NCBI GenBank assembly: GCA_002839825.1
Contig: PGYU01000001.1
Coordinates: forward strand, 1-64,000
DNA: 64,000 nt
Direction: 5' to 3'
Source: Ignavibacteriae bacterium HGW-Ignavibacteriae-1
GTDB taxonomy: Bacteria > Bacteroidota > Ignavibacteria > Kapaibacteriales > UBA2268
The notes under the pieces were generated by a model. The model had not been told where the DNA came from and ran no database searches. It saw only the letters and a program-made list of their open reading frames with translations. Position numbers and translations under genes: made by a program. Each line of letters starts with the position of its first letter. The first letter of the stretch is position 1. Positions 1 through 64,000 of the stretch are shown piece by piece.

Positions 1-1
1 T

Positions 2-145
2 GATTTGAGAAACGGAAATTTACCAAGTAAAGAAATGATACTTGCGATGATTAGAAAAGATGAATTGAGAGAGATGACAAATGGTAAAATACTTAGTCAT
101 TCATCCGATGACTCCAAGTTCCCAAATATTGAGCATTTTAAATAA
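2..145 (+). CDS. C-terminal fragment of an unknown protein (gene cut by window start)
   Basis: An open frame runs from base 2 to a TAA at 143-145 and encodes 47 residues ending in PNIEHFK. It is hydrophilic and charged, with no motif I recognise. The start lies outside the window, so family and length cannot be judged. The last codons overlap the left arm of an inverted repeat described separately. Being an open frame without a visible start, it could also be chance coding in an intergenic region; the charged composition and convergent terminator downstream make a real gene end somewhat more likely. Confidence 0.4.
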   Translation, partial: DLRNGNLPSKEMILAMIRKDELREMTNGKILSHSSDDSKFPNIEHFK

Positions 146-181
146 TTAATTCATCTGTTGAATCCAAGTCATCGGATGAAT
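99..181. repeat. 15-bp perfect inverted repeat, with an overlapping imperfect direct repeat
   Basis: ATTCATCCGATGACT at 99-113 is exactly complementary to AGTCATCGGATGAAT at 167-181, with 53 bases between. In addition 101-120 and 151-170 are direct repeats differing at four of 20 positions (shared TCATC, G, TGA and TCCAAGT). The left arm is inside the end of the partial gene and the right arm is beyond its stop. It could form a weak long-loop hairpin or be an operator or a decayed duplication. No T-tract follows, so it is not a standard terminator. Confidence 0.6.
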
Positions 182-206
182 ATCGAGTCAGTCTCAATAA
201 AATGAA

Positions 207-246
207 ATAAAAAAAAAACGCTCCCAATCTTTTCTCGGAAGCGTTT
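207..246 (-). terminator. Rho-independent terminator of rpoZ
   Basis: The stem AAACGCTCCC (216-225) pairs with GGAAGCGTTT (237-246) with one mismatch. On the minus strand it is followed by a run of Ts (complement of the A-tract 208-218). It sits about 25 bases after the rpoZ stop. T-rich sequence on the other side may let it also stop plus-strand transcripts. Confidence 0.8.
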
Positions 247-270
247 AAAGAATTTCATTTTCTTTTTTTT

Positions 271-585
271 TTATCTGTTGTGTTTTAGTTCTTCAGGTTC
301 GGGAATTTCGTAAGTGATTTTCCTCTCGAAAATTTCTTTCATTGCGATGAAAGTAGGCTTGGGGAATTTATCAAATTCGCGACTGATATGAAGTTGGTCA
401 AAGTTGATTCCTTCAGATTCGTCTTGAGTCGGAACAATATCTGCCATTCTTTCGTTTAGTTCGAACTTGATAAAGTCATTAATTTGGCGTGCACGCATAC
501 CCATTGCTACTATTGACTGATAAATCGAACCCTTTTCGGACTCTTGCATTCTGACAAGTACCGGGTTTACTACATATTTTTCCAT
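271..585 (-). CDS. rpoZ: DNA-directed RNA polymerase omega subunit
   Basis: The 104-residue product matches the small omega subunit, which helps fold and assemble the beta-prime subunit of RNA polymerase. The diagnostic segment IYQSIVAMGMRARQI is at residues 21-35, and a second conserved stretch with EIFERKITYE is near residues 84-93. The C-terminus is acidic and short, as in FCB-group omegas. The frame is open to 633, but the ATG at 585 has GGAGAAG seven bases upstream and gives the N-terminus expected for the family, so I start there. It is transcribed alone, divergently from the MerR gene, and ends at a good terminator. Identification rests on the RARQI core and length. Confidence 0.82.
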   Translation of the reverse strand: MEKYVVNPVLVRMQESEKGSIYQSIVAMGMRARQINDFIKFELNERMADIVPTQDESEGINFDQLHISREFDKFPKPTFIAMKEIFERKITYEIPEPEELKHNR

Positions 586-717
586 TTTCAACTTCTCCAA
601 AAATTTGAAATTTTGATAACTACAAATATACAAATAAAAAAGTTAACAGAAAATTTTATTAATATTAAGAATTTATTTCTTATCTTAGAACTTAGAAAAT
701 TTAACAATTGTTATATT

Positions 718-1110
718 ATGCAAAAATTATATTATTCGATTAGTGAAGTAAGCAAAATTGTTGACGAAGAGCAACATATTTTACGCTATTGGGAAAAGGA
801 ATTCGATGCCATCAATCCCAAAAAAAATCGCGCCGGTAATCGTGTTTATTCCGAACGCGATATCACTATTATCAAAGCGGTGAAAAAACTTCTTCGAGAA
901 GACAAGCTTTCCTTGCGTGGCGCCAAAGAACAGCTTAGTAAGTTCAATTTTGCATTGCCTGCCGAAGAACTCGTTTTCGGGTTCGAACCGGTCGAAGAAT
1001 CTGTCGGCGAATTTACTCATAAATCCAACTCTGACAATAAATTCCTTGTTAATAAGTTGAAAGAGTTGAAATCTTTACTTTTAGAAATTAAAGATTCTAT
1101 TAGTACTTAA
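718..1110 (+). CDS. MerR-family transcriptional regulator
   Basis: A 130-residue cytoplasmic DNA-binding protein. The N-terminal 70 residues have the MerR winged-helix pattern: YYSISEVSKIVD (helix-turn-helix), then LRYWEKEF, NRVYSERD and a helix ending LLREDKLSLRGAKEQL. The variant with WEKEF and no cysteine-rich C-terminal loop is typical of MerR proteins of unknown ligand in Chlorobi/Bacteroidetes rather than metal sensors. The C-terminal 55 residues are short and probably form a dimerisation coiled coil. The open frame reaches back to 544, but the ATG at 718 starts the MerR domain correctly. It faces away from rpoZ, sharing a 130-base intergenic region. Target genes are unknown. Confidence 0.85.
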   Translation: MQKLYYSISEVSKIVDEEQHILRYWEKEFDAINPKKNRAGNRVYSERDITIIKAVKKLLREDKLSLRGAKEQLSKFNFALPAEELVFGFEPVEESVGEFTHKSNSDNKFLVNKLKELKSLLLEIKDSIST

Positions 1111-1151
1111 ATTCGCTTAGAAAATTTTTAATAATATAGGGAGTGTAATTG

Positions 1152-2129
1152 ATGAAGTTTTTCATTGGAATATTGAGTTCCATTGTGCTTATTGCGTTTG
1201 TAGCTATTCCGACATACGGAATCGAGTATGTCGAAAAAGTTGTTGGCAATCATGATGACGAAGTCTTGGGCGTTTTTGTAAATGCTAAGGACTCGAAGGT
1301 TGCCACGTGTAGTTTGGACGAAACTATCAAAATTTGGAGTTTGCCCAAAGGTGAATTGATTTGCACTTTGAAGGGGCATCTCGGTCAAGTGAATAATCTT
1401 TCCTTTTCGGGAAATGATAAATGGCTCGCAAGTGGGTCGAGCGACCACACAGTAAGATTGTGGGATATCGATAATTGCGCCCCTATGTCAATACTAAAAG
1501 GACACACTGACCAAGTGATTGGCGTTTATTTCAGCCAGGACGAAAGCTCTACATATATTGCTTCGACTTCATTCGACAATACTGTCAAACTTTGGGACCG
1601 CACGCTTGGTTCGGAAATCAAAACTCTTCGCGGACATACAAAAACTACGAATAATGTAGCATATTCATACGATGGCTCTCAAATCGCTTCTTGCAGCGAC
1701 GACAAGACTATTCGGCTTTGGTCAACTGACTTGACTACTCGCGAGCCGATTCAAATTCTTTACGGTCACGAAGCACCTGTACTGACTGTATTATACAGTT
1801 TCGATTCCAAATTGTTGGCATCATCGGACGAAGATGGATATATCAAAATTTGGTCAATGCCAAGTGGACAACTTCTTCGTACTATCAAGGCTCATGATGA
1901 GTTGATTCAGGATTTGACTTTTGCGGCGGACAACAAAACGATTGTCAGCGCAAGTCTTGATATGCATATGAAAATGTGGGATGTGACAACCGGCGAAAAT
2001 CTTTACTCCAAAAAGCTCGATACTGAGATTTGGTCTGTTGATATTGTTTCCGACGGCTCGATTATCATATTGGGTTGTGCTGATTCGTCAGTTCGATTTC
2101 TCACCAAAAAAGGAGGGAAAAAGAAATGA
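1152..2129 (+). CDS. Secreted WD40-repeat beta-propeller protein
   Basis: A 325-residue protein with an N-terminal signal peptide (MKFFIGILSSIVLIAFVAIPTYG). It has about seven WD40 repeats, seen from recurring strand ends such as IKIWSLPKG, VRLWDIDN, VKLWDRTLG, IRLWSTDL, IKIWSMPSG and MKMWDVTTG. The repeats fill the mature chain, so it should be a single seven-bladed propeller acting as a protein-binding scaffold in the periplasm or at the surface. The ATG at 1152 follows a TTG and is preceded by GGGAG. Its stop overlaps the start of the next gene (ATGA), so the two products are probably co-translated and may interact. Partner and substrate are not evident. Confidence 0.88.
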   Translation: MKFFIGILSSIVLIAFVAIPTYGIEYVEKVVGNHDDEVLGVFVNAKDSKVATCSLDETIKIWSLPKGELICTLKGHLGQVNNLSFSGNDKWLASGSSDHTVRLWDIDNCAPMSILKGHTDQVIGVYFSQDESSTYIASTSFDNTVKLWDRTLGSEIKTLRGHTKTTNNVAYSYDGSQIASCSDDKTIRLWSTDLTTREPIQILYGHEAPVLTVLYSFDSKLLASSDEDGYIKIWSMPSGQLLRTIKAHDELIQDLTFAADNKTIVSASLDMHMKMWDVTTGENLYSKKLDTEIWSVDIVSDGSIIILGCADSSVRFLTKKGGKKK

Positions 2130-2833
2130 TGAAAATTCTAACTTTAGCAATCACATTACTTATTATAAATTTTGTCGCTTTGCAATCTCAAATGCGAACT
2201 GTTGTAGCAGTCACAGGGAATGCGATTGAAGCAATTTCCAAAGAACCTGTTGCTATAAAAATTGCAGTTTTGGATAACACAGGCAAGAAGATAAATCAAG
2301 TCAAAAGCAATGCTTCCGAAGGTGGATATTACTACGTAACAGGTCTATTTCCGGGCAATACTTACACATTTAAAATTATCGAAGAAGGGTATTTTTCTAC
2401 GGAAATTACTGTTTCGATTCCAAATACTGACAAATACATCGAAATTTCTCGCGACTTTTTAGTTAATCCGCTTAAAAAAGGTGGTGTGATTCCGGTTGCT
2501 GTTTCGCCATTTGAAATCAACAAATCGAAACTCAGATTTGGTTCTTCGGTAGTATTAGATGACATTGTCAACACTTTGAAAAGCAACAAAAATGTGAAAT
2601 TCACGATAAAAACATATCCTGATAATAATATTGATACTCTTAAAAATGAAAATTTAACAGGCTTGCGTGCGGAATCCTTAATGGATTATTTTGTCACAAA
2701 TGGCATCAATCCTGAACGAATTACTGTTGAAGGTGCGACATTTACAGACCCGAACAAACCGCCACCAACCGAAAAAAGAGCTAAGGGCAAAAGGTACATT
2801 GGTAGTGCGTATATTATAATCAACGACTTTTAG
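2126..2833 (+). CDS. Exported protein with carboxypeptidase-regulatory-like and OmpA-like domains
   Basis: A 235-residue protein with a signal peptide (residues 1-22). Residues about 25-112 resemble a carboxypeptidase-regulatory/CNA-B-like fold (VTGNAIEAISKEPVAIKIAV then YYYVTGLFPGNTYTFKI). Residues about 120-235 resemble an OmpA C-terminal domain, including NLTGLRAESLMDYFV followed by NGINPERI, the helix that carries the peptidoglycan-contacting arginine. It should anchor envelope material to peptidoglycan. It overlaps the upstream WD40 gene by four bases, implying one functional unit. Two adjacent ATGs begin the gene; either is possible. A related protein lies at 10209-10994. Confidence 0.75.
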   Translation: MMKILTLAITLLIINFVALQSQMRTVVAVTGNAIEAISKEPVAIKIAVLDNTGKKINQVKSNASEGGYYYVTGLFPGNTYTFKIIEEGYFSTEITVSIPNTDKYIEISRDFLVNPLKKGGVIPVAVSPFEINKSKLRFGSSVVLDDIVNTLKSNKNVKFTIKTYPDNNIDTLKNENLTGLRAESLMDYFVTNGINPERITVEGATFTDPNKPPPTEKRAKGKRYIGSAYIIINDF

Positions 2834-2850
2834 CAATTAAAAAAATATTT

Positions 2851-3681
2851 GTGAACTCTAATATTATCGAAATATCGGGATTAGACAAGTATTACGATGG
2901 CAATAGAATCCTCAAATCGCTGAACTTTTCTGTGAGCAGAGGGGAAATTGTTTCCATTATCGGGCGTTCGGGTTGTGGGAAAACCACGCTTTTGAAATGT
3001 GTTAATTTGCTCGAAATCCCCGAAAATGGTTTCTATAATATCAACAACACAATTTTTGACTTTACTAATCTAAATTTAGCTGCCCTGAAAACTCGAAGAA
3101 TCTTTTCGGGGCAGAGTACTTTTCTCGACAAAGCCGATTATCTCGGTTATGAATTGAAAACGAGCATTATGCAAATCAGACGCAAAATCGCTCTGATTTT
3201 TCAATCTCTCAATCTTTTTTCCAATCTGAACGTTCTGGAAAACGTTAGTTTGGCTCCGCGTATCATAAATGGGTTGACCAAAGAGGAAGCCACAGAATTA
3301 GCAATTTCGCTTCTCAATAAACTGAATCTTCGTGATTTCGAAAAGCGAATGCCTAACAGCCTTTCCGGGGGTGAAGCTCAAAGAGTGGCGATAGCTCGCT
3401 CTCTTGCTATGAATCCTGACGTGATACTGTTTGATGAACCTACTTCGGCTTTAGACCCCGAGTTGATTTCTGATTTTGTGGAATTGATGAAGGATTTGCA
3501 AAGCGAAGGTATAACTCAAATTATCGTAACGCACCAAATGCTGCTCGCACGAGTCGTTGCCGACAGAGTAATGTATATGGAGGATGGAGAGCTAATCGAA
3601 TGTGGCACTCCGGAGCAAATTTTCGATAATCCCAAAGACCCCAAAACTTCATCTTATATATCTAAGGTGTTGTTGCGATGA
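2851..3681 (+). CDS. Polar amino-acid ABC transporter, ATP-binding protein
   Basis: A 276-residue cytoplasmic ATPase of the GlnQ/HisP class that powers uptake of a polar amino acid. Seen directly are Walker A GRSGCGKTT (about residue 37), a Q-loop in ALIFQSLNLF, the signature LSGGEAQR, Walker B VILFDEPTSALD and the switch histidine in IIVTHQ. It is about 30 residues longer than usual because of an insertion (about residues 80-107) just before the Q-loop segment. The start is GTG at 2851 with only a weak ribosome site. The next gene overlaps it by four bases and supplies the rest of the transporter. The exact substrate cannot be read from sequence. Confidence 0.9.
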   Translation: MNSNIIEISGLDKYYDGNRILKSLNFSVSRGEIVSIIGRSGCGKTTLLKCVNLLEIPENGFYNINNTIFDFTNLNLAALKTRRIFSGQSTFLDKADYLGYELKTSIMQIRRKIALIFQSLNLFSNLNVLENVSLAPRIINGLTKEEATELAISLLNKLNLRDFEKRMPNSLSGGEAQRVAIARSLAMNPDVILFDEPTSALDPELISDFVELMKDLQSEGITQIIVTHQMLLARVVADRVMYMEDGELIECGTPEQIFDNPKDPKTSSYISKVLLR

Positions 3682-5174
3682 CCAAATTATTTACTTTTTT
3701 CACCTTATTTTTCATAGTTTATTCAGCAAATTCGCATGATGTGCTGAAATGGGCTGCCGATGCCGAAGGTAACGCTCCTTATATTTTCCAAGACCCCAAT
3801 GTTCCCGAAAAATTAATCGGATTTGAAGTTGATATTGCGTCTGCATTAGCTTATGAACTCGGACTCAAAGAACGTTTTGTCCAAAATCAATGGGATGGAC
3901 TAATTCCCGGATTGTATCGCGGCGATTATGACATCGCTATGAATGGGCTTGAAATTACCGATGAAAGAAAAAAAGCTGTCAATTTCTCCAAGCCATATTA
4001 TATTACTCATTTGTCAATCGTTGTCCGCTTTGAATCAGACTCACTCCGCGATGAATATGACTTAAAAGGTATGAATGTCGGTGCATTGAAAAATTCGCAA
4101 GCCGAAAATGTGCTTATCGGACTGGACGGTGTCAATGTCCGAACATACGAGGGAGAAGTGAACGCTTTCGAGGATTTGCAGAATGGTAGAATTGATGCAG
4201 TTTTGGTTGATTTCCCGATAGCACTATATTATACAAGTATCAACAAGGCGCTGAAAATAGTTGGCGCGGAAGTCAGCGAAGTAAGCTACGGAATTGCTCT
4301 CAGACTTGAGGATAAGCAGCTACTTCAGACAATTAATGCAGGTCTCGATTCATTGATTACAACAGGCGAATTAAGGAAAATCCTCGAATCATGGAATCTT
4401 TGGGCTCATGAGATGGCTGAATATACAAACGATTATTCCGAATATGATTTGCCTGCAATTCGCTATGATTATTTCGTGGCTGCAATGTCACGAGATTCAT
4501 CATTAGAGACAATTTTCGTCCGCTATTTATCGTTTATGCCAATGGTTGCTCGGGCAGCTTTGATGACGGTCAATATTTCAGTTTTATCAATGATAATCGC
4601 AATTGTTCTGGGTTTATTCATAGCTATCACGAAAGTTTATGGTCCGAAACCCTTATCAATTTTGGCTTCCGTATTCATCGAAGTTATTCGCGGTACACCA
4701 TTGTTGATTCAGTTGTTTTTCATTTTTTACGCTTTGCCGACAATCGGAATCAAATTGTCACCATTTTTGGCGGCAATTATTGGCTTGGGTTTGAATTATG
4801 CAGCGTACGAAGCCGAAAACTATAGAGCGGGGCTATTTTCAGTCCATAAGGGACAAATTGAAGCTGCTTTATCCTTAGGAATGTCCCGCAGAAATGCACT
4901 TCGATATATTGTTTTGCCACAAGCTTTCCGAATTGTATTGCCACCTGTAACAAATGATTTTATATCTTTACTCAAGGATTCATCGCTCGTTTCGGTCATC
5001 ACGCTCGTAGAATTGACAAAATTATATAATCAGTTGTCGTCGACATATTTTGATTATATCGGCACAGGGATTATGATTGCCGCTGTCTATTTGCTTCTCG
5101 GGTTGCCCTTTGTCAAGCTGTCGCGAAGTATAGAGCATCGCATGACTAATGATGTTGACAAAAAAAAGTATTAG
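3678..5174 (+). CDS. Fused amino-acid-binding protein and ABC permease
   Basis: A 498-residue protein joining two normally separate subunits. After a signal peptide (about 1-19), residues 20-245 form a family-3 solute-binding domain (APYIFQDPN, GFEVDIASALAYELG, WDGLIPGLYRGDYDIAMNG, ITDERKKAVNFSKPYY). Residues about 285-485 are a HisM/GlnP-type permease with several membrane helices and the EAA-like loop around LSLGMSRRNALRYIVLPQA. The binding domain is therefore tethered to the outer face of the membrane. It overlaps the ATPase gene by four bases, so two genes give a complete importer. Such fusions are known for some amino-acid transporters. Likely ligands are Gln, Glu, Arg or His; the specificity is unknown. 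Confidence 0.9.
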   Translation: MTKLFTFFTLFFIVYSANSHDVLKWAADAEGNAPYIFQDPNVPEKLIGFEVDIASALAYELGLKERFVQNQWDGLIPGLYRGDYDIAMNGLEITDERKKAVNFSKPYYITHLSIVVRFESDSLRDEYDLKGMNVGALKNSQAENVLIGLDGVNVRTYEGEVNAFEDLQNGRIDAVLVDFPIALYYTSINKALKIVGAEVSEVSYGIALRLEDKQLLQTINAGLDSLITTGELRKILESWNLWAHEMAEYTNDYSEYDLPAIRYDYFVAAMSRDSSLETIFVRYLSFMPMVARAALMTVNISVLSMIIAIVLGLFIAITKVYGPKPLSILASVFIEVIRGTPLLIQLFFIFYALPTIGIKLSPFLAAIIGLGLNYAAYEAENYRAGLFSVHKGQIEAALSLGMSRRNALRYIVLPQAFRIVLPPVTNDFISLLKDSSLVSVITLVELTKLYNQLSSTYFDYIGTGIMIAAVYLLLGLPFVKLSRSIEHRMTNDVDKKKY

Positions 5175-5246
5175 CCGTAAACTTAAGTTTTTTTAGTTCG
5201 TCATAGCTGTAATTATGTTTGTTATATTAAAATTTGAGTTTTATCT

Positions 5247-6650
5247 ATGAAAAAAGCATTAATAATTTTTGTGGCTCTGATGATGTTTGGTTTTGTTGAC
5301 ATGGACGCACAAAATAATGAGCGTCTAAAAAAGTTTGAACGTTCAAAACAAGAAAGAAACACCAATCGTCCGGATAGACAAAAAATTACAGATAGATTAA
5401 AAAGTCGGTCTGCAGGTATGACTATGGAAGAGGCTTTAACTCAAGCTACAACGCTCAAAACCTTAACTTTGAGAGGCGATGAATTGACAAGTCTATCTTC
5501 AAAGATTGGCGAATTTGTTGTTCTTGAGAGGCTTAATTTAACAGATAATTTGCTCACAGCTTTACCGGCGGAAATTGCAAAATTGACAAACCTTAAAGAA
5601 ATAAATTTAAGTAAGAATAAATTCACAAAGATTCCTGAAGTGCTCGCTAAATTGCCAAGTTTAACCTCAATTGAAATGAGCGACAATCAGCTTACTACAA
5701 TCGGACAGGATTTATTAGCAATTAAAACTCTTAGCAAACTCAACTTAGACAATAATCAAATTTCAAGAATTGATGTTGACTTTTCAAAAATGGAAAATCT
5801 GACAGAATTGTCATTGAAAGCTAATAAATTGACCGAACTTCCGGCTGAAATGCTCAACGCTCCAATGTTGAAGGAATTGAATCTTGCTGAAAATCAGCTA
5901 AATTCACTTCCGAAATCAATCGGGAATTTTCCAAAATTAGCATCATTAAATATTAGCAAAAACAATCTCAGAGGGCTTCCTGAAGAAATTACTTCAATCC
6001 AGCGCCTGAGAACGATTGAATTGCACGGCAATCCACTCGATACATTACCAACATCTTTCGGCTCATTATCATCAATCATGAAGCTTGACCTTAGCGGCAC
6101 TAATATCAAAACTTTCCCAAAATCATTTGAGCAACTCCAACAACTCAGAACTTTGATTATGAACGATATGGGCTTGACAAAACTGCCCGATGATGTGGCT
6201 GCAATTTCACAATTACAAGAATTGTCGCTGAACAACAATAAATTGAAAGAATTACCCGCAAAAATGGAAACTATGACTCGCTTACGTTCTGTATCTCTGA
6301 CTAATAACGAATTTACGGAAATCCCGGCGGCTTTAGCAAAAGTTACTACACTTCAAAATCTCGATATGTCGAATAATAAAATCGTGACTTTGGGCTCGGC
6401 TGTGAAGGGAATGACAAATTTGCAAAGTTTTAATTTGAATGCCAACCAAATCAGTACGATTTCCGACGATATTTCCAACCTTGTTAAAGTCAAATCAATT
6501 TCATTGATAGACAACAAGATTACGACTTTGCCTGCATCAATGTCAAGAATGACTGAACTGAAAATGATAAATTTGAAGGGCAATCCGATTTCTGACACTG
6601 AGAAAGAAAAAATCAAAAAAGATATTCCGAAGGCACGATTAATTTTCTAA
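5247..6650 (+). CDS. Exported leucine-rich-repeat protein
   Basis: A 467-residue protein with a signal peptide (residues 1-21, ending MDAQ) and then a charged, Arg/Lys-rich linker to about residue 55. The remainder is about 16 leucine-rich repeats of 22-24 residues with the pattern LxxLxLxxNxLxxLPxxI (for example LNLTDNLLTALPAEIAKL and LSLKANKLTELPAEMLNA). This is the bacterial/plant-like LPxx class. No membrane anchor, T9SS tail or catalytic domain is visible, so it is probably a periplasmic or secreted binding protein. It is a single gene closed by a strong terminator. The ligand is unknown. Confidence 0.88.
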   Translation: MKKALIIFVALMMFGFVDMDAQNNERLKKFERSKQERNTNRPDRQKITDRLKSRSAGMTMEEALTQATTLKTLTLRGDELTSLSSKIGEFVVLERLNLTDNLLTALPAEIAKLTNLKEINLSKNKFTKIPEVLAKLPSLTSIEMSDNQLTTIGQDLLAIKTLSKLNLDNNQISRIDVDFSKMENLTELSLKANKLTELPAEMLNAPMLKELNLAENQLNSLPKSIGNFPKLASLNISKNNLRGLPEEITSIQRLRTIELHGNPLDTLPTSFGSLSSIMKLDLSGTNIKTFPKSFEQLQQLRTLIMNDMGLTKLPDDVAAISQLQELSLNNNKLKELPAKMETMTRLRSVSLTNNEFTEIPAALAKVTTLQNLDMSNNKIVTLGSAVKGMTNLQSFNLNANQISTISDDISNLVKVKSISLIDNKITTLPASMSRMTELKMINLKGNPISDTEKEKIKKDIPKARLIF

Positions 6651-6677
6651 TTCTTCAAATGCGATAAATTAATAATT

Positions 6678-6710
6678 AGTCTGTCGGAATTTCGACAGAC
6701 TTTTTTTTTA
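6678..6710 (+). terminator. Rho-independent terminator after the LRR gene
   Basis: AGTCTGTCG (6678-6686) pairs perfectly with CGACAGACT (6693-6701), with a six-base loop, followed by a run of Ts. It isolates the LRR gene from ppk1. Confidence 0.92.
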
Positions 6711-6804
6711 GTCTTTTTTCGAGCAGTCAAATGAAAATTAATTCTTGTTTGTCTATAATAGTTTATATTTTAGCATATAATTCCATTTTTTTAGGGGATA
6801 ATTA

Positions 6805-8946
6805 ATGTTCGCCACAAATGATGAACCGATAATCGAAAATAATGAAATTGAAAAGCAAAGAGCCCTGAATAGCAAGAAGAAACTAACATCGCACAGTTTT
6901 TACTTCAATAGGGAATTAAGTTTGATTGAATTCCAAAGACGCGTACTCAGCGAGGCGGAAGATAAGAGACACCCATTGCTGGAACGTTTGAAGTTCTGTT
7001 GCATATTGAGTTCTAACTTGGACGAGTTCTTCATGATTCGTGTAGCCGGACTCAAAAGTCAGGTTGCAGGAGATGTTGTAGAATTATCATATGACGGTAT
7101 GACACCGGAAAACCAGCTTAAGGAAATCCGCAAACAACTCCTGCCTATCTACAAAAAGCAAGAAAATATACTTAATGAGCAAATTTTCCCTGAATTAGAA
7201 AAAAATGATATTTACTTCCATAGAATTGAAAATTTGAATAGTGAGGAATACTCATTTATTGAAAATTACTTCAACGATGAGATATTACCATTGCTGACGC
7301 CGTTGAGTTTAGGTCCGGCAAATCCTTTCCCACGTCTTATCAACCGCAGCTTGAACATTGCATTTTTGCTGAATGAAATCAGTGAAGAGGTTACTGAAAA
7401 CCATATTGCCTTTATTCAAGTGCCTTCGGTATTGACACGATTTGTGAAAATCCCGAGAGAATCGGGCTTTCATATAGTCTTAATCGAACACGTAATCAAA
7501 GCCTTTGCAGATGTGCTATTCCCCGGATTTGAAATCCTGATGGCAAATACTTTCCGAGTAACTCGTGATGCTGATATCGAAATTGCCGAAGACGAAGCGG
7601 ATGATTTATTATCCGAAATAGCCGAACAAATCAGACTCAGAAATTGGGGCAAAGCAGTTGTACGGCTCGAAGTAAATTCCAAAATGCCGGATTACCTAGC
7701 TAACTTGTTAATGAAGGCGCTCGATATTGAGCCATCTGATGTTTACGTCCATGCGCGTCCCTTGAATTTAGTGGATTTCATGGAAATGATAAAATATGAT
7801 TTGCGCCATTTGAAAGATACTCCATTTGCTTCCAGAAAGATACCTGAATTTATGATTGAAGATGTTTCATTGTTTGATGCAATCAAAAACCAAGATATTA
7901 TGGTGCATCATCCTTTCGATACTTTTTCGAATAGTACACTGAAATTTATTACTCAAGCAGTTCACGACCCTGATGTACTGGCAATTAAAATCACTTTGTA
8001 CAGAACGGGAATGAATTCCGATGTTGTGGCAGCATTAAAAAGAGCCGCCGAAAATGGTAAACTTGTGACTGCATTTGTCGAACTAAAAGCAAGATTTGAC
8101 GAGGAAAAGAATATAATTTGGGCTAAAGAGTTAGAACATGCCGGAGCTCACGTTGTGTATGGCGTACCGGGATTGAAAACGCATTGCAAGATTGCGATGG
8201 TTGTCCGCCGAGAACAAGGCAAACTCAAGACCTATTTGCATCTTTCGACCGGAAACTATAACCAAATTACAGCACGACTTTACACCGATGTTGGATTATT
8301 TACGGCAAATGATGAATTCGGCAAAGATGCAACTCATTTGTTCAATTATCTGACAGCCTATTCCTACCATAAGGACTGGAATCATTTGATTTTGGCACCC
8401 GTGGACATGAAAAGAAAAATTTTGTATTTCATAGACAGAGAAATCGAAAAGCATTCGGAGGATAATCCGAGCTTCATTTTTGCAAAGATGAATTCAATTG
8501 CCCACCGTGAAGTTATTCCGGCTTTATATAGAGCATCTCAAGCCGGAGTTAAGATTCAATTGCTTGTGCGTGGAATAACATGCCTCAAACCCGGAATTCC
8601 CGGAATAAGCGAAAACATCGAGATTCGGAGCGTAATTGGCAGATTTTTAGAACATAGCAGGATTTTTTATTTCAAAAATGGGGGAGACGAGGAATTTTAC
8701 ATTTCAAGCGCCGATTGGATGTCTCGAAATTTGAATCGCAGAGTAGAATCTATGATACCAATTTATGAACAGAGTTTGAGAAGCCAACTTTGGCAAATTC
8801 TTAATATTTATTGGCAAGACAATTGCAAATCATGGGTTCTCAATACTGACGGTACTTATACCAAACGTACGCCGGGAGACGGCGAGAAACCCTTCACAGC
8901 CCAAGAATATTTTTTGGGTCAAGCAAAGCAAAGTAAGCTGTTCTAA
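6805..8946 (+). CDS. ppk1: Polyphosphate kinase 1
   Basis: A 713-residue enzyme that reversibly polymerises the gamma-phosphate of ATP into inorganic polyphosphate. The N-terminal domain begins FYFNRELSLIEFQRRVL and contains SSNLDEFFMIRVAGL, both characteristic of PPK1. The catalytic histidine expected for autophosphorylation is residue 479 in YLHLSTGNYNQ, and the second HKD-like region shows SSADWMSRNLNRRVESM near residue 625. Length is normal (about 690-720). No exopolyphosphatase gene lies beside it. The start at 6805 follows GGGGATAATTA, a reasonable ribosome site. It lies four bases before the next gene, suggesting co-transcription. Confidence 0.97.
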   Translation: MFATNDEPIIENNEIEKQRALNSKKKLTSHSFYFNRELSLIEFQRRVLSEAEDKRHPLLERLKFCCILSSNLDEFFMIRVAGLKSQVAGDVVELSYDGMTPENQLKEIRKQLLPIYKKQENILNEQIFPELEKNDIYFHRIENLNSEEYSFIENYFNDEILPLLTPLSLGPANPFPRLINRSLNIAFLLNEISEEVTENHIAFIQVPSVLTRFVKIPRESGFHIVLIEHVIKAFADVLFPGFEILMANTFRVTRDADIEIAEDEADDLLSEIAEQIRLRNWGKAVVRLEVNSKMPDYLANLLMKALDIEPSDVYVHARPLNLVDFMEMIKYDLRHLKDTPFASRKIPEFMIEDVSLFDAIKNQDIMVHHPFDTFSNSTLKFITQAVHDPDVLAIKITLYRTGMNSDVVAALKRAAENGKLVTAFVELKARFDEEKNIIWAKELEHAGAHVVYGVPGLKTHCKIAMVVRREQGKLKTYLHLSTGNYNQITARLYTDVGLFTANDEFGKDATHLFNYLTAYSYHKDWNHLILAPVDMKRKILYFIDREIEKHSEDNPSFIFAKMNSIAHREVIPALYRASQAGVKIQLLVRGITCLKPGIPGISENIEIRSVIGRFLEHSRIFYFKNGGDEEFYISSADWMSRNLNRRVESMIPIYEQSLRSQLWQILNIYWQDNCKSWVLNTDGTYTKRTPGDGEKPFTAQEYFLGQAKQSKLF

Positions 8947-8949
8947 GCG

Positions 8950-10182
8950 ATGAAATTCGAGTTCTTCATAGCACTTAGGTATATATTTGCCAAACGCAGT
9001 TTCAACTTCATAACTGTGATTACAGTTCTGTCTATCATCGGAATTACAGTCGGAGTTGCGGCATTAATCGTTGTGCTTTCGATTTTCAACGGCTTTCAGA
9101 ATATGACCAAAAAGCAGTTTTTAGGATTCGACCCTCATATCAGAATAGTCCCGAAGGAAGGGACATGGTTCGACCCTAAAGGATTAACTAAGCAAATTGC
9201 AGAAATTGAAATGACCGAATCTATAATAGAAGGCTATAACTCAAAAGCTATCGGATTCAACAACAACCAAGTCCAAGTATTTGAATTATTGGCGGTTGAT
9301 GCGGAACATGAAGATTTTTACGATGGAATCAGAAGAGCCACCATTTTCGGGAAGTTTGCATTGAAAACCGATAATCCGCGTTTGCCCGGGATTGTAGTCG
9401 GAAACGTCCTTGCCGACAAGCTGAGAGTGCTCCCGGGAGATACTCTGATGCTTTTGTCGCCGCGTTCAATCGAAAAAATCATTTCCGGTGTTGGAATGCG
9501 TGGAACTCAACCGGCAATCGTAACGGGAATATTTAATTCAAACATCAAGGACTATGATTCACGATTTGGTATTTCAAGCGATATTTTGGCTAAATCAATA
9601 CTGAATCCCAACATGGGCTTCATCAATTCAATTGATTTGCGGATTAAAGATATTAAGCATCTCGATGCGATGAAATCAAAAATTTCCGCCATATTGCCAA
9701 ATGATTTGCAAGTTCTTACTTGGCAGGATTTGAACCCTGATTTATTTGCTATAATGAAATTCGAGCGATTTGCCACATTTTCGGTTCTAAGTATAATAAT
9801 TATGCTCGCTGTATTCAATGTGCTCATTTCATTGTCCATGACTGTTATTGAAAAGCGTCGCGATATTGGCGTGCTTCGTTCAATGGGAGCATCGGGAAAA
9901 TCAATCCGCAATATTTTCGTTTTCCAAGGAGTAATTATTGGGCTTGTAAGCACCATAATCGGTACCGCACTTGGATTATTTGTTTCTTTTGGACAAATAA
10001 ATTACAAATGGCTCAAAGTTGATTCGTCTAAGTTTATAATAGATGCCATTCCGGTAGCAGTAGATTCGGCGGATGTGTGGATTATTGCCGGATTTTCTAT
10101 CATACTGTCCACCATCGCAACGATTTATCCGGCGAGACGTGCTTCAGATATGGAAATAATCGGCTCTATTAGAACTGAATAA
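8950..10182 (+). CDS. LolC/LolE-family lipoprotein-releasing ABC permease
   Basis: A 410-residue inner-membrane protein with an N-terminal helix (ITVITVLSIIGITVGVAALIVVLSIF split over residues 18-45), a large periplasmic domain and three C-terminal helices forming an FtsX domain. Seen motifs include FNGFQNMTKKQFLGFDPHI near the start and VIEKRRDIGVLRSMGASGKSI before the last helices, both typical of LolC/E. It would extract lipoproteins from the inner membrane together with a LolD ATPase, which is not in this window. It lies directly after ppk1. A MacB-like role is the alternative but less likely given length and the YIFAKRSFNFI N-terminus. Confidence 0.88.
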   Translation: MKFEFFIALRYIFAKRSFNFITVITVLSIIGITVGVAALIVVLSIFNGFQNMTKKQFLGFDPHIRIVPKEGTWFDPKGLTKQIAEIEMTESIIEGYNSKAIGFNNNQVQVFELLAVDAEHEDFYDGIRRATIFGKFALKTDNPRLPGIVVGNVLADKLRVLPGDTLMLLSPRSIEKIISGVGMRGTQPAIVTGIFNSNIKDYDSRFGISSDILAKSILNPNMGFINSIDLRIKDIKHLDAMKSKISAILPNDLQVLTWQDLNPDLFAIMKFERFATFSVLSIIIMLAVFNVLISLSMTVIEKRRDIGVLRSMGASGKSIRNIFVFQGVIIGLVSTIIGTALGLFVSFGQINYKWLKVDSSKFIIDAIPVAVDSADVWIIAGFSIILSTIATIYPARRASDMEIIGSIRTE

Positions 10183-10208
10183 AAAATTTTAAAAATTAAG
10201 GGATTTTG

Positions 10209-10994
10209 ATGAAATACATAATTTTCATAGCACTTTTTTTCATTACTTTTCATCCGGGCATATCGAAAGATAAACAGATTGTCCTGATTTCAGGGATTGT
10301 TAAAAACATCGAAGACGGCAGTATAATTACTACAAAAGTTAAGTTTATTAACTCGGAAGGTGTAGTTTATGAAGCCAAATCTAATTCTACCGATGGTTCT
10401 TACCAGCAAGTTCTGCCCGTTGGAGAGCAGTATTCAATTATTATCGAAGGCTTTTTGCTCACTGACCATGCCGTCTTGCTCAACCTTCAGAATATTAACC
10501 AGTATCACGAAATAACAAGAAATTTAGATGTCATAAAATTGACTGCTGGACTCGAATTGCTCACAATTGATGCATTCGTTGATAATGATTCGAAAATTCA
10601 TGATTCGCTATTTACTTATATTAATTTCATAAAGCATATTCTAACGCACCAAAAGGGTTTGCATATAGATTTGGTTATCAACACAGGTGACTCCTATTTT
10701 AAAGATAAAAAGGTTAAAACAACAGTAATCGAAAAAAAGAAAAAGAAAACTAAAACCGTAACTGTGAAAAACAAAGAGCAATTAACTGAACTGTTAGACC
10801 AACGAGCAGAAGTATTGCGTGATTTGATTAAAAATAATAAGATTCAGGAGCGGAATGCTTCGGTATCAACCGATTTAATTGAAACAACTGCTCCCAAAGT
10901 TGTGAAAAAGAAAAAGAAATCCAAAACACCACCACCACCTAAAGAACCTGTCTTTGATTTGACCGTCAAAATTTCGAAAGTTATGAAATTGTAA
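10209..10994 (+). CDS. Exported carboxypeptidase-regulatory-like/OmpA-like protein with lysine-rich insertion
   Basis: A 261-residue protein with a signal peptide (about 1-20). Residues 25-115 resemble the regulatory-like domain of the 2126-2833 product (VSGIV-type start ISGIVKNIEDGSIITTKVKF, and ITRNLDVIKL matching ISRDFLVNPL). Residues 120-260 resemble an OmpA C-terminal domain (LLDQRAEVLRDLIKNNKIQER), but between its strand and helix is a lysine-rich stretch with runs of five or more lysines, and a second KKKKK-containing, proline-rich piece precedes the C-terminus. ATG 10209 follows an in-frame TTG and has AGGGA upstream. The CDF gene begins five bases after the stop. Probably a periplasmic peptidoglycan-associated protein; role unknown. 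Confidence 0.68.
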   Translation: MKYIIFIALFFITFHPGISKDKQIVLISGIVKNIEDGSIITTKVKFINSEGVVYEAKSNSTDGSYQQVLPVGEQYSIIIEGFLLTDHAVLLNLQNINQYHEITRNLDVIKLTAGLELLTIDAFVDNDSKIHDSLFTYINFIKHILTHQKGLHIDLVINTGDSYFKDKKVKTTVIEKKKKKTKTVTVKNKEQLTELLDQRAEVLRDLIKNNKIQERNASVSTDLIETTAPKVVKKKKKSKTPPPPKEPVFDLTVKISKVMKL

Positions 10995-10999
10995 CAACA

Positions 11000-11902
11000 A
11001 TGGCGCCACCTAAGAATAAATACCATGTAGCATATATTTTAGTTTGGATTTCGATTGTTCTAAACATCTTGGTCTTTGCAATTAAATATTATGCCGGACT
11101 GAGGATTAATTCACTTGCTATGATTGCAGATGCATGGCATACTTTGTCTGATTCGATAACGTCTGCAGTGGTGCTAATTGGATTTTGGATAGCATCAAAG
11201 CCTGCAGATTACGAGCATCCTTTCGGTCATGGTAGGGCAGAATCAGTTATTTCGGTTATCGTCGCAACGATTCTAGCTGTTGTTGGTGTGAATTTTATCT
11301 CCGAAGCTTTTTCGAGATTACAAACTCGTGAAGTTGTGGATTATGATTTGACAAGTCTAATCATTTTCGCCATAACGATTGTAATCAAAGAGGTGATGGC
11401 GCAATATTCAATTTACTACGGTAAGAAAATCAATTCCGAATCTCTGAGAGCTGATGGGTGGCATCACAGATCGGATGCAATCTCAACTGTAGTAATCGTT
11501 GTTGGAGCATTTTTTGGTGAACAATTTTATTGGATGGATAGTGTACTAGCAATGGGTGTGTCATTGATGTTGTTTTACGTAACGTACGAAATTCTAAAGT
11601 CTGCCGCAGGTTCATTACTTGGAGAACACCCTTCGCATGATTTCAAATTGCAAGTAATGAACATTGCAAAAAATGTAAATCCGGCAATTACTTCAGTGCA
11701 TCATTTCCGTATTCATAGTTATGGCGACCACAAAGAACTGAATATTGATATTCGGCTTCCTGCCGAAATGAGTGTTCACGATGCACATATTATAGCAAGT
11801 GCAGTTGAAAAGTCCATCTTTTATAAGTTGAATTATAAAACCACTGTTCATGTCGAGCCGGGACTTTATTCGGAATACCTTCGGAACTCAAACTATTTCT
11901 AA
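11000..11902 (+). CDS. Cation diffusion facilitator (CDF) metal exporter
   Basis: A 300-residue inner-membrane transporter that exchanges a divalent metal (Zn, Fe, Co or Mn) for protons. About six helices fill residues 10-205. The metal site is visible as DAWHTLSDS in helix 2 and ADGWHHRSDA in helix 5, and the loop motif HPFGHGRAES is intact. The C-terminal about 90 residues form the cytoplasmic dimerisation domain (VHHFRIHSYGDHKELNIDI). Two His/Asp-rich helices of the form HxxxD plus HxxxD suggest Zn/Fe-type selectivity, but this is not certain. The gene starts immediately after the OmpA-like gene and may be co-transcribed with it. Confidence 0.93.
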   Translation: MAPPKNKYHVAYILVWISIVLNILVFAIKYYAGLRINSLAMIADAWHTLSDSITSAVVLIGFWIASKPADYEHPFGHGRAESVISVIVATILAVVGVNFISEAFSRLQTREVVDYDLTSLIIFAITIVIKEVMAQYSIYYGKKINSESLRADGWHHRSDAISTVVIVVGAFFGEQFYWMDSVLAMGVSLMLFYVTYEILKSAAGSLLGEHPSHDFKLQVMNIAKNVNPAITSVHHFRIHSYGDHKELNIDIRLPAEMSVHDAHIIASAVEKSIFYKLNYKTTVHVEPGLYSEYLRNSNYF

Positions 11903-12011
11903 ACTCGCAAAATAGCAATCTTTCTAAAGAATCAAAATTGCTTCCAATTGATTAAATACTATTCATATATATTCGTTTTATCTATGTTGATAAATAAATT
12001 GATATTGAATA

Positions 12012-12599
12012 GTGTTAACTGAGAAACGTCTTAAAAGATTTGAAACAGTCTTGCAAAACAGGCAAGTGGATTTGACAGCCGTATTCGAGAACATCTGGGA
12101 CCCACATAACCTATCGGCTTGTTTGCGTTCATGTGATGCAGTCGGCATCTTGAAAGTATATTTTGTTTACGATGGCTCACAGAGATTCCCCAAGTTGGGT
12201 GATTCGAGTTCTGCAAGCGCCCGAAAATGGGTCGAATCTGAACTCTTTACCGATGTTGAAGAATGTTACGCGAAGCTCCGAAGCCAAGATTTCAAGATTT
12301 ACACTACTCATTTGGCAAGTGATTCAAAATCTCTTTACGATTTGAATCTGACCGAAAAAGTAGCACTTGTGTTCGGAAACGAGCACTTCGGCATTACTGA
12401 GAGAGCCTGTGAATTGGCAGACGGCAACTTTATTATTCCTCAGGTAGGAATGATTAAGAGCCTCAATATTTCGGTTGCTTGTGCAATCAGTACCTACGAA
12501 GCTTTCAGGCAACGGCAGGTAAGCGGTTTTTACGATAAATGCAGATTGGATCAGGAATTTTACGATTCAAAGTTGCATGAATGGAAATTAAGAAGATAA
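12012..12599 (+). CDS. trmH: tRNA (guanosine-18-2'-O)-methyltransferase, SpoU family
   Basis: A 195-residue SPOUT methyltransferase that methylates the ribose of G18 in tRNA. The three SpoU motifs are present: NLSACLRSCDAVG (residues 32-44), ALVFGNEHFGIT (about 115-126) and IPQVGMIKSLNISVACAI (about 141-158), and the tail YEAFRQRQVSGFYD matches TrmH rather than TrmL/RlmB. The start is GTG at 12012, the first start codon compatible with the family N-terminus. yqeY follows 26 bases later and mutS2 after that, suggesting one transcript of translation and genome-maintenance genes. Confidence 0.9.
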   Translation: MLTEKRLKRFETVLQNRQVDLTAVFENIWDPHNLSACLRSCDAVGILKVYFVYDGSQRFPKLGDSSSASARKWVESELFTDVEECYAKLRSQDFKIYTTHLASDSKSLYDLNLTEKVALVFGNEHFGITERACELADGNFIIPQVGMIKSLNISVACAISTYEAFRQRQVSGFYDKCRLDQEFYDSKLHEWKLRR

Positions 12600-12625
12600 A
12601 TATTATTAAATTTTGAGGTATTTTT

Positions 12626-13075
12626 ATGTCATTAGAAACGATAATAAACGAACAAATGAAAGCGGCTATGAAATCTGGTGAAAAGTTACGTCTCGAAACG
12701 ATTCGTTCAATCAGAGCCGTAATCATCGAGTTTTCAAAAACAGGTACAGGCAAAGAGATGACTCCCGATGAAGAAATCAACATACTCAATTCATTGGCTA
12801 AAAAGCGAAAAGATGCGATTGAAATGTATGCTAATGCCGGAAGAACAGATTTGAAAGAGAAGGAAGAGGAAGAACTGCAGATTATCATGGAATTTTTGCC
12901 AAAGCAAATGTCTGCTGATGAAATGCGTGACGTAATTCGTGATATTATGTCCGAAAACGGATTCGACAAAGCATCGGACTTAGGTAAATTAATCGGAGCA
13001 TCGGTTAAACAACTCAAGGGCAAAGGCGACAACAAACTTATTCAACAAATCGCAAAAGAATTGCTTGGGGCTTGA
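12626..13075 (+). CDS. YqeY/GatB-tail-domain protein
   Basis: A 149-residue soluble, helical, highly charged protein of the GatB/YqeY family. Seen are the N-terminal SLETIINEQMKAAMKSGEKLR segment (in pieces), LETIRSIRAVI, ALAKKRKDAIEMY-like SLAKKRKDAIEMYANAGR, and the C-terminal domain LPKQMSADEMRDVIRDIM with DLGKLIGASVKQLKGKGD. The C-terminal half resembles the tRNA-contacting tail of the GatB amidotransferase subunit. Stand-alone YqeY has no firmly established activity. The ribosome site GAGG precedes the ATG. The mutS2 ATG lies three bases after the stop. Confidence 0.93.
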   Translation: MSLETIINEQMKAAMKSGEKLRLETIRSIRAVIIEFSKTGTGKEMTPDEEINILNSLAKKRKDAIEMYANAGRTDLKEKEEEELQIIMEFLPKQMSADEMRDVIRDIMSENGFDKASDLGKLIGASVKQLKGKGDNKLIQQIAKELLGA

Positions 13076-13078
13076 TTG

Positions 13079-15463
13079 ATGCTTAAAAATGAAGTCTTAA
13101 CCAATTTCGATAATCCCTACGACGAAGCTGTTCTGAGCAATTCTATGAATGAATTGGAATTCAGTTCAGTTTTGAATTTCGTTTCTCGATACGCATATTC
13201 AGATTTGGGTGTGAATCTAATCAAAGGGCTCAAACCAAATACTGATTTATTTTCCTTGAATAATGAAATTAATCTTGTCGAATCGCTCAAGCAACTATAT
13301 TTCAGCGGTCTGAAAGTCCCTTTCGATGGTTTGACCGACGTAAAGCATAAGATTTACAAAGCAGCTATCGAAAATGCAGTTCTGTCCTCATCTGAGGTTT
13401 TGGCTGTGCATGATGTCATTCGTGCTTTCCGTATTATCGCAAAATTTTTCGATGACAGAAGGGAACAATTCCCCTTGCTTTATGAATTTGTCGAAAACCT
13501 ATACTTAAATAAATTACTCGAAAAACACATTACCGAAGCAATTGATGACAATGGCGATATTCGTGATACTGCAACCAAGGAACTTTACGATATTCGTCGC
13601 AAAATCACCCAAAAATCGCAGCATCTCCGAACTCGTTTACAGAAAATTCTCCGTCATGTGCAAGATGAGGACATGACTCGGGAAGATTTTTATACTGTTC
13701 GCGAAGGTCGTTTTGTATTGCCAATAAAAGCTGAAAACAAAAGGGCTTTGCCGGGAATTATTCATGGCATTTCGCAAACCGGCTCGACTGTGTTTTTGGA
13801 ACCCTCTGAAATCATCGAGCTGAACAATGAATTGTCACTTCTTCATAACGATGAATTGCGCGAAATTCACAGAATACTCTCCAATTTGACAAACGAAATC
13901 GGCAAAGATAGTCATCAATTGATTGCATCGCTCGACATCCTTGCTCACTTGGATTCGATGACTGCCCGTGCAAAATATGCTGTTGACTTTGGTGGTATCA
14001 AGCCAAATGTAAACGACGAAGATTATATTTATCTTAAAGACATCAGACACCCGCTGCTTGTTCACGCAAAAGGTGCCAAAAAAGTCATGCCTTTAACGAT
14101 TGAATTTACTAAAGATATGCGCGGACACTTGATTTCGGGACCTAATGCCGGTGGTAAAACGGTTGCACTCAAAAGCATTGGCTTGAATATTCTCATGGCA
14201 TTGAGCGGCATTTTTCCGCTTGGCGATTGCAGGACAAATTTCCGGACAGTTTTTGCTGCAATTGGAGACCACCAATCTTTAGAAAACGACCTCAGTACAT
14301 TCAGTTCGCAGATATTAAATCTTAAACAAATCCTCGAATCATGCGGGAAAGAATCTCTCATCTTAGTTGATGAAATCGGTTCGGGAACTGACCCACAAGA
14401 AGGCGCTGCACTTGCATGTGGAGTCTTGGATAGTTTCATTAATATAAACCTGTTTTTTGTTGTGACAACTCACCAATCATCACTTAAAACTTATGCTCTA
14501 AATAATCCTGTAATTGCCAACGCATCTTTAGAATTTGATGATGTAAAACTTGTTCCGACTTATCACTTCCTATCAGGGATTCCTGGGAATTCTTATGCTT
14601 TTGTTTTAGCAAGAAATATCGGCATTTCGGAACTTGTGCTTGAAAGAGCTCAAAAATATCTTGGCTCTCGCCAATCTGAACTCGAATCAAGCATTACGCT
14701 TTTGCAAAAATATAAAACCGAAAGCCAAACTTTGAAAAATGAGCTTGAAAAGGAAAAATTGACTTTTGCGAAATTAAATTCCGAATACGAAGCCAAACTA
14801 ACTGAAATCAAGCTCAAGAAGAAAGATTTGATTTCGGACGCCAAACTTGAAGCTTTCGAAATAGTAAACAAAGCCAATTCATTGGTCGAAAATACGATAA
14901 AAGAAATCAAAGAATCCCAAAAGCCTGTTGGTGAGATTAAAAAGGGCTATGAAGATGCCAAAACATCGCTGAAAGCTCAAGTAGAAAAAGAAGTCAAAAA
15001 GGTGGCTGACGAGGTCGCTACCGAAACTGATTTCGCACCTGGAGATAATGTCATAATGATTGACAATAATTCAAGTGGTTCGATTGTAATTGTGGATAAA
15101 GAAGATAAAATGGCTGTTGTCGAGTTTAACGGATTCAAATTCAGATTGCCTTTCGACAGAATCAAAAAAGGCGAATCTCCAAAAGAAAAGAAGTCATCTG
15201 CATCGCAATATGTAAAGTTTGATGCCGAATCCCGAATTGATATTCGTGGCAGAAGAGCTGAAGAATCAATGCGCATGATAGACGAATTCATCTCGGAAGC
15301 ACTAATGACAAATTTGGAACGTATAACTATTATTCACGGAAAGGGAACCGGTGCTCTCAAACATGCAGTGCATGAGTTTTTAAAGTATCACCCATCAATC
15401 AAATCTTTCAAATTGGGTGAATTAGTAGAAGGCGGAGCAGGAGTTACGATAGCCGAACTATGA
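13079..15463 (+). CDS. mutS2: MutS2: DNA/ribosome-acting ATPase with Smr endonuclease domain
   Basis: A 794-residue MutS2-family protein, proposed in other bacteria to suppress homologous recombination or rescue collided ribosomes. It lacks the MutS mismatch-binding domain. The N-terminal domain (LEFSSVLNFVSRYAYSDLG) and clamp helices come first, then the ATPase with Walker A GPNAGGKT at about residues 354-361 and Walker B LILVDEIGSGTDPQEG. A long coiled coil spans about 510-640, and the Smr domain at about 715-794 has DIRGRRAEESM and HGKGTGAL. The ATG at 13079 follows an in-frame TTG directly after the yqeY stop. Length is typical (about 780-800). Confidence 0.97.
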   Translation: MLKNEVLTNFDNPYDEAVLSNSMNELEFSSVLNFVSRYAYSDLGVNLIKGLKPNTDLFSLNNEINLVESLKQLYFSGLKVPFDGLTDVKHKIYKAAIENAVLSSSEVLAVHDVIRAFRIIAKFFDDRREQFPLLYEFVENLYLNKLLEKHITEAIDDNGDIRDTATKELYDIRRKITQKSQHLRTRLQKILRHVQDEDMTREDFYTVREGRFVLPIKAENKRALPGIIHGISQTGSTVFLEPSEIIELNNELSLLHNDELREIHRILSNLTNEIGKDSHQLIASLDILAHLDSMTARAKYAVDFGGIKPNVNDEDYIYLKDIRHPLLVHAKGAKKVMPLTIEFTKDMRGHLISGPNAGGKTVALKSIGLNILMALSGIFPLGDCRTNFRTVFAAIGDHQSLENDLSTFSSQILNLKQILESCGKESLILVDEIGSGTDPQEGAALACGVLDSFININLFFVVTTHQSSLKTYALNNPVIANASLEFDDVKLVPTYHFLSGIPGNSYAFVLARNIGISELVLERAQKYLGSRQSELESSITLLQKYKTESQTLKNELEKEKLTFAKLNSEYEAKLTEIKLKKKDLISDAKLEAFEIVNKANSLVENTIKEIKESQKPVGEIKKGYEDAKTSLKAQVEKEVKKVADEVATETDFAPGDNVIMIDNNSSGSIVIVDKEDKMAVVEFNGFKFRLPFDRIKKGESPKEKKSSASQYVKFDAESRIDIRGRRAEESMRMIDEFISEALMTNLERITIIHGKGTGALKHAVHEFLKYHPSIKSFKLGELVEGGAGVTIAEL

Positions 15464-15480
15464 TAGAATAATCCTGAAGA

Positions 15481-15498
15481 TTGGCACAAAATTCGCAA
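15481..15498 (+). promoter_or_regulatory. Possible sigma-54-type (-24/-12) promoter
   Basis: TTGGCACAAAATTCGCAA has GG (15483-15484) and GC (15495-15496) exactly ten bases apart and matches TTGGCAC-N5-TTGC with one change (TCGC). It lies 18 bases after the mutS2 stop and would read antisense through the tRNA gene towards the LD-carboxypeptidase gene. A sigma-54 activator is encoded in this window, but a single match of this kind can arise by chance. Confidence 0.25.
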
Positions 15499-15522
15499 TG
15501 CTTTTGATGCAAAAAACATTTG

Positions 15523-15609
15523 CGGAAAGAGTGGGATTCGAACCCACGGTACCCTTGCAGGTACACACGCTTTCCAGGCGTGCCAGTTCAACCACTCCTG
15601 CATCTTTCC
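15523..15609 (-). tRNA. tRNA-Ser (anticodon GGA)
   Basis: Read on the minus strand, the 87 bases fold as a class II tRNA. The acceptor stem is GGAAAGA/TCTTTCC with discriminator G, and the anticodon loop CTGGAAA carries GGA (complement of 15573-15575). A long variable arm (TGTACCTGCAAGGGTACC region) is typical of serine, and the T arm is GTGGG-TTCGAAT-CCCAC. CCA is not encoded (GCA follows). It is oriented against mutS2 and the next gene, so it must have its own promoter in the region 15610-15680. Confidence 0.96.
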
Positions 15610-15681
15610 GTTGTCACTCCAAATTGGAGTTTGCAAAAGTAAGTATTTTGTTTGAATAATAAAAGTAAATTGAAGATTAAG

Positions 15682-16740
15682 ATGGACAGACGTAAATTTA
15701 TAACAGCATCAACAGCTTGGTTAGCGGCTTCATCATTAATGGCTAATGATAAGTCAGGTTCTCGATTTGACCCGCAAACTAACACAATGTCTGCCCATAC
15801 TAAAAATATTGTCAAACCAAAGGGCATTTACCCGGGTGGAACAATAGCTATAACTGCTCCGGCAAGCCCTACAAGTATGTACGAAATCCGCAATGGATTG
15901 AGATTTTTCAAAGATATGGGATGCAAAATCGAACTTGGTGCATCTATCAAAAATCAAAAAAATGAAAATAGATACCTCTCAGGCACAGACCAACAAAGGG
16001 CTGATGAATTTATGGGATTTGTCGAACGCCCCGAAATTGAAGCAATAATTGCTGCACGTGGCGGTTTTGGCACAATCAGAATGCTTGATTTGTTGGATTA
16101 TAACATTATTGCTGCTAACCCAAAAATCATCATGGGATTTAGTGACGTTACGGCTTTATTGAATGCTATTAGGATAAAATCTTCATTAGTGACCTATCAT
16201 GGACCTGTTGCTGCAATGAGTTTCGATAATTTCACAAGAACAAATCTCCGGCAGCTAATATTTTCCGAACATGCAGTTCAATTTTACGAATTCAAAGACA
16301 ATAGCATCTCCGTCGTTTCACCCGGATTAGCACAAGGCGAGCTCGTGGGTGGCAATTTGACTATGTTATGCTCGACATTGGGCACTCCATATGAATTTGA
16401 TGCTATGAATAAAATCATTTTTATTGAAGATGTTTCAGAGCACGGTTACCAAGTTGATCGAATGTTGGCACAATTAAAATTAGCCGGAAAATTCAATCAA
16501 TGCAAAGGTGTAATATTTGGAACTTTTAGCAACATTGATGCACGCAAACCATTCTATCCGAATCGTGGATATTCTATTCGCGAACTTATCCATCATTACT
16601 TAGCTGATTTGGGCAAGCCTGTAGTATTGGGGCTGCCTTTCGGGCATGTTGATTCTAAGATTACATTCCCAATCGGAATCAATATCGAACTTGATACAAA
16701 TAATAAATCAATCCATTTTTTAGAATCTTCAATTTCTTAA
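15682..16740 (+). CDS. Exported LD-carboxypeptidase (peptidase family S66)
   Basis: A 352-residue serine peptidase of the S66 family that removes the terminal D-Ala from tetrapeptide-linked muropeptides during wall recycling. The N-terminus MDRRKFITASTAWLAA has a twin-arginine motif and hydrophobic stretch, so export by Tat is likely; classical LdcA is cytoplasmic. Family motifs are GGTIAITAPASPTS, AARGGFGTIRMLDLLDY, GFSDVTALL with the nucleophile Ser at about 154, GGNLTMLCSTLGTP, FIEDVSEHGYQVDRML carrying the catalytic Glu, and LPFGHVDSK with the catalytic His. The ATG at 15682 is preferred over the upstream TTG because it starts the signal sequence. It stands alone downstream of the tRNA. 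Confidence 0.88.
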   Translation: MDRRKFITASTAWLAASSLMANDKSGSRFDPQTNTMSAHTKNIVKPKGIYPGGTIAITAPASPTSMYEIRNGLRFFKDMGCKIELGASIKNQKNENRYLSGTDQQRADEFMGFVERPEIEAIIAARGGFGTIRMLDLLDYNIIAANPKIIMGFSDVTALLNAIRIKSSLVTYHGPVAAMSFDNFTRTNLRQLIFSEHAVQFYEFKDNSISVVSPGLAQGELVGGNLTMLCSTLGTPYEFDAMNKIIFIEDVSEHGYQVDRMLAQLKLAGKFNQCKGVIFGTFSNIDARKPFYPNRGYSIRELIHHYLADLGKPVVLGLPFGHVDSKITFPIGINIELDTNNKSIHFLESSIS

Positions 16741-16843
16741 CAAATTTTGTAACAATATTGCAATTAATGTGTTATATTTATATGATTTTGTTTTGCAATT
16801 GGATTTCTTTTATAGCTTAAAGTATAAAATTTTTAGGTGATCT

Positions 16844-19800
16844 ATGAAAAAGTTGTTTCTACTTTGTTTTTTGGGCTTAATCCTCTTTAATTCGAGCGCG
16901 AAAGCTCAAAGTTTTGCTGTTTCGGAAATAGTTCCGGAAAACTTTCCAAGAGTAGGGGCATTTTTTAGCGCCTACAACATTCAAGGAACTCATTTTATTA
17001 GTTTGACGCCGGAAGATTTTATAGTAATTGATAACGGTTTAGTTATACCAAACGAATTAGTTGAAATCAATTGCGAAGCTGATGCACCTGTTAGTGTTGT
17101 ATTGGTATTGGACAGAAGCAGTTCGATGCAAGACCAGGTAGGTGGCGAAACAAAATGGAGTTGGGCAATTGATGCCGCTAAAACTTTTATCAATACTATT
17201 GATTTAGGTGTTGAGTCGCAAATTGCAATCACTTCTTTTGCAGGTACGGCTTCGGTTATTAGCCCATTTTCTCGAGATAAGTCAGCTCTCTTGGATTCAC
17301 TGAAAAAGCCTATTCAAATTGTTGGTGGTACTAATTTCAACGTCGCATATTTAGATGAATTCGCAGGTGCGATAAATATACTGAAAGCTGCCCCTCCCGG
17401 ACATAAGCGAGCTATTGTATTTCTATCTGACGGTGCACACGATCCACAAGGTACACCATTGAAGATGGACAGTATAATCACCGATATGAATAACAATAAT
17501 ATTCAACTTTTTTCCGTTACTCTACTTTCTGATAAAAGTAACGACTTAGAGCATATGTCAAAAATGACCGGTGGCACATACGTTATGGTAGGCACCAGAA
17601 ATGAATTGAGTAATATTTACAAATCATTTGCCTCAACTATATCTTACAAAGTTCATTGTCAAATTATTTGGACAAACCCCGATATCTGCGATACAGTTGA
17701 AACTTCAAGACGGGTATCAATATATTTTGTACCATTAATGAGGACTGCACTTAAACAGTATCTTGTGCCATTTGAAAACATTGTCTATGTAGATTCAGAC
17801 CAAAGTTTGATTGATTTTGACAACCCCGATATCGGTTCATATACCGAACGAACGGTAACTATTACTCCGAGATTGAAGAATCTTACTACTCAAGACATTA
17901 GAATCGTTCCTCCAGGATATTTTAAAGTTGTTGATTGGGGCGATGGAGTCGGCAATCAGCCAAATTATGATTTTACTATGCCGGTGAACGTACCCAGAAA
18001 AATAACTATAAGATTTACACCGCAAGATGAGAAAATTTACCGCCAAGCGACCTTACTTGTTGATGGATTGCCTTGTGCATTGGAAGTTGATTTGTTTGGT
18101 GGATTCCAACGAATTAAATTGGAAACACCTGAAAAAAATGATGTCTATTCCAAATGCGATGCTATTCAAATCAATTGGAGTGGTGTCACCGATGAAACCG
18201 AAGTTGACATATATTATTCAATTGACGATGGAAAAGTATGGACTTTGATTTCTACTAAGCAAACAGGCGGTTCTTACACTTGGTATCCGGATTTTAAGTC
18301 CGCAAATGTTAAAATTAAAGTTAGAGTTTCCGATAAATTTACACATAAATTTGCTAAAAGTTTTGGCGGCAAGGCAGATGTCATTGCCACGGGTATTGAT
18401 GCATCCTTCAATAATTTATACATCTACATGTCCGGTTATTATGAAGGTTCGATGACAATCGGTAGTAAAACTCTTACAAGTCTTGGCAAAAAAGACTTTT
18501 TCTTAGCTAAATTTGATAGCGATGGCAACTTGGTTTGGGCTCGTAGTGACGGTGGATTCCAACATGATGATATGGCATATGGTGTGGCAGTAGACGAAGA
18601 TGGCAATGCATATGTTGTCGGTACAGCATACGCCGGCTCCAAATTCGGGAATACAACTCCCTTGTTTCCATATACAAGTGTCCCATATTTCTTCATCGCA
18701 AAATATTCTTCCATGGGAGTTTTTCTTAATTTGAACTATTTAGGTGGTGAAGAAAAGTTTGAAGATTTCAGACCAATTCCTCAGAAGGTATCTTTTCGCA
18801 GAATTTATGGCGAACAGCCTAAAATCTATGTCGAAGGAACATATACCGGAAATTATACCGATTATATGCTTAACAAAACTCTACCGAAATATCCTACCGC
18901 AAGTAAATTCACTGCAGTATTTAATGAGAGATTGAATTTAATTGATTTGACTCCAAACGTAATGAATAACATCCTTTACACTTCAAAATTAACATTTGAT
19001 TCTGACTTTAATCAATATCAAACAGGAGATTTTTCCGGTTCAATCAAAATTGGCGAAACTAATCTCCAATCCTTAGGAGCAAAAGATTCCTACTTATCGA
19101 AATACGGCAAATTGCCCGTCAGTGAATCTGTTAGCGAACAATTCGTAATCGAGCAGCCGCAATTGAGCTTCTCAGTTCCTATTGTTAATTTCCCTGATTG
19201 CACATGGGGAGATTCATTAGAGATTGTGGTTTCCGGATTAATTGTCAATAATAGCAAATTAACAACAAAAATCACCGGAACTGAGATTAGAGATTTTGCT
19301 TCAACCGATATGTATTTAGATTTCGAACTCATGACTAATCTTATTGACGAAACATTAGACCCGGGAGATTCGTTAGAAGTTCAATTCAAATTCCGCCCGG
19401 CATACTTGAATTTGCGTAGAGCACAGTTTGTTGTTTCGGGTGACTGTATGGATGATATTAAAGTTGAACTTTCAGGTAACGGTATTTGCGGTGGTTTAGT
19501 GCTCGAAGAATATGATTTCGGCGAAGTTAACCTTAATAAAACTGTAACAGATACGATTTTCTGTGCTTTTAAGAACAATTCAAATTATGCTGTTCATATT
19601 GAGCCAAAAATTCGCGGAACTCATTTGCTTGATTATGTAATTTCGTTCCCTGACTATGTGACTTTGTTAAATAACAGAATTAAAGTTTACCCCAATGAAT
19701 GTATTGATGTAATTATATCTTTTACACCACGTGAAATGGATGAAAGAATCGCTGATTTGAATTTCTATGTCGGAACTCCTTGCAAAAATGCCATAACTGT

Positions 19801-21499
19801 TCTGAAAGGTTTCGGAATTTCAGCAGATGTTCGCGTTACGTCGTTCGACTGGGAACGCCAACGAGTTAACGGCACTTATGACGGAGAAATCGTCATTCGC
19901 AATAATAGCAACGGAATCGAATATATTGATGACATTAAATTTGCTGATAATGATGGCGGTGCATTTACTTTTACGTTGCAAACTCCGCTGCCATTTTCAT
20001 TGGCAGCAAATGGGGAAGAAAGAATCCCTGTGACTTTCAATCCAACTCAAGAAATTGATTTTGAGAAAGAAATTTTGGTAACGGTAAGGTCAAAAACAGT
20101 AGATTTGGTCTCTACATTGGAAGGAACCGGATATTTGCCTAAGCTTATTGCAACTTGGCAATGTGGCGAATCTGTCGTTGTCGGACAATCTACTACAGCT
20201 AAGCTGATTCTCGAGAATCCGAGCTTATCTTCAGATTTATCCATAAATGAAATTTTCTTCGAATTGCAAAATACTGAATATACTTGGCAGTCAGGTACAA
20301 ATCCGACAAATCTTACTCTTGCGATGGAAGAGAGACTCGAAATCCCTGTGACATTCACTCCTGCAGCCGGAAGTGACCATTTGAATACAATAATCATTAT
20401 GGCTGATAACTATGATGCCAAATTTGTAGATGAATGGCAAGAAAATCGTTTGAGCACTGATTGTGACGGTATCAATTTATCTTACGGTGACCGCTCTGCA
20501 TTTGGCAACAAAATGATTTGTTCGGAAAGTGAAAATTCGATTACAATTACAAATACAAGTAAAGATAGTGATATAATTTTATATTTCTCATCTCATACTA
20601 TCACCGGCGATATGGGATTCTCTATAAATGCTACAGAAGACGCAATTGTGAAAGGCGGCGCAACATTCACTTTCAAGGTGAAATTTGAACCCACCCGAAC
20701 AGGTTCGTATTTGTCAAATTTGACAATACCGAATTCTGCATCAATTCCAATCGAAGTTGAACTCGCAGGGTCAGCCGGAGAATTGTCCATACAGCCCGAT
20801 AAGGCGGAATATACTTTAGACGCGGGCAAAGTTTTTGATTATAATGTATTCCTACAATTGCCAACTCTAAATGATGATGCCTTGCAGAGTTTGAAAGTTA
20901 CTATTAGTTTTGATAATAGTGTGATTAGATATATAAATCAATCCTTCAAATCGGAATTAAATACCAATCCCGCAAATGGTGATTATTGGGTGTGGGATAA
21001 AATTGATTATGTCGGGTTCGGACAGTTAGAATTAACAGGTAGTGGCTATGTAACAAATACTCAAAGTTTTGAAGCATTCAAAGTTCAATTCATGACACTT
21101 TTGAATGACATGGGACAGACTCCTATATTTGCAACTCTTGATTACGATTGTTATACAGCGGTGAATAACTTATCAGTTGTTAATATAAACGAAGTTTGCT
21201 TCAATGATAACCGAATAATTTATACTGCATCAGCTATCCGTTTCTTCCTCGGAATGCCATCACCAAATCCTGCACTTACCGATTTCAAAATAAGCTATGG
21301 AATAGCTTTCGATACGGATGTCAAGCTCAACATTACTGATGTTGAAGGTAATGTGGTGATGAAACTCGTTGATGGAATGTTGAAACCCGCTAAATATGAA
21401 ATAATTTTGAATACTTCGGACTTTAATTCGGGTATGTATTTTATTAAATTGGAAGCAGGTCCGTTTATAGAAGTGAAATCAATCATGATTGCGAAGTAG
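16844..21499 (+). CDS. Giant VWA-domain cell-surface protein with T9SS sorting domain
   Basis: A 1551-residue secreted protein. A signal peptide (1-22) leads to a von Willebrand A domain at about 80-260 with metal-site motif DRSSS (residues 90-94) and the later FLSDGAHD. Residues about 440-520 look like a fibronectin/Ig fold, and about 520-760 contain beta-propeller (SBBP-like) repeats such as DSDGNLVWA and VAVDEDGNAYVVGTAY. Residues about 790-1390 hold several Hydin/ASPM-like 'choice-of-anchor D' Ig modules with recurrent VxFxP strands. A cohesin-like module may follow. The last about 85 residues (PSPNPALTDFKISY to SGMYFIKLEAG) form a T9SS type A sorting domain. Probable surface adhesin or matrix protein; ligand unknown. 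Confidence 0.87.
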   Translation: MKKLFLLCFLGLILFNSSAKAQSFAVSEIVPENFPRVGAFFSAYNIQGTHFISLTPEDFIVIDNGLVIPNELVEINCEADAPVSVVLVLDRSSSMQDQVGGETKWSWAIDAAKTFINTIDLGVESQIAITSFAGTASVISPFSRDKSALLDSLKKPIQIVGGTNFNVAYLDEFAGAINILKAAPPGHKRAIVFLSDGAHDPQGTPLKMDSIITDMNNNNIQLFSVTLLSDKSNDLEHMSKMTGGTYVMVGTRNELSNIYKSFASTISYKVHCQIIWTNPDICDTVETSRRVSIYFVPLMRTALKQYLVPFENIVYVDSDQSLIDFDNPDIGSYTERTVTITPRLKNLTTQDIRIVPPGYFKVVDWGDGVGNQPNYDFTMPVNVPRKITIRFTPQDEKIYRQATLLVDGLPCALEVDLFGGFQRIKLETPEKNDVYSKCDAIQINWSGVTDETEVDIYYSIDDGKVWTLISTKQTGGSYTWYPDFKSANVKIKVRVSDKFTHKFAKSFGGKADVIATGIDASFNNLYIYMSGYYEGSMTIGSKTLTSLGKKDFFLAKFDSDGNLVWARSDGGFQHDDMAYGVAVDEDGNAYVVGTAYAGSKFGNTTPLFPYTSVPYFFIAKYSSMGVFLNLNYLGGEEKFEDFRPIPQKVSFRRIYGEQPKIYVEGTYTGNYTDYMLNKTLPKYPTASKFTAVFNERLNLIDLTPNVMNNILYTSKLTFDSDFNQYQTGDFSGSIKIGETNLQSLGAKDSYLSKYGKLPVSESVSEQFVIEQPQLSFSVPIVNFPDCTWGDSLEIVVSGLIVNNSKLTTKITGTEIRDFASTDMYLDFELMTNLIDETLDPGDSLEVQFKFRPAYLNLRRAQFVVSGDCMDDIKVELSGNGICGGLVLEEYDFGEVNLNKTVTDTIFCAFKNNSNYAVHIEPKIRGTHLLDYVISFPDYVTLLNNRIKVYPNECIDVIISFTPREMDERIADLNFYVGTPCKNAITVLKGFGISADVRVTSFDWERQRVNGTYDGEIVIRNNSNGIEYIDDIKFADNDGGAFTFTLQTPLPFSLAANGEERIPVTFNPTQEIDFEKEILVTVRSKTVDLVSTLEGTGYLPKLIATWQCGESVVVGQSTTAKLILENPSLSSDLSINEIFFELQNTEYTWQSGTNPTNLTLAMEERLEIPVTFTPAAGSDHLNTIIIMADNYDAKFVDEWQENRLSTDCDGINLSYGDRSAFGNKMICSESENSITITNTSKDSDIILYFSSHTITGDMGFSINATEDAIVKGGATFTFKVKFEPTRTGSYLSNLTIPNSASIPIEVELAGSAGELSIQPDKAEYTLDAGKVFDYNVFLQLPTLNDDALQSLKVTISFDNSVIRYINQSFKSELNTNPANGDYWVWDKIDYVGFGQLELTGSGYVTNTQSFEAFKVQFMTLLNDMGQTPIFATLDYDCYTAVNNLSVVNINEVCFNDNRIIYTASAIRFFLGMPSPNPALTDFKISYGIAFDTDVKLNITDVEGNVVMKLVDGMLKPAKYEIILNTSDFNSGMYFIKLEAGPFIEVKSIMIAK

Positions 21500-21526
21500 A
21501 GAACAAATTAAGCAGTACGCTTTTGC

Positions 21527-21558
21527 AAGGGTTGGGACTATTCTCAACCTTTTTTTTT
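21527..21558 (+). terminator. Rho-independent terminator of the VWA gene
   Basis: AAGGGTTGGGAC (21527-21538) pairs with TCTCAACCTT (21542-21551) with one bulged G and one weak pair, followed by eight or more Ts. It lies between two convergent genes. Confidence 0.78.
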
Positions 21559-22204
21559 ATACTAAGGTGAAATAATCTCTTGTTGAATCATTATGAATAT
21601 GAAGCACACCTGCTTGGACTAATTTTATCATCATTCGTTCAGCACGCCGCTCGGAGATGTTGACCAAATGCGAAAAGTCCTTAATTGTAATGCGGTCTTT
21701 TTTTTCGAGATATTCAAATAAGCGTCTTTCGTTTTCGCCGATGCTGATTTTGAGTGGCTTTCCTGCGGTTGAATTCTTCATCAAACGGTACATTTCCCGA
21801 CTTGCTTCGACAGACTGCTCGCCGATTCTGATATACGCTCTGTGGTGAATTTGCTTAGTCTCGGGGTCCTCGATTTTCAATTTATGTGGCTTGTGTTCGC
21901 CCTCGTTTATCTGCACAAATAATACATCTTTGCCTTTGACACAGATAACTTCTATGATTGGCTCAATTGGAGGGTCTATGTGAAATCCACAAGCCATTTC
22001 TACTGCTTCAATTTCAGTTTTTTCGCTTTCAATTCCGTAGATGGTTCCATCGTCATCAACGCCAATTAATAGCATTCCACCTTTGGTATTGGCTAATGCG
22101 GAAATTTCTTTTGCAAGTTTGAATGGGGTAGTTGATTTGCGCTTAAATTCCATTATGGAAGATTCACCTTCGGCAACCAATTCGAGTAGTTTTTTCGGTC
22201 TCAT
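21557..22204 (-). CDS. AlbA_2 (Schlafen-like) domain protein with C-terminal winged helix
   Basis: A 215-residue protein. Residues 1-130 match the Schlafen AlbA_2 domain, which occurs in putative nucleic-acid-binding or regulatory proteins: GESSIMEFKRKSTTP, KEISALANTKGGMLLIGVDDDGTIYG and RAYIRIGEQSVEASREM. A winged-helix domain follows (about 150-215: ENERRLFEYLEKKDRITIKDF, then SERRAERMMIKLVQAGVL). The usual longer ATP-dependent helicase or HATPase extensions of this group are absent. It is a single gene, convergent with the VWA gene and upstream of nothing obvious on its strand. Function is probably DNA-binding regulation; target unknown. Confidence 0.8.
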   Translation of the reverse strand: MRPKKLLELVAEGESSIMEFKRKSTTPFKLAKEISALANTKGGMLLIGVDDDGTIYGIESEKTEIEAVEMACGFHIDPPIEPIIEVICVKGKDVLFVQINEGEHKPHKLKIEDPETKQIHHRAYIRIGEQSVEASREMYRLMKNSTAGKPLKISIGENERRLFEYLEKKDRITIKDFSHLVNISERRAERMMIKLVQAGVLHIHNDSTRDYFTLV

Positions 22205-22286
22205 TTTTCTAAGCTATTTCAATTGACAATTTAAGCCTCTAAATCTAAGACGAATATAATCGCCTCAATTATATCATTTCATCGAA

Positions 22287-22865
22287 TTATTCTTCAATCT
22301 CAGGCTCAATCAACGAACCGTCAGGCATAATCATAGGGTAGTTTGGCAACAAATCGCCACGTTTGATTTTGTTCAATTTGCTCTTAGCTAATGCTCTTCT
22401 TAAGGGCGTTATCTTGTCGAAAATCAATTTTCCATTCAAATGGTCGAATTCATGTTGCATTACTCGAGCCAAAAATCCTGAAACCTCTCTATTATACTCC
22501 TTCATGTCTAAGTCGTAGTAACGAATTTGAATTGAATCAGGACGGACCACTTTCTCGAAAAATTCAGGAATACTCAAGCATCCTTCGCTTTCTTCGGATT
22601 CTTCGTCCGAATAGGAAATTATCTCAGGATTGATGATAGTAATCGGATTCGGCTTTTTTTCATCGCTGCCAACGTTCAAATCAACGATAAACAGGGCATC
22701 ATTGCTCCCAACTTGGTTGCCGGCAAGCCCCACACCATTGGATATATTATACAATGTGTCGTACATATTAGCGACTAAATCTGAAACTCGTTGATTGAAT
22801 TCGGTGACTTCTTGAGCTTCTTGTCGGAGTATTGGGTGAAAACAGTTATAAATAGGAATTATCAT
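22287..22865 (-). CDS. def: Peptide deformylase
   Basis: A 192-residue metalloenzyme that removes the N-formyl group from nascent proteins. The three family motifs are GVGLAGNQVG (residues 44-53), EGCLS with metal ligand Cys96, and QHEFDHL with ligands His138 and His142 and catalytic Glu139. Motif 1 has Gly instead of the usual Ala in GLAAxQ, a tolerated variant. The C-terminal 40 residues (LNKIKRGDLLPNYPM onwards) are an acidic-ended extension as in many Bacteroidetes enzymes. It is monocistronic here, divergent from murD with 110 bases between, and not paired with fmt. Confidence 0.96.
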   Translation of the reverse strand: MIIPIYNCFHPILRQEAQEVTEFNQRVSDLVANMYDTLYNISNGVGLAGNQVGSNDALFIVDLNVGSDEKKPNPITIINPEIISYSDEESEESEGCLSIPEFFEKVVRPDSIQIRYYDLDMKEYNREVSGFLARVMQHEFDHLNGKLIFDKITPLRRALAKSKLNKIKRGDLLPNYPMIMPDGSLIEPEIEE

Positions 22866-22975
22866 CTTGATTTATCATTTTTATAAAATTTAAATGTAAT
22901 AAAAAAATCGTTTATCTTGAAATTAATTATATCAGTTGTAATTTTGTAACATCGAAATATAGGAAACGAAAATAA

Positions 22976-24307
22976 ATGAAAAAAGTGTTAGTTATAGGTG
23001 CCGGCAAAAGTGGTGTAGCCGCTGCAAAACTTGCCAAAAGAATGGGCAATGATGTTGCATTGACCGAATCAAAGGCTGCGTCTCAGTTTGTTGATTTGAT
23101 TGCCGAATTAACTGAACTTGCTATTGATTGCCATTTCGGCGATAACAAGCTTGAATTGCTTGAACACTGCGAACTAATCATCACATCGCCGGGTGTCCCG
23201 CCTGAAGCAGAAATATTAATCAACGCAACAGCAAAAAAAATCGAAATCATCAGCGAATTGGAGTATGCTTCTCAGTTTATCGAAAATCCGATTATTGCAA
23301 TTACAGGTACAAACGGCAAAACTACAACCACATCGCTAATCGAATTCGTGCTGAATAATGCCGGAAAAAAAGCAATCGCTTGCGGAAATATCGGCATTCC
23401 GATGTCAGACCTTGTTAATAATGTAGAAAAAGAAACTATTTTAGTTGTCGAAGCAAGTAGTTATCAATTGGATAGAATTAAGAATTTTCACCCGGAAGTG
23501 GCTCTGATACTGAATATTACGCCCGACCATCTTAAATATCACGGTACGATGGAGGCATATGTGGAATCAAAGTGGAAAATTACTTTGAATCAAAATGAAA
23601 AAAATTTGTTAGTTTTAAATAGAGACGATGAGATATTATGGAAAAACATTTTGGGAACGAATGCCAAAATAGCTTTTGTCTCGATGTCATCGGTGGATAG
23701 GGGGATATATACACGCGACGGCATTATATTTATAAATGCAGCAGATAAAGAGGAGGTACTTATGCCGGTAGCCGATTTAGGATTACCAGGTATCCACAAT
23801 GCCTACAACTCGATGGCGGCAGCTTTAGCTGTCCGTGCCTTTGAGTTGAGCAATGAAGATATTCGAGACGGATTATCGAAATTCAAGGGTGTCGAACACC
23901 GCTTGGAATTTGTCCGTTCAATTGATGGAATTGATTTCGTCAATGATTCAAAAGCCACAAACGTTAATGCCACTTGGTACGCACTTCAAGCATATAGCGC
24001 TCCTATTGTTTGGATTGCAGGTGGCAGAGCCGACGACAACGATTATTCAGCTTTGGATGCTGTTGTAGATGCAAACGTCAAATCCATCATTGCCATAGGT
24101 GAAGAAGCCGACAATATTTTCAATCATTTTTGCACTGCCAAAAGGTGCATCAAAGTTATGGATTTGGACGAAGCACTTTCAGTCGCTTTAGAAGAAGCTG
24201 AAAATGGCGATAAAGTTGTGTTCACACCCGCTTGCAAGTCTTTCGATATGTTCATGAATTTCGAGCACAGGGGAGAAGTTTTTAAAGAAATTGTAAACCG
24301 GATTTGA
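22976..24307 (+). CDS. murD: UDP-N-acetylmuramoyl-L-alanine--D-glutamate ligase
   Basis: A 443-residue Mur ligase that adds D-glutamate to UDP-MurNAc-L-Ala in cytoplasmic peptidoglycan synthesis. The N-terminal Rossmann domain starts VLVIGAGKSGVAAAKLA, the P-loop is GTNGKTTTT (residues 111-119), and the central domain has LVVEASSYQLDRI and LNITPDHLKYHG. The C-terminal domain has VEHRLEFVRSIDGIDFVNDSKATN, the last part being the MurD-specific substrate lysine region. AGGAAA precedes the ATG. ftsW begins four bases after the stop, the usual order within a dcw-type cluster, although the remaining mur and fts genes are not here. Confidence 0.97.
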   Translation: MKKVLVIGAGKSGVAAAKLAKRMGNDVALTESKAASQFVDLIAELTELAIDCHFGDNKLELLEHCELIITSPGVPPEAEILINATAKKIEIISELEYASQFIENPIIAITGTNGKTTTTSLIEFVLNNAGKKAIACGNIGIPMSDLVNNVEKETILVVEASSYQLDRIKNFHPEVALILNITPDHLKYHGTMEAYVESKWKITLNQNEKNLLVLNRDDEILWKNILGTNAKIAFVSMSSVDRGIYTRDGIIFINAADKEEVLMPVADLGLPGIHNAYNSMAAALAVRAFELSNEDIRDGLSKFKGVEHRLEFVRSIDGIDFVNDSKATNVNATWYALQAYSAPIVWIAGGRADDNDYSALDAVVDANVKSIIAIGEEADNIFNHFCTAKRCIKVMDLDEALSVALEEAENGDKVVFTPACKSFDMFMNFEHRGEVFKEIVNRI

Positions 24308-24311
24308 AATT

Positions 24312-25496
24312 ATGAATAACATCAAAGGACATATTGATTGGTTCATTTTATTGCCAATAGTAGCACTAATGCTATTTTCGATTTCCTTTGTTTATAGTGC
24401 AAGTGCTCCAATCGCCCAATATCGCTTTGGCAACCCGGAGTTCTTTTTCGTGAGTCATACTTTCAGAGTGATGTTAGGATTGGTGGTAATGCTTGTTTTC
24501 GCCAAAATTAACTATCATTTTTGGCAGCGTGTTTCGAAACCTATGATTGTAGTTGGGATAGTTTTGCTTGTCTTTGTTTTGATATCCGGAACTTCCGTCA
24601 AAGGCGCTTCAAGATGGCTAAATTTGGGTCCACTGAGCTTCCAACCATCAGAATTCGCAAAGTTTGCATTGGTAATACATTTTGCGGCATTGCTATCAAT
24701 AAAACAAAAAGTTATCAAGGAATTAGAACGAGGCTTTTTGCCATTTGTATTGTGGGCTGCAATGATATGCCTTCTGATAGGCTTGCAGCCAAACTTTTCG
24801 ACTATGTTTGTGATTTTTATAATAGCAATTGCGATGATGTTTATTGGTAATACAAACTTGTTGCATCTCGGTAGTATGTTCATCGTAGCTTTGGGTAGCA
24901 TCGGAGTTTACTTGGTATCAGCCGAGTATCGGCTAAAGCGGCTTGCGGCATTTTTCGGCTCAGGCGAATCCGGAGTTAATGATGCTGTTAATTATCAGGG
25001 CAACCAATCTTTGATTGCACTGGGCAATGGCGGATTATTCGGAGTCGGTGCCGGACAAAGCCGTCAATCGCATCTTTTCTTGCCCGAATCTTACGGTGAC
25101 TTCATCTTTGCCATCATTGGTGAAGAATATGGCTTGATTGGTTTGCTGTGCATCATTGCGGTGTTTGCTATCGTATTTTGGCGAGGTATGTTAATTGCCA
25201 AAAAAGCTCCCGATAATTTTGGATACTTTTTGGCTGTAGGCATTTTGATTACATTTGCTACATATCTTTTGGTCAATGCAGGCGTCAATAGCGGTTTGCT
25301 CCCGACTACTGGAGTACCAATGCCATTTGTGAGCTATGGCGGCACAGCAGTTTTGATTTATTCCGCGGCAATTGGCATTTTGCTGAACATTTCCTCTCAT
25401 GCCGGAGTTTACCCAAAAGTTGATATTCGTGAAGAAGAAAAACCAAGCGAAACGAATAATGATTCTGAAGAAGTTAAGCAAACTTCACTTTTTTGA
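24312..25496 (+). CDS. ftsW: FtsW peptidoglycan glycosyltransferase (SEDS family)
   Basis: A 394-residue inner-membrane protein with about ten helices. It belongs to the SEDS family, which polymerises glycan strands from lipid II; FtsW acts at the division septum. Visible motifs are SFQPSEFAKFALV, NPNFSTMFV-like GLQPNFSTMFVIFI, GEEYGLIGLL and the C-terminal VPMPFVSYGGTAVL. Placement directly after murD favours FtsW over the elongation paralogue RodA. The acidic cytoplasmic tail ends EEVKQTSLF. Confidence 0.95.
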   Translation: MNNIKGHIDWFILLPIVALMLFSISFVYSASAPIAQYRFGNPEFFFVSHTFRVMLGLVVMLVFAKINYHFWQRVSKPMIVVGIVLLVFVLISGTSVKGASRWLNLGPLSFQPSEFAKFALVIHFAALLSIKQKVIKELERGFLPFVLWAAMICLLIGLQPNFSTMFVIFIIAIAMMFIGNTNLLHLGSMFIVALGSIGVYLVSAEYRLKRLAAFFGSGESGVNDAVNYQGNQSLIALGNGGLFGVGAGQSRQSHLFLPESYGDFIFAIIGEEYGLIGLLCIIAVFAIVFWRGMLIAKKAPDNFGYFLAVGILITFATYLLVNAGVNSGLLPTTGVPMPFVSYGGTAVLIYSAAIGILLNISSHAGVYPKVDIREEEKPSETNNDSEEVKQTSLF

Positions 25497-25555
25497 TAAT
25501 AATTTAATTTGCCGACTTACGTTTTATCCAAAGTTAATATAAATTGGAAACAAAT

Positions 25556-26029
25556 ATGTATAGTTTAGACCCGGCAGTTAAAATTATCTGGACAATTAAT
25601 ATCATAATGCGCACCTTGTTTTATACGATATTTTTTGCCGTTCTTGATTTCTTCGTTATACCGAATTTTTTCTCGGATTGGATTTTACCCAAAGGCATTA
25701 CCACGCTTCTAATTTTTATTTTCGGTGTTATAGTTGCGGCTATTTATCCGTATTATTATTATAAATATTGGAAATTTAGCGTCCGAGAAGATGAAGTTTA
25801 TATCGAACGCGGAGTATTAACACGAGTCAAAACTACTGCTCCATACCTCAGAATTCAGCATTTAGACGTGGTACAAAGCGTTTTAGACCGAATATATGGT
25901 TTGGGCAAATTAGTGATTTACACAGCAGGTACGCGCGGTGCAGATGTGACTATTCCGGGATTGCCAATTGAATATGCCGAACAACTCCGCGACAGACTCA
26001 AAAATGTTACTCCCGAGGACGAAGTATGA
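25556..26029 (+). CDS. Membrane protein with one bacterial PH (bPH2) domain
   Basis: A 157-residue protein with two membrane helices (about 18-45 and 58-80) and a bacterial pleckstrin-homology domain at about 85-155 (YWKFSVREDEVYIERGVLTR, RIQHLDVVQSVLDRIYGLGKL, IYTAGTRGADVTIPGL). This matches the YdbS family. The frame continues upstream to a TTG at 25544; the ATG at 25556 is preferred. It overlaps the following bPH2 gene by four bases, and such YdbS/YdbT pairs are conserved in many bacteria. The biochemical role is not established. Confidence 0.88.
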   Translation: MYSLDPAVKIIWTINIIMRTLFYTIFFAVLDFFVIPNFFSDWILPKGITTLLIFIFGVIVAAIYPYYYYKYWKFSVREDEVYIERGVLTRVKTTAPYLRIQHLDVVQSVLDRIYGLGKLVIYTAGTRGADVTIPGLPIEYAEQLRDRLKNVTPEDEV

Positions 26030-27534
26030 CAACTCCGTACGAAGAGTACATCGAGCCGAGAAAATTACATCCGCTGACCTTGGTTTATAGGCTATTTACC
26101 AATTTGCCCGGCTTAGCTCTTACATATTATTTTGTGATTGTCGAAGGGCAGAGCGACCAATTTGGTTATCTTTTATTTGCTCTCATTGGGCTTTTAATCT
26201 TAGTTCCATCAGTAGTTTTGAACTACATCTTCTTCAATTTTCAAATCACTCCCCGAGAACTTGTAATTCGTTCAGGCGTCATTGCGAAACGTCAAAGAAG
26301 TATTCCGCTTGAAAAAATCCAAAATGTAAATATCAACCAAAATTTCATTCAGCGAATTCTCGGGCTTGTCAAAGTCAGTATCGAAACTGCCGGTGATATC
26401 CAGACTGAGGGCGCCTTAGAATTTGTCTCTGTTCAAGATGCTAACGAAATTTCCGAAATTATAAAAAATTACAAATTCAGCTTAAAAAAAGAAAAAAACA
26501 AGGATTCGACTGATGTTTCGACGGACAGTATTCAAGATGAGGCAGATGAGCAAGAGAAATCAAATGTTTTATTTGAGCTATCGTGGAGAAATTTGATTGT
26601 TTACGGAATGGTGCGATTGCGTCCGCTATTTCTGCTGTTTGGATTTTGGCTTATGGGTATTTTGTCCCAATTTGGTATTTGGGAAAACACTATTGATAAA
26701 TTCGTCAAAGACAACCAAAATTACATTGAATCGCTTGATGTATTTTCGATTACGATGTTGATAATCGCCACAGTCTTTGTGACTATATTTTTGTCGTGGG
26801 TCTTCGATATTTTGTGGACTATTAACGAATTTTTTAAATTCAAATTAGTCAACGAGGACAATAAATTAGTCACAAGCTACGGACTATTAAGCAAAGTCAA
26901 AGTGACAATCCCGCTAAGAAAGCTGCAACAAATTACAATTTTGACTAATCCTCTGAAAGAGAAACTGAATTTCTTTACTCTAACGCTCCAAACTGCAGGT
27001 TTCGGTCAGAAATCGGGTTCAAATCAGTCTGTAGTCCCATTGGCAAAGTTTGATGAACTGATTTCATTAGCTCAAAAAATTTACAGCTTTACTCTTCCCG
27101 AGAAATTTATTCCTATTTCTCGCAAAGCTATTCGCAGAGCTTTCGTCCGATATTTGATGACAATTATAATCCTGATTGCCCCATTAGTCTATTTTTTGCC
27201 GGATTTGATTTGGGTTGCCACAGCGATACCTTTACTTTATTACGCCGCATACCTCAGATGGCTTTTCAGGGGATATGCTATCAACAATGAACATTTGATT
27301 GTCAAACAAGGTTTTTGGTTAAGAAAAATAATTATCATACCTTTGAAAAAAATGCAGACATTGCATTTGAGAGAAACTTTTTTCCAGCGTCGTTTGAGTC
27401 TTGCTACGATTTATTTCGACAATGCTTCGGGAGCAAGTACAGCAGATGCAAAAATTGCAGACATTGATAAAGATGATGCATATTTGATTTATGATGAAAT
27501 ATATGATTACTTTAAACATCATATCAAGAAGTAA
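26026..27534 (+). CDS. Membrane protein with three bacterial PH (bPH2) domains
   Basis: A 502-residue protein of the YdbT type. It has pairs of membrane helices, each followed by a bPH2 domain: at about 70-145 (QITPRELVIRSGVIAKRQRS, IQNVNINQNFIQRILGLVK), about 275-345 (KVTIPLRKLQQITILTNPL) and about 410-495 (LIVKQGFWLRKIIIIPLKKM, LSLATIYFDNASG). An acidic linker (about 150-180) precedes the second helix pair. It is translationally coupled to the single-domain partner. The pair probably forms an inner-membrane complex; alternative roles in envelope homeostasis or toxin sensitivity have been proposed for relatives. Confidence 0.88.
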   Translation: MTTPYEEYIEPRKLHPLTLVYRLFTNLPGLALTYYFVIVEGQSDQFGYLLFALIGLLILVPSVVLNYIFFNFQITPRELVIRSGVIAKRQRSIPLEKIQNVNINQNFIQRILGLVKVSIETAGDIQTEGALEFVSVQDANEISEIIKNYKFSLKKEKNKDSTDVSTDSIQDEADEQEKSNVLFELSWRNLIVYGMVRLRPLFLLFGFWLMGILSQFGIWENTIDKFVKDNQNYIESLDVFSITMLIIATVFVTIFLSWVFDILWTINEFFKFKLVNEDNKLVTSYGLLSKVKVTIPLRKLQQITILTNPLKEKLNFFTLTLQTAGFGQKSGSNQSVVPLAKFDELISLAQKIYSFTLPEKFIPISRKAIRRAFVRYLMTIIILIAPLVYFLPDLIWVATAIPLLYYAAYLRWLFRGYAINNEHLIVKQGFWLRKIIIIPLKKMQTLHLRETFFQRRLSLATIYFDNASGASTADAKIADIDKDDAYLIYDEIYDYFKHHIKK

Positions 27535-27592
27535 TGATAAGAGATAAGTCGAATATGGAATATTTCGTTACCGATGCCAGATTCAAGGTTAT

Positions 27593-27631
27593 AGGGCTGG
27601 ACTCTATCACATTGCTTTTTCAGCCCTTTTA
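27593..27631 (+). terminator. Possible weak terminator after the bPH2 operon
   Basis: AGGGCTG (27593-27599) pairs with CAGCCCT (27621-27627) and is followed by TTTT. The 21-base loop is long, so efficiency would be low, but it sits in the 200-base gap before accD where transcription would be expected to stop. Confidence 0.4.
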
Positions 27632-27736
27632 CAATAATGAGCACATCTTGAAGTTTAATGTTATATATAATATTTTTTAATAATGATTTCGAAGATTTAT
27701 TAGATGAATCTTTAGTTCCTAAGGAGGAATAATATT

Positions 27737-28576
27737 ATGGCGTGGTTTCAGAGGTCACAGACAAACATTGATGATACAAGACCAAGGGAAATGCCCGATG
27801 GATTATGGACAAAATGCACTTCTTGCAGTGAAGTGATTTATAAAACCGAACTCGAATCTCAACTTTACACTTGTAAAAAATGCAATCATCACTTTCGAAT
27901 AGGAAGCAAAGAGTATATTGAAATATTGATTGATAAAGGTACTTTCGTCGAAACGGAAGCCCACCTTACTTCCGGCGACCCATTGGAATTTGTTGATACA
28001 AAAGCTTATCCTGATAGAATCGTTGACAGTATCAAAAAAACATCACTGAATGATGCGATTACCACCGGAACAGGTAAAATCGGCGGCATCGAAGTATCAT
28101 TTTGCTGCATGAATTTTAATTTTATTGGCGGTAGTATGGGCTCGGTAGTTGGAGAAAAAATTTACAGAGCTGCAAAATTAGCACTTACAAAAAAAATCCC
28201 ACTGATTATAATTTCTGCTTCGGGCGGTGCTCGGATGCAGGAAGCCCCTTACTCTCTAATGCAAATGGCAAAGACATCTGCAATTCTGGCTGAATTAGGC
28301 GAAAACGGTATTCCGTTCATCTCCATATTAACCGACCCCACGACAGGCGGCGTTACGGCATCTTTTGCGATGCTCGGAGATATAAACATTGCCGAACCCG
28401 GAGCCTTGATTGGATTTGCAGGTCCACGCGTAATAGAACAAACGATTCGCAAAAAATTGCCTGCAGGATTCCAAAAAGCAGAGTTTTTGCTCGAACATGG
28501 ATTTCTGGATTGCATTGTCGCACGCTACGATTTGAAGAATGAATTGACAAATATCTTACAATGGTTCAAAAATTAA
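27737..28576 (+). CDS. accD: Acetyl-CoA carboxylase carboxyltransferase beta subunit
   Basis: A 279-residue subunit that, with AccA, transfers carboxyl from biotin to acetyl-CoA, the first step of fatty-acid synthesis. An N-terminal four-cysteine zinc ribbon (KCTSC then CKKCNHHF, about residues 29-52) is followed by the crotonase-fold domain: NFIGGSMGSVVGEKIYRA, ISASGGARMQEAPYSLMQMAKT, SILTDPTTGGVTASFAMLGD and GFAGPRVIEQTIR. Length is normal. A strong Shine-Dalgarno (AAGGAGGAATAATATT) precedes the ATG. accA is not in the window. Confidence 0.97.
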   Translation: MAWFQRSQTNIDDTRPREMPDGLWTKCTSCSEVIYKTELESQLYTCKKCNHHFRIGSKEYIEILIDKGTFVETEAHLTSGDPLEFVDTKAYPDRIVDSIKKTSLNDAITTGTGKIGGIEVSFCCMNFNFIGGSMGSVVGEKIYRAAKLALTKKIPLIIISASGGARMQEAPYSLMQMAKTSAILAELGENGIPFISILTDPTTGGVTASFAMLGDINIAEPGALIGFAGPRVIEQTIRKKLPAGFQKAEFLLEHGFLDCIVARYDLKNELTNILQWFKN

Positions 28577-28623
28577 AAAAAAATTTGCATAGAATAAAAA
28601 TTATACTTATTTTCTCATTGTAA

Positions 28624-29445
28624 ATGATTAAGAAAGTAATAATATTTGTGTTGATTTTTGGTGCTTGGATGTTCGATTCAGAGCGTGCTACCGGAGAAGT
28701 GATTTTGAGCGACCAAAAGTATGATTTGAAATCAATTGTCATTCTGGGCATGGGCGGCGGCTTTTCGAGCGGTTCTGATGCCTTCTACGATGTTTTTTTG
28801 AATGAATTTGGTTCAACGAAAAGACTCTTGGCTATCATGCCGACTCTTTCTGTAGGCACTAAGGTGACGATTTCGCCTCAGTATCGTTTCGGATTCCATG
28901 CAAATTTCCAAGTTGTAAGTTTTAGTTCAAGCAATGGTCAGATGGTTGATGAGCCCGGACTGAAAGGGTATCGGAATCTTCATCAGAACTTCGAAATTAC
29001 CAATATGCCATTGTTTCTTTCGCTTGACTATATACCTTATACTTCGCAATTTCGTACATATTCTGGTCTCGGACTTGGAATTGTAGTAATAAATACTAAA
29101 TGGGAAGAAGGAGTAAATTCAACAATCGAGCAAGATACAAGAATTGGCGGATTGCATTACGAAGATACTGATATAGGCGCTTTCGGTAGAGTTTATGCAG
29201 GCGTTGAACTTGGTTTCGACAAAAATTACGAAGATTATTTTCTTGGCAGTTTGATTATCGAAGCGTCATACTCGCATACTATTGTTAATGCAGATATGTT
29301 TTACAAAGTACGACAACAATTTAATCCGCCAAAGGAAAGCCTTAATCAAAAGGTCAACTTTGTGCCCGGATATTTACAACTAAGTGTTAATGTTTCTTTC
29401 AATTTTAATAGAAAGGTTGGTTCATCAAAACAAAGAAATTTTTGA
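28624..29445 (+). CDS. Probable outer-membrane beta-barrel protein, unknown function
   Basis: A 273-residue protein with a hydrophobic N-terminal segment (residues 1-17) that looks like a signal peptide. The remainder alternates polar and aromatic residues in strand-like stretches (TISPQYRFGFHANFQVVSF, RTYSGLGLGIVVINTKW, FGRVYAGVELGF, IIEASYSHTIVN, LQLSVNVSFNF), the pattern of an eight- to ten-stranded barrel. The last strand ends shortly before the C-terminal Phe. I recognise no named family. It follows accD by 47 bases on the same strand and may be co-transcribed by read-through. No clear ribosome site precedes the ATG. Confidence 0.6.
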   Translation: MIKKVIIFVLIFGAWMFDSERATGEVILSDQKYDLKSIVILGMGGGFSSGSDAFYDVFLNEFGSTKRLLAIMPTLSVGTKVTISPQYRFGFHANFQVVSFSSSNGQMVDEPGLKGYRNLHQNFEITNMPLFLSLDYIPYTSQFRTYSGLGLGIVVINTKWEEGVNSTIEQDTRIGGLHYEDTDIGAFGRVYAGVELGFDKNYEDYFLGSLIIEASYSHTIVNADMFYKVRQQFNPPKESLNQKVNFVPGYLQLSVNVSFNFNRKVGSSKQRNF

Positions 29446-29460
29446 GACGTTTTAAATAAA

Positions 29461-29495
29461 GCAAGCAGCGTTAATGTAACGCTTGTTTGATTCAC
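29461..29495 (+). terminator. Possible terminator before hpf
   Basis: CGTTA (29469-29473) pairs with TAACG across ATG, extended by CAAG/CTTG with a three-base bulge, then TTTGATTC. It is imperfect and could alternatively be a leader hairpin of hpf. Confidence 0.4.
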
Positions 29496-29527
29496 CATTT
29501 TTTAACTTTAATTATAGAGGTGGATTT

Positions 29528-29836
29528 ATGAAAACCCAAGTAACTTTCAGACACACTAAGGGACATCACCCGAAACTACACGAAGATGCCCTTGCACATG
29601 CCGAAGCTTTTGTCAAATATCATGACGGCATAATCAGCACAAATGTCGAATTTCTAAACGAAACAGATAAAACAGTAATCATAACAACACATCTTCAAGG
29701 AGCTACGCTTGTTGGCAAGGATGGCTCTGACGATTTCCATAAAAGTCTTAATAGTGCCGCTGACAAAGTAGTAAGGCAAATTAAAAAATTGAAAACTAAA
29801 CAAATCAGCGTTCGCACAAAAGGTGTAGAAGTATAA
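29528..29836 (+). CDS. hpf: Ribosome hibernation promoting factor (HPF/RaiA family)
   Basis: A 102-residue short-form HPF that binds the 30S subunit and stores ribosomes in inactive form when growth slows. The fold is read from TFRHTKGHHPKLHEDALAHA, the central strand ISTNVEFLNETDKTVIITTH, and GSDDFHKSLNSAADKVVRQIKKLK, the last being the basic C-terminal helix. No long C-terminal dimerisation domain is present, so it would act like short HPF or YfiA. The ATG at 29528 has AGAGGTGG upstream; the frame is open further up but without family similarity. hprK follows after a terminator-like hairpin. Confidence 0.92.
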   Translation: MKTQVTFRHTKGHHPKLHEDALAHAEAFVKYHDGIISTNVEFLNETDKTVIITTHLQGATLVGKDGSDDFHKSLNSAADKVVRQIKKLKTKQISVRTKGVEV

Positions 29837-29861
29837 TTTGTTTTTTGTATTTTTGTAATAT

Positions 29862-29890
29862 AAGGGGGCATTTGTTTGTCCCCTTTATTG
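29862..29890 (+). terminator. Hairpin with T-rich tail between hpf and hprK
   Basis: AAGGGGGCA (29862-29870) pairs with TGTCCCCTT (29877-29885), with one G-T pair and loop TTTGTT, followed by TATTGTTT. It could partly terminate hpf transcripts and lower hprK expression. Confidence 0.7.
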
Positions 29891-29908
29891 TTTAGAAACG
29901 GAGCGAAC

Positions 29909-30925
29909 ATGCGACAAATTGATGACCTAAAACCAATGGTACAGGAAAAGATTCCTGTTGAAATGCTTTTAAATTCACCGGTCAAATTAGTCAAACTCAC
30001 TAACGAAACGGGACTCGAAAACTTCATTACGGATAAGAATCTCCACCGCCCTCAATTAGCCTTGGCGGGTTACGTTGGATTGTTCACATTCCAGAGAGTG
30101 CAAATTTTCGGAAATACTGAAACTTTGTATCTTAAAAGCCTCTCACGTATCGCACGAATCAAAGCTCTCCAAAAAATTTGCCAATTCAAAATCCCTTGTG
30201 TCATTCTGACTAATTCCAATACTTTAGACCAAGAGCTGATTGATATATTCGTTGCAGCCGGAATTGCTGTTTTCATGACCGAATATGACACCACCAAAGC
30301 GTTTTCCATGCTATCTGATTTTCTCGATGACCAATTTTCGCCTCAATTAGTGGTGCATGGTTCTTTCGTTGATATTTATGGCGTTGGTTGCCTTTTTGTT
30401 GGTAGAAGCGGCATAGGGAAGAGCGAGATTGCTCTCGACCTGATTGAACGCGGTCACAGACTTGTGGCTGATGACGTAGTGATGCTTACATCGAAAAAAG
30501 AATCGCTCTTGATGGGAACAGGAACTTCGTTGGTGCAGCATTTTATGGAAATACGTGGATTGGGGATTATTGACATCCGACAGATGTTTGGCATACGGTC
30601 AATTCGATTCCAAAAAAGGCTCGAAATCGTTGTTGAACTCGAAGATTGGGATGATAAGGAAACTTATACTCGTACAGGATTAGATGAGAAAAGTATCAAT
30701 ATCATGGGAATTGAAGTCTCAAAAGTTAAGCTGCCAATTTTTTCAGGGAAAAACATTACTGTTATTGCTGAAGTTATTGCCGTCAATTACTTGCTCCGCA
30801 CCTATGGATATGATGCTTCGCAAGTCTTTTCCGACAAACTGAATGAGCGAATACGTAAGAAATCCGGACCTAAAAAATATTTCGAAGACAAGAGAATTAT
30901 TCCTTATTTCAAAGATTTAGAATAA
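29909..30925 (+). CDS. hprK: HPr(Ser) kinase/phosphorylase
   Basis: A 338-residue enzyme that phosphorylates and dephosphorylates a serine of the phosphocarrier HPr. The N-terminal domain (about 1-130: RPQLALAGYVGLF, RVQIFGNTE) is family-typical. The catalytic domain has P-loop GRSGIGKSEIALDLIERGH, the metal-binding LVADDVV, and the signature MEIRGLGIIDIRQMFG. Length is slightly above the usual 310-330. The ATG at 29909 has GGAG nearby and removes an unlikely extension. HPr and EI genes are not in the window. In several lineages without sugar PTS, HprK has a regulatory role, and coupling to hpf here hints at stationary-phase control. Confidence 0.95.
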   Translation: MRQIDDLKPMVQEKIPVEMLLNSPVKLVKLTNETGLENFITDKNLHRPQLALAGYVGLFTFQRVQIFGNTETLYLKSLSRIARIKALQKICQFKIPCVILTNSNTLDQELIDIFVAAGIAVFMTEYDTTKAFSMLSDFLDDQFSPQLVVHGSFVDIYGVGCLFVGRSGIGKSEIALDLIERGHRLVADDVVMLTSKKESLLMGTGTSLVQHFMEIRGLGIIDIRQMFGIRSIRFQKRLEIVVELEDWDDKETYTRTGLDEKSINIMGIEVSKVKLPIFSGKNITVIAEVIAVNYLLRTYGYDASQVFSDKLNERIRKKSGPKKYFEDKRIIPYFKDLE

Positions 30926-31000
30926 AAAAAATATTTTAAATAAGGAAAATATGTTAATTTCGTCATAAGTAAAAATGTAAATATCATATTGGAATTTATA

Positions 31001-32989
31001 ATGAATGTTAAAATCATAATTGCTATTATTTCCGCTCTGTTTATTTTCAACAGCTCCGCACTCCAAGCCGTTCAAGGCTCAGACCATATCAAAATTTCTG
31101 CTTATTCGGACAAGACCGAAGTCAAAGCCGGTGACGAAATCATGGTCAAAATGGTCATCACAATGGATGATTATTGGTACACCTATGGTATGGTTGAAAT
31201 CATCGGCGATGAAGGGATTGGTCCAATGCCGTCTGAAATTACAATGCAACCGGCTGATGTATTTGAATTACCCACTCATATTTTCGCCCAAAAGCCTTAT
31301 ATCAAATATGATGAAGGGTTTGAATTTGACATAGAAATTTATAAAACAAAATATGAATTCTACGTTCCGGTTAAGATTAAAAAAGATGCTAATTTGGCTG
31401 AAATAGGCGCCAAAGCAGTATTTTTCGTTCAGTTGTGCGATACCATCAGATGTTTGCCCGGCGAAGATTATTCGGGGCTTATTTCTGCAGAAACAATTAC
31501 TTTTTCGGATTCTGACATTACAGACTTTGTAAAAGTGAATGCGACATATTCGGAAGACGGCTTCCCCTCATATACTTACGATGAAGGAGTTGACAGAAAT
31601 TTTGAACGCGCAGATAAAAAAACTCCCGAAAAGAATCAGACAGAATCAAGCGAAATAATTGACCAAAAGAAAAAAGAGGGCATTTTTTCATATATCTGGT
31701 TTTCGATGTTGATGGGAGCAGTATCATTGCTTACGCCATGCGTTTTCCCAATGATACCTATTACAGTCTCCTTCTTCACCAAAAGGGCTGAAAAGAGTAA
31801 AGGGACAGGTTTGCGAGATTCCCTTGTCTATTCATTGGGAATCATACTGACTTTCACAATGATAGGATTTATGGTGTCCATCTTTTTCGGACCGACGGGT
31901 ATCAGCCAATTAGCTACGAACGGCTGGGTGAATCTTGCCATTGCAGCAATATTCGTGATATTTGCACTAAACTTATTCGGAGCATTTGAAATTCAAATAC
32001 CACCATCATTGTTGAACTTGTTGAATAAAAAGTCAACAGGCGACGGCATCGGCAGCGTTTTAATGATGGGATTAGTATTTTCACTGACTTCATTTACATG
32101 TACAGTTCCATTTGTCGGCTCATCATTGATTTCGGTAAGTTCAGGAGAATGGTTCTACCCGATTCTTGGGATGTTAGGATTTTCAGCCGTGTTTGCCGCA
32201 CCATTTTTCTTGCTTGCACTTTTCCCGTCATTCATGACTAAGCTGCCCAAATCAGGTGGTTGGATGAACAATGTAAAAGTGGTAATGGGATTTGTTGAAA
32301 TTGCGGCTGCCATCAAATTCTTTTCAAATGCAGACCTTTTTTGGTCATTTGAATTAATCCCCAAGGATGTATTCATTTCAATATGGTTGATTTGTGGGAT
32401 TCTTATTGTTGCTTATATCTTAGGTTGGTATAGATTGCCTCATGATTCACAAGTTGATAGCGTAGGTTCTGTGAGGATTATATTTGCATTAGTGTTTGGT
32501 ACGATTACAATTTGGCTCGGCACAGGATTATTAGGCAAACCACTCGGAGAGTTAGACGCATTCTTGCCTCCAAAGGAATATGGTGTAAATGCAGCCGCTT
32601 TCTCGATGTCCGGAGTGAGCTCAAGCAATGTTGAAGAATATTGGTTCAAAGATTATGACTTAGCCATTGCCAAAGCGAAAGAAGAAGACAAGCCATTATT
32701 CATTGATTTCACAGGCTGGCAATGTACTAATTGCAGATGGATGGAAACGAACATGTTCCCACGAGCACCAATACATAGCTTAATGCAAAATATGATAAAG
32801 GTTAAACTTTATACCGACAGCCGAAATCCGACTGACTTAGCAAATCGTGAAATGCAACGAGAGACATTCGGGTCTATTGAATTGCCTTTGTACGTAATAC
32901 TTAGCCCCGATGAGAATATGATAGCATCTAAAGGGTTCACAAGAGACGAGTCGGAATTCATCGAATTTTTGAAAAAAGCATCGAATTAA
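31001..32989 (+). CDS. dsbD: Thiol:disulfide interchange protein DsbD-like
   Basis: A 662-residue inner-membrane protein carrying electrons from cytoplasmic thioredoxin to periplasmic disulfide proteins. A signal peptide (about 1-20) precedes an N-terminal Ig-like DsbD-alpha region (about 25-170, with LCDTIRCLPGEDY). The membrane domain (about 225-520) has about eight helices, with the redox cysteines in SLLTPCVFPMIPI and TSFTCTVPFVG. The C-terminal thioredoxin domain carries GWQCTNCRWME at about residue 575. All three modules of the E. coli enzyme are present. The ATG at 31001 is used rather than the in-frame TTG upstream. The exported superoxide dismutase lies next, on the same strand. Confidence 0.93.
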   Translation: MNVKIIIAIISALFIFNSSALQAVQGSDHIKISAYSDKTEVKAGDEIMVKMVITMDDYWYTYGMVEIIGDEGIGPMPSEITMQPADVFELPTHIFAQKPYIKYDEGFEFDIEIYKTKYEFYVPVKIKKDANLAEIGAKAVFFVQLCDTIRCLPGEDYSGLISAETITFSDSDITDFVKVNATYSEDGFPSYTYDEGVDRNFERADKKTPEKNQTESSEIIDQKKKEGIFSYIWFSMLMGAVSLLTPCVFPMIPITVSFFTKRAEKSKGTGLRDSLVYSLGIILTFTMIGFMVSIFFGPTGISQLATNGWVNLAIAAIFVIFALNLFGAFEIQIPPSLLNLLNKKSTGDGIGSVLMMGLVFSLTSFTCTVPFVGSSLISVSSGEWFYPILGMLGFSAVFAAPFFLLALFPSFMTKLPKSGGWMNNVKVVMGFVEIAAAIKFFSNADLFWSFELIPKDVFISIWLICGILIVAYILGWYRLPHDSQVDSVGSVRIIFALVFGTITIWLGTGLLGKPLGELDAFLPPKEYGVNAAAFSMSGVSSSNVEEYWFKDYDLAIAKAKEEDKPLFIDFTGWQCTNCRWMETNMFPRAPIHSLMQNMIKVKLYTDSRNPTDLANREMQRETFGSIELPLYVILSPDENMIASKGFTRDESEFIEFLKKASN

Positions 32990-33074
32990 TCCGACTTAAT
33001 ATTCAAACATAACAAAGCTAAATACGTCCTTCAGGCAAAACTAAATCAAAAAATATTGCTTGAAGGACTTTTTC

Positions 33075-33800
33075 ATGAACAAAAGAGAATTTTTAGCTGC
33101 CGGTGCAGCATTGAGTGCTGCGTCTGTATTTCCAATGACATCTTTGGCTCAATCAAAAATTAAAATCAACGATTTGGACAAAACTGTTGATTCATCAGGT
33201 AAGTATGTCCTGCCTGATTTGCCTTATGCTTATAACGCTCTCGAACCACATATTGACGAACAAACGATGAAACTTCATCATGACATCCATCATGCCGGAT
33301 ATGTCAAGGGTTTGAACACAGCTACAGAAAAAATTCAAGATTCGATTAAAAATAACGATTTCGCTACTATCAAACATTGGGAACGCGAGTTAGCTTTCCA
33401 TGGTGGCGGACACTTCCTACACTCCATTTTTTGGAATGTTATGGGACCAAAACAAGGAAATCGTAGTTCGGACTTGAACAAATATATCAACAAATCATTT
33501 GGTTCATTTGATGGATTTACCAAGCTATTTGCTGCTGCAGCAGGTGCAGTAGAAGGTTCGGGCTGGGGGATAATGCATTACGAACCGGTTGCCGATAAGT
33601 TAGTAGTTATGCAAGCCGAGCGTCAGGGCAATCTTACTCAGTGGATTACAGTCCCGATTTTGCCTGTTGATGTGTGGGAACATGCCTATTATCTAAAGTA
33701 TCAGAACAAACGTGGTGATTATATAAAGGCATTTATGAATGTAATAAATTGGGAGTATGTGTCGGAGCAATTTGACAAAACTCTGGCAATTTATAAATAA
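33075..33800 (+). CDS. Exported Fe/Mn-family superoxide dismutase
   Basis: A 241-residue enzyme converting superoxide to hydrogen peroxide and oxygen. The mature part starts near YVLPDLPYAYNALEPHI. Metal ligands by family alignment are His68 (LHHDIHHAGYV), His116 (GGHFLHSIFW), Asp199 and His203 (DVWEHAYY). The GGGH motif resembles the Mn or cambialistic type, but metal choice cannot be settled from sequence. Unlike most Fe/Mn SODs it has a signal peptide, MNKREFLAAGAALSAASVFP, resembling a Tat signal with Lys-Arg in place of Arg-Arg. The ATG at 33075 has AAGGA upstream. It is single and closed by a strong terminator. Confidence 0.94.
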   Translation: MNKREFLAAGAALSAASVFPMTSLAQSKIKINDLDKTVDSSGKYVLPDLPYAYNALEPHIDEQTMKLHHDIHHAGYVKGLNTATEKIQDSIKNNDFATIKHWERELAFHGGGHFLHSIFWNVMGPKQGNRSSDLNKYINKSFGSFDGFTKLFAAAAGAVEGSGWGIMHYEPVADKLVVMQAERQGNLTQWITVPILPVDVWEHAYYLKYQNKRGDYIKAFMNVINWEYVSEQFDKTLAIYK

Positions 33801-33821
33801 AAAAACTAAAATCGAATAATC

Positions 33822-33852
33822 AAGCCCGATACGAACAATATCGGGCTTTTTC
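33822..33852 (+). terminator. Rho-independent terminator after superoxide dismutase
   Basis: AAGCCCGATA (33822-33831) pairs perfectly with TATCGGGCTT (33839-33848), loop CGAACAA, then Ts. It separates the redox genes from the sigma-factor locus. Confidence 0.93.
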
Positions 33853-34049
33853 ATTACTCGAAAATTTTGTTATATCGCTCAGATAGCTTAATTTTGAACT
33901 AAATCGTTTATCAATATATGGTTTAAGATGAATTATTACAAAGAAGAATGTAATTATGTTAAAGAAATTTCATAAAAAGTGAAGAAAATTTGTAACTTTT
34001 TTGGCAATTGCTGTGTTTCAAGTATTAGTAAAGGTTGACAATTTGAAAA

Positions 34050-34610
34050 ATGTTATTTAAGAAAAAAAATATAGCAGAAGATGAACTTCAGAACGCCACA
34101 AAGGCGCTCAATCATGGCAGTGCAGAAGCATTCCACTTGCTATATCAGAACTATGCCCCAAAAGTTTACCGATACTGTGTGAAGATGCTTGGAGATGAGA
34201 TTTTGGCTGAAGATGCCTTCCAAGAAACTTTTGTTAGAATTTATGAAAAAAGAGATGGATTTAATGGTCAGAATTTCTCTGCTTGGCTTTTTACTATAGC
34301 TCGAAACACTTGCTACAACTATTTGCGTCAGAAAAAAGAACATGAATCATACGATGAGACTTTTCATCATCCCGATAAAACCCCGACGCATGACATTGGT
34401 CTGAAAGACCAAATTGACAAAGCAATGCAAATGTTACCGGTGCCGCTTAGAGAAGCAGTGATATTGCGTGAGTATGAGGAATGTACTTATCAGGAAATTG
34501 CAGACATTTTACAAATTGAACTTTCACTGGCTAAAATCAGAGTTTACAGAGCCAGAATTATATTAAGAAAATTACTTCAACCATTGGTTAAGGAAATAAA
34601 TGAGTCTTGA
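34050..34610 (+). CDS. ECF-type RNA polymerase sigma factor
   Basis: A 186-residue group IV sigma-70 factor with only regions 2 and 4. Region 2 (about 22-95) includes LYQNYAPKVYRYCVKML, LAEDAFQETFVRIYEKRDGF and FSAWLFTIARNTCYNYLRQKK. Region 4 (about 130-182) has LPVPLREAVILREYEECTYQEIADIL followed by KIRVYRARIILRKLL. It redirects RNA polymerase to a small regulon. The stop overlaps the start of the next gene by 11 bases, as in sigma/anti-sigma pairs. The ribosome site is weak (AAAGG about 15 bases upstream). The preceding 200 bases hold no gene and probably contain its promoter. Confidence 0.95.
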   Translation: MLFKKKNIAEDELQNATKALNHGSAEAFHLLYQNYAPKVYRYCVKMLGDEILAEDAFQETFVRIYEKRDGFNGQNFSAWLFTIARNTCYNYLRQKKEHESYDETFHHPDKTPTHDIGLKDQIDKAMQMLPVPLREAVILREYEECTYQEIADILQIELSLAKIRVYRARIILRKLLQPLVKEINES

Positions 34611-35925
34611 AATTTTAATATCGAAGTATATTGATAGTGAATTATCAACCACCGAAGACCTGCAATTGCGGGAATCTCTTCGGGATAATATTCATTCCAA
34701 ATCAAAATTTGATTCGGCAATTGACACTCACCATCAATTAAAGCAGGACGCAGCCTCAATACGCGTACCTGAAAAACTCTTGCGTGACACCGAAGACAAA
34801 ATATTAATGAATATTATGGCTGCTCAGCCGGCTTCTGCTCAAATTACCAAGATGACTTCAAGATGGTATCAATATTCAGCTGCTGCTGTAATATTAGTTG
34901 CTTTCATGATATCCGGCGTTATGCAGATAAGCGAACAAAATTCGCCACGTGCAATAGCTTTCTTGCAGAATACCACTGCAGCAACAGTTGATTCCGATAA
35001 TATCTTAGTAGCTGAATCCACTAAAAATAATTCATCGAACTCGATTGAATTGAAATCAGAATCCGTGTCGCAAATCGCAGCAGCTAAAGATGAAATCGAG
35101 GTTTCCGTTGTTCCCACTGATAATATTATACCAGAATTATCAGCAAATGATGAACTGTCTGTTGCAACTCAATCCGGCAACGCAGCAATTGATTCAGATG
35201 ATTCAGAACAAGTAAGTATTTTAAGTGAAAAAATCATAATTCAATCGGGTAACACCAATAATGTGTTGAATAATAGCATCTCCGATGGAGCAATCGTTCA
35301 AATACCCAAATCGAATTACAATGTAGCCTCAAATTTACCTCCAACATATTTTGCAGAGCCTTTTATGGGATTTGCCGGAGTACAGTTGCACACTTTCATG
35401 TCGTATGATTTTTCGCATTCAGGATTCAAAACGAGCGGAAATTCACCTATTCTGAATATTTCACAAAGCATCTCATACGAGGTAACCGATAGGCTTGGTT
35501 TCGGTGTAGAATTTGGAATAACAGAATTCACTTATGATAGAAGACAAAATATCTATTTACCCGGAACAGTCGAACATCAAACCGGTCCATCAGTTCAGGC
35601 ACCGACAGGTGGTGGCGAGAATCATGTGATTGTTCCTGTTGAAATAGAAACAGTACGACAATTCATGTGGGGAACTGCATTTATGGATTATGCAATTGTA
35701 AAATATGACGATTTTGTAATTGTCGGGAGATTAGGTTTAGGTGGTTCCAACGAAGGACCATTGGGATTTGGAAGGCTTTATGCTCAGTATGACTTGTTCC
35801 GCTATCTTTCATTTACTGTTGGTACTGAAGGACGTTTGTTTGTCAATGATTTACCAAGTTCGCAATTCAATAGAGCAATGCGTTCAAGCAGTTCAGTTGT
35901 TTATGGTATTAGACTTAAGTTTTAA
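34600..35925 (+). CDS. Anti-sigma-factor-like membrane protein with a C-terminal outer-membrane-like domain
   Basis: A 441-residue protein. Residues 1-85 are cytoplasmic and helical (LISKYIDSELSTTEDLQLRE resembles the start of anti-sigma domains, though no HxxxCxxC zinc motif is present). One membrane helix spans about 91-110. A Ser/Thr/Asn-rich linker (about 115-250) follows. Residues about 255-441 have alternating strands with aromatic girdles (FMGFAGVQLHTFMSYDF, YEVTDRLGFGVEFGITEF, FVIVGRLGLGG, YLSFTVGTEGRLFV) ending VYGIRLKF, as in outer-membrane barrel proteins. AAGGAAATAA precedes the ATG. Overlap with the sigma gene argues for co-regulation. The combination of an inner-membrane helix and barrel-like domain is unusual. 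Confidence 0.72.
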   Translation: MSLEILISKYIDSELSTTEDLQLRESLRDNIHSKSKFDSAIDTHHQLKQDAASIRVPEKLLRDTEDKILMNIMAAQPASAQITKMTSRWYQYSAAAVILVAFMISGVMQISEQNSPRAIAFLQNTTAATVDSDNILVAESTKNNSSNSIELKSESVSQIAAAKDEIEVSVVPTDNIIPELSANDELSVATQSGNAAIDSDDSEQVSILSEKIIIQSGNTNNVLNNSISDGAIVQIPKSNYNVASNLPPTYFAEPFMGFAGVQLHTFMSYDFSHSGFKTSGNSPILNISQSISYEVTDRLGFGVEFGITEFTYDRRQNIYLPGTVEHQTGPSVQAPTGGGENHVIVPVEIETVRQFMWGTAFMDYAIVKYDDFVIVGRLGLGGSNEGPLGFGRLYAQYDLFRYLSFTVGTEGRLFVNDLPSSQFNRAMRSSSSVVYGIRLKF

Positions 35926-36017
35926 ACATTACAAGATAATTCTTTGAAATTACACAAATTTTTAATAATTTGGATGTTGTGTTAAAATATTTTTTTGAAA
36001 TTATTAATTAGGAATTG

Positions 36018-36086
36018 TATAGGCTAACTGTTACAAGATTTTACCAAAATCATGCCAATTATATTGGTATCAAGTACCAGCCTATA
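36018..36086 (+). promoter_or_regulatory. Possible structured leader before the TonB-receptor gene
   Basis: TATAGGCT (36018-36025) pairs with AGCCTATA (36079-36086). Inside, TACCAA (36042-36047) can pair with TTGGTA (36064-36069), while CCAAT/ATTGG (36055-36067) and GGTA/TACC (36066-36078) offer competing pairings. No known riboswitch core is recognised. It lies about 90 bases upstream of the receptor start, in a 248-base gap otherwise without features; whether it is transcribed is unknown. Confidence 0.35.
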
Positions 36087-36173
36087 TCTATACTATACGT
36101 TAGAATGATAAATTTGTTACAAAAAACATGTGTAAAAATAAAATTTCTACTAGTTTATTAAAGGAGTAGCTTT

Positions 36174-39100
36174 ATGCGTAAGTTATTTTTACTTATTTTC
36201 TTGGGATTGATTATTTTGCCCGCAATGTCATATGCCAGTATATATGGCGTTTTACGGGGTAAAGTAGTAGATGAAGAGGGTAAGGGATTGAGAGGTGCTA
36301 CAGTATTTTTGGAAGGAACTGCCAAAGGTACGGTAGTCAGAGAAAACGACGGTAGCTTTACCATCGTAAATATTGAAGCTGCTGAATATACAGTACGATT
36401 TACCTATGTCGGTAAACAGACTGTTAGACAGCTTGTAAGAGTTTCTGCTGACAAAACATCTACAGTTGAAATTGTTATGAAAGATGAATCAGGCGGCGTT
36501 ACGACTGAGACAGTAACAGTAACTGCAGAAACAATGGTGAACGTTGATGACGAAGGCGGCACCAAGAAAATTATGTCAGGCGACCAAATCCAAAATATCG
36601 CTCGTGAAGGGCTATCCGGTGTTGTAGCTATGACCTCAGGTGTGCTACAGAGCGGTGGTGGATTCGTTATCCGTGGTGGTCGTCAAGAAGAGACTCAAAT
36701 CAAAGTTGATGGTATTGACGTCGGCAATCAATTTACAGGTGGATTCGGCGTTTCGGGTTCCGGATACTATCCTATGGTATCCAATTATGCTACCGAAGAA
36801 GTTCAAGTTATTACCGGTGGTTTTACTGCAGAATATGGTGATGTATCATCCGGTGTTGTTAATACAATCGTTCGTCGAGGAAGAAATGACAGATACGATG
36901 GTTTCATTCGTTGGTTAACTGATGTGCCTGCACTTTATGGCAGCCAACCTACCGGTTTACAAGTTATACGCGAAGGCACTCGCCTTAAAGCAGTTGAAAC
37001 AGGGGACGGTGCGCAATGGCAGGGCAGCAAACAAAATACATTTGAATTTGGTACAGGTGGACCGATTCCGGTTCTGAATGATATGGAATTCTTCAAAAAC
37101 GCTACATTTTATATCACGGGTAATTACTTTCATGAAAACCACCGTGATAATACTTACGAAATTTATGACCCTTGGGGAACAAATATAGGTCAACGTCCTG
37201 ATAATCAATCATGGGTTCGTGACATTCGCGGTAATATAAGATTTACACTTCCAAATGATATGACATTACAAGTTAGTGGCAATTATGGTGTTTCGAGCTT
37301 TGAATTCTCAAGTTGGGGATGGATGTATGCCAATCAAGAAGGTCATGTTTATGATAAAACTGCTGATGGCAGCTTCATACTCAAAACTAACGAAGATGGC
37401 TCGCCCGTAACCAATGGCATTCCGGAAAGAATAGCACGCCAGAACGTGCTTGATCAATTCGTAAATGGCTTCAACATTTTAATAAATCATACTTTGACTT
37501 CTAAGAGTTTTTATGAACTTAGAATTGGTAATGCATCAAACAATGACGCCAGTTCAAGAAGAGTTGGTTGGGAAGACCCCGGTTTCTTTTCAGGATTTGA
37601 AGTATGGGAACCAACCGACGATTATAAAGTCGAAAACAACCAATTAGTACCCGGTCAAGATAGAATTATTGACCACTATACATTTCTTTCGGATATTGGC
37701 TACACCAAAGATGGATTTGCACGTGGCGATTTTCCTCAGAGAAATCCTATATCCGGATATTATGAAGGTAACTCAAATGCTTCCGGAACATATAACCCTT
37801 ATGGTATAACTAACTTGTTCCCTACTTCAGGTGGTGGTTCCTTTAGTTTCAGAGATGGTAATTGGTGGACTTTTGATGGTAGCTATACCCAAATTTTCAA
37901 TACAGGTGAATTCGACCATACATTTAAAACAGGTTTCGTGTTGACATTGTTTGAACTTCATCGTCATACAAACAGCAATCCATATGATGGAAATCCATTC
38001 TTCGATGTTTATACCGATGGCAGATGGGGCGGGAATTTATATGCTGAAAATGATGCTGTTCTCGAAAAAACTAACAAACCATATAAACCAACGAAATTTG
38101 GTATTTACTTTAATGACCAAATATCCTTCAAAGGTATCAGAATCAGTGCCGGTATGAGACTTGACTATTTTAATGCCAATTCCGAATATAGGCTACCATC
38201 TGAAAATTGGATACCAATAAGTTCCGATACAGGTTTTGCTACGGCAGCTGCAAAAGTGCAAGTTAGTCCGCGTATAAACATATCATATCCAATTACCGAT
38301 ATGTCATTTTTGCGACTTTCTTATGGTATGTTCTTCCAAATGCCACAACTTCAATATATGTATGATAATTTTGCAGTTGATTTATTACGTGGTAATTCAG
38401 TTATTGGCAATCCAGATATGGACGCTCAAAGAACTAATCAATATGAAATCGCATATAGTCAGCAACTTACTGAAGTATTTGCATTTACAACTGTCGCTTA
38501 TTACAAAGATATTTACAACCAATTAGGTCTCATGCGTGTTGAAGCCGTTCCGGAACCATATTACCAATATACCGTTTCAGATTATGGTAGTTCACGGGGA
38601 GTAGAATTTACTCTCGAAAAAATGGGACAAAATAATTTCTCATTTGATATCAATTATACTTTAGCTTGGGTTACCGGTACCTCACAAAATGCAACATCCA
38701 ATTATAATGTTGTTATTGACCCCTTTACTAACAAGCCGGCTTTCCCGCTTTCTGAGTATCCAATGGGTCAAGATATTCGTCATTATGCAAAATCAAATTT
38801 CAGAGTTTACTGGCAAAATAACGAAGGACCATCAATTGGTGGTATTAAATTGCTCGAAAATACAAATTTGATATTTACTGGTATTTACCGAACAGGTACG
38901 CCTTATACTCGTACTGACCGTTCAGGAACTGCAATTGCAGAACGAAACTCGGAAAGACAACCCTCGAGATGGCTTCTTGATGCAAGAATTTCAAAATCCT
39001 TCCGCTTAAGTGATATATTTGGTGATGGTGCAGGAAATTCAGAATTTGAAATTTTTGCAAATATCAACAATTTACTTAACCTATCTCAAGCTCTTGGAGT

Positions 39101-39404
39101 GTATGCTGCAACCGGTGACCCGATTGATGATGGTAGAACTTTTGACCGCCAAGTAGGTGACTTTGCAAACACAGCTTACTACAAAGACCCTGATATCGCT
39201 AACCCGGCAACTTATGCTTCGGTGCAATACGATTTTTACGGCAACAGAAGATATAACGAAGTAGCGGATTTTGACGGCAATGGTATCGTAACACAAGCAG
39301 AAACTTACGAAAGTTATTTTAAATATGTAGCAACGATTATTGCTTTCCGTGGCAATTTCCAAATTCCCAGAACCATCAACATCGGTATGATGTTTAGATT
39401 TTAA
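36174..39404 (+). CDS. TonB-dependent, SusC-like outer-membrane receptor
   Basis: A 1076-residue outer-membrane protein. A signal peptide (about 1-22) is followed by a carboxypeptidase-regulatory-like domain (about 25-105: GVLRGKVVDEEGKGLRGATV). A plug domain (about 130-240) has GGGFVIRGGRQEETQIKVDG and SNYATEEVQVITGGFTAEYG. The 22-stranded barrel fills the rest and ends MMFRF, with the aromatic C-terminus used for barrel assembly. No clear TonB box is seen before the plug. SD AAGGAG precedes the ATG. No SusD partner follows; instead a giant secreted protein and a PorV-like barrel do, so this may work with surface-protein export rather than glycan import. Confidence 0.88.
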   Translation: MRKLFLLIFLGLIILPAMSYASIYGVLRGKVVDEEGKGLRGATVFLEGTAKGTVVRENDGSFTIVNIEAAEYTVRFTYVGKQTVRQLVRVSADKTSTVEIVMKDESGGVTTETVTVTAETMVNVDDEGGTKKIMSGDQIQNIAREGLSGVVAMTSGVLQSGGGFVIRGGRQEETQIKVDGIDVGNQFTGGFGVSGSGYYPMVSNYATEEVQVITGGFTAEYGDVSSGVVNTIVRRGRNDRYDGFIRWLTDVPALYGSQPTGLQVIREGTRLKAVETGDGAQWQGSKQNTFEFGTGGPIPVLNDMEFFKNATFYITGNYFHENHRDNTYEIYDPWGTNIGQRPDNQSWVRDIRGNIRFTLPNDMTLQVSGNYGVSSFEFSSWGWMYANQEGHVYDKTADGSFILKTNEDGSPVTNGIPERIARQNVLDQFVNGFNILINHTLTSKSFYELRIGNASNNDASSRRVGWEDPGFFSGFEVWEPTDDYKVENNQLVPGQDRIIDHYTFLSDIGYTKDGFARGDFPQRNPISGYYEGNSNASGTYNPYGITNLFPTSGGGSFSFRDGNWWTFDGSYTQIFNTGEFDHTFKTGFVLTLFELHRHTNSNPYDGNPFFDVYTDGRWGGNLYAENDAVLEKTNKPYKPTKFGIYFNDQISFKGIRISAGMRLDYFNANSEYRLPSENWIPISSDTGFATAAAKVQVSPRINISYPITDMSFLRLSYGMFFQMPQLQYMYDNFAVDLLRGNSVIGNPDMDAQRTNQYEIAYSQQLTEVFAFTTVAYYKDIYNQLGLMRVEAVPEPYYQYTVSDYGSSRGVEFTLEKMGQNNFSFDINYTLAWVTGTSQNATSNYNVVIDPFTNKPAFPLSEYPMGQDIRHYAKSNFRVYWQNNEGPSIGGIKLLENTNLIFTGIYRTGTPYTRTDRSGTAIAERNSERQPSRWLLDARISKSFRLSDIFGDGAGNSEFEIFANINNLLNLSQALGVYAATGDPIDDGRTFDRQVGDFANTAYYKDPDIANPATYASVQYDFYGNRRYNEVADFDGNGIVTQAETYESYFKYVATIIAFRGNFQIPRTINIGMMFRF

Positions 39405-39455
39405 TTAGGGGGAATTGATAAAATGAAAATTATTAATGAAAAATTAGAGGTAATA

Positions 39456-42400
39456 ATGTTTAACAGAAAATCTACGAGGTTTTACTTAGCTTTGCTTGCC
39501 ATTGTTTTCGTTTCTACATTCAACATGAATGCTGCAACGATTAATACAGGCAAAAATGCAGATGATAAGGGAAACGATCAAGAACGATTGCAAGCTAAGA
39601 CATATAATAATGTATATGATTTGCAACAAAATTCAATCAGTAACATTCAATTCTATACTACCAATTATGGTATATTCGGATATGATGTTGCAAGAAGTAT
39701 TGGCGGGGGATATTGGCCCCGAGGCTCTCTAAATCAATATATCTTTGCCGGTGGACTTTGGATTGGTGTTGAAAAATACAGAAATCCAACTGATGCTGAA
39801 AGAACCAGATATGTATCTATTACATATAATCCTAATTCAGGAAGAGGCTGGTATGTACCCGGACGTATAAATTATGGTGGTCCTAATAACACGGAGTTTC
39901 CAAATCTTGATGCGGTTGACCCAACAGATGTTTTGAAATACAGAACTTACTTTTCAACCGATTTTATACCAAGTACAGGTGAACCGGTCAATCCTGACCA
40001 TCAGTATTATTGGCCCATATGGGATGCATCTAAAAATGAAGAGGATACACTTAAAACAAATAGATATTTAGGTTATTTTATTCCACAAACTGAACTTAGA
40101 AATACAGCAACTCATCCACGTGGACCAGCTTTCATTTCCGGTGAAGATATCTTTTCTACTTACAAAGATACAGATTTAAGCAGATATGAAGGTGGTGTTG
40201 CTTCACGTCGTGAAAGAGGTTATCCAATTCGCTTTCAAGTTGACCAAATGATTTATTCATGGGGTTTTGGAGATTACAAAGATTTTATCTTTTTAAAATA
40301 CGAAGTGACCAATTATTCTACCGATACTTTATGGAATTGTTGGTTAGCTCCAATTCAAGACGTTGATATTGCTCGTGCACCTGCCACATCTTATGGTGCC
40401 GGTAATGATAGAGCAAAATATTTTGATTGTAATGATACACTCAATATGGCAGTTCAGTGGTCGAATGCAGACAGAGGTGAAGCCAATCAAGGTTTTGGAT
40501 ATCTTGGCTTTGACTTTTTAGAATCACCGGCTGTTGTTGTAATAAATGACACAACATTTAATGAAATCCGTGATTCACTTGGTGTTGTTATCCAAATTGA
40601 TACTATACTCACTCCTGTTGGACCAAATGAGTATAACCCTGAATTGCACGGTCCTGACGCTCCGCAATTTGTGAGAAAAGACAAAATAGTTTTCACTAAT
40701 GATGAGCAACTTGGACTCGTTACATTTCGTAATTGGGCAATTGACGATGATAGATTAGAAGATGAAGAAAGATATAATTTCATATCTACCGGTCAACAAG
40801 ATGGCGATGACGCCCCGGGTGACAAACGATTCTTGATGTCAACCGGACCATTCCATATGCGTCCCGGTGATACAGTTAGGACTGTTGTAGGTATGATTCT
40901 TGCAAACTCTACCAAAGGTGTTGATGCTGATGGTACCTGTGATGATATGAAAGAATTAGAACGTAAGGATATTTTCGCTCAACAAGTTTACGATAATAAC
41001 TTCCGTGCTCCAACTCCGCCTGACCGTGCCATCATCACAAATTGGCAAGGACTAAATCATGCAGTTAGTATTCAGTGGGATAATACTTCAGAAATGTCTT
41101 ACGATATTTATGAAAAAGGATTAGATTTTATGGGTTATAAGATTTATCGTGCCCGTAGAACTAATCTTGATACTTTTGCTATCAATGAAATTTCACCGGG
41201 TGGTAACTATCCAAGCGGTAAAGGTCCATTCGGATGGAAACAAGTTGCACAATATAGATTGCCTCCTCCATTCCAAAAATCACAATACAGAGCAGGAACT
41301 GATGATACTGATATTTCTATGCCGATGATTGATGATTTGCGTATCATAGGTCCATATTTCGATGCTAATGGTACTATCGTAGATTCGATGGCTATTAAAG
41401 TTATGAGGATTGGGAGTGGTATGCGAGTTACTCCAAGGCAATATGCTCCGGTTATCGTTAGTATCGATACTTCTGCATTTAGAGACCCTTGGGGGAAATA
41501 TTGGGCTAAATTGGTAGAGCGTGACCCTAATCTTCGATTTGATGAAACAGATACATTACGTAGAGTTTCACAAGGAGGTTTTCCTTATGTAAATTATAAT
41601 CCCAATCTCAGACATGAATTATTCGACTCAGTTTTAGTCGGAGTTGCATATTTAGACAGAGCCTTGGTTAAATTTAATCCATTACTTTTTAAACGTTCTA
41701 CATTTACTAAATCACCAAAAGAAATTGATAGTATTTTTAATTTATTCACTGATGGTATTGTAGGTCAATGGAGAAGAGTATGGGATGACAAGTTAAAAGA
41801 TTCAGTTTTCCAAAGATTGACTACTGATGCCATTTGGTTAAAAGAAACCCAAAGAATAGCGAATATTCATGGCAAAGATACAACCATAATAGATATTTGG
41901 ATGCCTAGAGCGGCAAGTACAGTGATGCAAGATACAACACATGTATTTGAAACTTTAACTACCCTTTACGAATATATTAAATTAGGCAATGTCCAAATTG
42001 ATTTTCCTGAATTTGAGCAAAGTTTAGAAGTCAGACGTGATGTAATAGGTCCGTATATGGCAAGAGTCACAAACAATAGAACTTTCTTTGACGTAGGCGA
42101 TGATAATCAAGATGGCTACATCTCTCCTGATGCTGACCCGACTAAAACTGAAAAACTAATCAATAATATTGATTATTTCTACAAAGTTTTAGCATATGAC
42201 GAGGGTGATTATCAACAACCTACTCCAAGTAAGCTTAATACATCGTCTCTTGGTTTGACAAATATGATTAAAACATTTCCTTCAGCTGCTCCTTCAGGAG
42301 ATATGCCTTCTATTCAAATAATTCATGTTGATTCTAGTTTGATAGGTGGCTTATATAACTTCAGATTCTTTGCAGTGGACAATGACAGATTGATACAAAA

Positions 42401-44201
42401 ATTTGAAGGTGATGAACTTATTCTTAAATTTGAACCGTATTGGTTTTTATCAAGTTTCCCTTTTGATTCAAAATCTCCTACTTCCTTAACCAGTTTTGGC
42501 TTATATCGGAATATAATTACTTTATGGAGTAAAAATACAGGCGATACTTTGTATAGGGGTTTTGCAAGTTATGAATCTAAACCTTGCGACTTGAGCTATT
42601 ATGAATTTTTCACAGAAAATGCAGCATCATATGTACTATCAGATACGGCTGTTTACGACCCTACTACTGACACATATATGGACTTTGGAGAGAAGATGGC
42701 AACAGGTATTAAAACAAGAACCGGAAGATTTTCGTCAGGCGACTTTACATATCCTAACTATTGCTATACTAATAGTTGGATGCCAAATGCCTATGGAATT
42801 TTAGGATTCAGTTTTGATTTTACTATTAGCCAATATGCCGGACGATTCCGTCCTGATTCTTTGACATTGTCAACAGCTTATGGGCAGGGTGTTAATGCTA
42901 ATACACCAGTCAATTTTAAAACGGACGAGAATGCGCTTTATGAAACTAATCCTGCACTTGCAATTGTTCAAAGAACTATGCCGGTTGGATTTGATTTCAA
43001 CACTTATAGTACCCAATACGGCAGTTTCAATAATGGTCCTGGTATTTATGAGGTTGAATTCTTACCGGGCGGTTCTGTAGATAACTACGAATTAGCTTGG
43101 CATAGGGACCAAAATTCTAATACATTCCAAATTGAATATTTAGATGTGAAAGTAAAAAACATCATTGAGTTCAAACGTCCTTCAGGTAGTGGCGATTCTG
43201 TAATAGTTGATTATCCAAATGATGTAGAACATTTAGCAATTCAACCTGTTCTTAAAAAAACTAAATCAACGGTTTTACAGTTTGGCAACGAATATAATAA
43301 TATTTGGGGAGCAGATATACTTTATCCTAACCCTGCTAATTTAGCTTATTACGGAGAATCAACTAATGATTTTATCGGTAAATATAATATTCATGCTTAT
43401 GGTTGGATTTCTAATTCTAATCTCAAAAGAGAACAAGTTACACCGGCAAATATTCCACTCCAAGTTGCCCGACCAAAGACAGGTATGTTAAGTGGTTATG
43501 GAGTTGAGTCGTTTTCAGGCTTACCACAACAAAGTGATAATGGTTTAGGTAGATATTACAAGACTGCTATTTCCGTCAATGGTGCTGACACATTAGATTT
43601 TACTCATATTATAAATATTTCCGGCGTTCAATTTGCATTAGATTTTGCTAACAAAGGAAGAACAAATCTATTTCGTCCGGATTGGGTCCGCAAAACACAG
43701 GATGACTATAATATCTGGACTGCCGTTGATTTCAAACCCGGCGATAAGATTTATCTCAGAACTTATGGCGGAGCATTGGGATTACCATTGCCCGGAGCTA
43801 CTGTAATTGCTAAAGTTGGCAAAAGCGCTCCCGACAACGAACAATATTCTGATGGTCAATTAGACGGTGTTAGTGTGGTTCCGAATCCATACTATATTTC
43901 GCACGAAGGTGTCAAATCACCATACGATTCGAAAATCTACTTTACTAAATTACCTCCGCGTTGCACAATTCAGATTTATACTGTAGCCGGAGACTTAGTA
44001 AATACGCTCGAACACGATGAATACCAAAATGAAGGTGACGAAACAAGAAATGCCGTGCAAGTTTGGGATTTGCTTTCAAGCAATCTCCAACGTGTCCAAA
44101 GCCAAACTTTCGTTGCTGTAATTACTACTCCAAACGGAGCTCAAACAGTGAAGAAATTCAGCGTTATCGTTGGTGGATTCAGAATAATTGAACAAAACTA
44201 A
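39456..44201 (+). CDS. Giant secreted protein of the TonB-receptor/PorV locus, probable T9SS cargo
   Basis: A protein of about 1581 residues with a signal peptide (STRFYLALLAIVFVSTF then NMNAA). Its long middle is rich in aromatic residues, Asp and Asn and I recognise no catalytic domain. Repeated segments such as WNCWLAPIQDVDIARAP and VGMILANSTKG occur in surface proteins of related bacteria. The end (about 1475-1581: VSVVPNPYYISHEG, PRCTIQIYTVAGDLVNTLEH, TFVAVITTPNGAQTVKKF) resembles the FlgD-like/T9SS C-terminal sorting fold, with the typical VVPNPY entry. Starts at 39423 and 39456 both have ribosome sites; 39456 fits the signal peptide better (AGAGG). It begins soon after the receptor gene, so both are probably in one operon. 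Confidence 0.72.
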   Translation: MFNRKSTRFYLALLAIVFVSTFNMNAATINTGKNADDKGNDQERLQAKTYNNVYDLQQNSISNIQFYTTNYGIFGYDVARSIGGGYWPRGSLNQYIFAGGLWIGVEKYRNPTDAERTRYVSITYNPNSGRGWYVPGRINYGGPNNTEFPNLDAVDPTDVLKYRTYFSTDFIPSTGEPVNPDHQYYWPIWDASKNEEDTLKTNRYLGYFIPQTELRNTATHPRGPAFISGEDIFSTYKDTDLSRYEGGVASRRERGYPIRFQVDQMIYSWGFGDYKDFIFLKYEVTNYSTDTLWNCWLAPIQDVDIARAPATSYGAGNDRAKYFDCNDTLNMAVQWSNADRGEANQGFGYLGFDFLESPAVVVINDTTFNEIRDSLGVVIQIDTILTPVGPNEYNPELHGPDAPQFVRKDKIVFTNDEQLGLVTFRNWAIDDDRLEDEERYNFISTGQQDGDDAPGDKRFLMSTGPFHMRPGDTVRTVVGMILANSTKGVDADGTCDDMKELERKDIFAQQVYDNNFRAPTPPDRAIITNWQGLNHAVSIQWDNTSEMSYDIYEKGLDFMGYKIYRARRTNLDTFAINEISPGGNYPSGKGPFGWKQVAQYRLPPPFQKSQYRAGTDDTDISMPMIDDLRIIGPYFDANGTIVDSMAIKVMRIGSGMRVTPRQYAPVIVSIDTSAFRDPWGKYWAKLVERDPNLRFDETDTLRRVSQGGFPYVNYNPNLRHELFDSVLVGVAYLDRALVKFNPLLFKRSTFTKSPKEIDSIFNLFTDGIVGQWRRVWDDKLKDSVFQRLTTDAIWLKETQRIANIHGKDTTIIDIWMPRAASTVMQDTTHVFETLTTLYEYIKLGNVQIDFPEFEQSLEVRRDVIGPYMARVTNNRTFFDVGDDNQDGYISPDADPTKTEKLINNIDYFYKVLAYDEGDYQQPTPSKLNTSSLGLTNMIKTFPSAAPSGDMPSIQIIHVDSSLIGGLYNFRFFAVDNDRLIQKFEGDELILKFEPYWFLSSFPFDSKSPTSLTSFGLYRNIITLWSKNTGDTLYRGFASYESKPCDLSYYEFFTENAASYVLSDTAVYDPTTDTYMDFGEKMATGIKTRTGRFSSGDFTYPNYCYTNSWMPNAYGILGFSFDFTISQYAGRFRPDSLTLSTAYGQGVNANTPVNFKTDENALYETNPALAIVQRTMPVGFDFNTYSTQYGSFNNGPGIYEVEFLPGGSVDNYELAWHRDQNSNTFQIEYLDVKVKNIIEFKRPSGSGDSVIVDYPNDVEHLAIQPVLKKTKSTVLQFGNEYNNIWGADILYPNPANLAYYGESTNDFIGKYNIHAYGWISNSNLKREQVTPANIPLQVARPKTGMLSGYGVESFSGLPQQSDNGLGRYYKTAISVNGADTLDFTHIINISGVQFALDFANKGRTNLFRPDWVRKTQDDYNIWTAVDFKPGDKIYLRTYGGALGLPLPGATVIAKVGKSAPDNEQYSDGQLDGVSVVPNPYYISHEGVKSPYDSKIYFTKLPPRCTIQIYTVAGDLVNTLEHDEYQNEGDETRNAVQVWDLLSSNLQRVQSQTFVAVITTPNGAQTVKKFSVIVGGFRIIEQN

Positions 44202-44209
44202 TTTTAATA

Positions 44210-44239
44210 ACTCCCGCTTAAGATAAAGCGGGAGTATTT
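44210..44239 (+). terminator. Hairpin between the giant secreted protein and the PorV-like gene
   Basis: ACTCCCGCTT (44210-44219) pairs perfectly with AAGCGGGAGT (44226-44235), loop AAGATA. The following ATTTAACG is a poor T-tract, so it may be a partial terminator or an mRNA-stability element within an operon. Confidence 0.6.
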
Positions 44240-44264
44240 AACGAAAAAATGGAGTTAGAAAACA

Positions 44265-45305
44265 ATGAAAAAATTTATAATTATATTAGCATTATTCTCG
44301 TTGCCTGTTTTTGTTGCAAATGTTTATGCTGTTGTTGATGCCACTCAAGGCACAACAGCCGGCGAAGCATCAAAAGTAGGCGCTGCAGGCGGGCAATTCC
44401 TCAAAATAGGTATAGGCGCCAGAGCTAATGCGATGGGCGGTGCTTTTTCTTCAATGGCAAACGATTTGTCGTCAGTACATTGGAATCCTGCCGGTTTGGC
44501 AAATATCAAAAGCATGGCTGCCGATTTCTCTTATACTCAATGGTTCGCAGGGTTTTCACATAATTTCGCCGCCTTAGCGATGCCACTTTCAGAGGACTTT
44601 ACCTTCGCTGCAAATGTTACATCGTTCACAAGTGGTGATATTCCCGTAACAACTATGTATCGCCCTGACGGAACAGGCTCAAACTATTCGGTTAATGATA
44701 TAGCCCTTGGTGTCAGTTTATCAGGGTTCTTGACTAACGAATTCGCTTTTGGCATAACTGCTAAATATGTTCAGAATGCTTTTGCTTCTGTATCAAGTAC
44801 AGGTTTAGCGTTTGACATTGGTACATTGTATGATTTCGGATATTATGGAATCAAATTAGGTTTTTCTATTCATAATCTCGGTACTCAACAAGCTTATGAT
44901 GGACAAGATTTGAGAACTACTCAGAAATTATATGACGCCATGCACTCTACACCATTAGATGCGACTTATTTGGCATATCCATATAATTTACCAATTATTT
45001 TCCGTGCAGGAATTTCCGGTGATATTTTGAATTCAGGCGATAATCACTTACGTTTAGCCGCTGACTTCAATACTTTGACTGACGTTCCCGAACAATTTGC
45101 TGTTGGTGCAGAGTACGTATGGAAAGATTTTCTAGCTTTCAGAGCCGGTTACGTAATGGGTCATGACCAATTAGGTTTCTCCGGTGGTGTTGGCTTGAAA
45201 TATTTCGGTGGTGGATTTGGCGGTCAAGTTGATTACGCTATCACACCAACTGTCAACTTAGGTTTACTTAACAGATTGAGTGTTTCCATGAATTTTGGTT
45301 CCTAA
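44265..45305 (+). CDS. PorV/PorQ-family outer-membrane protein
   Basis: A 346-residue outer-membrane barrel with signal peptide (about 1-22). The region following it, KVGAAGGQFLKIGIGARANAMGGAFSS then DLSSVHWNPAGLANI, is the hallmark of the PorV/PorQ (UPF0164/FadL-like) family. PorV in Bacteroidetes shuttles T9SS cargo from the translocon to the attachment machinery, while PorQ is an accessory barrel. The barrel continues with FADFSYTQWFAG-like strands (ADFSYTQWFAGFSHNF) and ends LLNRLSVSMNFGS. Its position after a large protein with a sorting domain fits a cargo-specific shuttle. Exact assignment to PorV versus PorQ is not possible here. Confidence 0.87.
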   Translation: MKKFIIILALFSLPVFVANVYAVVDATQGTTAGEASKVGAAGGQFLKIGIGARANAMGGAFSSMANDLSSVHWNPAGLANIKSMAADFSYTQWFAGFSHNFAALAMPLSEDFTFAANVTSFTSGDIPVTTMYRPDGTGSNYSVNDIALGVSLSGFLTNEFAFGITAKYVQNAFASVSSTGLAFDIGTLYDFGYYGIKLGFSIHNLGTQQAYDGQDLRTTQKLYDAMHSTPLDATYLAYPYNLPIIFRAGISGDILNSGDNHLRLAADFNTLTDVPEQFAVGAEYVWKDFLAFRAGYVMGHDQLGFSGGVGLKYFGGGFGGQVDYAITPTVNLGLLNRLSVSMNFGS

Positions 45306-45325
45306 TTTGCCTATGTATATTATTC

Positions 45326-45364
45326 AATTGCCGTTAAGTAAATTATGCTTAACGGCAATTTTTA
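45326..45364 (+). terminator. Rho-independent terminator after the PorV-like gene
   Basis: AATTGCCGTTAAG (45326-45338) pairs over 13 bases with CTTAACGGCAATT (45348-45360), loop TAAATTATG, followed by TTTAT. It overlaps the in-frame region upstream of the next gene, which supports placing that gene's start at 45387. Confidence 0.88.
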
Positions 45365-45386
45365 TAAAAAAATAACAGGTATTACA

Positions 45387-46823
45387 ATGAAAAAAATTGT
45401 GCTTTTGTTAATTTTTGTTTCTTATGCGGCTTATTCTAATCCGCTATTTGTTGCAATTGACCATTCATCTTTTATGGATGAATCAGGAAATTATTCCTGG
45501 GAATTGACATATTCATTTCATAATAATATTCTAACTTATGTTGACCAAGACAAGTTAGGATATTATCAAGGAGAATTATTTTTCGATATTGAAATCAGCA
45601 GCTCTACCCAATCTATTTTGACCGAACAATGGGTGGTTTCTTCAAAAGTTGAATATGAAAATAAGGATAAAGTTATGAATTTGTTGGGGAAGAAGTCCTT
45701 TCAGCTTCAACCCGGACAATACAAAGCTAAGTTGAAAGTTCTCGATGTATATAATGATGAGAGAAACATTGAGACCGAAATTGTCTTTATTGTAGATAAA
45801 GTTGAAGCAAATAATATTCATTTAAGTATGCCAGTTTTTGCTTATGAAATTGATGATGCTGCCAACCCGAAAACTGATTGGGATAAGATGTTTTTACGTG
45901 GAAACTATTACATACTGCCAAATTCTGCTTTGGAATTCGTGGGGCAGTCTCATAATGTAAAAGGTTTTTTCCAAGTATATAATGCCGATAAATACGCCCA
46001 AAGTGGTTATAATATTGGCTATCGTATTATAGATGGTGCCCGGCGAGGTTTGAAAAGTTTTAATGTTGAAATTAAAGATTCCAAATCCGTGAATATGATT
46101 CCATTTGATTTAGCTTTGGATACAGTTGCCTCAGGAGTGTATTATTTGCAAATCGTAATGTCATATCCGATAGATTCGCCAGTTGATTCTATTGAAGTTG
46201 AAAAAAAGTTTTATATAAATAATCCATCAAAACCACCTGTACATAAAATCTACTTTACTGAAAATGAAATGTTCCAAAAAAGCGAGTTTGCTACTTTAGA
46301 CAAGTTTGCAGTGGAAGAAGAATTCCAAAAAGCATCTGTCATTGCTGAATCGGGTGAAAAGGAGCAATTTGAATCACTTTCAACATTGCAGGCAAAACAA
46401 AGATTTTTGTTTCGGTTTTGGTACATTCGTGATTCGGATACAACTACCAACATCAATGAAACACTCATCGAGTTCAGGAGAAGAGAAGAATATGCCAACA
46501 CATACTTCAATACAGGTTATGTAAAAAATGGTTGGAGTTCAGACAGAGGTAAAGTCATGTTGAAATATGGCATTCCATCTCGAAGAGAGCCAACTGACGG
46601 ACATTTTGGTTATAATTCTTATGAAGAATGGCTGTACGAAGGTGTTCAAGGTGGTGCCAAATTCTATTTTGTTGACCGAACAGGAAATGGGCATTTTAGA
46701 TTGGTACATTCTACAGCAAGGGGTGAAATATATAACGCAAGTTGGTATAATGATTATGTCCCATCAACTCGTGATATAAGGATTGATGATGCGCACCCAA
46801 CACCCGAGCCTGTCCGAAAATGA
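45387..46823 (+). CDS. GWxTD-domain exported protein
   Basis: A 478-residue protein with a signal peptide (MKKIVLLLIFVSYAAYS). The first about 310 residues are beta-rich Ig-like sequence. The C-terminal about 130 residues match the GWxTD domain: FLFRFWYIRDSD, ETLIEFRRREEYANTYF, then GWSSDRGKVMLKYGIPSRREP with GWSSD in place of GWxTD, and YEEWLYEG. This domain is widespread in the FCB superphylum and its function is not established. The ATG at 45387 starts the signal peptide and lies after the terminator. It overlaps the acyltransferase gene by four bases, tying it to LPS assembly. Confidence 0.83.
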   Translation: MKKIVLLLIFVSYAAYSNPLFVAIDHSSFMDESGNYSWELTYSFHNNILTYVDQDKLGYYQGELFFDIEISSSTQSILTEQWVVSSKVEYENKDKVMNLLGKKSFQLQPGQYKAKLKVLDVYNDERNIETEIVFIVDKVEANNIHLSMPVFAYEIDDAANPKTDWDKMFLRGNYYILPNSALEFVGQSHNVKGFFQVYNADKYAQSGYNIGYRIIDGARRGLKSFNVEIKDSKSVNMIPFDLALDTVASGVYYLQIVMSYPIDSPVDSIEVEKKFYINNPSKPPVHKIYFTENEMFQKSEFATLDKFAVEEEFQKASVIAESGEKEQFESLSTLQAKQRFLFRFWYIRDSDTTTNINETLIEFRRREEYANTYFNTGYVKNGWSSDRGKVMLKYGIPSRREPTDGHFGYNSYEEWLYEGVQGGAKFYFVDRTGNGHFRLVHSTARGEIYNASWYNDYVPSTRDIRIDDAHPTPEPVRK

Positions 46824-47728
46824 AACGTTTTAATATCATAATTGATTATCTCACTTTGTTAATTGTGATTTGCTTAGGGTTTATTTCAAGATTCTTGAGT
46901 ATTCAATCTCGGGGTAAGTTCGGACAGTTCGTAGGTCGTTTTTTAATGATTTCAAGACGCCGCAAAAAAATCACATATGATAATATTAAGACTGCATTTC
47001 CTGAATTTGCCGAAGAACGGATTCAGGAAATACTTGTTGGGTCATACCATAATCTGGGTATAACTATGATGGAATTATTGGCTTTTCCATATCTCAAGAT
47101 TGATGGTTTCAGAAAGTACTTGAAATATGAAAATGAAGATTTATTCCGACAAATTCACTCTCGTGGCAAAGGAATGATTTTACTGTCCGGGCATTACGGG
47201 AATTGGGAAATGTTAGCTTGTACTGCAGGTGCTTTCTCGAAAATTCCTATTACTATTGTTGTCAAACCTCAGCGCAACAAACTTATAGACCATTACCTGA
47301 ACCAATATCGGACTATGTACGGCAATTCCATAGTTCCAATGTCTAAAGCTGCAAAAATCATGATAAAAGCTATCAAAAATAATGAGGCTGTTGCATTGCT
47401 TGTTGACCAAAGTGCAGATGCAAGTAAGGATATTTTTGTTGATTTTTTTGGCAGAAAAGCTGTTACTTACGAGGCTCCGGCAGCTTTAGCTCTACGCTTA
47501 AATGTGCCTATCTTGATTGGATTTGCTGTCAGAAATTCTGATTTCACTTATACAGTAGAATTGAATGAACTGAAGCATGATGATTTGAATAATGATAGCG
47601 CAGGTATTGCCGAACTCACCAAACGTCATGTCGCCATTTTGGAAAATATTATAAGAAAGCATCCGCATCTGTGGGCATGGCAGCACAATCGTTGGAAGCA
47701 TAAAGCGCCAAATACCGAAAATGAATAA
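46820..47728 (+). CDS. Lipid A biosynthesis acyltransferase (LpxL/HtrB family)
   Basis: A 302-residue inner-membrane-associated enzyme that adds secondary acyl chains to lipid A. One N-terminal helix (about 8-28) is followed by the acyltransferase domain. The catalytic HxxxxE motif is GHYGNWEM at about residues 121-128, then KPQRNKLIDHYLNQYR and LLVDQSADASKDIFVDFFG. The tail YHLWAWQHNRWK-like WAWQHNRWKHK is family-typical. It begins with an ATGA overlap with the GWxTD gene and overlaps the next glycosyltransferase by eight bases, so the three are co-expressed. Confidence 0.9.
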   Translation: MKRFNIIIDYLTLLIVICLGFISRFLSIQSRGKFGQFVGRFLMISRRRKKITYDNIKTAFPEFAEERIQEILVGSYHNLGITMMELLAFPYLKIDGFRKYLKYENEDLFRQIHSRGKGMILLSGHYGNWEMLACTAGAFSKIPITIVVKPQRNKLIDHYLNQYRTMYGNSIVPMSKAAKIMIKAIKNNEAVALLVDQSADASKDIFVDFFGRKAVTYEAPAALALRLNVPILIGFAVRNSDFTYTVELNELKHDDLNNDSAGIAELTKRHVAILENIIRKHPHLWAWQHNRWKHKAPNTENE

Positions 47729-48773
47729 TCATTTTCAAAATATTGCTGTTTTGCAAACCGCATTTCTGGGTGATGTTGCACTCGCTATGCCATTGTGCAA
47801 GGCTCTAAAAAGCATTTATCCTAATTCTCGGCTGACATTTATTACTACAAAAGCTGCAAGCCCAATCGCCGAAATTGTATCAAGTATTGATGAAGTCATC
47901 GTTTTCGATAAACGAAATGCTCATAGTGGATTCAAAGGAACTTTCGCTTTTGGTAAATTTTTGAAAGAATTTAAATTTGATTTATTCATTTCATTGCATC
48001 GTTCCTTTCGTTCCTCACTGATTGCCAAGCTTGCCAAAGCAGATTTTTCAATTTCTTATGATACTGCTACACTATCATTTTTATTTGACAAAAAATGCAA
48101 GTATCGGCTGCACGAGCATGAAATCAGAAGGAATCTGAATTTTTTAGAATGCATTGGAAAAGGTGAATTAATTGATGAATTTGATAATCCCGCTGTCAAT
48201 CTAAATTTTCCCGATTATGACATAAACTATGTCGAGCAATATCTTAATCAAATTGGCAATAAGTCTGATAAAACTGCATTAATTGCCCCAAATTCTGTTT
48301 GGGAAACAAAAAAATGGACTAAAACCGGCTATATAAATTCAGCTGAAATTTTGACAAATAGGGGATTCAATGTACTGATTATCGGCTCTCAATCCGATAA
48401 GGATTATTGCGATGAAATATCTCAAAAAAGTGGAGCGATAAATACTTGCGGCATATTCACAATTCCTCAAACCATTTATCTGATGAAAAAAGCACAATTT
48501 TTAGTTTGCAATGATAGTGCCCCGATTCACTTTGCAGGAATGGTTAATTGTCCGATTGTTGCCATATTCGGACCAACATCGCCGCTGTTCGGCTTTTATC
48601 CACGCTCCCGGCAAAGCACTGTAATCGAGAGGGCGGAGCTTGATTGTAAGCCATGTGAAATTCACGGAAACAAAAAATGTCCCTTAGGGACATTTGATTG
48701 TATGAATCTTATTAAGGCTGAGGAAGTTGCCAACGCTGCTAATAATATCACTTCGACTCAGACAGCTCAATAA
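47721..48773 (+). CDS. Glycosyltransferase family 9 (heptosyltransferase-like)
   Basis: A 350-residue GT-B enzyme related to WaaC/WaaF, which add heptoses to the LPS core. The N-terminus AVLQTAFLGDVALAMPLCKAL and the C-terminal donor-binding segment CNDSAPIHFAGMVNCPIVAIFGPTSP are diagnostic, along with ALIAPNSVWETKKWT. Four cysteines near the end (CKPCEIHGNKKCPLGTFDC) also occur in related heptosyltransferases. It is the last gene of the GWxTD-acyltransferase operon. Donor and acceptor sugars are unknown. Its end overlaps the convergent EVE gene by 26 bases, with no terminator between. Confidence 0.9.
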   Translation: MNNHFQNIAVLQTAFLGDVALAMPLCKALKSIYPNSRLTFITTKAASPIAEIVSSIDEVIVFDKRNAHSGFKGTFAFGKFLKEFKFDLFISLHRSFRSSLIAKLAKADFSISYDTATLSFLFDKKCKYRLHEHEIRRNLNFLECIGKGELIDEFDNPAVNLNFPDYDINYVEQYLNQIGNKSDKTALIAPNSVWETKKWTKTGYINSAEILTNRGFNVLIIGSQSDKDYCDEISQKSGAINTCGIFTIPQTIYLMKKAQFLVCNDSAPIHFAGMVNCPIVAIFGPTSPLFGFYPRSRQSTVIERAELDCKPCEIHGNKKCPLGTFDCMNLIKAEEVANAANNITSTQTAQ

Positions 48774-49158
48774 TCCGCTCATATTGCGCCATGCTTAAGG
48801 GCATCACAGATAATCGAGTGTGCCTGATTAGCGGAACTTCGGCAAGCACTTTGTCCGCTTTAATCGTTGTCAATGTTACATAACGCTTTAATTCCTTAAC
48901 GAATGTCAACTCGACTGCAACCCATCTGTCATCTTCTGCAGTAGTGTCTTTGAAGGCTTGTTTCGTAACTTTTGCAATTGCCCGAACGTCTTTATCAGTC
49001 TGGCTATGATAAATCAATACCAAGTCGCCGGTTTTCATCGAATTCAAATTAATCCGTGCTTGATGATTTCTAATCCCGTCCCAAGTCGTTTTTTTATCTC
49101 TCTTCAAGTCTTCAACGGAATATGTGCCAGGGTCGCTTTTGACTAACCAATAATTCAT
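48748..49158 (-). CDS. EVE-domain protein
   Basis: A 136-residue soluble protein made of a single EVE domain, a PUA-like fold that binds modified bases in DNA or RNA. It starts MNYWLVKSDPGTYSVEDL and has WDGIRNHQARINL, GDLVLIYHSQTD and the C-terminal SVMPLSMAQYERI, all conserved in this family (YTH-related). The ATG at 49158 is the family start; an in-frame TTG upstream would add four residues. It lies downstream of the thioredoxin-like lipoprotein on the same strand and overlaps the convergent glycosyltransferase gene. Target nucleotide is unknown. Confidence 0.93.
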   Translation of the reverse strand: MNYWLVKSDPGTYSVEDLKRDKKTTWDGIRNHQARINLNSMKTGDLVLIYHSQTDKDVRAIAKVTKQAFKDTTAEDDRWVAVELTFVKELKRYVTLTTIKADKVLAEVPLIRHTRLSVMPLSMAQYERIIELSESK

Positions 49159-49170
49159 TTCTGACCCCAA

Positions 49171-49695
49171 TTAATAATTTTTCAAAGCATCTTCGATGAA
49201 TAATTCGACAGGGAAATCCGGATTAAGTTCATACTCTATGGACGTTCTCGTTAACATTGTATCGGTTACAGAATAAATAGGTTGTCCATTTTTCAATATT
49301 ATGAACGCAGGTAATTCATTCAATGTAAATAAATCTGAGTAGGGATATGCGTCTCTATTGGAACGCATAGAATAATATTCGATATTTGCATCAGGAATAC
49401 CTGATAAATCCGAACCTTTCACAAATGCCGGAAATAGTTTATGAGTTCCGGGACACGAACAAGCAGGCTTCAGAAACACAAGAATTTTGTGAATTTGCGG
49501 GTCGAAGTTGTTTTTGATTTCGTCCACCAATTGTTGATTTGGTTCATACGCTTTGTATTCAATATCAAACCAACTATAACCGGGTGTTCTCACTAAATTA
49601 TCTAACTGCATTAGTTGTGCCGTATGCTCAGTTGATGAATCCTCGCATGACATTATAAAAGCTACTGAGAGCAAGATTAATATATATTTTTTCAT
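49171..49695 (-). CDS. Thioredoxin-like lipoprotein
   Basis: A 174-residue protein with a lipoprotein signal (ILILLSVAFIMSC, lipid-modified Cys at 21). The middle has a thioredoxin-like strand ILVFLKPACSCPGTHKLFP with a Cys-Ser-Cys active-site-like pair in place of CxxC, and later ELPAFIILKNGQPIY with the cis-proline expected before the next strand. Its attachment in the inner or outer membrane and role in disulfide chemistry are inference. ATG 49695 has GGATAG upstream. The EVE gene ATG lies 12 bases after the stop, so the two are probably co-transcribed. Confidence 0.65.
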   Translation of the reverse strand: MKKYILILLSVAFIMSCEDSSTEHTAQLMQLDNLVRTPGYSWFDIEYKAYEPNQQLVDEIKNNFDPQIHKILVFLKPACSCPGTHKLFPAFVKGSDLSGIPDANIEYYSMRSNRDAYPYSDLFTLNELPAFIILKNGQPIYSVTDTMLTRTSIEYELNPDFPVELFIEDALKNY

Positions 49696-49768
49696 AATTC
49701 TATCCAAAATTTTAATTAACAATTAACAAATTTATTAACGAGTCAGAATAAAAATAAATCTAAAAAAT

Positions 49769-50488
49769 TTAAACAAGAATTGTGCTTAAATCTGTTCCCG
49801 GTTCAATTTCATACGCCTTCTTGCCGAATTTGAAAATCCGAGCTTGTTTTGACCCAAGAAGTATATGCTTATCGCCATTCACATGAATGATACTTCCTTC
49901 TCGCAAACCCACAACGTATTTGTCATGATTTAGAACCAAATATTCCTCAATTCGTTGCTCACGAGTTTCACCATGATGTCCTTCGGGATGAGCATCTAAA
50001 TAATGCGGATTGATTTGGTAGTCAACCAAATCCAAAGCTTGGAAACTTCGAGGCTCCACAATAGGCATATCATTTGTTGTTCTAATCGTAGGACATGCCA
50101 AATTTGCCCCGGCACTCCAACCTATATATTGGAAACCGGTTTCAACTTTGCTGCGAATTAATTCCAACAATTCATATTCGTAAACTGTTCTCAATAATTG
50201 AAAAGTATTACCGCCGCCAACTGCTATTGCATCTGAATTTTCGATAATATCTCTTGGAATTCCATTATGGACAGAATTGATTGAATACCCCAATGAACTG
50301 AATACATTTGCAACCTTGGCTTCGTAATCGTCATGACTGAAAGTGACTCCTGCATAGGGGATAAAGGCGATTGCTTTATGGTCGTCTCCAAAAAAACCTT
50401 TGATGGAATCCAAAGCGTGTTCTAAATAGTTATAACCGTGAGTTGTTGAATTGCTAAGTAAGAGTAAGTTTTTCATGTTTTTTGCCAT
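49769..50488 (-). CDS. pepE: Dipeptidase E (peptidase family S51)
   Basis: A 239-residue cytoplasmic serine peptidase that cleaves N-terminal aspartyl dipeptides. The family start is MKNLLLLSNSTTHG, with IPYAGVTFSHDDYEAKV, then DAIAVGGGNTFQLLRTVYE, and the nucleophile serine in GWSAGANLAC (about residue 126). PRSFQALDLVDYQINPHYLD contains the catalytic His region. Two possible starts exist, ATG 50488 and ATG 50476; the second matches the family N-terminus better but neither has a clear ribosome site. It follows the nuo terminator on the minus strand, so it has its own promoter. Confidence 0.93.
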   Translation of the reverse strand: MAKNMKNLLLLSNSTTHGYNYLEHALDSIKGFFGDDHKAIAFIPYAGVTFSHDDYEAKVANVFSSLGYSINSVHNGIPRDIIENSDAIAVGGGNTFQLLRTVYEYELLELIRSKVETGFQYIGWSAGANLACPTIRTTNDMPIVEPRSFQALDLVDYQINPHYLDAHPEGHHGETREQRIEEYLVLNHDKYVVGLREGSIIHVNGDKHILLGSKQARIFKFGKKAYEIEPGTDLSTILV

Positions 50489-50561
50489 TTATTGTTATTT
50501 CATCTTACAAATATCTGCTTTTTTTCTCATTTTTTCAAGAATAAACGAATAAAATCTTCAA

Positions 50562-50594
50562 TCAAAAAAAAAAGAGGCTGTTTCGAGCCTCTTT
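50562..50594 (-). terminator. Rho-independent terminator of the nuoLMN block
   Basis: On the minus strand AAAGAGGCT (complement of 50586-50594) pairs with AGCCTCTTT (complement of 50571-50579), followed by a run of Ts. It lies 26 bases after the nuoN stop. Confidence 0.9.
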
Positions 50595-50619
50595 AGTAAA
50601 AAGTAATTTTTGTAATTTT

Positions 50620-52107
50620 TTAGAAAAGCCCTTTGACTAGGTCAATAAGATAAGTAGGGAAGATACCCAATAAAATAACGAATATAGTCGAAATTACTAA
50701 TGTCAAAGTCGCTTTGCTGAATCCGAATTTTTCTGTCATCGGTGTTTCGCTATCTTTGAAATACATATAGACAATCAAACCGATGTAGAAATAAATTGAA
50801 ATTATAGTCGAAATAACCGCAACAATCGTTAACCATGTAAACCCTGATTCAATTGCTGCAATAAATAGCATATATTTCCCGGGGAATCCACCAAACGGCG
50901 GTATGCCGGCTAATGAAAACATGAAAATACCCATTATAGCCGCAAGCATCGGGTTAGTTTTGGACAATCCTGTGTAATCTTTCAAATCCATGCGCCCATC
51001 ATTTTTTTCGATGATGCCAACTACAACAAAAGCTCCAATTTGCATAAACATGTAAGCCATCGAATAAAATACTATACCGCTCCAACCATTTATCGAATTT
51101 GAGACTATACCCATCAATAAATAGCCCGCATGAGCTACTGAGGAGTATGCCAACATACGTTTGACATTCTTCTGCACTACAGCACTAATATTGCCAACAA
51201 GCATCGTTAAAGCGGAAATAATTGCTATTAGCCACTTTGCATCGGTAGTGAAGTCTGTCATTTCGATGATTTTATCAGATATAAGTGCAGGGTCGAAGTT
51301 TGAAGGCAACATCGCTTTGGTAACCAAGATTAATGCTGCCAATGCTGCTGCTTTTCCGGCTGTACTCATGAAACCGGTAGCCATTGTTGGTGCTCCTTGA
51401 TATACATCAGGTGCCCATTGATGAAATGGAAATGCTGCAACTTTAAAACTAAGTCCGACTATAAGTAGAGCAAAACCGATTCTCAAGTATAAGAAATCTA
51501 CATTTCCGGTCAACATCTTGGCGCCGATAGCTTCAAAATCTAACAATCCTCCGGTCGCACCATATATTAGTGCCATGCCGTAAATTAGAAATCCGGTAGC
51601 AAAAGCACCGAGTAGGAAGTATTTCAAAGCCGCTTCTACCGATGTGAAACGTTCGCGGAAAAACCCTGCCATTATGTAGAAAGTTATAGACATTATCTCT
51701 ATGCCGACAAATAATATCAACATATTGTTTGCATGAGCAATCGTGGACATACCGCAAACCGCAAATAAAATTAACGAATAGAATTCCTTTCGTTCTACGT
51801 TTTGCGCTCTCATATAGGATTGCGATGCGAATAATGTCAATATTCCGGCTATTACAAATAATATATCGAAAACTGCCGAAATACCTCCGTAGGCTATCAT
51901 TCCATTCGAGAATCCACCTTCGGGTACCGGCTGTCCGTGCATATTCATGGTATAAGCTGACAAAATGCCGACTGCTATCAGCGAAATTAATGCGAAGTAA
52001 AAGGTTAAGGATTTGTTCTTTCCGGAAAAAGCATCAACCAAAATTATTATAATCGCCAAAGCGGCGGATAAATACACCGGCGAACCCATTAATAAATCAT
52101 TCCACAT
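50620..52107 (-). CDS. nuoN: NADH-quinone oxidoreductase subunit N
   Basis: A 495-residue inner-membrane antiporter-like subunit of complex I, moving protons as NADH or ferredoxin electrons reach quinone. About 14 helices are evident. Family motifs include SFKVAAFPFHQWAPDVYQGAP, VQKNVKRMLAYSSVAHAGYLL and LAGIPPFGGFPGKYMLF. Key charged residues in the membrane (K in FKVAAFPFH, E in GIEIMSITFYIMAG) are present. The ATG at 52107 is chosen; an in-frame TTG three codons earlier is possible. It is last in the L-M-N order, 48 bases after nuoM. Confidence 0.95.
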   Translation of the reverse strand: MWNDLLMGSPVYLSAALAIIIILVDAFSGKNKSLTFYFALISLIAVGILSAYTMNMHGQPVPEGGFSNGMIAYGGISAVFDILFVIAGILTLFASQSYMRAQNVERKEFYSLILFAVCGMSTIAHANNMLILFVGIEIMSITFYIMAGFFRERFTSVEAALKYFLLGAFATGFLIYGMALIYGATGGLLDFEAIGAKMLTGNVDFLYLRIGFALLIVGLSFKVAAFPFHQWAPDVYQGAPTMATGFMSTAGKAAALAALILVTKAMLPSNFDPALISDKIIEMTDFTTDAKWLIAIISALTMLVGNISAVVQKNVKRMLAYSSVAHAGYLLMGIVSNSINGWSGIVFYSMAYMFMQIGAFVVVGIIEKNDGRMDLKDYTGLSKTNPMLAAIMGIFMFSLAGIPPFGGFPGKYMLFIAAIESGFTWLTIVAVISTIISIYFYIGLIVYMYFKDSETPMTEKFGFSKATLTLVISTIFVILLGIFPTYLIDLVKGLF

Positions 52108-52155
52108 CTTAGTCAAACCTGCTTGTTTGTTTACAATATTGTAATTGCATCCCTG

Positions 52156-53730
52156 TTATTCCGTTTCCTGCTTTTCAGCGGGGTTTTCATAACCGGGTAA
52201 TTCATAAGTACTTTTACCAAATTTCAATAATTCTATTTTGTTTACTAATAATCTTGTCGAATTTTCCGAAATTTTCAGAAAAGTTGAAGGATAAACACCA
52301 ATCCAAACGATGAATATTACAATCGGTACCATCATCGCCCATTCGCGTTTGTTCATATCTTTCAAATTGTAATTCTTTGGATTGTCATTTGTGCCAAACA
52401 TAACTCTTTGGAACATCCACAACAAATAAACCGCTGCAAATATCACCCCTGTTGTACCTATGATTGTGTACCAATAGGAATTTAGAATCGGCGATTTGAA
52501 TGCACCGATAAGAGTCAGATATTCACCCACAAACCCGTTCAAGCCGGGCAATCCCACAGAAGCTAACATTGCAATTGCGAAAAACACAGTAAAGTTAGGC
52601 ATTACACGTGCTATTCCACCATATTCGGATATTTCCCTTGTGTGACGACGCTCGTAGAGTACGCCGACGCAAAGGAATAACATACCTGTCGAAAGTCCGT
52701 GATTTACCATTTGTATAACTGCACCTTGAATGCCTTCGACTGTCATCGAAAATATCCCAAGCACGACAAATCCCAAGTGAGATACTGATGAATATGCCAC
52801 AAGTCGCTTGACATCTGTTTGGACCATTGCTACCAATGCGCCATAGATAATGCCTATGACAGCCAAAACCGAAATAACTGAAGCATAATTCATGGCTGCT
52901 TGAGGGAACATTTCAAGATTGAATCTAATCAAACCGTAAGTACCCATTTTCAGCAACACACCGGCTAATATCACTGAACCCGGTGTCGGTGCTTCTGTAT
53001 GAGCATCCGGAAGCCAAGTATGCAATGGGAATATTGGTACTTTTATCAAAAATGATAAAGCAAAGCCCCAAAATAGCCATTTTTGTACATCATATGGTAT
53101 CGCACTGCCCAAATCTTTGATAATCAGGAAATTGCTAGTGAAACCACTTTGCATTTGCAAGATTTCCGAACCAACATAATAACCCAAATAAACTACTGCC
53201 ACAAGCATGAATAAAGAACCCACAACTGTGAACAAGAAGAATTTGATTGCTGCATAAAGTTTATCTTTCCCACCCCAAATACCAATGATAAAATACATCG
53301 GTATCAGTATGATTTCCCAGAAAATATAGAACAAGAATAAGTCGAGTGCTACGAAAACACCTGTCATAGCGAACTGCAATAACAGTATCATAACATAATA
53401 TTCTTTGTGTCTTTTTTCAATCGAGCCAAATGATGAGAGAATTGCTATTGGTGTGATGAAAGTTGTCAGCATTACCAAAAGCATAGACATTCCGTCAACA
53501 CCGACTCTGAATCCGGCATCAAATGCTTGTATCCAAACCATTTCAACTACAAATTGAAATCCCGGATTTGCCGAATCGAATGAAAAGAAGAGAAATAGTG
53601 AGATTAGGAAAGTGAATAGTGAAATTCCCAACGCAGTATATTTGATGGCTTGAATATTGTCCTTTTTGAAGAACAATAGAAGCAAGGAACCTGCTAATGG
53701 TATAAAAAGTGTCAATAATAGTGTTGCCAT
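52156..53730 (-). CDS. nuoM: NADH-quinone oxidoreductase subunit M
   Basis: A 524-residue inner-membrane proton-pumping subunit of complex I with about 14 helices. Motifs include WEIILIPMYFIIGIWGG with the conserved Glu, KVPIFPLHTWLPDAHTEAP with the conserved Lys, VKRLVAYSSVSHLGFVVLGIF and LPGLNGFVGEYL. Length is typical. The C-terminal charged tail ends AEKQETE. It follows nuoL after 33 bases and precedes nuoN, the standard order. The rest of complex I is not adjacent. Confidence 0.97.
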   Translation of the reverse strand: MATLLLTLFIPLAGSLLLLFFKKDNIQAIKYTALGISLFTFLISLFLFFSFDSANPGFQFVVEMVWIQAFDAGFRVGVDGMSMLLVMLTTFITPIAILSSFGSIEKRHKEYYVMILLLQFAMTGVFVALDLFLFYIFWEIILIPMYFIIGIWGGKDKLYAAIKFFLFTVVGSLFMLVAVVYLGYYVGSEILQMQSGFTSNFLIIKDLGSAIPYDVQKWLFWGFALSFLIKVPIFPLHTWLPDAHTEAPTPGSVILAGVLLKMGTYGLIRFNLEMFPQAAMNYASVISVLAVIGIIYGALVAMVQTDVKRLVAYSSVSHLGFVVLGIFSMTVEGIQGAVIQMVNHGLSTGMLFLCVGVLYERRHTREISEYGGIARVMPNFTVFFAIAMLASVGLPGLNGFVGEYLTLIGAFKSPILNSYWYTIIGTTGVIFAAVYLLWMFQRVMFGTNDNPKNYNLKDMNKREWAMMVPIVIFIVWIGVYPSTFLKISENSTRLLVNKIELLKFGKSTYELPGYENPAEKQETE

Positions 53731-53763
53731 ACTTGATTATCTGCTTATAATACAAAACGTTGA

Positions 53764-55731
53764 TTAATTAAACATGAGCCACGAGATAATCGAGATAATC
53801 CCGACCATCATTAAAATAGCGTAATTTTGCGCAATGCCTGATTGCACCAATCTTATTCTTTCGCCAAATTGTTCTACGAATTTAGCACTACCGTTAATCA
53901 GACCATCTATGATTTTAATATCGGTAAATCTCCATAAGAAACTTTTAGACATCGAATAAATTGGGTCAATTATAGTAGCATAATAAAATTCATCTAATTT
54001 ATATTTATCGAAAAGTACTTTGTGCAAGCCTTTCATGCTTGCTGCAATACTTCTCGGAGCACTCCATTGCGGGTCTGAATACCATTTACGAGCCACATAC
54101 CACATGAAAAGTCCTATCGAAGTGGCAATCACCATCAGTACGTACATCATTGGTTCGATACCGTGTGCCTGATGCCCCATAATCATATTTGCATCCGCAA
54201 AGATTGGCTTCAACCAGCTTTTGAGCAATGGGTCTGCATGTGACCAAGGAACTAATGCCGGAGGTAAATTCAAAAATCCGCCGAATGCTGAAAGTATCGC
54301 CAATACTATCAATGCAAAAGTCATTGTCTTTGGTGATTCGTGTGGATGAACATGTTTGTGGTCAAATCTTTCATTTCCGGTGAACGTCAGATAATACAAT
54401 CTGAACATGTAGAATGCCGTGAATAAAGCTGCAATTGCCAATACAACCCAAAGCCCCCAACCACCAAGATGTGATGACCAAGCGTACCACAAAATCTCAT
54501 CTTTGGACATAAATCCGCTGAAGAATGGGATACCTGCTATCGCCAATGTACCGATGAAAAATGTTTTGCTTGTAATTGGCATATATTTTTTCAATCCGCC
54601 CATTACCTTGATGTTTTGTTCGTGGTGCATTCCGTGAATTACACTGCCTGCCGCCAAGAACAATAATCCTTTGAAAAAGGCATGAGTCATAACGTGAAAA
54701 ATCCCAATGTAGAATGCTCCGACACCGAGTGCCACGAACATAAATCCTAATTGAGAAACGGTGGAATATGCCAAAACTTTCTTAATATCGTTTTGGACTA
54801 AACCTATCGAAGCTGCTGTCAATGCAGTGATTGCACCAACTACAGCAACTACCATCATTGTACTTTCGGAAAGCGAAAAGAGAACCGAGTTCCTCGCTAC
54901 TAAGAATATACCTGCTGTGACCATCGTTGCAGCATGGATAAGTGCCGAAACCGGTGTTGGACCAGCCATCGCATCCGGAAGCCAAACCGATAGTGGCAAT
55001 TGTGCCGATTTACCTGTGCAACCCAAAAACAACATCAGTGTGATAATCGTTACGATTGCCGAATTCATGTAGAAATCGTAATTTGCAGCAGCAGTTTCGC
55101 TTACTGAAACATAATCCAAACTGTTGAATGTAACGAAAATCAAGAACATTGCGATTAGGAAACCAAAGTCTCCAATTCTATTTACAACAAATGCCTTCAT
55201 TCCGGCATCGCCATTCCAAGTGATTCTGACACCTTCAAACTTTTTGTCGTACCAAAAGCCGATTAAAAGGTATGATGCCAAACCGACACCTTCCCAACCA
55301 AGGAATGTAAGCAAATAATTGCTTGCCAAAACTAGGTTGAGCATCATGAAAATGAACAAATTCAAATAAGAGAAAAATCTGTAGAAACTTCTGTCTCCGT
55401 GCATGTATCCAATCGAATAAATATGAATCAAGAAGCCAATTCCGGTGATGATTAAAGCAAACGTCACGGAAAGTTGGTCTAATTGGTATGACACGCTGAT
55501 ATCCAAAGACCCCGTAGCTATCCATGTGAATACATGAACAATCTCGGGAGTTTGGCTGCCGGTGCTCAATAAATGATAGAACAACATTATTGATAGGATG
55601 AACGGGATGCCAACCATGAGAGAGGCAAATCCCCCTATTAACTTCTCATTTTTGATTTTTTTACCAAAAATGCCTATTAATACGAACCCTATTAGTGGAA
55701 ACAGAGGTAAAAACTTTATCAATTCTTGCAT
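53764..55731 (-). CDS. nuoL: NADH-quinone oxidoreductase subunit L
   Basis: A 655-residue inner-membrane subunit, the distal proton channel of complex I. The N-terminus and first helices are followed by FLGWEGVGLASYLLIGFWYD, GKSAQLPLSVWLPDAMAGPTP with the channel Lys, and VQNDIKKVLAYSTVSQLGFMF. The long C-terminal segment (about 480-655) contains the lateral amphipathic helix that ties L, M and N together, and a further terminal helix. ATG 55731 has only a weak ribosome site. It is the first gene of the block: clpS lies divergently upstream and nuoK is absent. Confidence 0.97.
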   Translation of the reverse strand: MQELIKFLPLFPLIGFVLIGIFGKKIKNEKLIGGFASLMVGIPFILSIMLFYHLLSTGSQTPEIVHVFTWIATGSLDISVSYQLDQLSVTFALIITGIGFLIHIYSIGYMHGDRSFYRFFSYLNLFIFMMLNLVLASNYLLTFLGWEGVGLASYLLIGFWYDKKFEGVRITWNGDAGMKAFVVNRIGDFGFLIAMFLIFVTFNSLDYVSVSETAAANYDFYMNSAIVTIITLMLFLGCTGKSAQLPLSVWLPDAMAGPTPVSALIHAATMVTAGIFLVARNSVLFSLSESTMMVVAVVGAITALTAASIGLVQNDIKKVLAYSTVSQLGFMFVALGVGAFYIGIFHVMTHAFFKGLLFLAAGSVIHGMHHEQNIKVMGGLKKYMPITSKTFFIGTLAIAGIPFFSGFMSKDEILWYAWSSHLGGWGLWVVLAIAALFTAFYMFRLYYLTFTGNERFDHKHVHPHESPKTMTFALIVLAILSAFGGFLNLPPALVPWSHADPLLKSWLKPIFADANMIMGHQAHGIEPMMYVLMVIATSIGLFMWYVARKWYSDPQWSAPRSIAASMKGLHKVLFDKYKLDEFYYATIIDPIYSMSKSFLWRFTDIKIIDGLINGSAKFVEQFGERIRLVQSGIAQNYAILMMVGIISIISWLMFN

Positions 55732-55961
55732 AATCCAGCTACCTTACTGACATTATATGATATTCATTATTTCTTAAAATTCAATCGTCAAAAATAACAT
55801 TATTTTTTTAAAGAGTGGCAAAAAGTTTACTTTCATGACACTTTTACAAAATTATATTCCAAAGAAGGAATAACATTATGTTACCAAAATACGAAAGATT
55901 AACGTGTTTAACAACGAAAAATGTGAATTTTTTAAAATGTTTCTTATTTTTGTAATCAACT

Positions 55962-56282
55962 ATGGAAATTAAATACAAAACATATAGATTCATTTCGGCT
56001 TCTAATATGCCTGCGGAGGTAGAGGAAGTCGTTGATGATGTGAATACGGATATTGAACAACCCGCAAAAGTAATATTGTTCAATGATGAGTGGCACACAT
56101 TTGACGAAGTTATCAACCAGATTTTGAAAGCTGTAAAGTGTACTCGGGACAAAGCCGAATTGCTTACACTCGAAGTCCACAATACCGGGAAGGCTTGCGT
56201 GTTCGAAGGACAAATGTCTGATTGTCTTTCAGTAAGTTCAATTCTTGAAGAGATTGCTTTGCATACTCAAATTGAGTATTAA
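55962..56282 (+). CDS. clpS: ClpS-like adaptor of the Clp protease
   Basis: A 106-residue adaptor that presents N-end-rule substrates to ClpAP or ClpCP. The ClpS core lies at about 30-104: AKVILFNDEWHTFDEVINQIL, then KAELLTLEVHNTGKACVFEG. The substrate-pocket residues of the DEWHTF region resemble NDDYTP of E. coli ClpS but differ. An N-terminal 30-residue extension rich in acidic residues precedes it. No clp ATPase gene is adjacent. It is divergent from nuoL across 230 bases that hold only promoters. Confidence 0.85.
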   Translation: MEIKYKTYRFISASNMPAEVEEVVDDVNTDIEQPAKVILFNDEWHTFDEVINQILKAVKCTRDKAELLTLEVHNTGKACVFEGQMSDCLSVSSILEEIALHTQIEY

Positions 56283-56377
56283 TTTTACTCAGTATCGTCC
56301 AATAATTTTCTGATATTCAGGCTTGGAACCTTCATCGGGGCGACAGATATAAATGCGGTGCGACTATTTTTTAATCA

Positions 56378-57802
56378 CTATTTTATTTCCTTGCCCGAAA
56401 TATTGATGCCAAGTTGCTCGATTCTGTACCGAAGCTTCGCTCTTGAGATACCTAGCAATTTAGCCGCTTTAATCTGATTACCACCGGTAAGTTTGAGTGT
56501 TTGTATCAACAAATCCTTCAAAACATTACCCATTGTAACACCGGTTTCGGCAATTTTCAGAAAATGCTCGCCATCATTAAGATATATTTCGGCTTGATTG
56601 GACGAAACTGTAACTGTGTGGTTAATCTTGATGAAACTTAAGGATTCCCGCGAGATAATTTCGTTTTGCTCGAGCAATACGACTCTTTCGATTACATTGC
56701 GTAGCTCTCGGACGTTACCTTTCCAATAATATGTGCGAATCAAATTAACAGCATCGGGAGTGAAACCTTTGATGTTTTTGTTGAATTTTTTGTTGAATTC
56801 GGTCACAAAAGCAGTTGACAGTCTCATTATGTCATCACCTCTGTCACGAAGTGGAGGAAGGTGCAAACGTGCAACATTCAACCTATAGAATAAATCTTCA
56901 CGAAACTTTTCTTCTTCTACAAGCGTTTCCAAATCTTTATTTGTAGATGCGATCACCCTGACATCCACAGAAATTTCTTTAGCACCGCCAAGTCTGTAGA
57001 ATCGCCTTTCTTGAAGCACTCTTAGCAACTTTACTTGAAGTTCCAAACTTAGCTCTGCAATTTCGTCCAACATGATTGTACCATGTTGGGCTTGTTCAAA
57101 TTTGCCGGGTTTGATTTTTTCTGTTGCACCTGTAAAAGCGCCTCTTTCATAACCAAAAAGCTCGTTCTCGGCTAATTCTCTCGGAATAGCACCACAATTA
57201 ATCGTAACAAATGGACCTTTTGCGCGCGGGGAATTTTCGTGAATATATCTCGCCAATAGTTCCTTACCTGTACCTGTTTCACCTAAAATCAAGACAGTTG
57301 TGTCGTCGGTAGCGGAAATAATTTTTGCCAATTCGAGAGCTTTTTTCATCTTGGGAGAATTGCCCAAGATTTCACTTGGTTGCTCCTTTTTCAATTGCTC
57401 GGAAAGCAAATTGACTTGGCGACGCAAATCGAAATTTTTCAAGGAACGTTCGATTGTAACTTCCAATTGCTCCAAATCTAAGGGTTTGACTATGAAATCT
57501 TCTGCACCGAGCCTCATGGCACGAACTGCCATTTTAATGTCCGAAAATGCCGTCATCATAATTACAGGCATATTATAGCCCTGCTTTCGGAGTTGCTCCA
57601 AAATATCAAGCCCGTTAGCGTGACCCAAAAATATATCTAAAAGGACTAAATCCGGCGATAATAGATGTAATTCATCTAATCCGCGAACGGGGTCGGTAAA
57701 GGTTTCTACACGAGAGTATTTGGACGATAGGATGCTTTTTATCGTTTTATTGACTAAGGGGTCATCCTCTATAACTACGATTGTGTAATTTTGTTTCGAC
57801 AA
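56378..57802 (-). CDS. Sigma-54-dependent response regulator (NtrC family)
   Basis: A 474-residue transcription activator. The receiver domain (1-125) has phospho-acceptor Asp56 in LVLLDIFLG and Lys in FIVKPLDL. The AAA+ domain (about 147-385) has Walker A GETGTGKE (174-181), the sigma-54-contacting loop GAFTGA (221-226) and the arginine-finger region RDRGDDIMRLS. A Fis-like helix-turn-helix ends the protein (QIKAAKLLGISRAKLRYRI). The start is TTG at 57802 with AAGGAAA five bases upstream; no suitable ATG is near. It follows its kinase by 83 bases. Promoters controlled need a GG-N10-GC element. Confidence 0.96.
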   Translation of the reverse strand: MSKQNYTIVVIEDDPLVNKTIKSILSSKYSRVETFTDPVRGLDELHLLSPDLVLLDIFLGHANGLDILEQLRKQGYNMPVIMMTAFSDIKMAVRAMRLGAEDFIVKPLDLEQLEVTIERSLKNFDLRRQVNLLSEQLKKEQPSEILGNSPKMKKALELAKIISATDDTTVLILGETGTGKELLARYIHENSPRAKGPFVTINCGAIPRELAENELFGYERGAFTGATEKIKPGKFEQAQHGTIMLDEIAELSLELQVKLLRVLQERRFYRLGGAKEISVDVRVIASTNKDLETLVEEEKFREDLFYRLNVARLHLPPLRDRGDDIMRLSTAFVTEFNKKFNKNIKGFTPDAVNLIRTYYWKGNVRELRNVIERVVLLEQNEIISRESLSFIKINHTVTVSSNQAEIYLNDGEHFLKIAETGVTMGNVLKDLLIQTLKLTGGNQIKAAKLLGISRAKLRYRIEQLGINISGKEIK

Positions 57803-57885
57803 TTGTTTCCTTTGTTTTCATTTCGACTTATCACTCTAAAATATAAAAACAATTTGATATTTCACAATTTTATTTTTTTAAATTT

Positions 57886-58986
57886 TTATTTTCCATGCGG
57901 TATAGGCAGTTTTACATATAAAGTTGAACCTTTGCCCAAGGTGCTTTCAACATCAATAACTCCGCAATGCTGGTGCATTATCCGCTGTGTTATGGGCAAC
58001 CCGAGCCCCGTTCCGTCCGGTTTGCGAGTAAAAAATGGGTTGAAAATTTTCGGCAAATCTTCCGGCGGTATTCCTGCACCATTATCAGTTACAGAAATAA
58101 CAGCATATTCACCATCACCCTTCCGTGAGCCATGTTCAATATAGGTCCTAATCTGTATCAAACCGTATTGGCTTACTGCGTCTGATGCATTCGTGATTAG
58201 ATTTATCAATACTTGTTGAATTTGTTTGGCATCAAGCGGGATTTTGGGCATCTTTTCTGCCAATTTCAATTCAATCTTGATTTCCTTCCGTTTCAATACT
58301 GAAGCTACAAGTTCCATCGAAGATGCTACGATAGTATTGATATTTGAATCTTGAATATCGGGGAGTGCCGGTTTTGAAAAGTTCAGAGTAACTTCTACTA
58401 TCCGCGTAATTCGTTCCACGCCTTGTAATGCGGTGTTTATATATTCGTATTCGGGAGTATCAGCTTGGGTATTGCGTTTTAGTAATTGCAAATTTAGATT
58501 GATTGCTGCCAATGGATTTCTGATTTCGTGAGTCACACCGGCTGAAAGTTGCCCGAGAAGGACAAGTTTGTCGGCTTGGACAAGTTTGTCAGTCAATGCG
58601 TGTTGTTCGCTAACGTCGCGAGCAATTGCCAAAATTAGTTCTTGATTCTCGTGATTCATAAATCGTGCACTTATTTCGAGCATTATTGATTTTTCGGCTG
58701 AAACGTCGAGCGACATCTCGCTTAGCACTATTGGTGACGATGATTTGTTGAGCAATTTGAAAATGCGTCTGAACTGTGGGAGAATGATTCCCAGAATATC
58801 TTCTTTGGTCGAATCTAATAACTGAACTGCATAATCATTTGCATCTAAAACGCACCATGTTTCGGGTTGGACAACAAATACAGCATCAGTTGCGTTATCG
58901 AAAAAGGTTTTGTACCATGAAAGTTGCTTTTCGACTTGATGATACAATTCCAACAATTCGGATTTATTCAGTTTATTGATTTCCAT
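57886..58986 (-). CDS. Cytoplasmic PAS-domain sensor histidine kinase
   Basis: A 366-residue NtrB-like kinase with no membrane helix. A PAS domain occupies about 25-130 (FFDNATDAVFVVQPETW, VLDANDYAVQLL). The phospho-acceptor is His153 in GVTHEIRNPLAAINLNLQLL. The ATPase has the N box LINLITNASDAVSQYG, TDNGAGIPPEDL and FTRKPDGTGLGLPITQRIM. It should phosphorylate the response regulator encoded next. The frame extends to a TTG at 59028 inside the upstream TPR gene; the ATG at 58986 was chosen, though no clear ribosome site supports either. A cytoplasmic signal (redox, nitrogen or metabolite) is inferred from the soluble architecture. Confidence 0.9.
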   Translation of the reverse strand: MEINKLNKSELLELYHQVEKQLSWYKTFFDNATDAVFVVQPETWCVLDANDYAVQLLDSTKEDILGIILPQFRRIFKLLNKSSSPIVLSEMSLDVSAEKSIMLEISARFMNHENQELILAIARDVSEQHALTDKLVQADKLVLLGQLSAGVTHEIRNPLAAINLNLQLLKRNTQADTPEYEYINTALQGVERITRIVEVTLNFSKPALPDIQDSNINTIVASSMELVASVLKRKEIKIELKLAEKMPKIPLDAKQIQQVLINLITNASDAVSQYGLIQIRTYIEHGSRKGDGEYAVISVTDNGAGIPPEDLPKIFNPFFTRKPDGTGLGLPITQRIMHQHCGVIDVESTLGKGSTLYVKLPIPHGK

Positions 58987-59011
58987 ATTCGATTTTAAAA
59001 TGATTTCAGCA

Positions 59012-61210
59012 TCATTCGGGAGGTTCAAATTTAATTACTTTAGTTGTATCGGTCGGGGTTTCGCCTTCTTCAGTTGGATTTAGCAATTCCATCGGAGACG
59101 TAGGCAGCTCAAAATTTTTGATTACTTCTAAAGGATTTTGGATTAGCCCTTCGGCATTATTCAAAATGCTGCCCGGGTCCCTCATTATTTGCATTGGGTC
59201 TAAACCTTTACGTTCGGGCATGTCCAATTTTTGAGTAGGACGATTTTGCGGGTCTTTTCCTTTTACAGGCATAGGAACAGGAATTGGGTTTATAGCCTGC
59301 CGCTCTTTGAGCGAATCCGGTATTTCTTCACCGCTGCTCAGAACCATTTTATAAGATACACCCAGCCTAACGTCTTCCGCATATTCGGATAAGGGATAGT
59401 TGTCTATCAATAATTTATAATAATACAATGCCGAATCTGCCATTTCAAAGTGCTTTTCGAATATCCAACCAATGGAATATAAGGATTTTGGAGCATATTT
59501 AGAGCTTGGGTAAAAAGCAAAAACATTAGTAAATTGGTTGATTGCGTATTTGAAATCGCGAACACGCATCAAATTGACACCCGAAGAGTATAAATCTGCG
59601 ACTGTGTCTATCACAAAGCTATTTGTATAGCCTAACTGCAATTGTGCGTCTTTGCCGTATTCGGTCAGAGGGTGCGTTTCAACGATGACATCTAAAAGTG
59701 AATCCGCTCTGAATGGGTCGCTCTCGCGGATTACTCTTGCATATGCATAAAGATACATTGCCGACCTGGACGAACTCAATGGTGCATTTTCAGCTGCATA
59801 TTGATAATATGTGATGACTGAGTCAGGATTGTTCAATTCCTCGTGAACTCTGCCGAGCCGGAAATAATTATCACATAATTCCACTTCCAGCGAATCTTTT
59901 GGAGCTTTGACAGAATCAGGAGCCGTCTCAGCGGCATCAATTTCTTTCGTCAATCTATTCACTTTGGTATGAGCCAAATCCCAATTATTCATCAGTTCGA
60001 ACATTCTGTCCGCGGTTTTGAATATCGGAGTTCGTTTTACCTTAGCTTTTGCAAAATCTTGGCGAGCTTCTTTCCATTTTTGATTGTTGTAATTCAAGAC
60101 CCCTTTTTCAAAGTGGTGAGCCAACATCAAACCATTACCCTGAAGTAGTGAATCTGCTAATTTTTCGGCTTGAACGAGTGTCATACTTTCAAAATCAGAA
60201 GGTTTAAGAGGTGCTACATAAGTTGAATCATTATCACGCAAATGAGTCACTACAGCCAACTGTGCAGCTGTGTATGATTGCCATTCCTCGTATTTTCCGT
60301 CTCTATACAATTTGTCCAACAAATCGAATGCTTCTTCCAATCTACCAAGTCGCGCCAATGAACCGGCACGGTAGAGGTGAGCTTCAAATCTTTGCAAATA
60401 ATTCGGACTATAGTCGGCTACTTTTCGGAATGCTTCTTCCGCACGGACAAAATCTGCTTTTCTGTAGAGCAAAGCAGCCATATCTAATTGCCAGCGAGCT
60501 TTCAGAGTGCCTTCTTCAGATTGGACAATTGCTTGACGATACGGTCTGAGAGCCTTCTCCAAGTCATTGTTCATCAAAGCTAATTCGGCTTCGATTCGGA
60601 ATGCCTCTGAAAGTATGTCATATCGCTTCTTTTGCCATGCTATATCAACAGTTCGCGAAAGCATCATAGCTCCGGCTTCGTATTGTCGTTGGATGAGCAA
60701 ATTTTTGGAATAAAGCAAGTGTGCATCGGGGGAGAGCTCGCCATCTTGGAATTTGTCAATCAATTCGCTGCATTTTACCTGCGAATTCAACCAATCCTCT
60801 TGATAAAAGAAAGTCTTTGCCATTAGCCACAATGAACCTTCGATATAGTTACCGTTAGGCTTATGAGCTAATATTTTAGAACCTTTGATGATAATCGAAT
60901 CAAGTTTGATATTGACCGGTTGGCGTTGTTGTTTGTTGATTATGAATTCTGTCAAAAAGGGCGGTGGTCCCATCGTGTATTCTTCTTGAACGTAGAATTC
61001 GGGCTGTGGCACGAAGATTCGGGGTTCGATGCGTTTTTTGTCTTCTTGGAAATCAAATTCGTCTTCAGCTTCCCACATCAACCGTTCCATGTTGTAGAAG
61101 GTGTTGTAGTAGGTGGTGAAGTCAGAAAAGTTCGATACCTTAGAGCACGATGCGATTAAAAGCACCATCATTAGTGCAAGAGGTATGTGCAGATATTGAC
61201 GAATTTTCAT
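59012..61210 (-). CDS. TPR-repeat lipoprotein resembling PorW/SprE of type IX secretion
   Basis: A 732-residue protein with a lipoprotein signal (LALMMVLLIASC, lipid Cys near 22), then SKVSNFSDFTTYYNTFYNMERL, resembling the conserved beginning of PorW/SprE lipoproteins of T9SS. From about 105 to 620 it is all helical TPR-like repeats (for example FQDGELSPDAHLLYSKNLL, LEKALRPYRQAIVQSEEG, FVRAEEAFRKVADYSPN, YAPKSLYSIGWIFEKHFE, ALYYYKLLIDNYPLSEYAED). The C-terminus is proline-rich and acidic. PorW assignment is inference from architecture and the N-terminal pattern; a general BamD-like TPR lipoprotein is the alternative. Kinase and regulator genes follow, overlapping or nearly so. Confidence 0.7.
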   Translation of the reverse strand: MKIRQYLHIPLALMMVLLIASCSKVSNFSDFTTYYNTFYNMERLMWEAEDEFDFQEDKKRIEPRIFVPQPEFYVQEEYTMGPPPFLTEFIINKQQRQPVNIKLDSIIIKGSKILAHKPNGNYIEGSLWLMAKTFFYQEDWLNSQVKCSELIDKFQDGELSPDAHLLYSKNLLIQRQYEAGAMMLSRTVDIAWQKKRYDILSEAFRIEAELALMNNDLEKALRPYRQAIVQSEEGTLKARWQLDMAALLYRKADFVRAEEAFRKVADYSPNYLQRFEAHLYRAGSLARLGRLEEAFDLLDKLYRDGKYEEWQSYTAAQLAVVTHLRDNDSTYVAPLKPSDFESMTLVQAEKLADSLLQGNGLMLAHHFEKGVLNYNNQKWKEARQDFAKAKVKRTPIFKTADRMFELMNNWDLAHTKVNRLTKEIDAAETAPDSVKAPKDSLEVELCDNYFRLGRVHEELNNPDSVITYYQYAAENAPLSSSRSAMYLYAYARVIRESDPFRADSLLDVIVETHPLTEYGKDAQLQLGYTNSFVIDTVADLYSSGVNLMRVRDFKYAINQFTNVFAFYPSSKYAPKSLYSIGWIFEKHFEMADSALYYYKLLIDNYPLSEYAEDVRLGVSYKMVLSSGEEIPDSLKERQAINPIPVPMPVKGKDPQNRPTQKLDMPERKGLDPMQIMRDPGSILNNAEGLIQNPLEVIKNFELPTSPMELLNPTEEGETPTDTTKVIKFEPPE

Positions 61211-61445
61211 GTTTTATTTGTATTCCTGAATAAGAACATTATTCAAATATATTAAAAGCATTACAAATCGAAAAACATTTTCCGATAAATGTATAAACGG
61301 ATTAAGGAGGAGAATGTTTCGGATTGGAAAATTATACATAATACAAATGACAATATTACTATTTCAATGAAAAAAAATTTGTATTTTAGAATTGCATTTT
61401 GTAATTTTTCCCCAAAACCATATTCTATAAAAAAGGAAGTTTGAT

Positions 61446-61847
61446 ATGAGAAAAGAAATTAAAGATAATCTTCGAACACTTTTTGCCGTAGCTTTTTGTG
61501 TTATACTTTTTGGGTATTTCGGAACAAGTCCAGATTATTTAGGTTGGGTAATTGGAACAATTCTCGGAGCTTTGGCTCTTGCAGATTTTGATGTTTGGAT
61601 TCTCAAGTCAGATAAAAACAGTGAAAGCATTCCAAAAGAAAAGGTATGGGGCTTTTTCCTTTACATATCACTGTTTATCATAGCAATAGATTTTGCTTTA
61701 AAGTTAACAAATATAGCTCCACATGGCTTTTTATTAGGTGTATTTTTGGGCTTTATTTTATATACAGTCTTTAGACCCAGAAATCTTGACCCGATTTCAT
61801 TGCTTTACAAAGAAATTGGGCGTCGTGTTTTTCCAAGCAAGAGTTAG
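61446..61847 (+). CDS. Small multi-pass membrane protein, unknown function
   Basis: A 133-residue protein with about four hydrophobic segments (about residues 10-27, 31-46, 66-88, 95-108) separated by a short charged loop. It ends in a basic tail (FRPRNLDPISLLYKEIGRRVFPSKS). No conserved motif is recognised. GGAAG seven bases before ATG gives a good ribosome site. It is a single gene, convergent with the propeller gene only nine bases away and without a visible terminator between them. Confidence 0.72.
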   Translation: MRKEIKDNLRTLFAVAFCVILFGYFGTSPDYLGWVIGTILGALALADFDVWILKSDKNSESIPKEKVWGFFLYISLFIIAIDFALKLTNIAPHGFLLGVFLGFILYTVFRPRNLDPISLLYKEIGRRVFPSKS

Positions 61848-61856
61848 ATCGATTCT

Positions 61857-63137
61857 TTAAATTTTAAAAAAGCTAAGATGAAATTGTTCCAAATGCAAGA
61901 AATAATATCCCTTTGGTAACTTAGAAATGTTAATCTCTTGATAAAATTCACCACCCAACATAACTTGACCAAGAATATTTGTAATCGTAAATTTTCGTTC
62001 ACTCATAACAACGTCTGAAACTCTGATTATATCTTGAGCAGGATTAGGATATACAACGGGGGCTTTACTACCTCGCTCTCGTATGTAATCTTGCACGTTT
62101 GTAGGTAAGAGAACTCCTCCTTCGCGAAAGACTTCGAGAGCAGGAAAACCATTAATTCCACTTCCTGTTGCAATCCATTTATTCCCATATTTATCAATAA
62201 CGATTCTTGAAATTTGATTCCCACTTATTCCGGAATTTTCAGTATTGTACTGAGCCCATATACTTCCGTCATATTTGATAAGTCCTCCTTTTCTTGTTCC
62301 AAACCATTTTGTACCTTCTTTATCAATTTTCAATTCGGAATCAGTGTCAAGTTGTGCTAAAGATGGGTTATCCATGTCATAATACTCCCAATTGACTCCA
62401 TCATACTTAATCAACTTACCTGTTGATGGTAAGGATAATATATACTGTCCTATCATCCATAGATTATTATCATCGTCAATATCCAAACCCCTAATACGAG
62501 GATTTACAATATTTGAATTTGATGTATCGAAATTAATAAATTCTCCTTGTAAAAATTTCATAATTCCTCCATAATTTTCATTTCTCCAAATCCAAATACT
62601 TTCACCGTCAATATCTAACAATAAACGAGTGAATCTTTTAGATATAAATTTGTTTGGATGGTGAAAAAATTCTACTTCTACTCCATCAAAACTAACTAAA
62701 CCGGTATCTGTTCCAAGCCACTTATTATCATATTTATCAATAGCTATTTCGTAGATAATTAAATCACCACCACTATAGCGCTTTAAATTAGAGTTTGTAC
62801 GGTCATACTTATTAATAATAAATTTATCTCTTGTTTCCCATAAACCTCTGGGAGTACCTATCCAAACATTTCCTTTAGAATCTTGTTTGAATGATTCTGC
62901 AACCATAGCTGGGTCAATTGTGTCAAGTTTTAGATTTTCAAGATTTAATCTAATGATACCTGTTTTTGGATAAGCTAAACCGAGATAAATATAATGGTCA
63001 ATAGCCTCCATTCCACGTATGTCCTCTAACTCAGGAAAATACATCCATTCAGGATTCTCGGACTTGAGATTAGTCGGAAATATAGCTAATACACACACCA
63101 TAGAGATGATATTGATTATTGATATGCTTTTTTTCAT
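61857..63137 (-). CDS. Secreted two-component-regulator-type propeller protein with T9SS sorting domain
   Basis: A 426-residue protein with a signal peptide (about 1-26). Residues 45-330 contain several propeller repeats of the 'two-component regulator propeller' type, with DSKGNVWIGTPRGLWE, DKYDNKWLGTDTGLVSFDG, DKEGTKWFGTRKGGLIKYDG and DKYGNKWIATGSGING. The last about 75 residues (VVYPNPAQDIIRVS to GYYFLHLEQ) are a T9SS type A sorting domain. This is a surface or secreted protein exported across the outer membrane; unlike histidine-kinase relatives it has no kinase. It is a lone gene in the minus orientation. Binding partner unknown. Confidence 0.87.
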   Translation of the reverse strand: MKKSISIINIISMVCVLAIFPTNLKSENPEWMYFPELEDIRGMEAIDHYIYLGLAYPKTGIIRLNLENLKLDTIDPAMVAESFKQDSKGNVWIGTPRGLWETRDKFIINKYDRTNSNLKRYSGGDLIIYEIAIDKYDNKWLGTDTGLVSFDGVEVEFFHHPNKFISKRFTRLLLDIDGESIWIWRNENYGGIMKFLQGEFINFDTSNSNIVNPRIRGLDIDDDNNLWMIGQYILSLPSTGKLIKYDGVNWEYYDMDNPSLAQLDTDSELKIDKEGTKWFGTRKGGLIKYDGSIWAQYNTENSGISGNQISRIVIDKYGNKWIATGSGINGFPALEVFREGGVLLPTNVQDYIRERGSKAPVVYPNPAQDIIRVSDVVMSERKFTITNILGQVMLGGEFYQEINISKLPKGYYFLHLEQFHLSFFKI

Positions 63138-63287
63138 ATAAATACACTCTTAAAAAAAATTATAAAAATGTGGCATACATTACAACTGGAATTTCTCACT
63201 TTTCATAAACTAAACACTATTCTATTTGTGTAAAGCCCTTGTTTTATAAAATTAGAAAAAATTTGCAAATCAACCAAATTTTTATGC

Positions 63288-63325
63288 AAAAAAAAAAGCG
63301 GCTGCCCTTTTGGGACAGCCACTTT
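63288..63325 (-). terminator. Rho-independent terminator of the hydrogenase operon
   Basis: On the plus strand GGCTGCCC (63300-63307) pairs with GGGACAGCC (63312-63320) with one bulged A, loop TTTT. Read on the minus strand it is followed by a T-tract (complement of the A-run 63288-63297). It lies about 20 bases after the NuoE-like gene stop. Confidence 0.85.
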
Positions 63326-63344
63326 CACTTATATAAATCCGAAT

Positions 63345-63842
63345 TTACACTCTCTCAGCTGCTTTGATTTCGTTCAATATCTGTGATACTTGTTGCGAAA
63401 CGACGTTGCTGTAAACGCGGTCGTTGATTGTAACAACCGGAGCCAAAGCACAGACGCCGATGCAACGAGTGCCTTCGAGCGAGAATAGCCCGTCTGAGGT
63501 GGTTTCGCCCATATCAATACCCAATTCGCTCTTGAAAGATGTCAAGACGCTATCTGCACCTTTGACGAAACAAGCTGTCCCCATGCAAACGGAAATGGCA
63601 AATTGTCCTCTCGGTTTGAGTCTGAAGTAATGGTAGAATGTTGCAACTCCGTAAACGTTAGCTGTTGGCACTTGCAAAAGATGAGCCACTTCGTCCAAAT
63701 GTATTTCCGACAAGAATCCGTAAATCCCTTGGACTTTGTGCAAAATTGCAATCAAATATGATTCGGGATGTTCTTTGACCAAACATTCGTTGATATAGTC
63801 AACGATTTCATCACTTAGCGTATATTTTTTATTTGTACACAT
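63345..63842 (-). CDS. NuoE-like [2Fe-2S] subunit, probably of an NAD-linked hydrogenase (HydC/HndA type)
   Basis: A 165-residue thioredoxin-like ferredoxin. The cluster ligands are Cys86, Cys91 (SVCMGTACF), Cys127 and Cys131 (RCIGVCALAP). Preceding helices (YLIAILHKVQGIYGFLS, VYGVATFYHYFRLKPRGQ) are typical of the NuoE/HoxE/HndA family. The same fold serves as NuoE of complex I or as the gamma subunit of [FeFe]-hydrogenases. The upstream gene, overlapping it by one base (TAATG), ends with an [FeFe]-hydrogenase C-terminus, so the hydrogenase role is favoured. It is last in the operon and ends at a terminator. Confidence 0.9.
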   Translation of the reverse strand: MCTNKKYTLSDEIVDYINECLVKEHPESYLIAILHKVQGIYGFLSEIHLDEVAHLLQVPTANVYGVATFYHYFRLKPRGQFAISVCMGTACFVKGADSVLTSFKSELGIDMGETTSDGLFSLEGTRCIGVCALAPVVTINDRVYSNVVSQQVSQILNEIKAAERV

Positions 63843-64000
63843 TATTTTATCCCCTTCGGCGATTTTTCTGAATAAGTTGTATGTAAAAGTTCGTGTGCAA
63901 TATGGCTACCGGGCGCTTCTAAGAATTCCTTGTATAGCTCAAGAATTGCAGGGTTTTCGTGTGATTTGCGCAATGTTTTGGCTTCATCAATCGAATACAG
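63842..64000 (-). CDS. hydA: [FeFe]-hydrogenase catalytic subunit, C-terminal end (gene cut by window end)
   Basis: Only the last 52 residues are in the window. They show LRKSHENPAILELYKEFL and then HELLHTTYSEK, the signature of the 'iron hydrogenase small subunit' tail that closes HydA/HndD-type [FeFe]-hydrogenases (usual form RxSHxNPxIxxLYxEFL...HxLLHTxY). The active-site H-cluster cysteines lie outside the window. The stop overlaps the start of the NuoE-like gene. With that partner it suggests a soluble, NAD(P)-dependent or electron-bifurcating hydrogenase, either making H2 from NADH plus ferredoxin or consuming it. A non-hydrogenase H-cluster homologue is a lesser alternative. Confidence 0.85.
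   Translation of the reverse strand: MYSIDEAKTLRKSHENPAILELYKEFLEAPGSHIAHELLHTTYSEKSPKGIK

Follow-up and report, generated by a model that had tools for sequence, protein, structure and literature searches.

Why does a gene for a TonB-dependent receptor lie directly before genes for a very large secreted protein and a PorV-type barrel, and what might the three products do together at the cell surface? The question is raised by a locus of Ignavibacteriae bacterium HGW-Ignavibacteriae-1 (GCA_002839825.1, contig PGYU01000001.1, positions 1-64,000 of the forward strand), and "the window" denotes this whole stretch of 64,000 nt. A preliminary description of the window had proposed a dedicated export or attachment pathway in which the TonB-powered receptor and the barrel handle one cargo, under control of the upstream ECF pair. 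The terms "giant" for the large protein, and "triad" and "cassette" for its set with receptor and barrel, were coined for this analysis.

Genes of the locus

The features of the locus are as follows.

34050-34610, + strand: ECF sigma factor, 186 aa (Pfam Sigma70_r2 and r4_2)
34600-35925, + strand: anti-sigma protein with a Dma-like layout (NF052375, weak match of 20 bits against a cut-off of 100)
36174-39404, + strand: TonB-dependent receptor, 1076 aa (Pfam CarbopepD_reg_2 in the N-terminal part, Plug, TonB barrel)
39423-44201, + strand: giant secreted protein, 1592 aa, possibly starting from the in-frame ATG at 39456
39600-41012, + strand: N-terminal domain of the giant, about residues 60-530 (supersandwich fold in an AlphaFold2 model)
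43851-44171, + strand: C-terminal PorZ-type T9SS signal domain of the giant, residues 1477-1583 (by fold match to PorZ)
44265-45305, + strand: PorV-family barrel of the module, 346 aa (NF033709, 173 bits against a cut-off of 90)
45345-46823, + strand: GWxTD-domain protein, 492 aa (TIGR04514, 65.9 bits against a cut-off of 28)
46820-47728, + strand: lipid A acyltransferase (LpxL-like), conserved neighbour (Lip_A_acyltrans, 166.9 bits)
47721-48773, + strand: glycosyltransferase family 9 (GT9), conserved neighbour (Glyco_transf_9, 103.5 bits)

The four genes first described, for the receptor, the giant, a PorV/PorQ-like barrel and a GWxTD protein, were all confirmed at 36174-46823 by open reading frames and domain searches. 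They are separated by 18, 63 and 39 bases, respectively; the acyltransferase gene overlaps the GWxTD gene by 4 bases and the GT9 gene overlaps the acyltransferase gene by 8. Given these short gaps, a single transcription unit extending to the acyltransferase and GT9 genes is plausible.

Upstream, the ECF sigma gene adjoins the anti-sigma gene, as identified with Pfam. An alignment of 19 anti-sigma sequences, judged by eye, showed an N-terminal anti-sigma part, one membrane helix, a long tether and a C-terminal barrel-like part. By this layout and the adjacent ECF gene, the protein is a candidate for the dual membrane-spanning (Dma) class, which has an anti-sigma domain, one membrane helix, a tether and a C-terminal barrel, and is encoded beside an ECF21 sigma gene (PMC13088901).

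Receptor, giant and barrel had also been said to share an AT-rich codon look. This was borne out at third positions (GC3 of 0.286, 0.247 and 0.311, respectively, against a mean of 0.356 and an SD of 0.049 for 44 ORFs picked by script), but it did not set the three genes apart: GC3 was equally low in the anti-sigma (0.296), GWxTD (0.282) and GT9 (0.299) genes, the giant's GC3 was not the lowest among the 44 ORFs, and total GC was not low. Recent horizontal acquisition was rejected, because the block is syntenic across the order despite its low GC3.

Recurrence of the cassette and its neighbours

Linkage in relatives had been set as a check of the proposed unit, and the genes were found linked. 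The order was surveyed with 100 loci, 14 of which were removed as duplicates by a shared 100-base stretch. The window's gene order was kept throughout: the giant has a receptor before it in all 83 loci that could be tested for this and a PorV-type barrel after it in all 75. At the level of the phylum, 40 loci were used, the first 20 selected for strong matches, mostly with long open frames, and the second 20 taken in list order, skipping places already taken. A PorV-type barrel was present in all 40, and a TonB-dependent receptor in 37 of the 37 whose contig extends far enough; the PorV gene of two order loci (L121, L135) and the receptor or barrel of three phylum loci (L185, L187, L188) were recovered by searching all ORFs and not from gene-caller output. 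One locus (L175) carries two tailed ORFs in the place of the giant and an ORF of 237 aa ahead of the barrel, and in another (L193) the barrel is truncated at the contig end.

Two single-contig genomes allowed the pairing to be followed from the barrel. Full triads were found at 8 of 17 PorV places in G344 and at 11 of 18 in G229, with places taken down to about 64 and 82 bits, respectively, and 9 and 7 places lay outside triads. At non-triad places the receptor directly precedes the barrel (L255), or stands before it with a tailed protein farther upstream (L280). Three places in G344 (L264, L265, L268) have tailed proteins without a receptor and are the exceptions found to the pairing. By neighbour counts, chance does not produce such linkage.

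The three proteins also diverge together. The Mantel correlation among 69 triads was 0.73-0.92 (p 0.0001), and it held within single genomes, at 0.80-0.91 (p 0.0032 or less) for the 8 triads of G344 and 0.77-0.84 (p 0.0001) for the 11 triads of G229. Receptor, giant and PorV-type barrel thus form a real cassette that recurs through much of the phylum. The idea of a dedicated receptor/cargo/barrel unit is upheld by both results, since both partners stand beside every testable long giant and the three proteins co-diverge. Among the best 80 of 135 loci in a profile scan of genome contigs, none was placed in another phylum. Matches to the giant were found in 53 of 60 genomes, counting the window's genome and genomes with the N-terminal domain only (e.g. 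G013). Short proteins carrying this domain alone also exist. Within the order, the long giant is usually single-copy per genome among the matches listed.

The surroundings of the cassette, including the ECF pair that may control it, are less constant. An ECF sigma gene, searched with one sequence as query, lies upstream in at least 35 of 59 testable order loci, and a gene for another secreted protein lies upstream of the receptor in 48 of 59; the anti-sigma and receptor genes are at most 1.5 kb apart in only 12 loci, duplicates included. The GWxTD gene, described at first as part of the system, is found within four genes downstream in 51 of 68 testable order loci, usually followed by the LpxL and GT9 genes, and the GWxTD-LpxL-GT9 block also lies downstream of three class-level cassettes, which were picked for carrying GWxTD. 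Its profile matched at only 3 of the 40 phylum loci, and in G229 all nine GWxTD matches lay more than 10 kb from any of the listed PorV places. The GWxTD gene is a lineage-linked neighbour, tied together with LPS genes to some cassettes only.

The class-level GWxTD loci were selected for GWxTD matches near PorV, with L297, which has no cassette, as a comparison locus. In quick trees of barrel and receptor, the order together with L173 and L174 stood apart from L294, L295 and L263, and the GWxTD label needed three and two changes, respectively. The GWxTD-linked cassettes are accordingly not a single lineage: either the block outlived a replacement of the cassette or it was joined twice.

The three proteins and their known relatives

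For the giant of the window, neither Pfam (E 0.1) nor NCBIfam (E 1) gave a match, and a PDB sequence search at E 1 was likewise empty. The T9SS-like tail ascribed to it is present by fold and not by sorting-signal model. In a structure comparison of the model, the tail matched PorZ (5m11) with a Z of 11.0, an rmsd of 2.0 over 90 aligned residues and 26% identity; it also matched the RemA-CTD of a T9SS complex with a Foldseek probability of 1.00. A tail profile searched against PDB sequences gave PorZ as the sole match, a weak one (E 0.2). The tail alone stood out in the fold search with the C-terminal model, in which residues 836-1476 were barely covered, and the type A sorting model TIGR04183 was absent from this giant at E 1.

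When 44 giants were scanned with NCBIfam at E 0.01, PorZ matched in 21, the generic sorting signal TIGR04183 in 12 and PorU in 7; in seven giants scanned singly, a PorZ match fell on the tail in four and none was found at E 1 in three. PF13585 (CHU_C T9SS signal), which we take to stand for the type B signal, matched 2 of the 44, with a best E of 0.0011. That the giant is the lineage's own PorZ was rejected, as the true PorZ lies on another contig and the window's giant has no PorZ equivalog match.

The N-terminal domain was modelled by AlphaFold2 with a mean pLDDT of 83.8. It has a fold that we take to be the so-called supersandwich, which also occurs in proteins without sugar binding. The 50 fold matches listed had Z of 14.5-19.1 and rmsd of 2.9-4.4 over 218-285 aligned residues, within residues 11-563 of the model, and included enzymes of GH94, GH116, GH65, GH149, GH161 and GH174. 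The modelled fold thus points to glycans, while a shared fold alone shows no function. The window's giant has no cysteine within its first 55 residues; a lipobox-like pattern, as defined here, was lacking in 67 of 69 triad giants and seen in 5 of 92 order giants, duplicates included.

The module barrel scored 70 against the PorV equivalog cut-off of 250 and 83 against the PorQ cut-off of 220. In a tree in which the window's barrel was represented by close relatives, none of the 69 module PorVs fell within the presumed clades of PorV (10 rows) or PorQ (7 rows). Identity of the module barrel with either PorV or PorQ was rejected from this placement and from the separate PorV and PorQ of the genome, which score just below their equivalog cut-offs (238 against 250 and 196 against 220). 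SprA (955 bits), PorU (845 bits) and PorZ (314.7 bits) are present as well. Since export has this machine of its own, the role in export first assigned to the TonB-powered barrel is not supported, and the receptor seems rather to be a partner in uptake.

The statement that no SusD follows the receptor was confirmed, PF07980 finding no SusD in the window's genome. The label "SusC-like" fits most of the family and not the window's receptor: TIGR04056 matched 38 of 44 scanned cassette receptors at E 0.001, whereas the SusC/RagA models gave no match on the window's receptor at E 1, TIGR04057 found no SusC signature in its genome and a PDB sequence search with the receptor gave no match at E 0.01. 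Elsewhere, SusC counts can be set against the presence of the giant. In family f7 (three sampled genomes, without a giant), each genome had 14-16 SusC signatures and 4-8 matches to SusD; the remaining 57 of the 60 genomes had 0-5 and 0-1, respectively. In family f35 (45 genomes, all matches at E 0.001 counted, also those below the cut-off, a value of 19 meaning at least 19 and related genomes being non-independent), the median number of SusC signatures was 6 in the 23 genomes with a giant-profile match and 16 in the 22 without.

Because of these contrasts, a partial replacement of SusCD by the cassette is suggested. Several genomes speak against replacement: four related genomes without the giant (G003, G025, G029, G032) have SusCD no higher, two (G259, G326) combine a giant-profile match with at least 19 SusC signatures, one (G388) has neither a giant-profile match nor SusC signatures in number, and G229 carries 11 SusC signatures alongside its 11 triads. 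The cassette resembles SusCD in that a dedicated surface partner is encoded next to a TonB receptor, in its paralogous expansion and in its occasional PUL context; it differs in a genome without SusD, giants nearly all without the lipobox-like pattern and with a T9SS tail, and a barrel gene that follows.

No description of the cassette as a system was found in the open-licence literature, where most subscription papers are missing, and the available parts of PMC10994853 and PMC12118408 hold nothing bearing on it. The same gene order occurs in the alginate locus of Rhodothermus marinus, with tonB (2,805 nt), hypA with a T9SS type A sorting domain (2,181 nt), hypB of the PorV/PorQ family (1,056 nt) and three alginate lyase genes (PMC9530828). 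Homology is judged here from annotation and gene order; hypA would encode about 726 aa, against 1,592 for the window's giant, and the available text of that paper gives no function or system to hypA or hypB. Carbohydrate-family genes (GH88, GH28, GH92, GH16, pectinesterase or CBM) lie beside 6 of 18 checked cassettes, a count without a baseline; for the other 12, the scan of one to three genes showed no such neighbour. These flanking genes were judged by eye, from 23 proteins of 18 of the 22 listed cassettes.

Among the closest known systems are PorU-PorV and PorZ-PorQ, in which the surface protein keeps its type A-fold C-terminal domain and a PorV-family barrel of the FadL type holds it (PMC5562754 and PMC5121618, as far as available). 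The tail of the giant is closest to PorZ and the cassette barrel is likewise of the PorV family; the cassette differs in its cargo body, a barrel outside both clades, a TonB receptor, many copies in some genomes and a retention of the tail that is presumed. Type B cargo genes lie directly before their own PorP/SprF-like carrier barrel, one pair per cargo, for surface anchoring (PMC12618676, PMC9143113; in part). The cassette shares this order of cargo gene and own carrier barrel, whereas its tail is type A-like (PorZ) and its barrel belongs to the PorV/PorQ family; TonB is not mentioned in the main text of either paper as available. In BamG-BamH of the Bacteroidota BAM complex, the loops of a FadL-type barrel hold a large surface lipoprotein (PMC12578637, in part), so that a barrel holding a large surface protein is common to both, and BAM function and a lipoprotein partner are not.

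A possible uptake complex and its rivals

The cassette probably encodes a surface uptake complex, in which a T9SS-exported giant is held by its own PorV-type barrel and plays towards the TonB receptor the part that SusD plays towards SusC. The giant would be taken across the inner membrane by means of its signal peptide and across the outer membrane by the T9SS, an export route suggested by the presence of SprA, PorU, PorV, PorQ and PorZ in the genome. The adjacent barrel would then take the PorZ-kind tail and keep it, acting as a dedicated carrier and anchor, as PorQ does for PorZ and PorV for PorU; the fold, the separate barrel lineage, the one-to-one pairing and the co-divergence argue for this step. 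Anchored in this way, the giant may sit beside or over the receptor, where its N-terminal domain would capture a glycan or glycoconjugate for TonB-driven import. The giant would thus do the job of SusD for SusC, with T9SS protein anchoring replacing the lipid anchor. On this reading, the cassette of the order, with its link to GWxTD and LPS genes, might have another ligand than the amplified copies near carbohydrate enzymes, and a role in glycan uptake is suggested for at least part of the family.

A structural complex, in which the giant is a coat or adhesin on the PorV-type barrel, the receptor an energised gate, sensor or assembly platform, and the order's copy tied to outer-membrane/LPS biogenesis, is unlikely, yet it is the strongest of the alternatives. 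It suits the order, where the matches listed mostly show a single long copy in each genome, syntenic with the LpxL and GT9 genes, and it is consistent with the GWxTD-LpxL-GT9 block behind class-level cassettes, with the Dma-like anti-sigma pair upstream of many cassettes, the Dma class controlling outer-membrane vesicles in Bacteroides (PMC13088901), and with a weak S-layer model match on the N-terminal part of the receptor (28.6 bits against a cut-off of 1400). The 8-11 divergent copies per genome, the PUL context in R. marinus and the carbohydrate-enzyme neighbours suit substrate choice better, and the N-terminal fold of the giant points to glycans. That the order's own cassette adjoins LPS genes and no carbohydrate enzymes speaks more for a fixed role in the envelope than for a choice of nutrients.

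It is rather improbable that the barrel is only a shuttle, with PorU cutting off the tail, the giant either set free or attached to LPS, and the products of its action imported by the receptor. PorU and PorV are present, 12 of the 44 giants carry TIGR04183, and tail removal by PorU followed by release or LPS attachment is described in a paper on P. gingivalis (PMC5562754, in part) and in a review. The tail, however, resembles that of PorZ, whose signal stays on; the segment preceding it is modelled with confidence, whereas cleaved cargo has an unstructured linker before the signal (PMC5121618, in part); and a common shuttle would need no separate barrel for each cargo.

We give still less weight to conserved neighbours that never touch and are held together by co-regulation only. 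Joint inheritance of the cassette would also yield linkage and co-divergence, but the gene order is constant and a separate barrel paralogue goes with every receptor-giant pair despite the PorV and PorQ of the genome. Finally, TonB-powered secretion or attachment, with the giant moved or positioned by the receptor's own barrel, is very improbable, even with the two genes adjoining in every testable order locus and co-diverging, as the genome has T9SS outer-membrane components, the giant has a T9SS-type tail, and the plug and barrel domains of the receptor are normal.

For the surface uptake complex, the wider meaning is nearly an even call, leaning slightly against: the cassettes may represent a widespread alternative to SusCD, by which gut bacteria classically capture sugars, as self-contained TonB-T9SS hybrid machines with their own type A-like shuttle and a PorZ-like tail that is never cleaved, with PorZ-PorQ and PorU-PorV as two specialists within one family of cargo-barrel pairs. 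Type A signals are described as all recognised by PorV (PMC12618676, in part), and such machines, if real, would contradict the view that one PorV serves them all and would carry the idea of cognate shuttles over from type B signals of the T9SS to type A-like ones. The giant is kept through most of an order, yet no dedicated Pfam or NCBIfam model was found for it. The uptake reading gives the "hypothetical" genes of a known alginate locus a working model, and the cassettes provide dozens of naturally occurring pairs of giant and barrel with which to ask why the signal domains of PorZ and PorU stay on. It also explains, in a form open to testing, how Bacteroidota in which SusCD pairs are scarce or absent may capture large substrates.

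Gene block in the window and its linkage within the order

The window's source genome (3.2 Mb) carries a block of genes that all run in one direction (34050-48773), comprising the following features in order:

First in the block, from 34050: ECF sigma gene
34600-35925: anti-sigma gene
36174-39404: TonB receptor gene
39423-44201, + strand: gene for a 1592-aa secreted protein, the giant
44265-45305: PorV-family barrel gene
45345-46823: GWxTD gene
46820-47728: lipid A acyltransferase (LpxL) gene
47721-48773: family 9 glycosyltransferase (GT9) gene

Gaps of 18, 63, and 39 bases separate the receptor, giant, barrel, and GWxTD genes, respectively, and the coding regions of the GWxTD, LpxL, and GT9 genes overlap. 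No match to the giant was found in Pfam or NCBIfam. The layout of the anti-sigma protein (a membrane helix, then a long tether of low complexity, and a conserved C-terminal part that looks like a barrel and ends in YGIRLKF) resembles, as judged by eye, that of the dual membrane-spanning (Dma) class, reported from Bacteroides (PMC13088901). The position of the ECF sigma/anti-sigma pair suggests that it may regulate the receptor-giant-barrel cassette. A superoxide dismutase gene with a weak Tat-type signal match (33060-33800) adjoins the pair upstream, as it also does in the same-genus locus L043.

Full or partial matches to the giant, counting its own genome and matches to the N-terminal domain only, were detected in 53 of 60 genomes of the order Kapaibacteriales. 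After the removal of 14 duplicates from 100 annotated loci, 86 were kept. A module-type receptor lay upstream of the giant in all 83 order loci with room for it, and a PorV-type barrel was called downstream in 73 of 75, the remaining two being recovered by an all-ORF search. A GWxTD gene was found within four genes downstream in 51/68 order loci. Upstream, an anti-sigma gene was present in 40/59 and a sigma gene in at least 35/59. A T9SS-tailed BNR-like gene preceded the receptor in 48/59, with some of the BNR and sorting-tail matches under Pfam's cut-offs; it is absent from the window, where a mere 248 bases (35926-36173) separate the anti-sigma gene from the receptor, and likewise from the window's relatives L043, L063, L044, L064, and L094. 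The module receptor of L047 (genome G018, 3144-6350) is split into three ORFs, reflecting assembly frameshifts or a broken gene. The loci L063 and L134, close relatives of the window, were deposited under Desulfobulbaceae and Bradyrhizobiaceae, titles that look mislabelled.

Spread, amplification and co-divergence of the cassette

The giant profile matched 190 of 395 genomes of the phylum Bacteroidota, outside the order mainly via the final ~110 residues. Twenty hand-chosen phylum loci all carried the barrel, and the receptor was present in 19/19 testable cases; 20 further loci taken in list order gave 20/20 and 18/18, respectively. With these partners beside tail-matched giants, the tail marks the cassette, which is thus widespread. 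Most giants of the first set also matched the N-terminal profile region ~404-527 (16-67 bits outside the nearest families). The preliminary description had proposed a set of receptor, giant, PorV, and GWxTD genes; receptor and barrel accompanied the giant at all testable loci of the order and phylum surveys, but the GWxTD profile was positive at only 3 of 40 phylum-level loci.

Downstream of PorV, the GWxTD, LpxL, and GT9 genes were also found in G238 and G168, the latter with a second GWxTD gene; in G344 these genes come after a run of three additional giants in tandem. In trees, the GWxTD-linked cassettes of these three genomes were separate from those of the order, indicating that the block accompanies cassettes of more than one lineage. 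The copy in the order may play a part in the biology of the envelope or LPS.

Three PorV-family genes exceeded the cut-off in the window's genome. Three other order genomes had 3-5 matches, whereas four genomes outside the order had 15-21. In the single-contig genomes G344 and G229, receptor-giant-barrel triads occupied 8/17 and 11/18 of the PorV places examined. Among the non-triad places (9 and 7, respectively) are the presumed PorV and PorQ, barrels that accompany tailed proteins without a receptor next to them, and two places at which receptor and barrel are arranged differently. One G344 locus (L296, 1-15275) has a giant-barrel pair and then three further giants ahead of a GWxTD gene; another (L265) has four tailed ORFs ahead of a single barrel.

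Among 69 distinct triads, the distances computed for the receptor, the tail, the giant as a whole, and the barrel correlated with one another (r 0.73-0.92, p 0.0001). The same was observed among the paralogues of G344 alone (r 0.80-0.91, p 0.0032 or less) and of G229 alone (r 0.77-0.84, p 0.0001), which species history cannot explain. These results show that the genes of the cassette are inherited together, although co-divergence is no proof of contact. In the window's genome, PorU (845 bits) adjoins PorV (238 bits; cut-off 250), and PorQ (196 bits; cut-off 220) is located elsewhere. The module barrel scored 70 on the PorV model and 83 on the PorQ model, with 23% and 26% identity to the genome's PorV and PorQ, respectively. 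A tree was built from 101 barrels. Every one of the 69 module barrels, along with 8 others, fell outside the PorV (10 rows) and PorQ (7 rows) clades, each of which had support of 100/100; the branch with the module barrels had support of 90/96, slightly below the threshold at which the program rates a branch as firm.

Predicted folds of the giant

AlphaFold2 models were obtained for residues 38-840 (mean pLDDT 83.8) and 836-1592 (mean pLDDT 80.8). The N-terminal fold, which we take to be a supersandwich, is also found in GH94, GH116, GH65, GH149, GH161, and GH174 enzymes by fold search, Foldseek also being run (Z 14.5-19.1, rmsd 2.9-4.4, 218-285 aligned, 5-11% identity, among the 50 matches listed). 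Two shorter proteins of the window's genome (543 aa, L218 6784-8412; 612 aa, L219 6299-8134) combine this domain with an ordinary type A sorting tail and have no receptor or barrel beside them. A phage tail tube model (NF052337) matched the middle region in 4 of 44 giants (L185, with 24 bits, L201, and two other phylum-level giants).

The C-terminal model has a predicted PorZ-type tail fold, its sole outstanding match being the PorZ C-terminal domain (5m11; Z 11.0, rmsd 2.0, 90 aligned, 26% identity). PorU ranked lower (Z 7.3, rmsd 4.1, 93 aligned), at a level also reached by numerous unrelated Ig-like domains, and the RemA signal domain from a T9SS complex gave a Foldseek probability of 1.00. 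When the PDB sequences were searched in full with the tail profile (E 10), PorZ alone was returned, with a weak E of 0.2. Of 44 giants searched with NCBIfam models, 21 matched PorZ, 12 the general sorting signal, and 7 PorU; when seven giants were scanned singly, a PorZ match fell on the tail in four and none was obtained in three. That the giant is the lineage's own PorZ was ruled out, as a genuine PorZ is encoded on a different contig of the genome. A 426-aa gene on the minus strand of the window (61857-63137), with the lowest GC3 of the listed ORFs (0.239), weakly matched PorZ profile positions 397-680 (31.8 bits).

According to published work, PorU and PorZ retain their signal domains, anchored by PorV and PorQ (PMC5562754, PMC5121618), and the linker ahead of the domain is structured in PorZ and unstructured in cleaved cargo (PMC5121618). 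One review puts forward the idea that retained tails of this kind may be shielded by PorV-like barrels cognate to them. In the giant, model blocks 601-640 ahead of the tail domain had pLDDT of 97, 93, 95, and 75, and two low-pLDDT blocks (46, 54) fall within the tail domain.

Glycan context and proposed function

Carbohydrate-family genes adjoined 6 of the 18 cassettes checked.

Carbohydrate-family genes beside the cassette, by locus
L195: GH88 and GH28
L197, L208: pectinesterase
L203: GH92
L256: GH16 with malectin and CBM9
L272: CBM4/9

Where the cassette occurs, SusCD is rare. The three sampled genomes of family f7 (G041, G049, G056), the one family of the order whose sampled genomes all lack the giant and thus a natural replacement case, had 14-16 SusC signatures and 4-8 SusD matches each; the remaining 57 of 60 genomes had 0-5 and 0-1, respectively. 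Four others also without the giant (G003, G025, G029, G032) nevertheless showed no rise in SusCD. In family f35, the median number of SusC signatures, where a value of 19 means at least 19, was 6 in 23 genomes with a giant-profile match versus 16 in 22 without (Mann-Whitney p 7e-6; p 0.017 by genus means; relatedness not removed). Cassette and SusC are both numerous in G229, G259, and G326, and G388 has no profile match and few SusC.

The strongest outside evidence on cassette function is, in our assessment, the Rhodothermus marinus alginate utilisation locus, which, in the available text, includes three alginate lyase genes and has the order tonB, hypA (T9SS type A sorting domain), and hypB (PorV/PorQ family) (PMC9530828). 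The match of this published locus to the cassette is one of gene order and annotation, and that text gives no function for hypA or hypB (PMC9530828).

In summary, the cassette is real, as observed in the identity and constant order of its genes, its spread and amplification, its co-divergence, its separate barrel lineage, the PorZ-type fold of the modelled tail, and the recurrence of its gene order in one published PUL, and it is unnamed as a system in the literature searched. The giant would be exported via the T9SS and retained on the module barrel, where it may contact the TonB receptor and would capture glycan.
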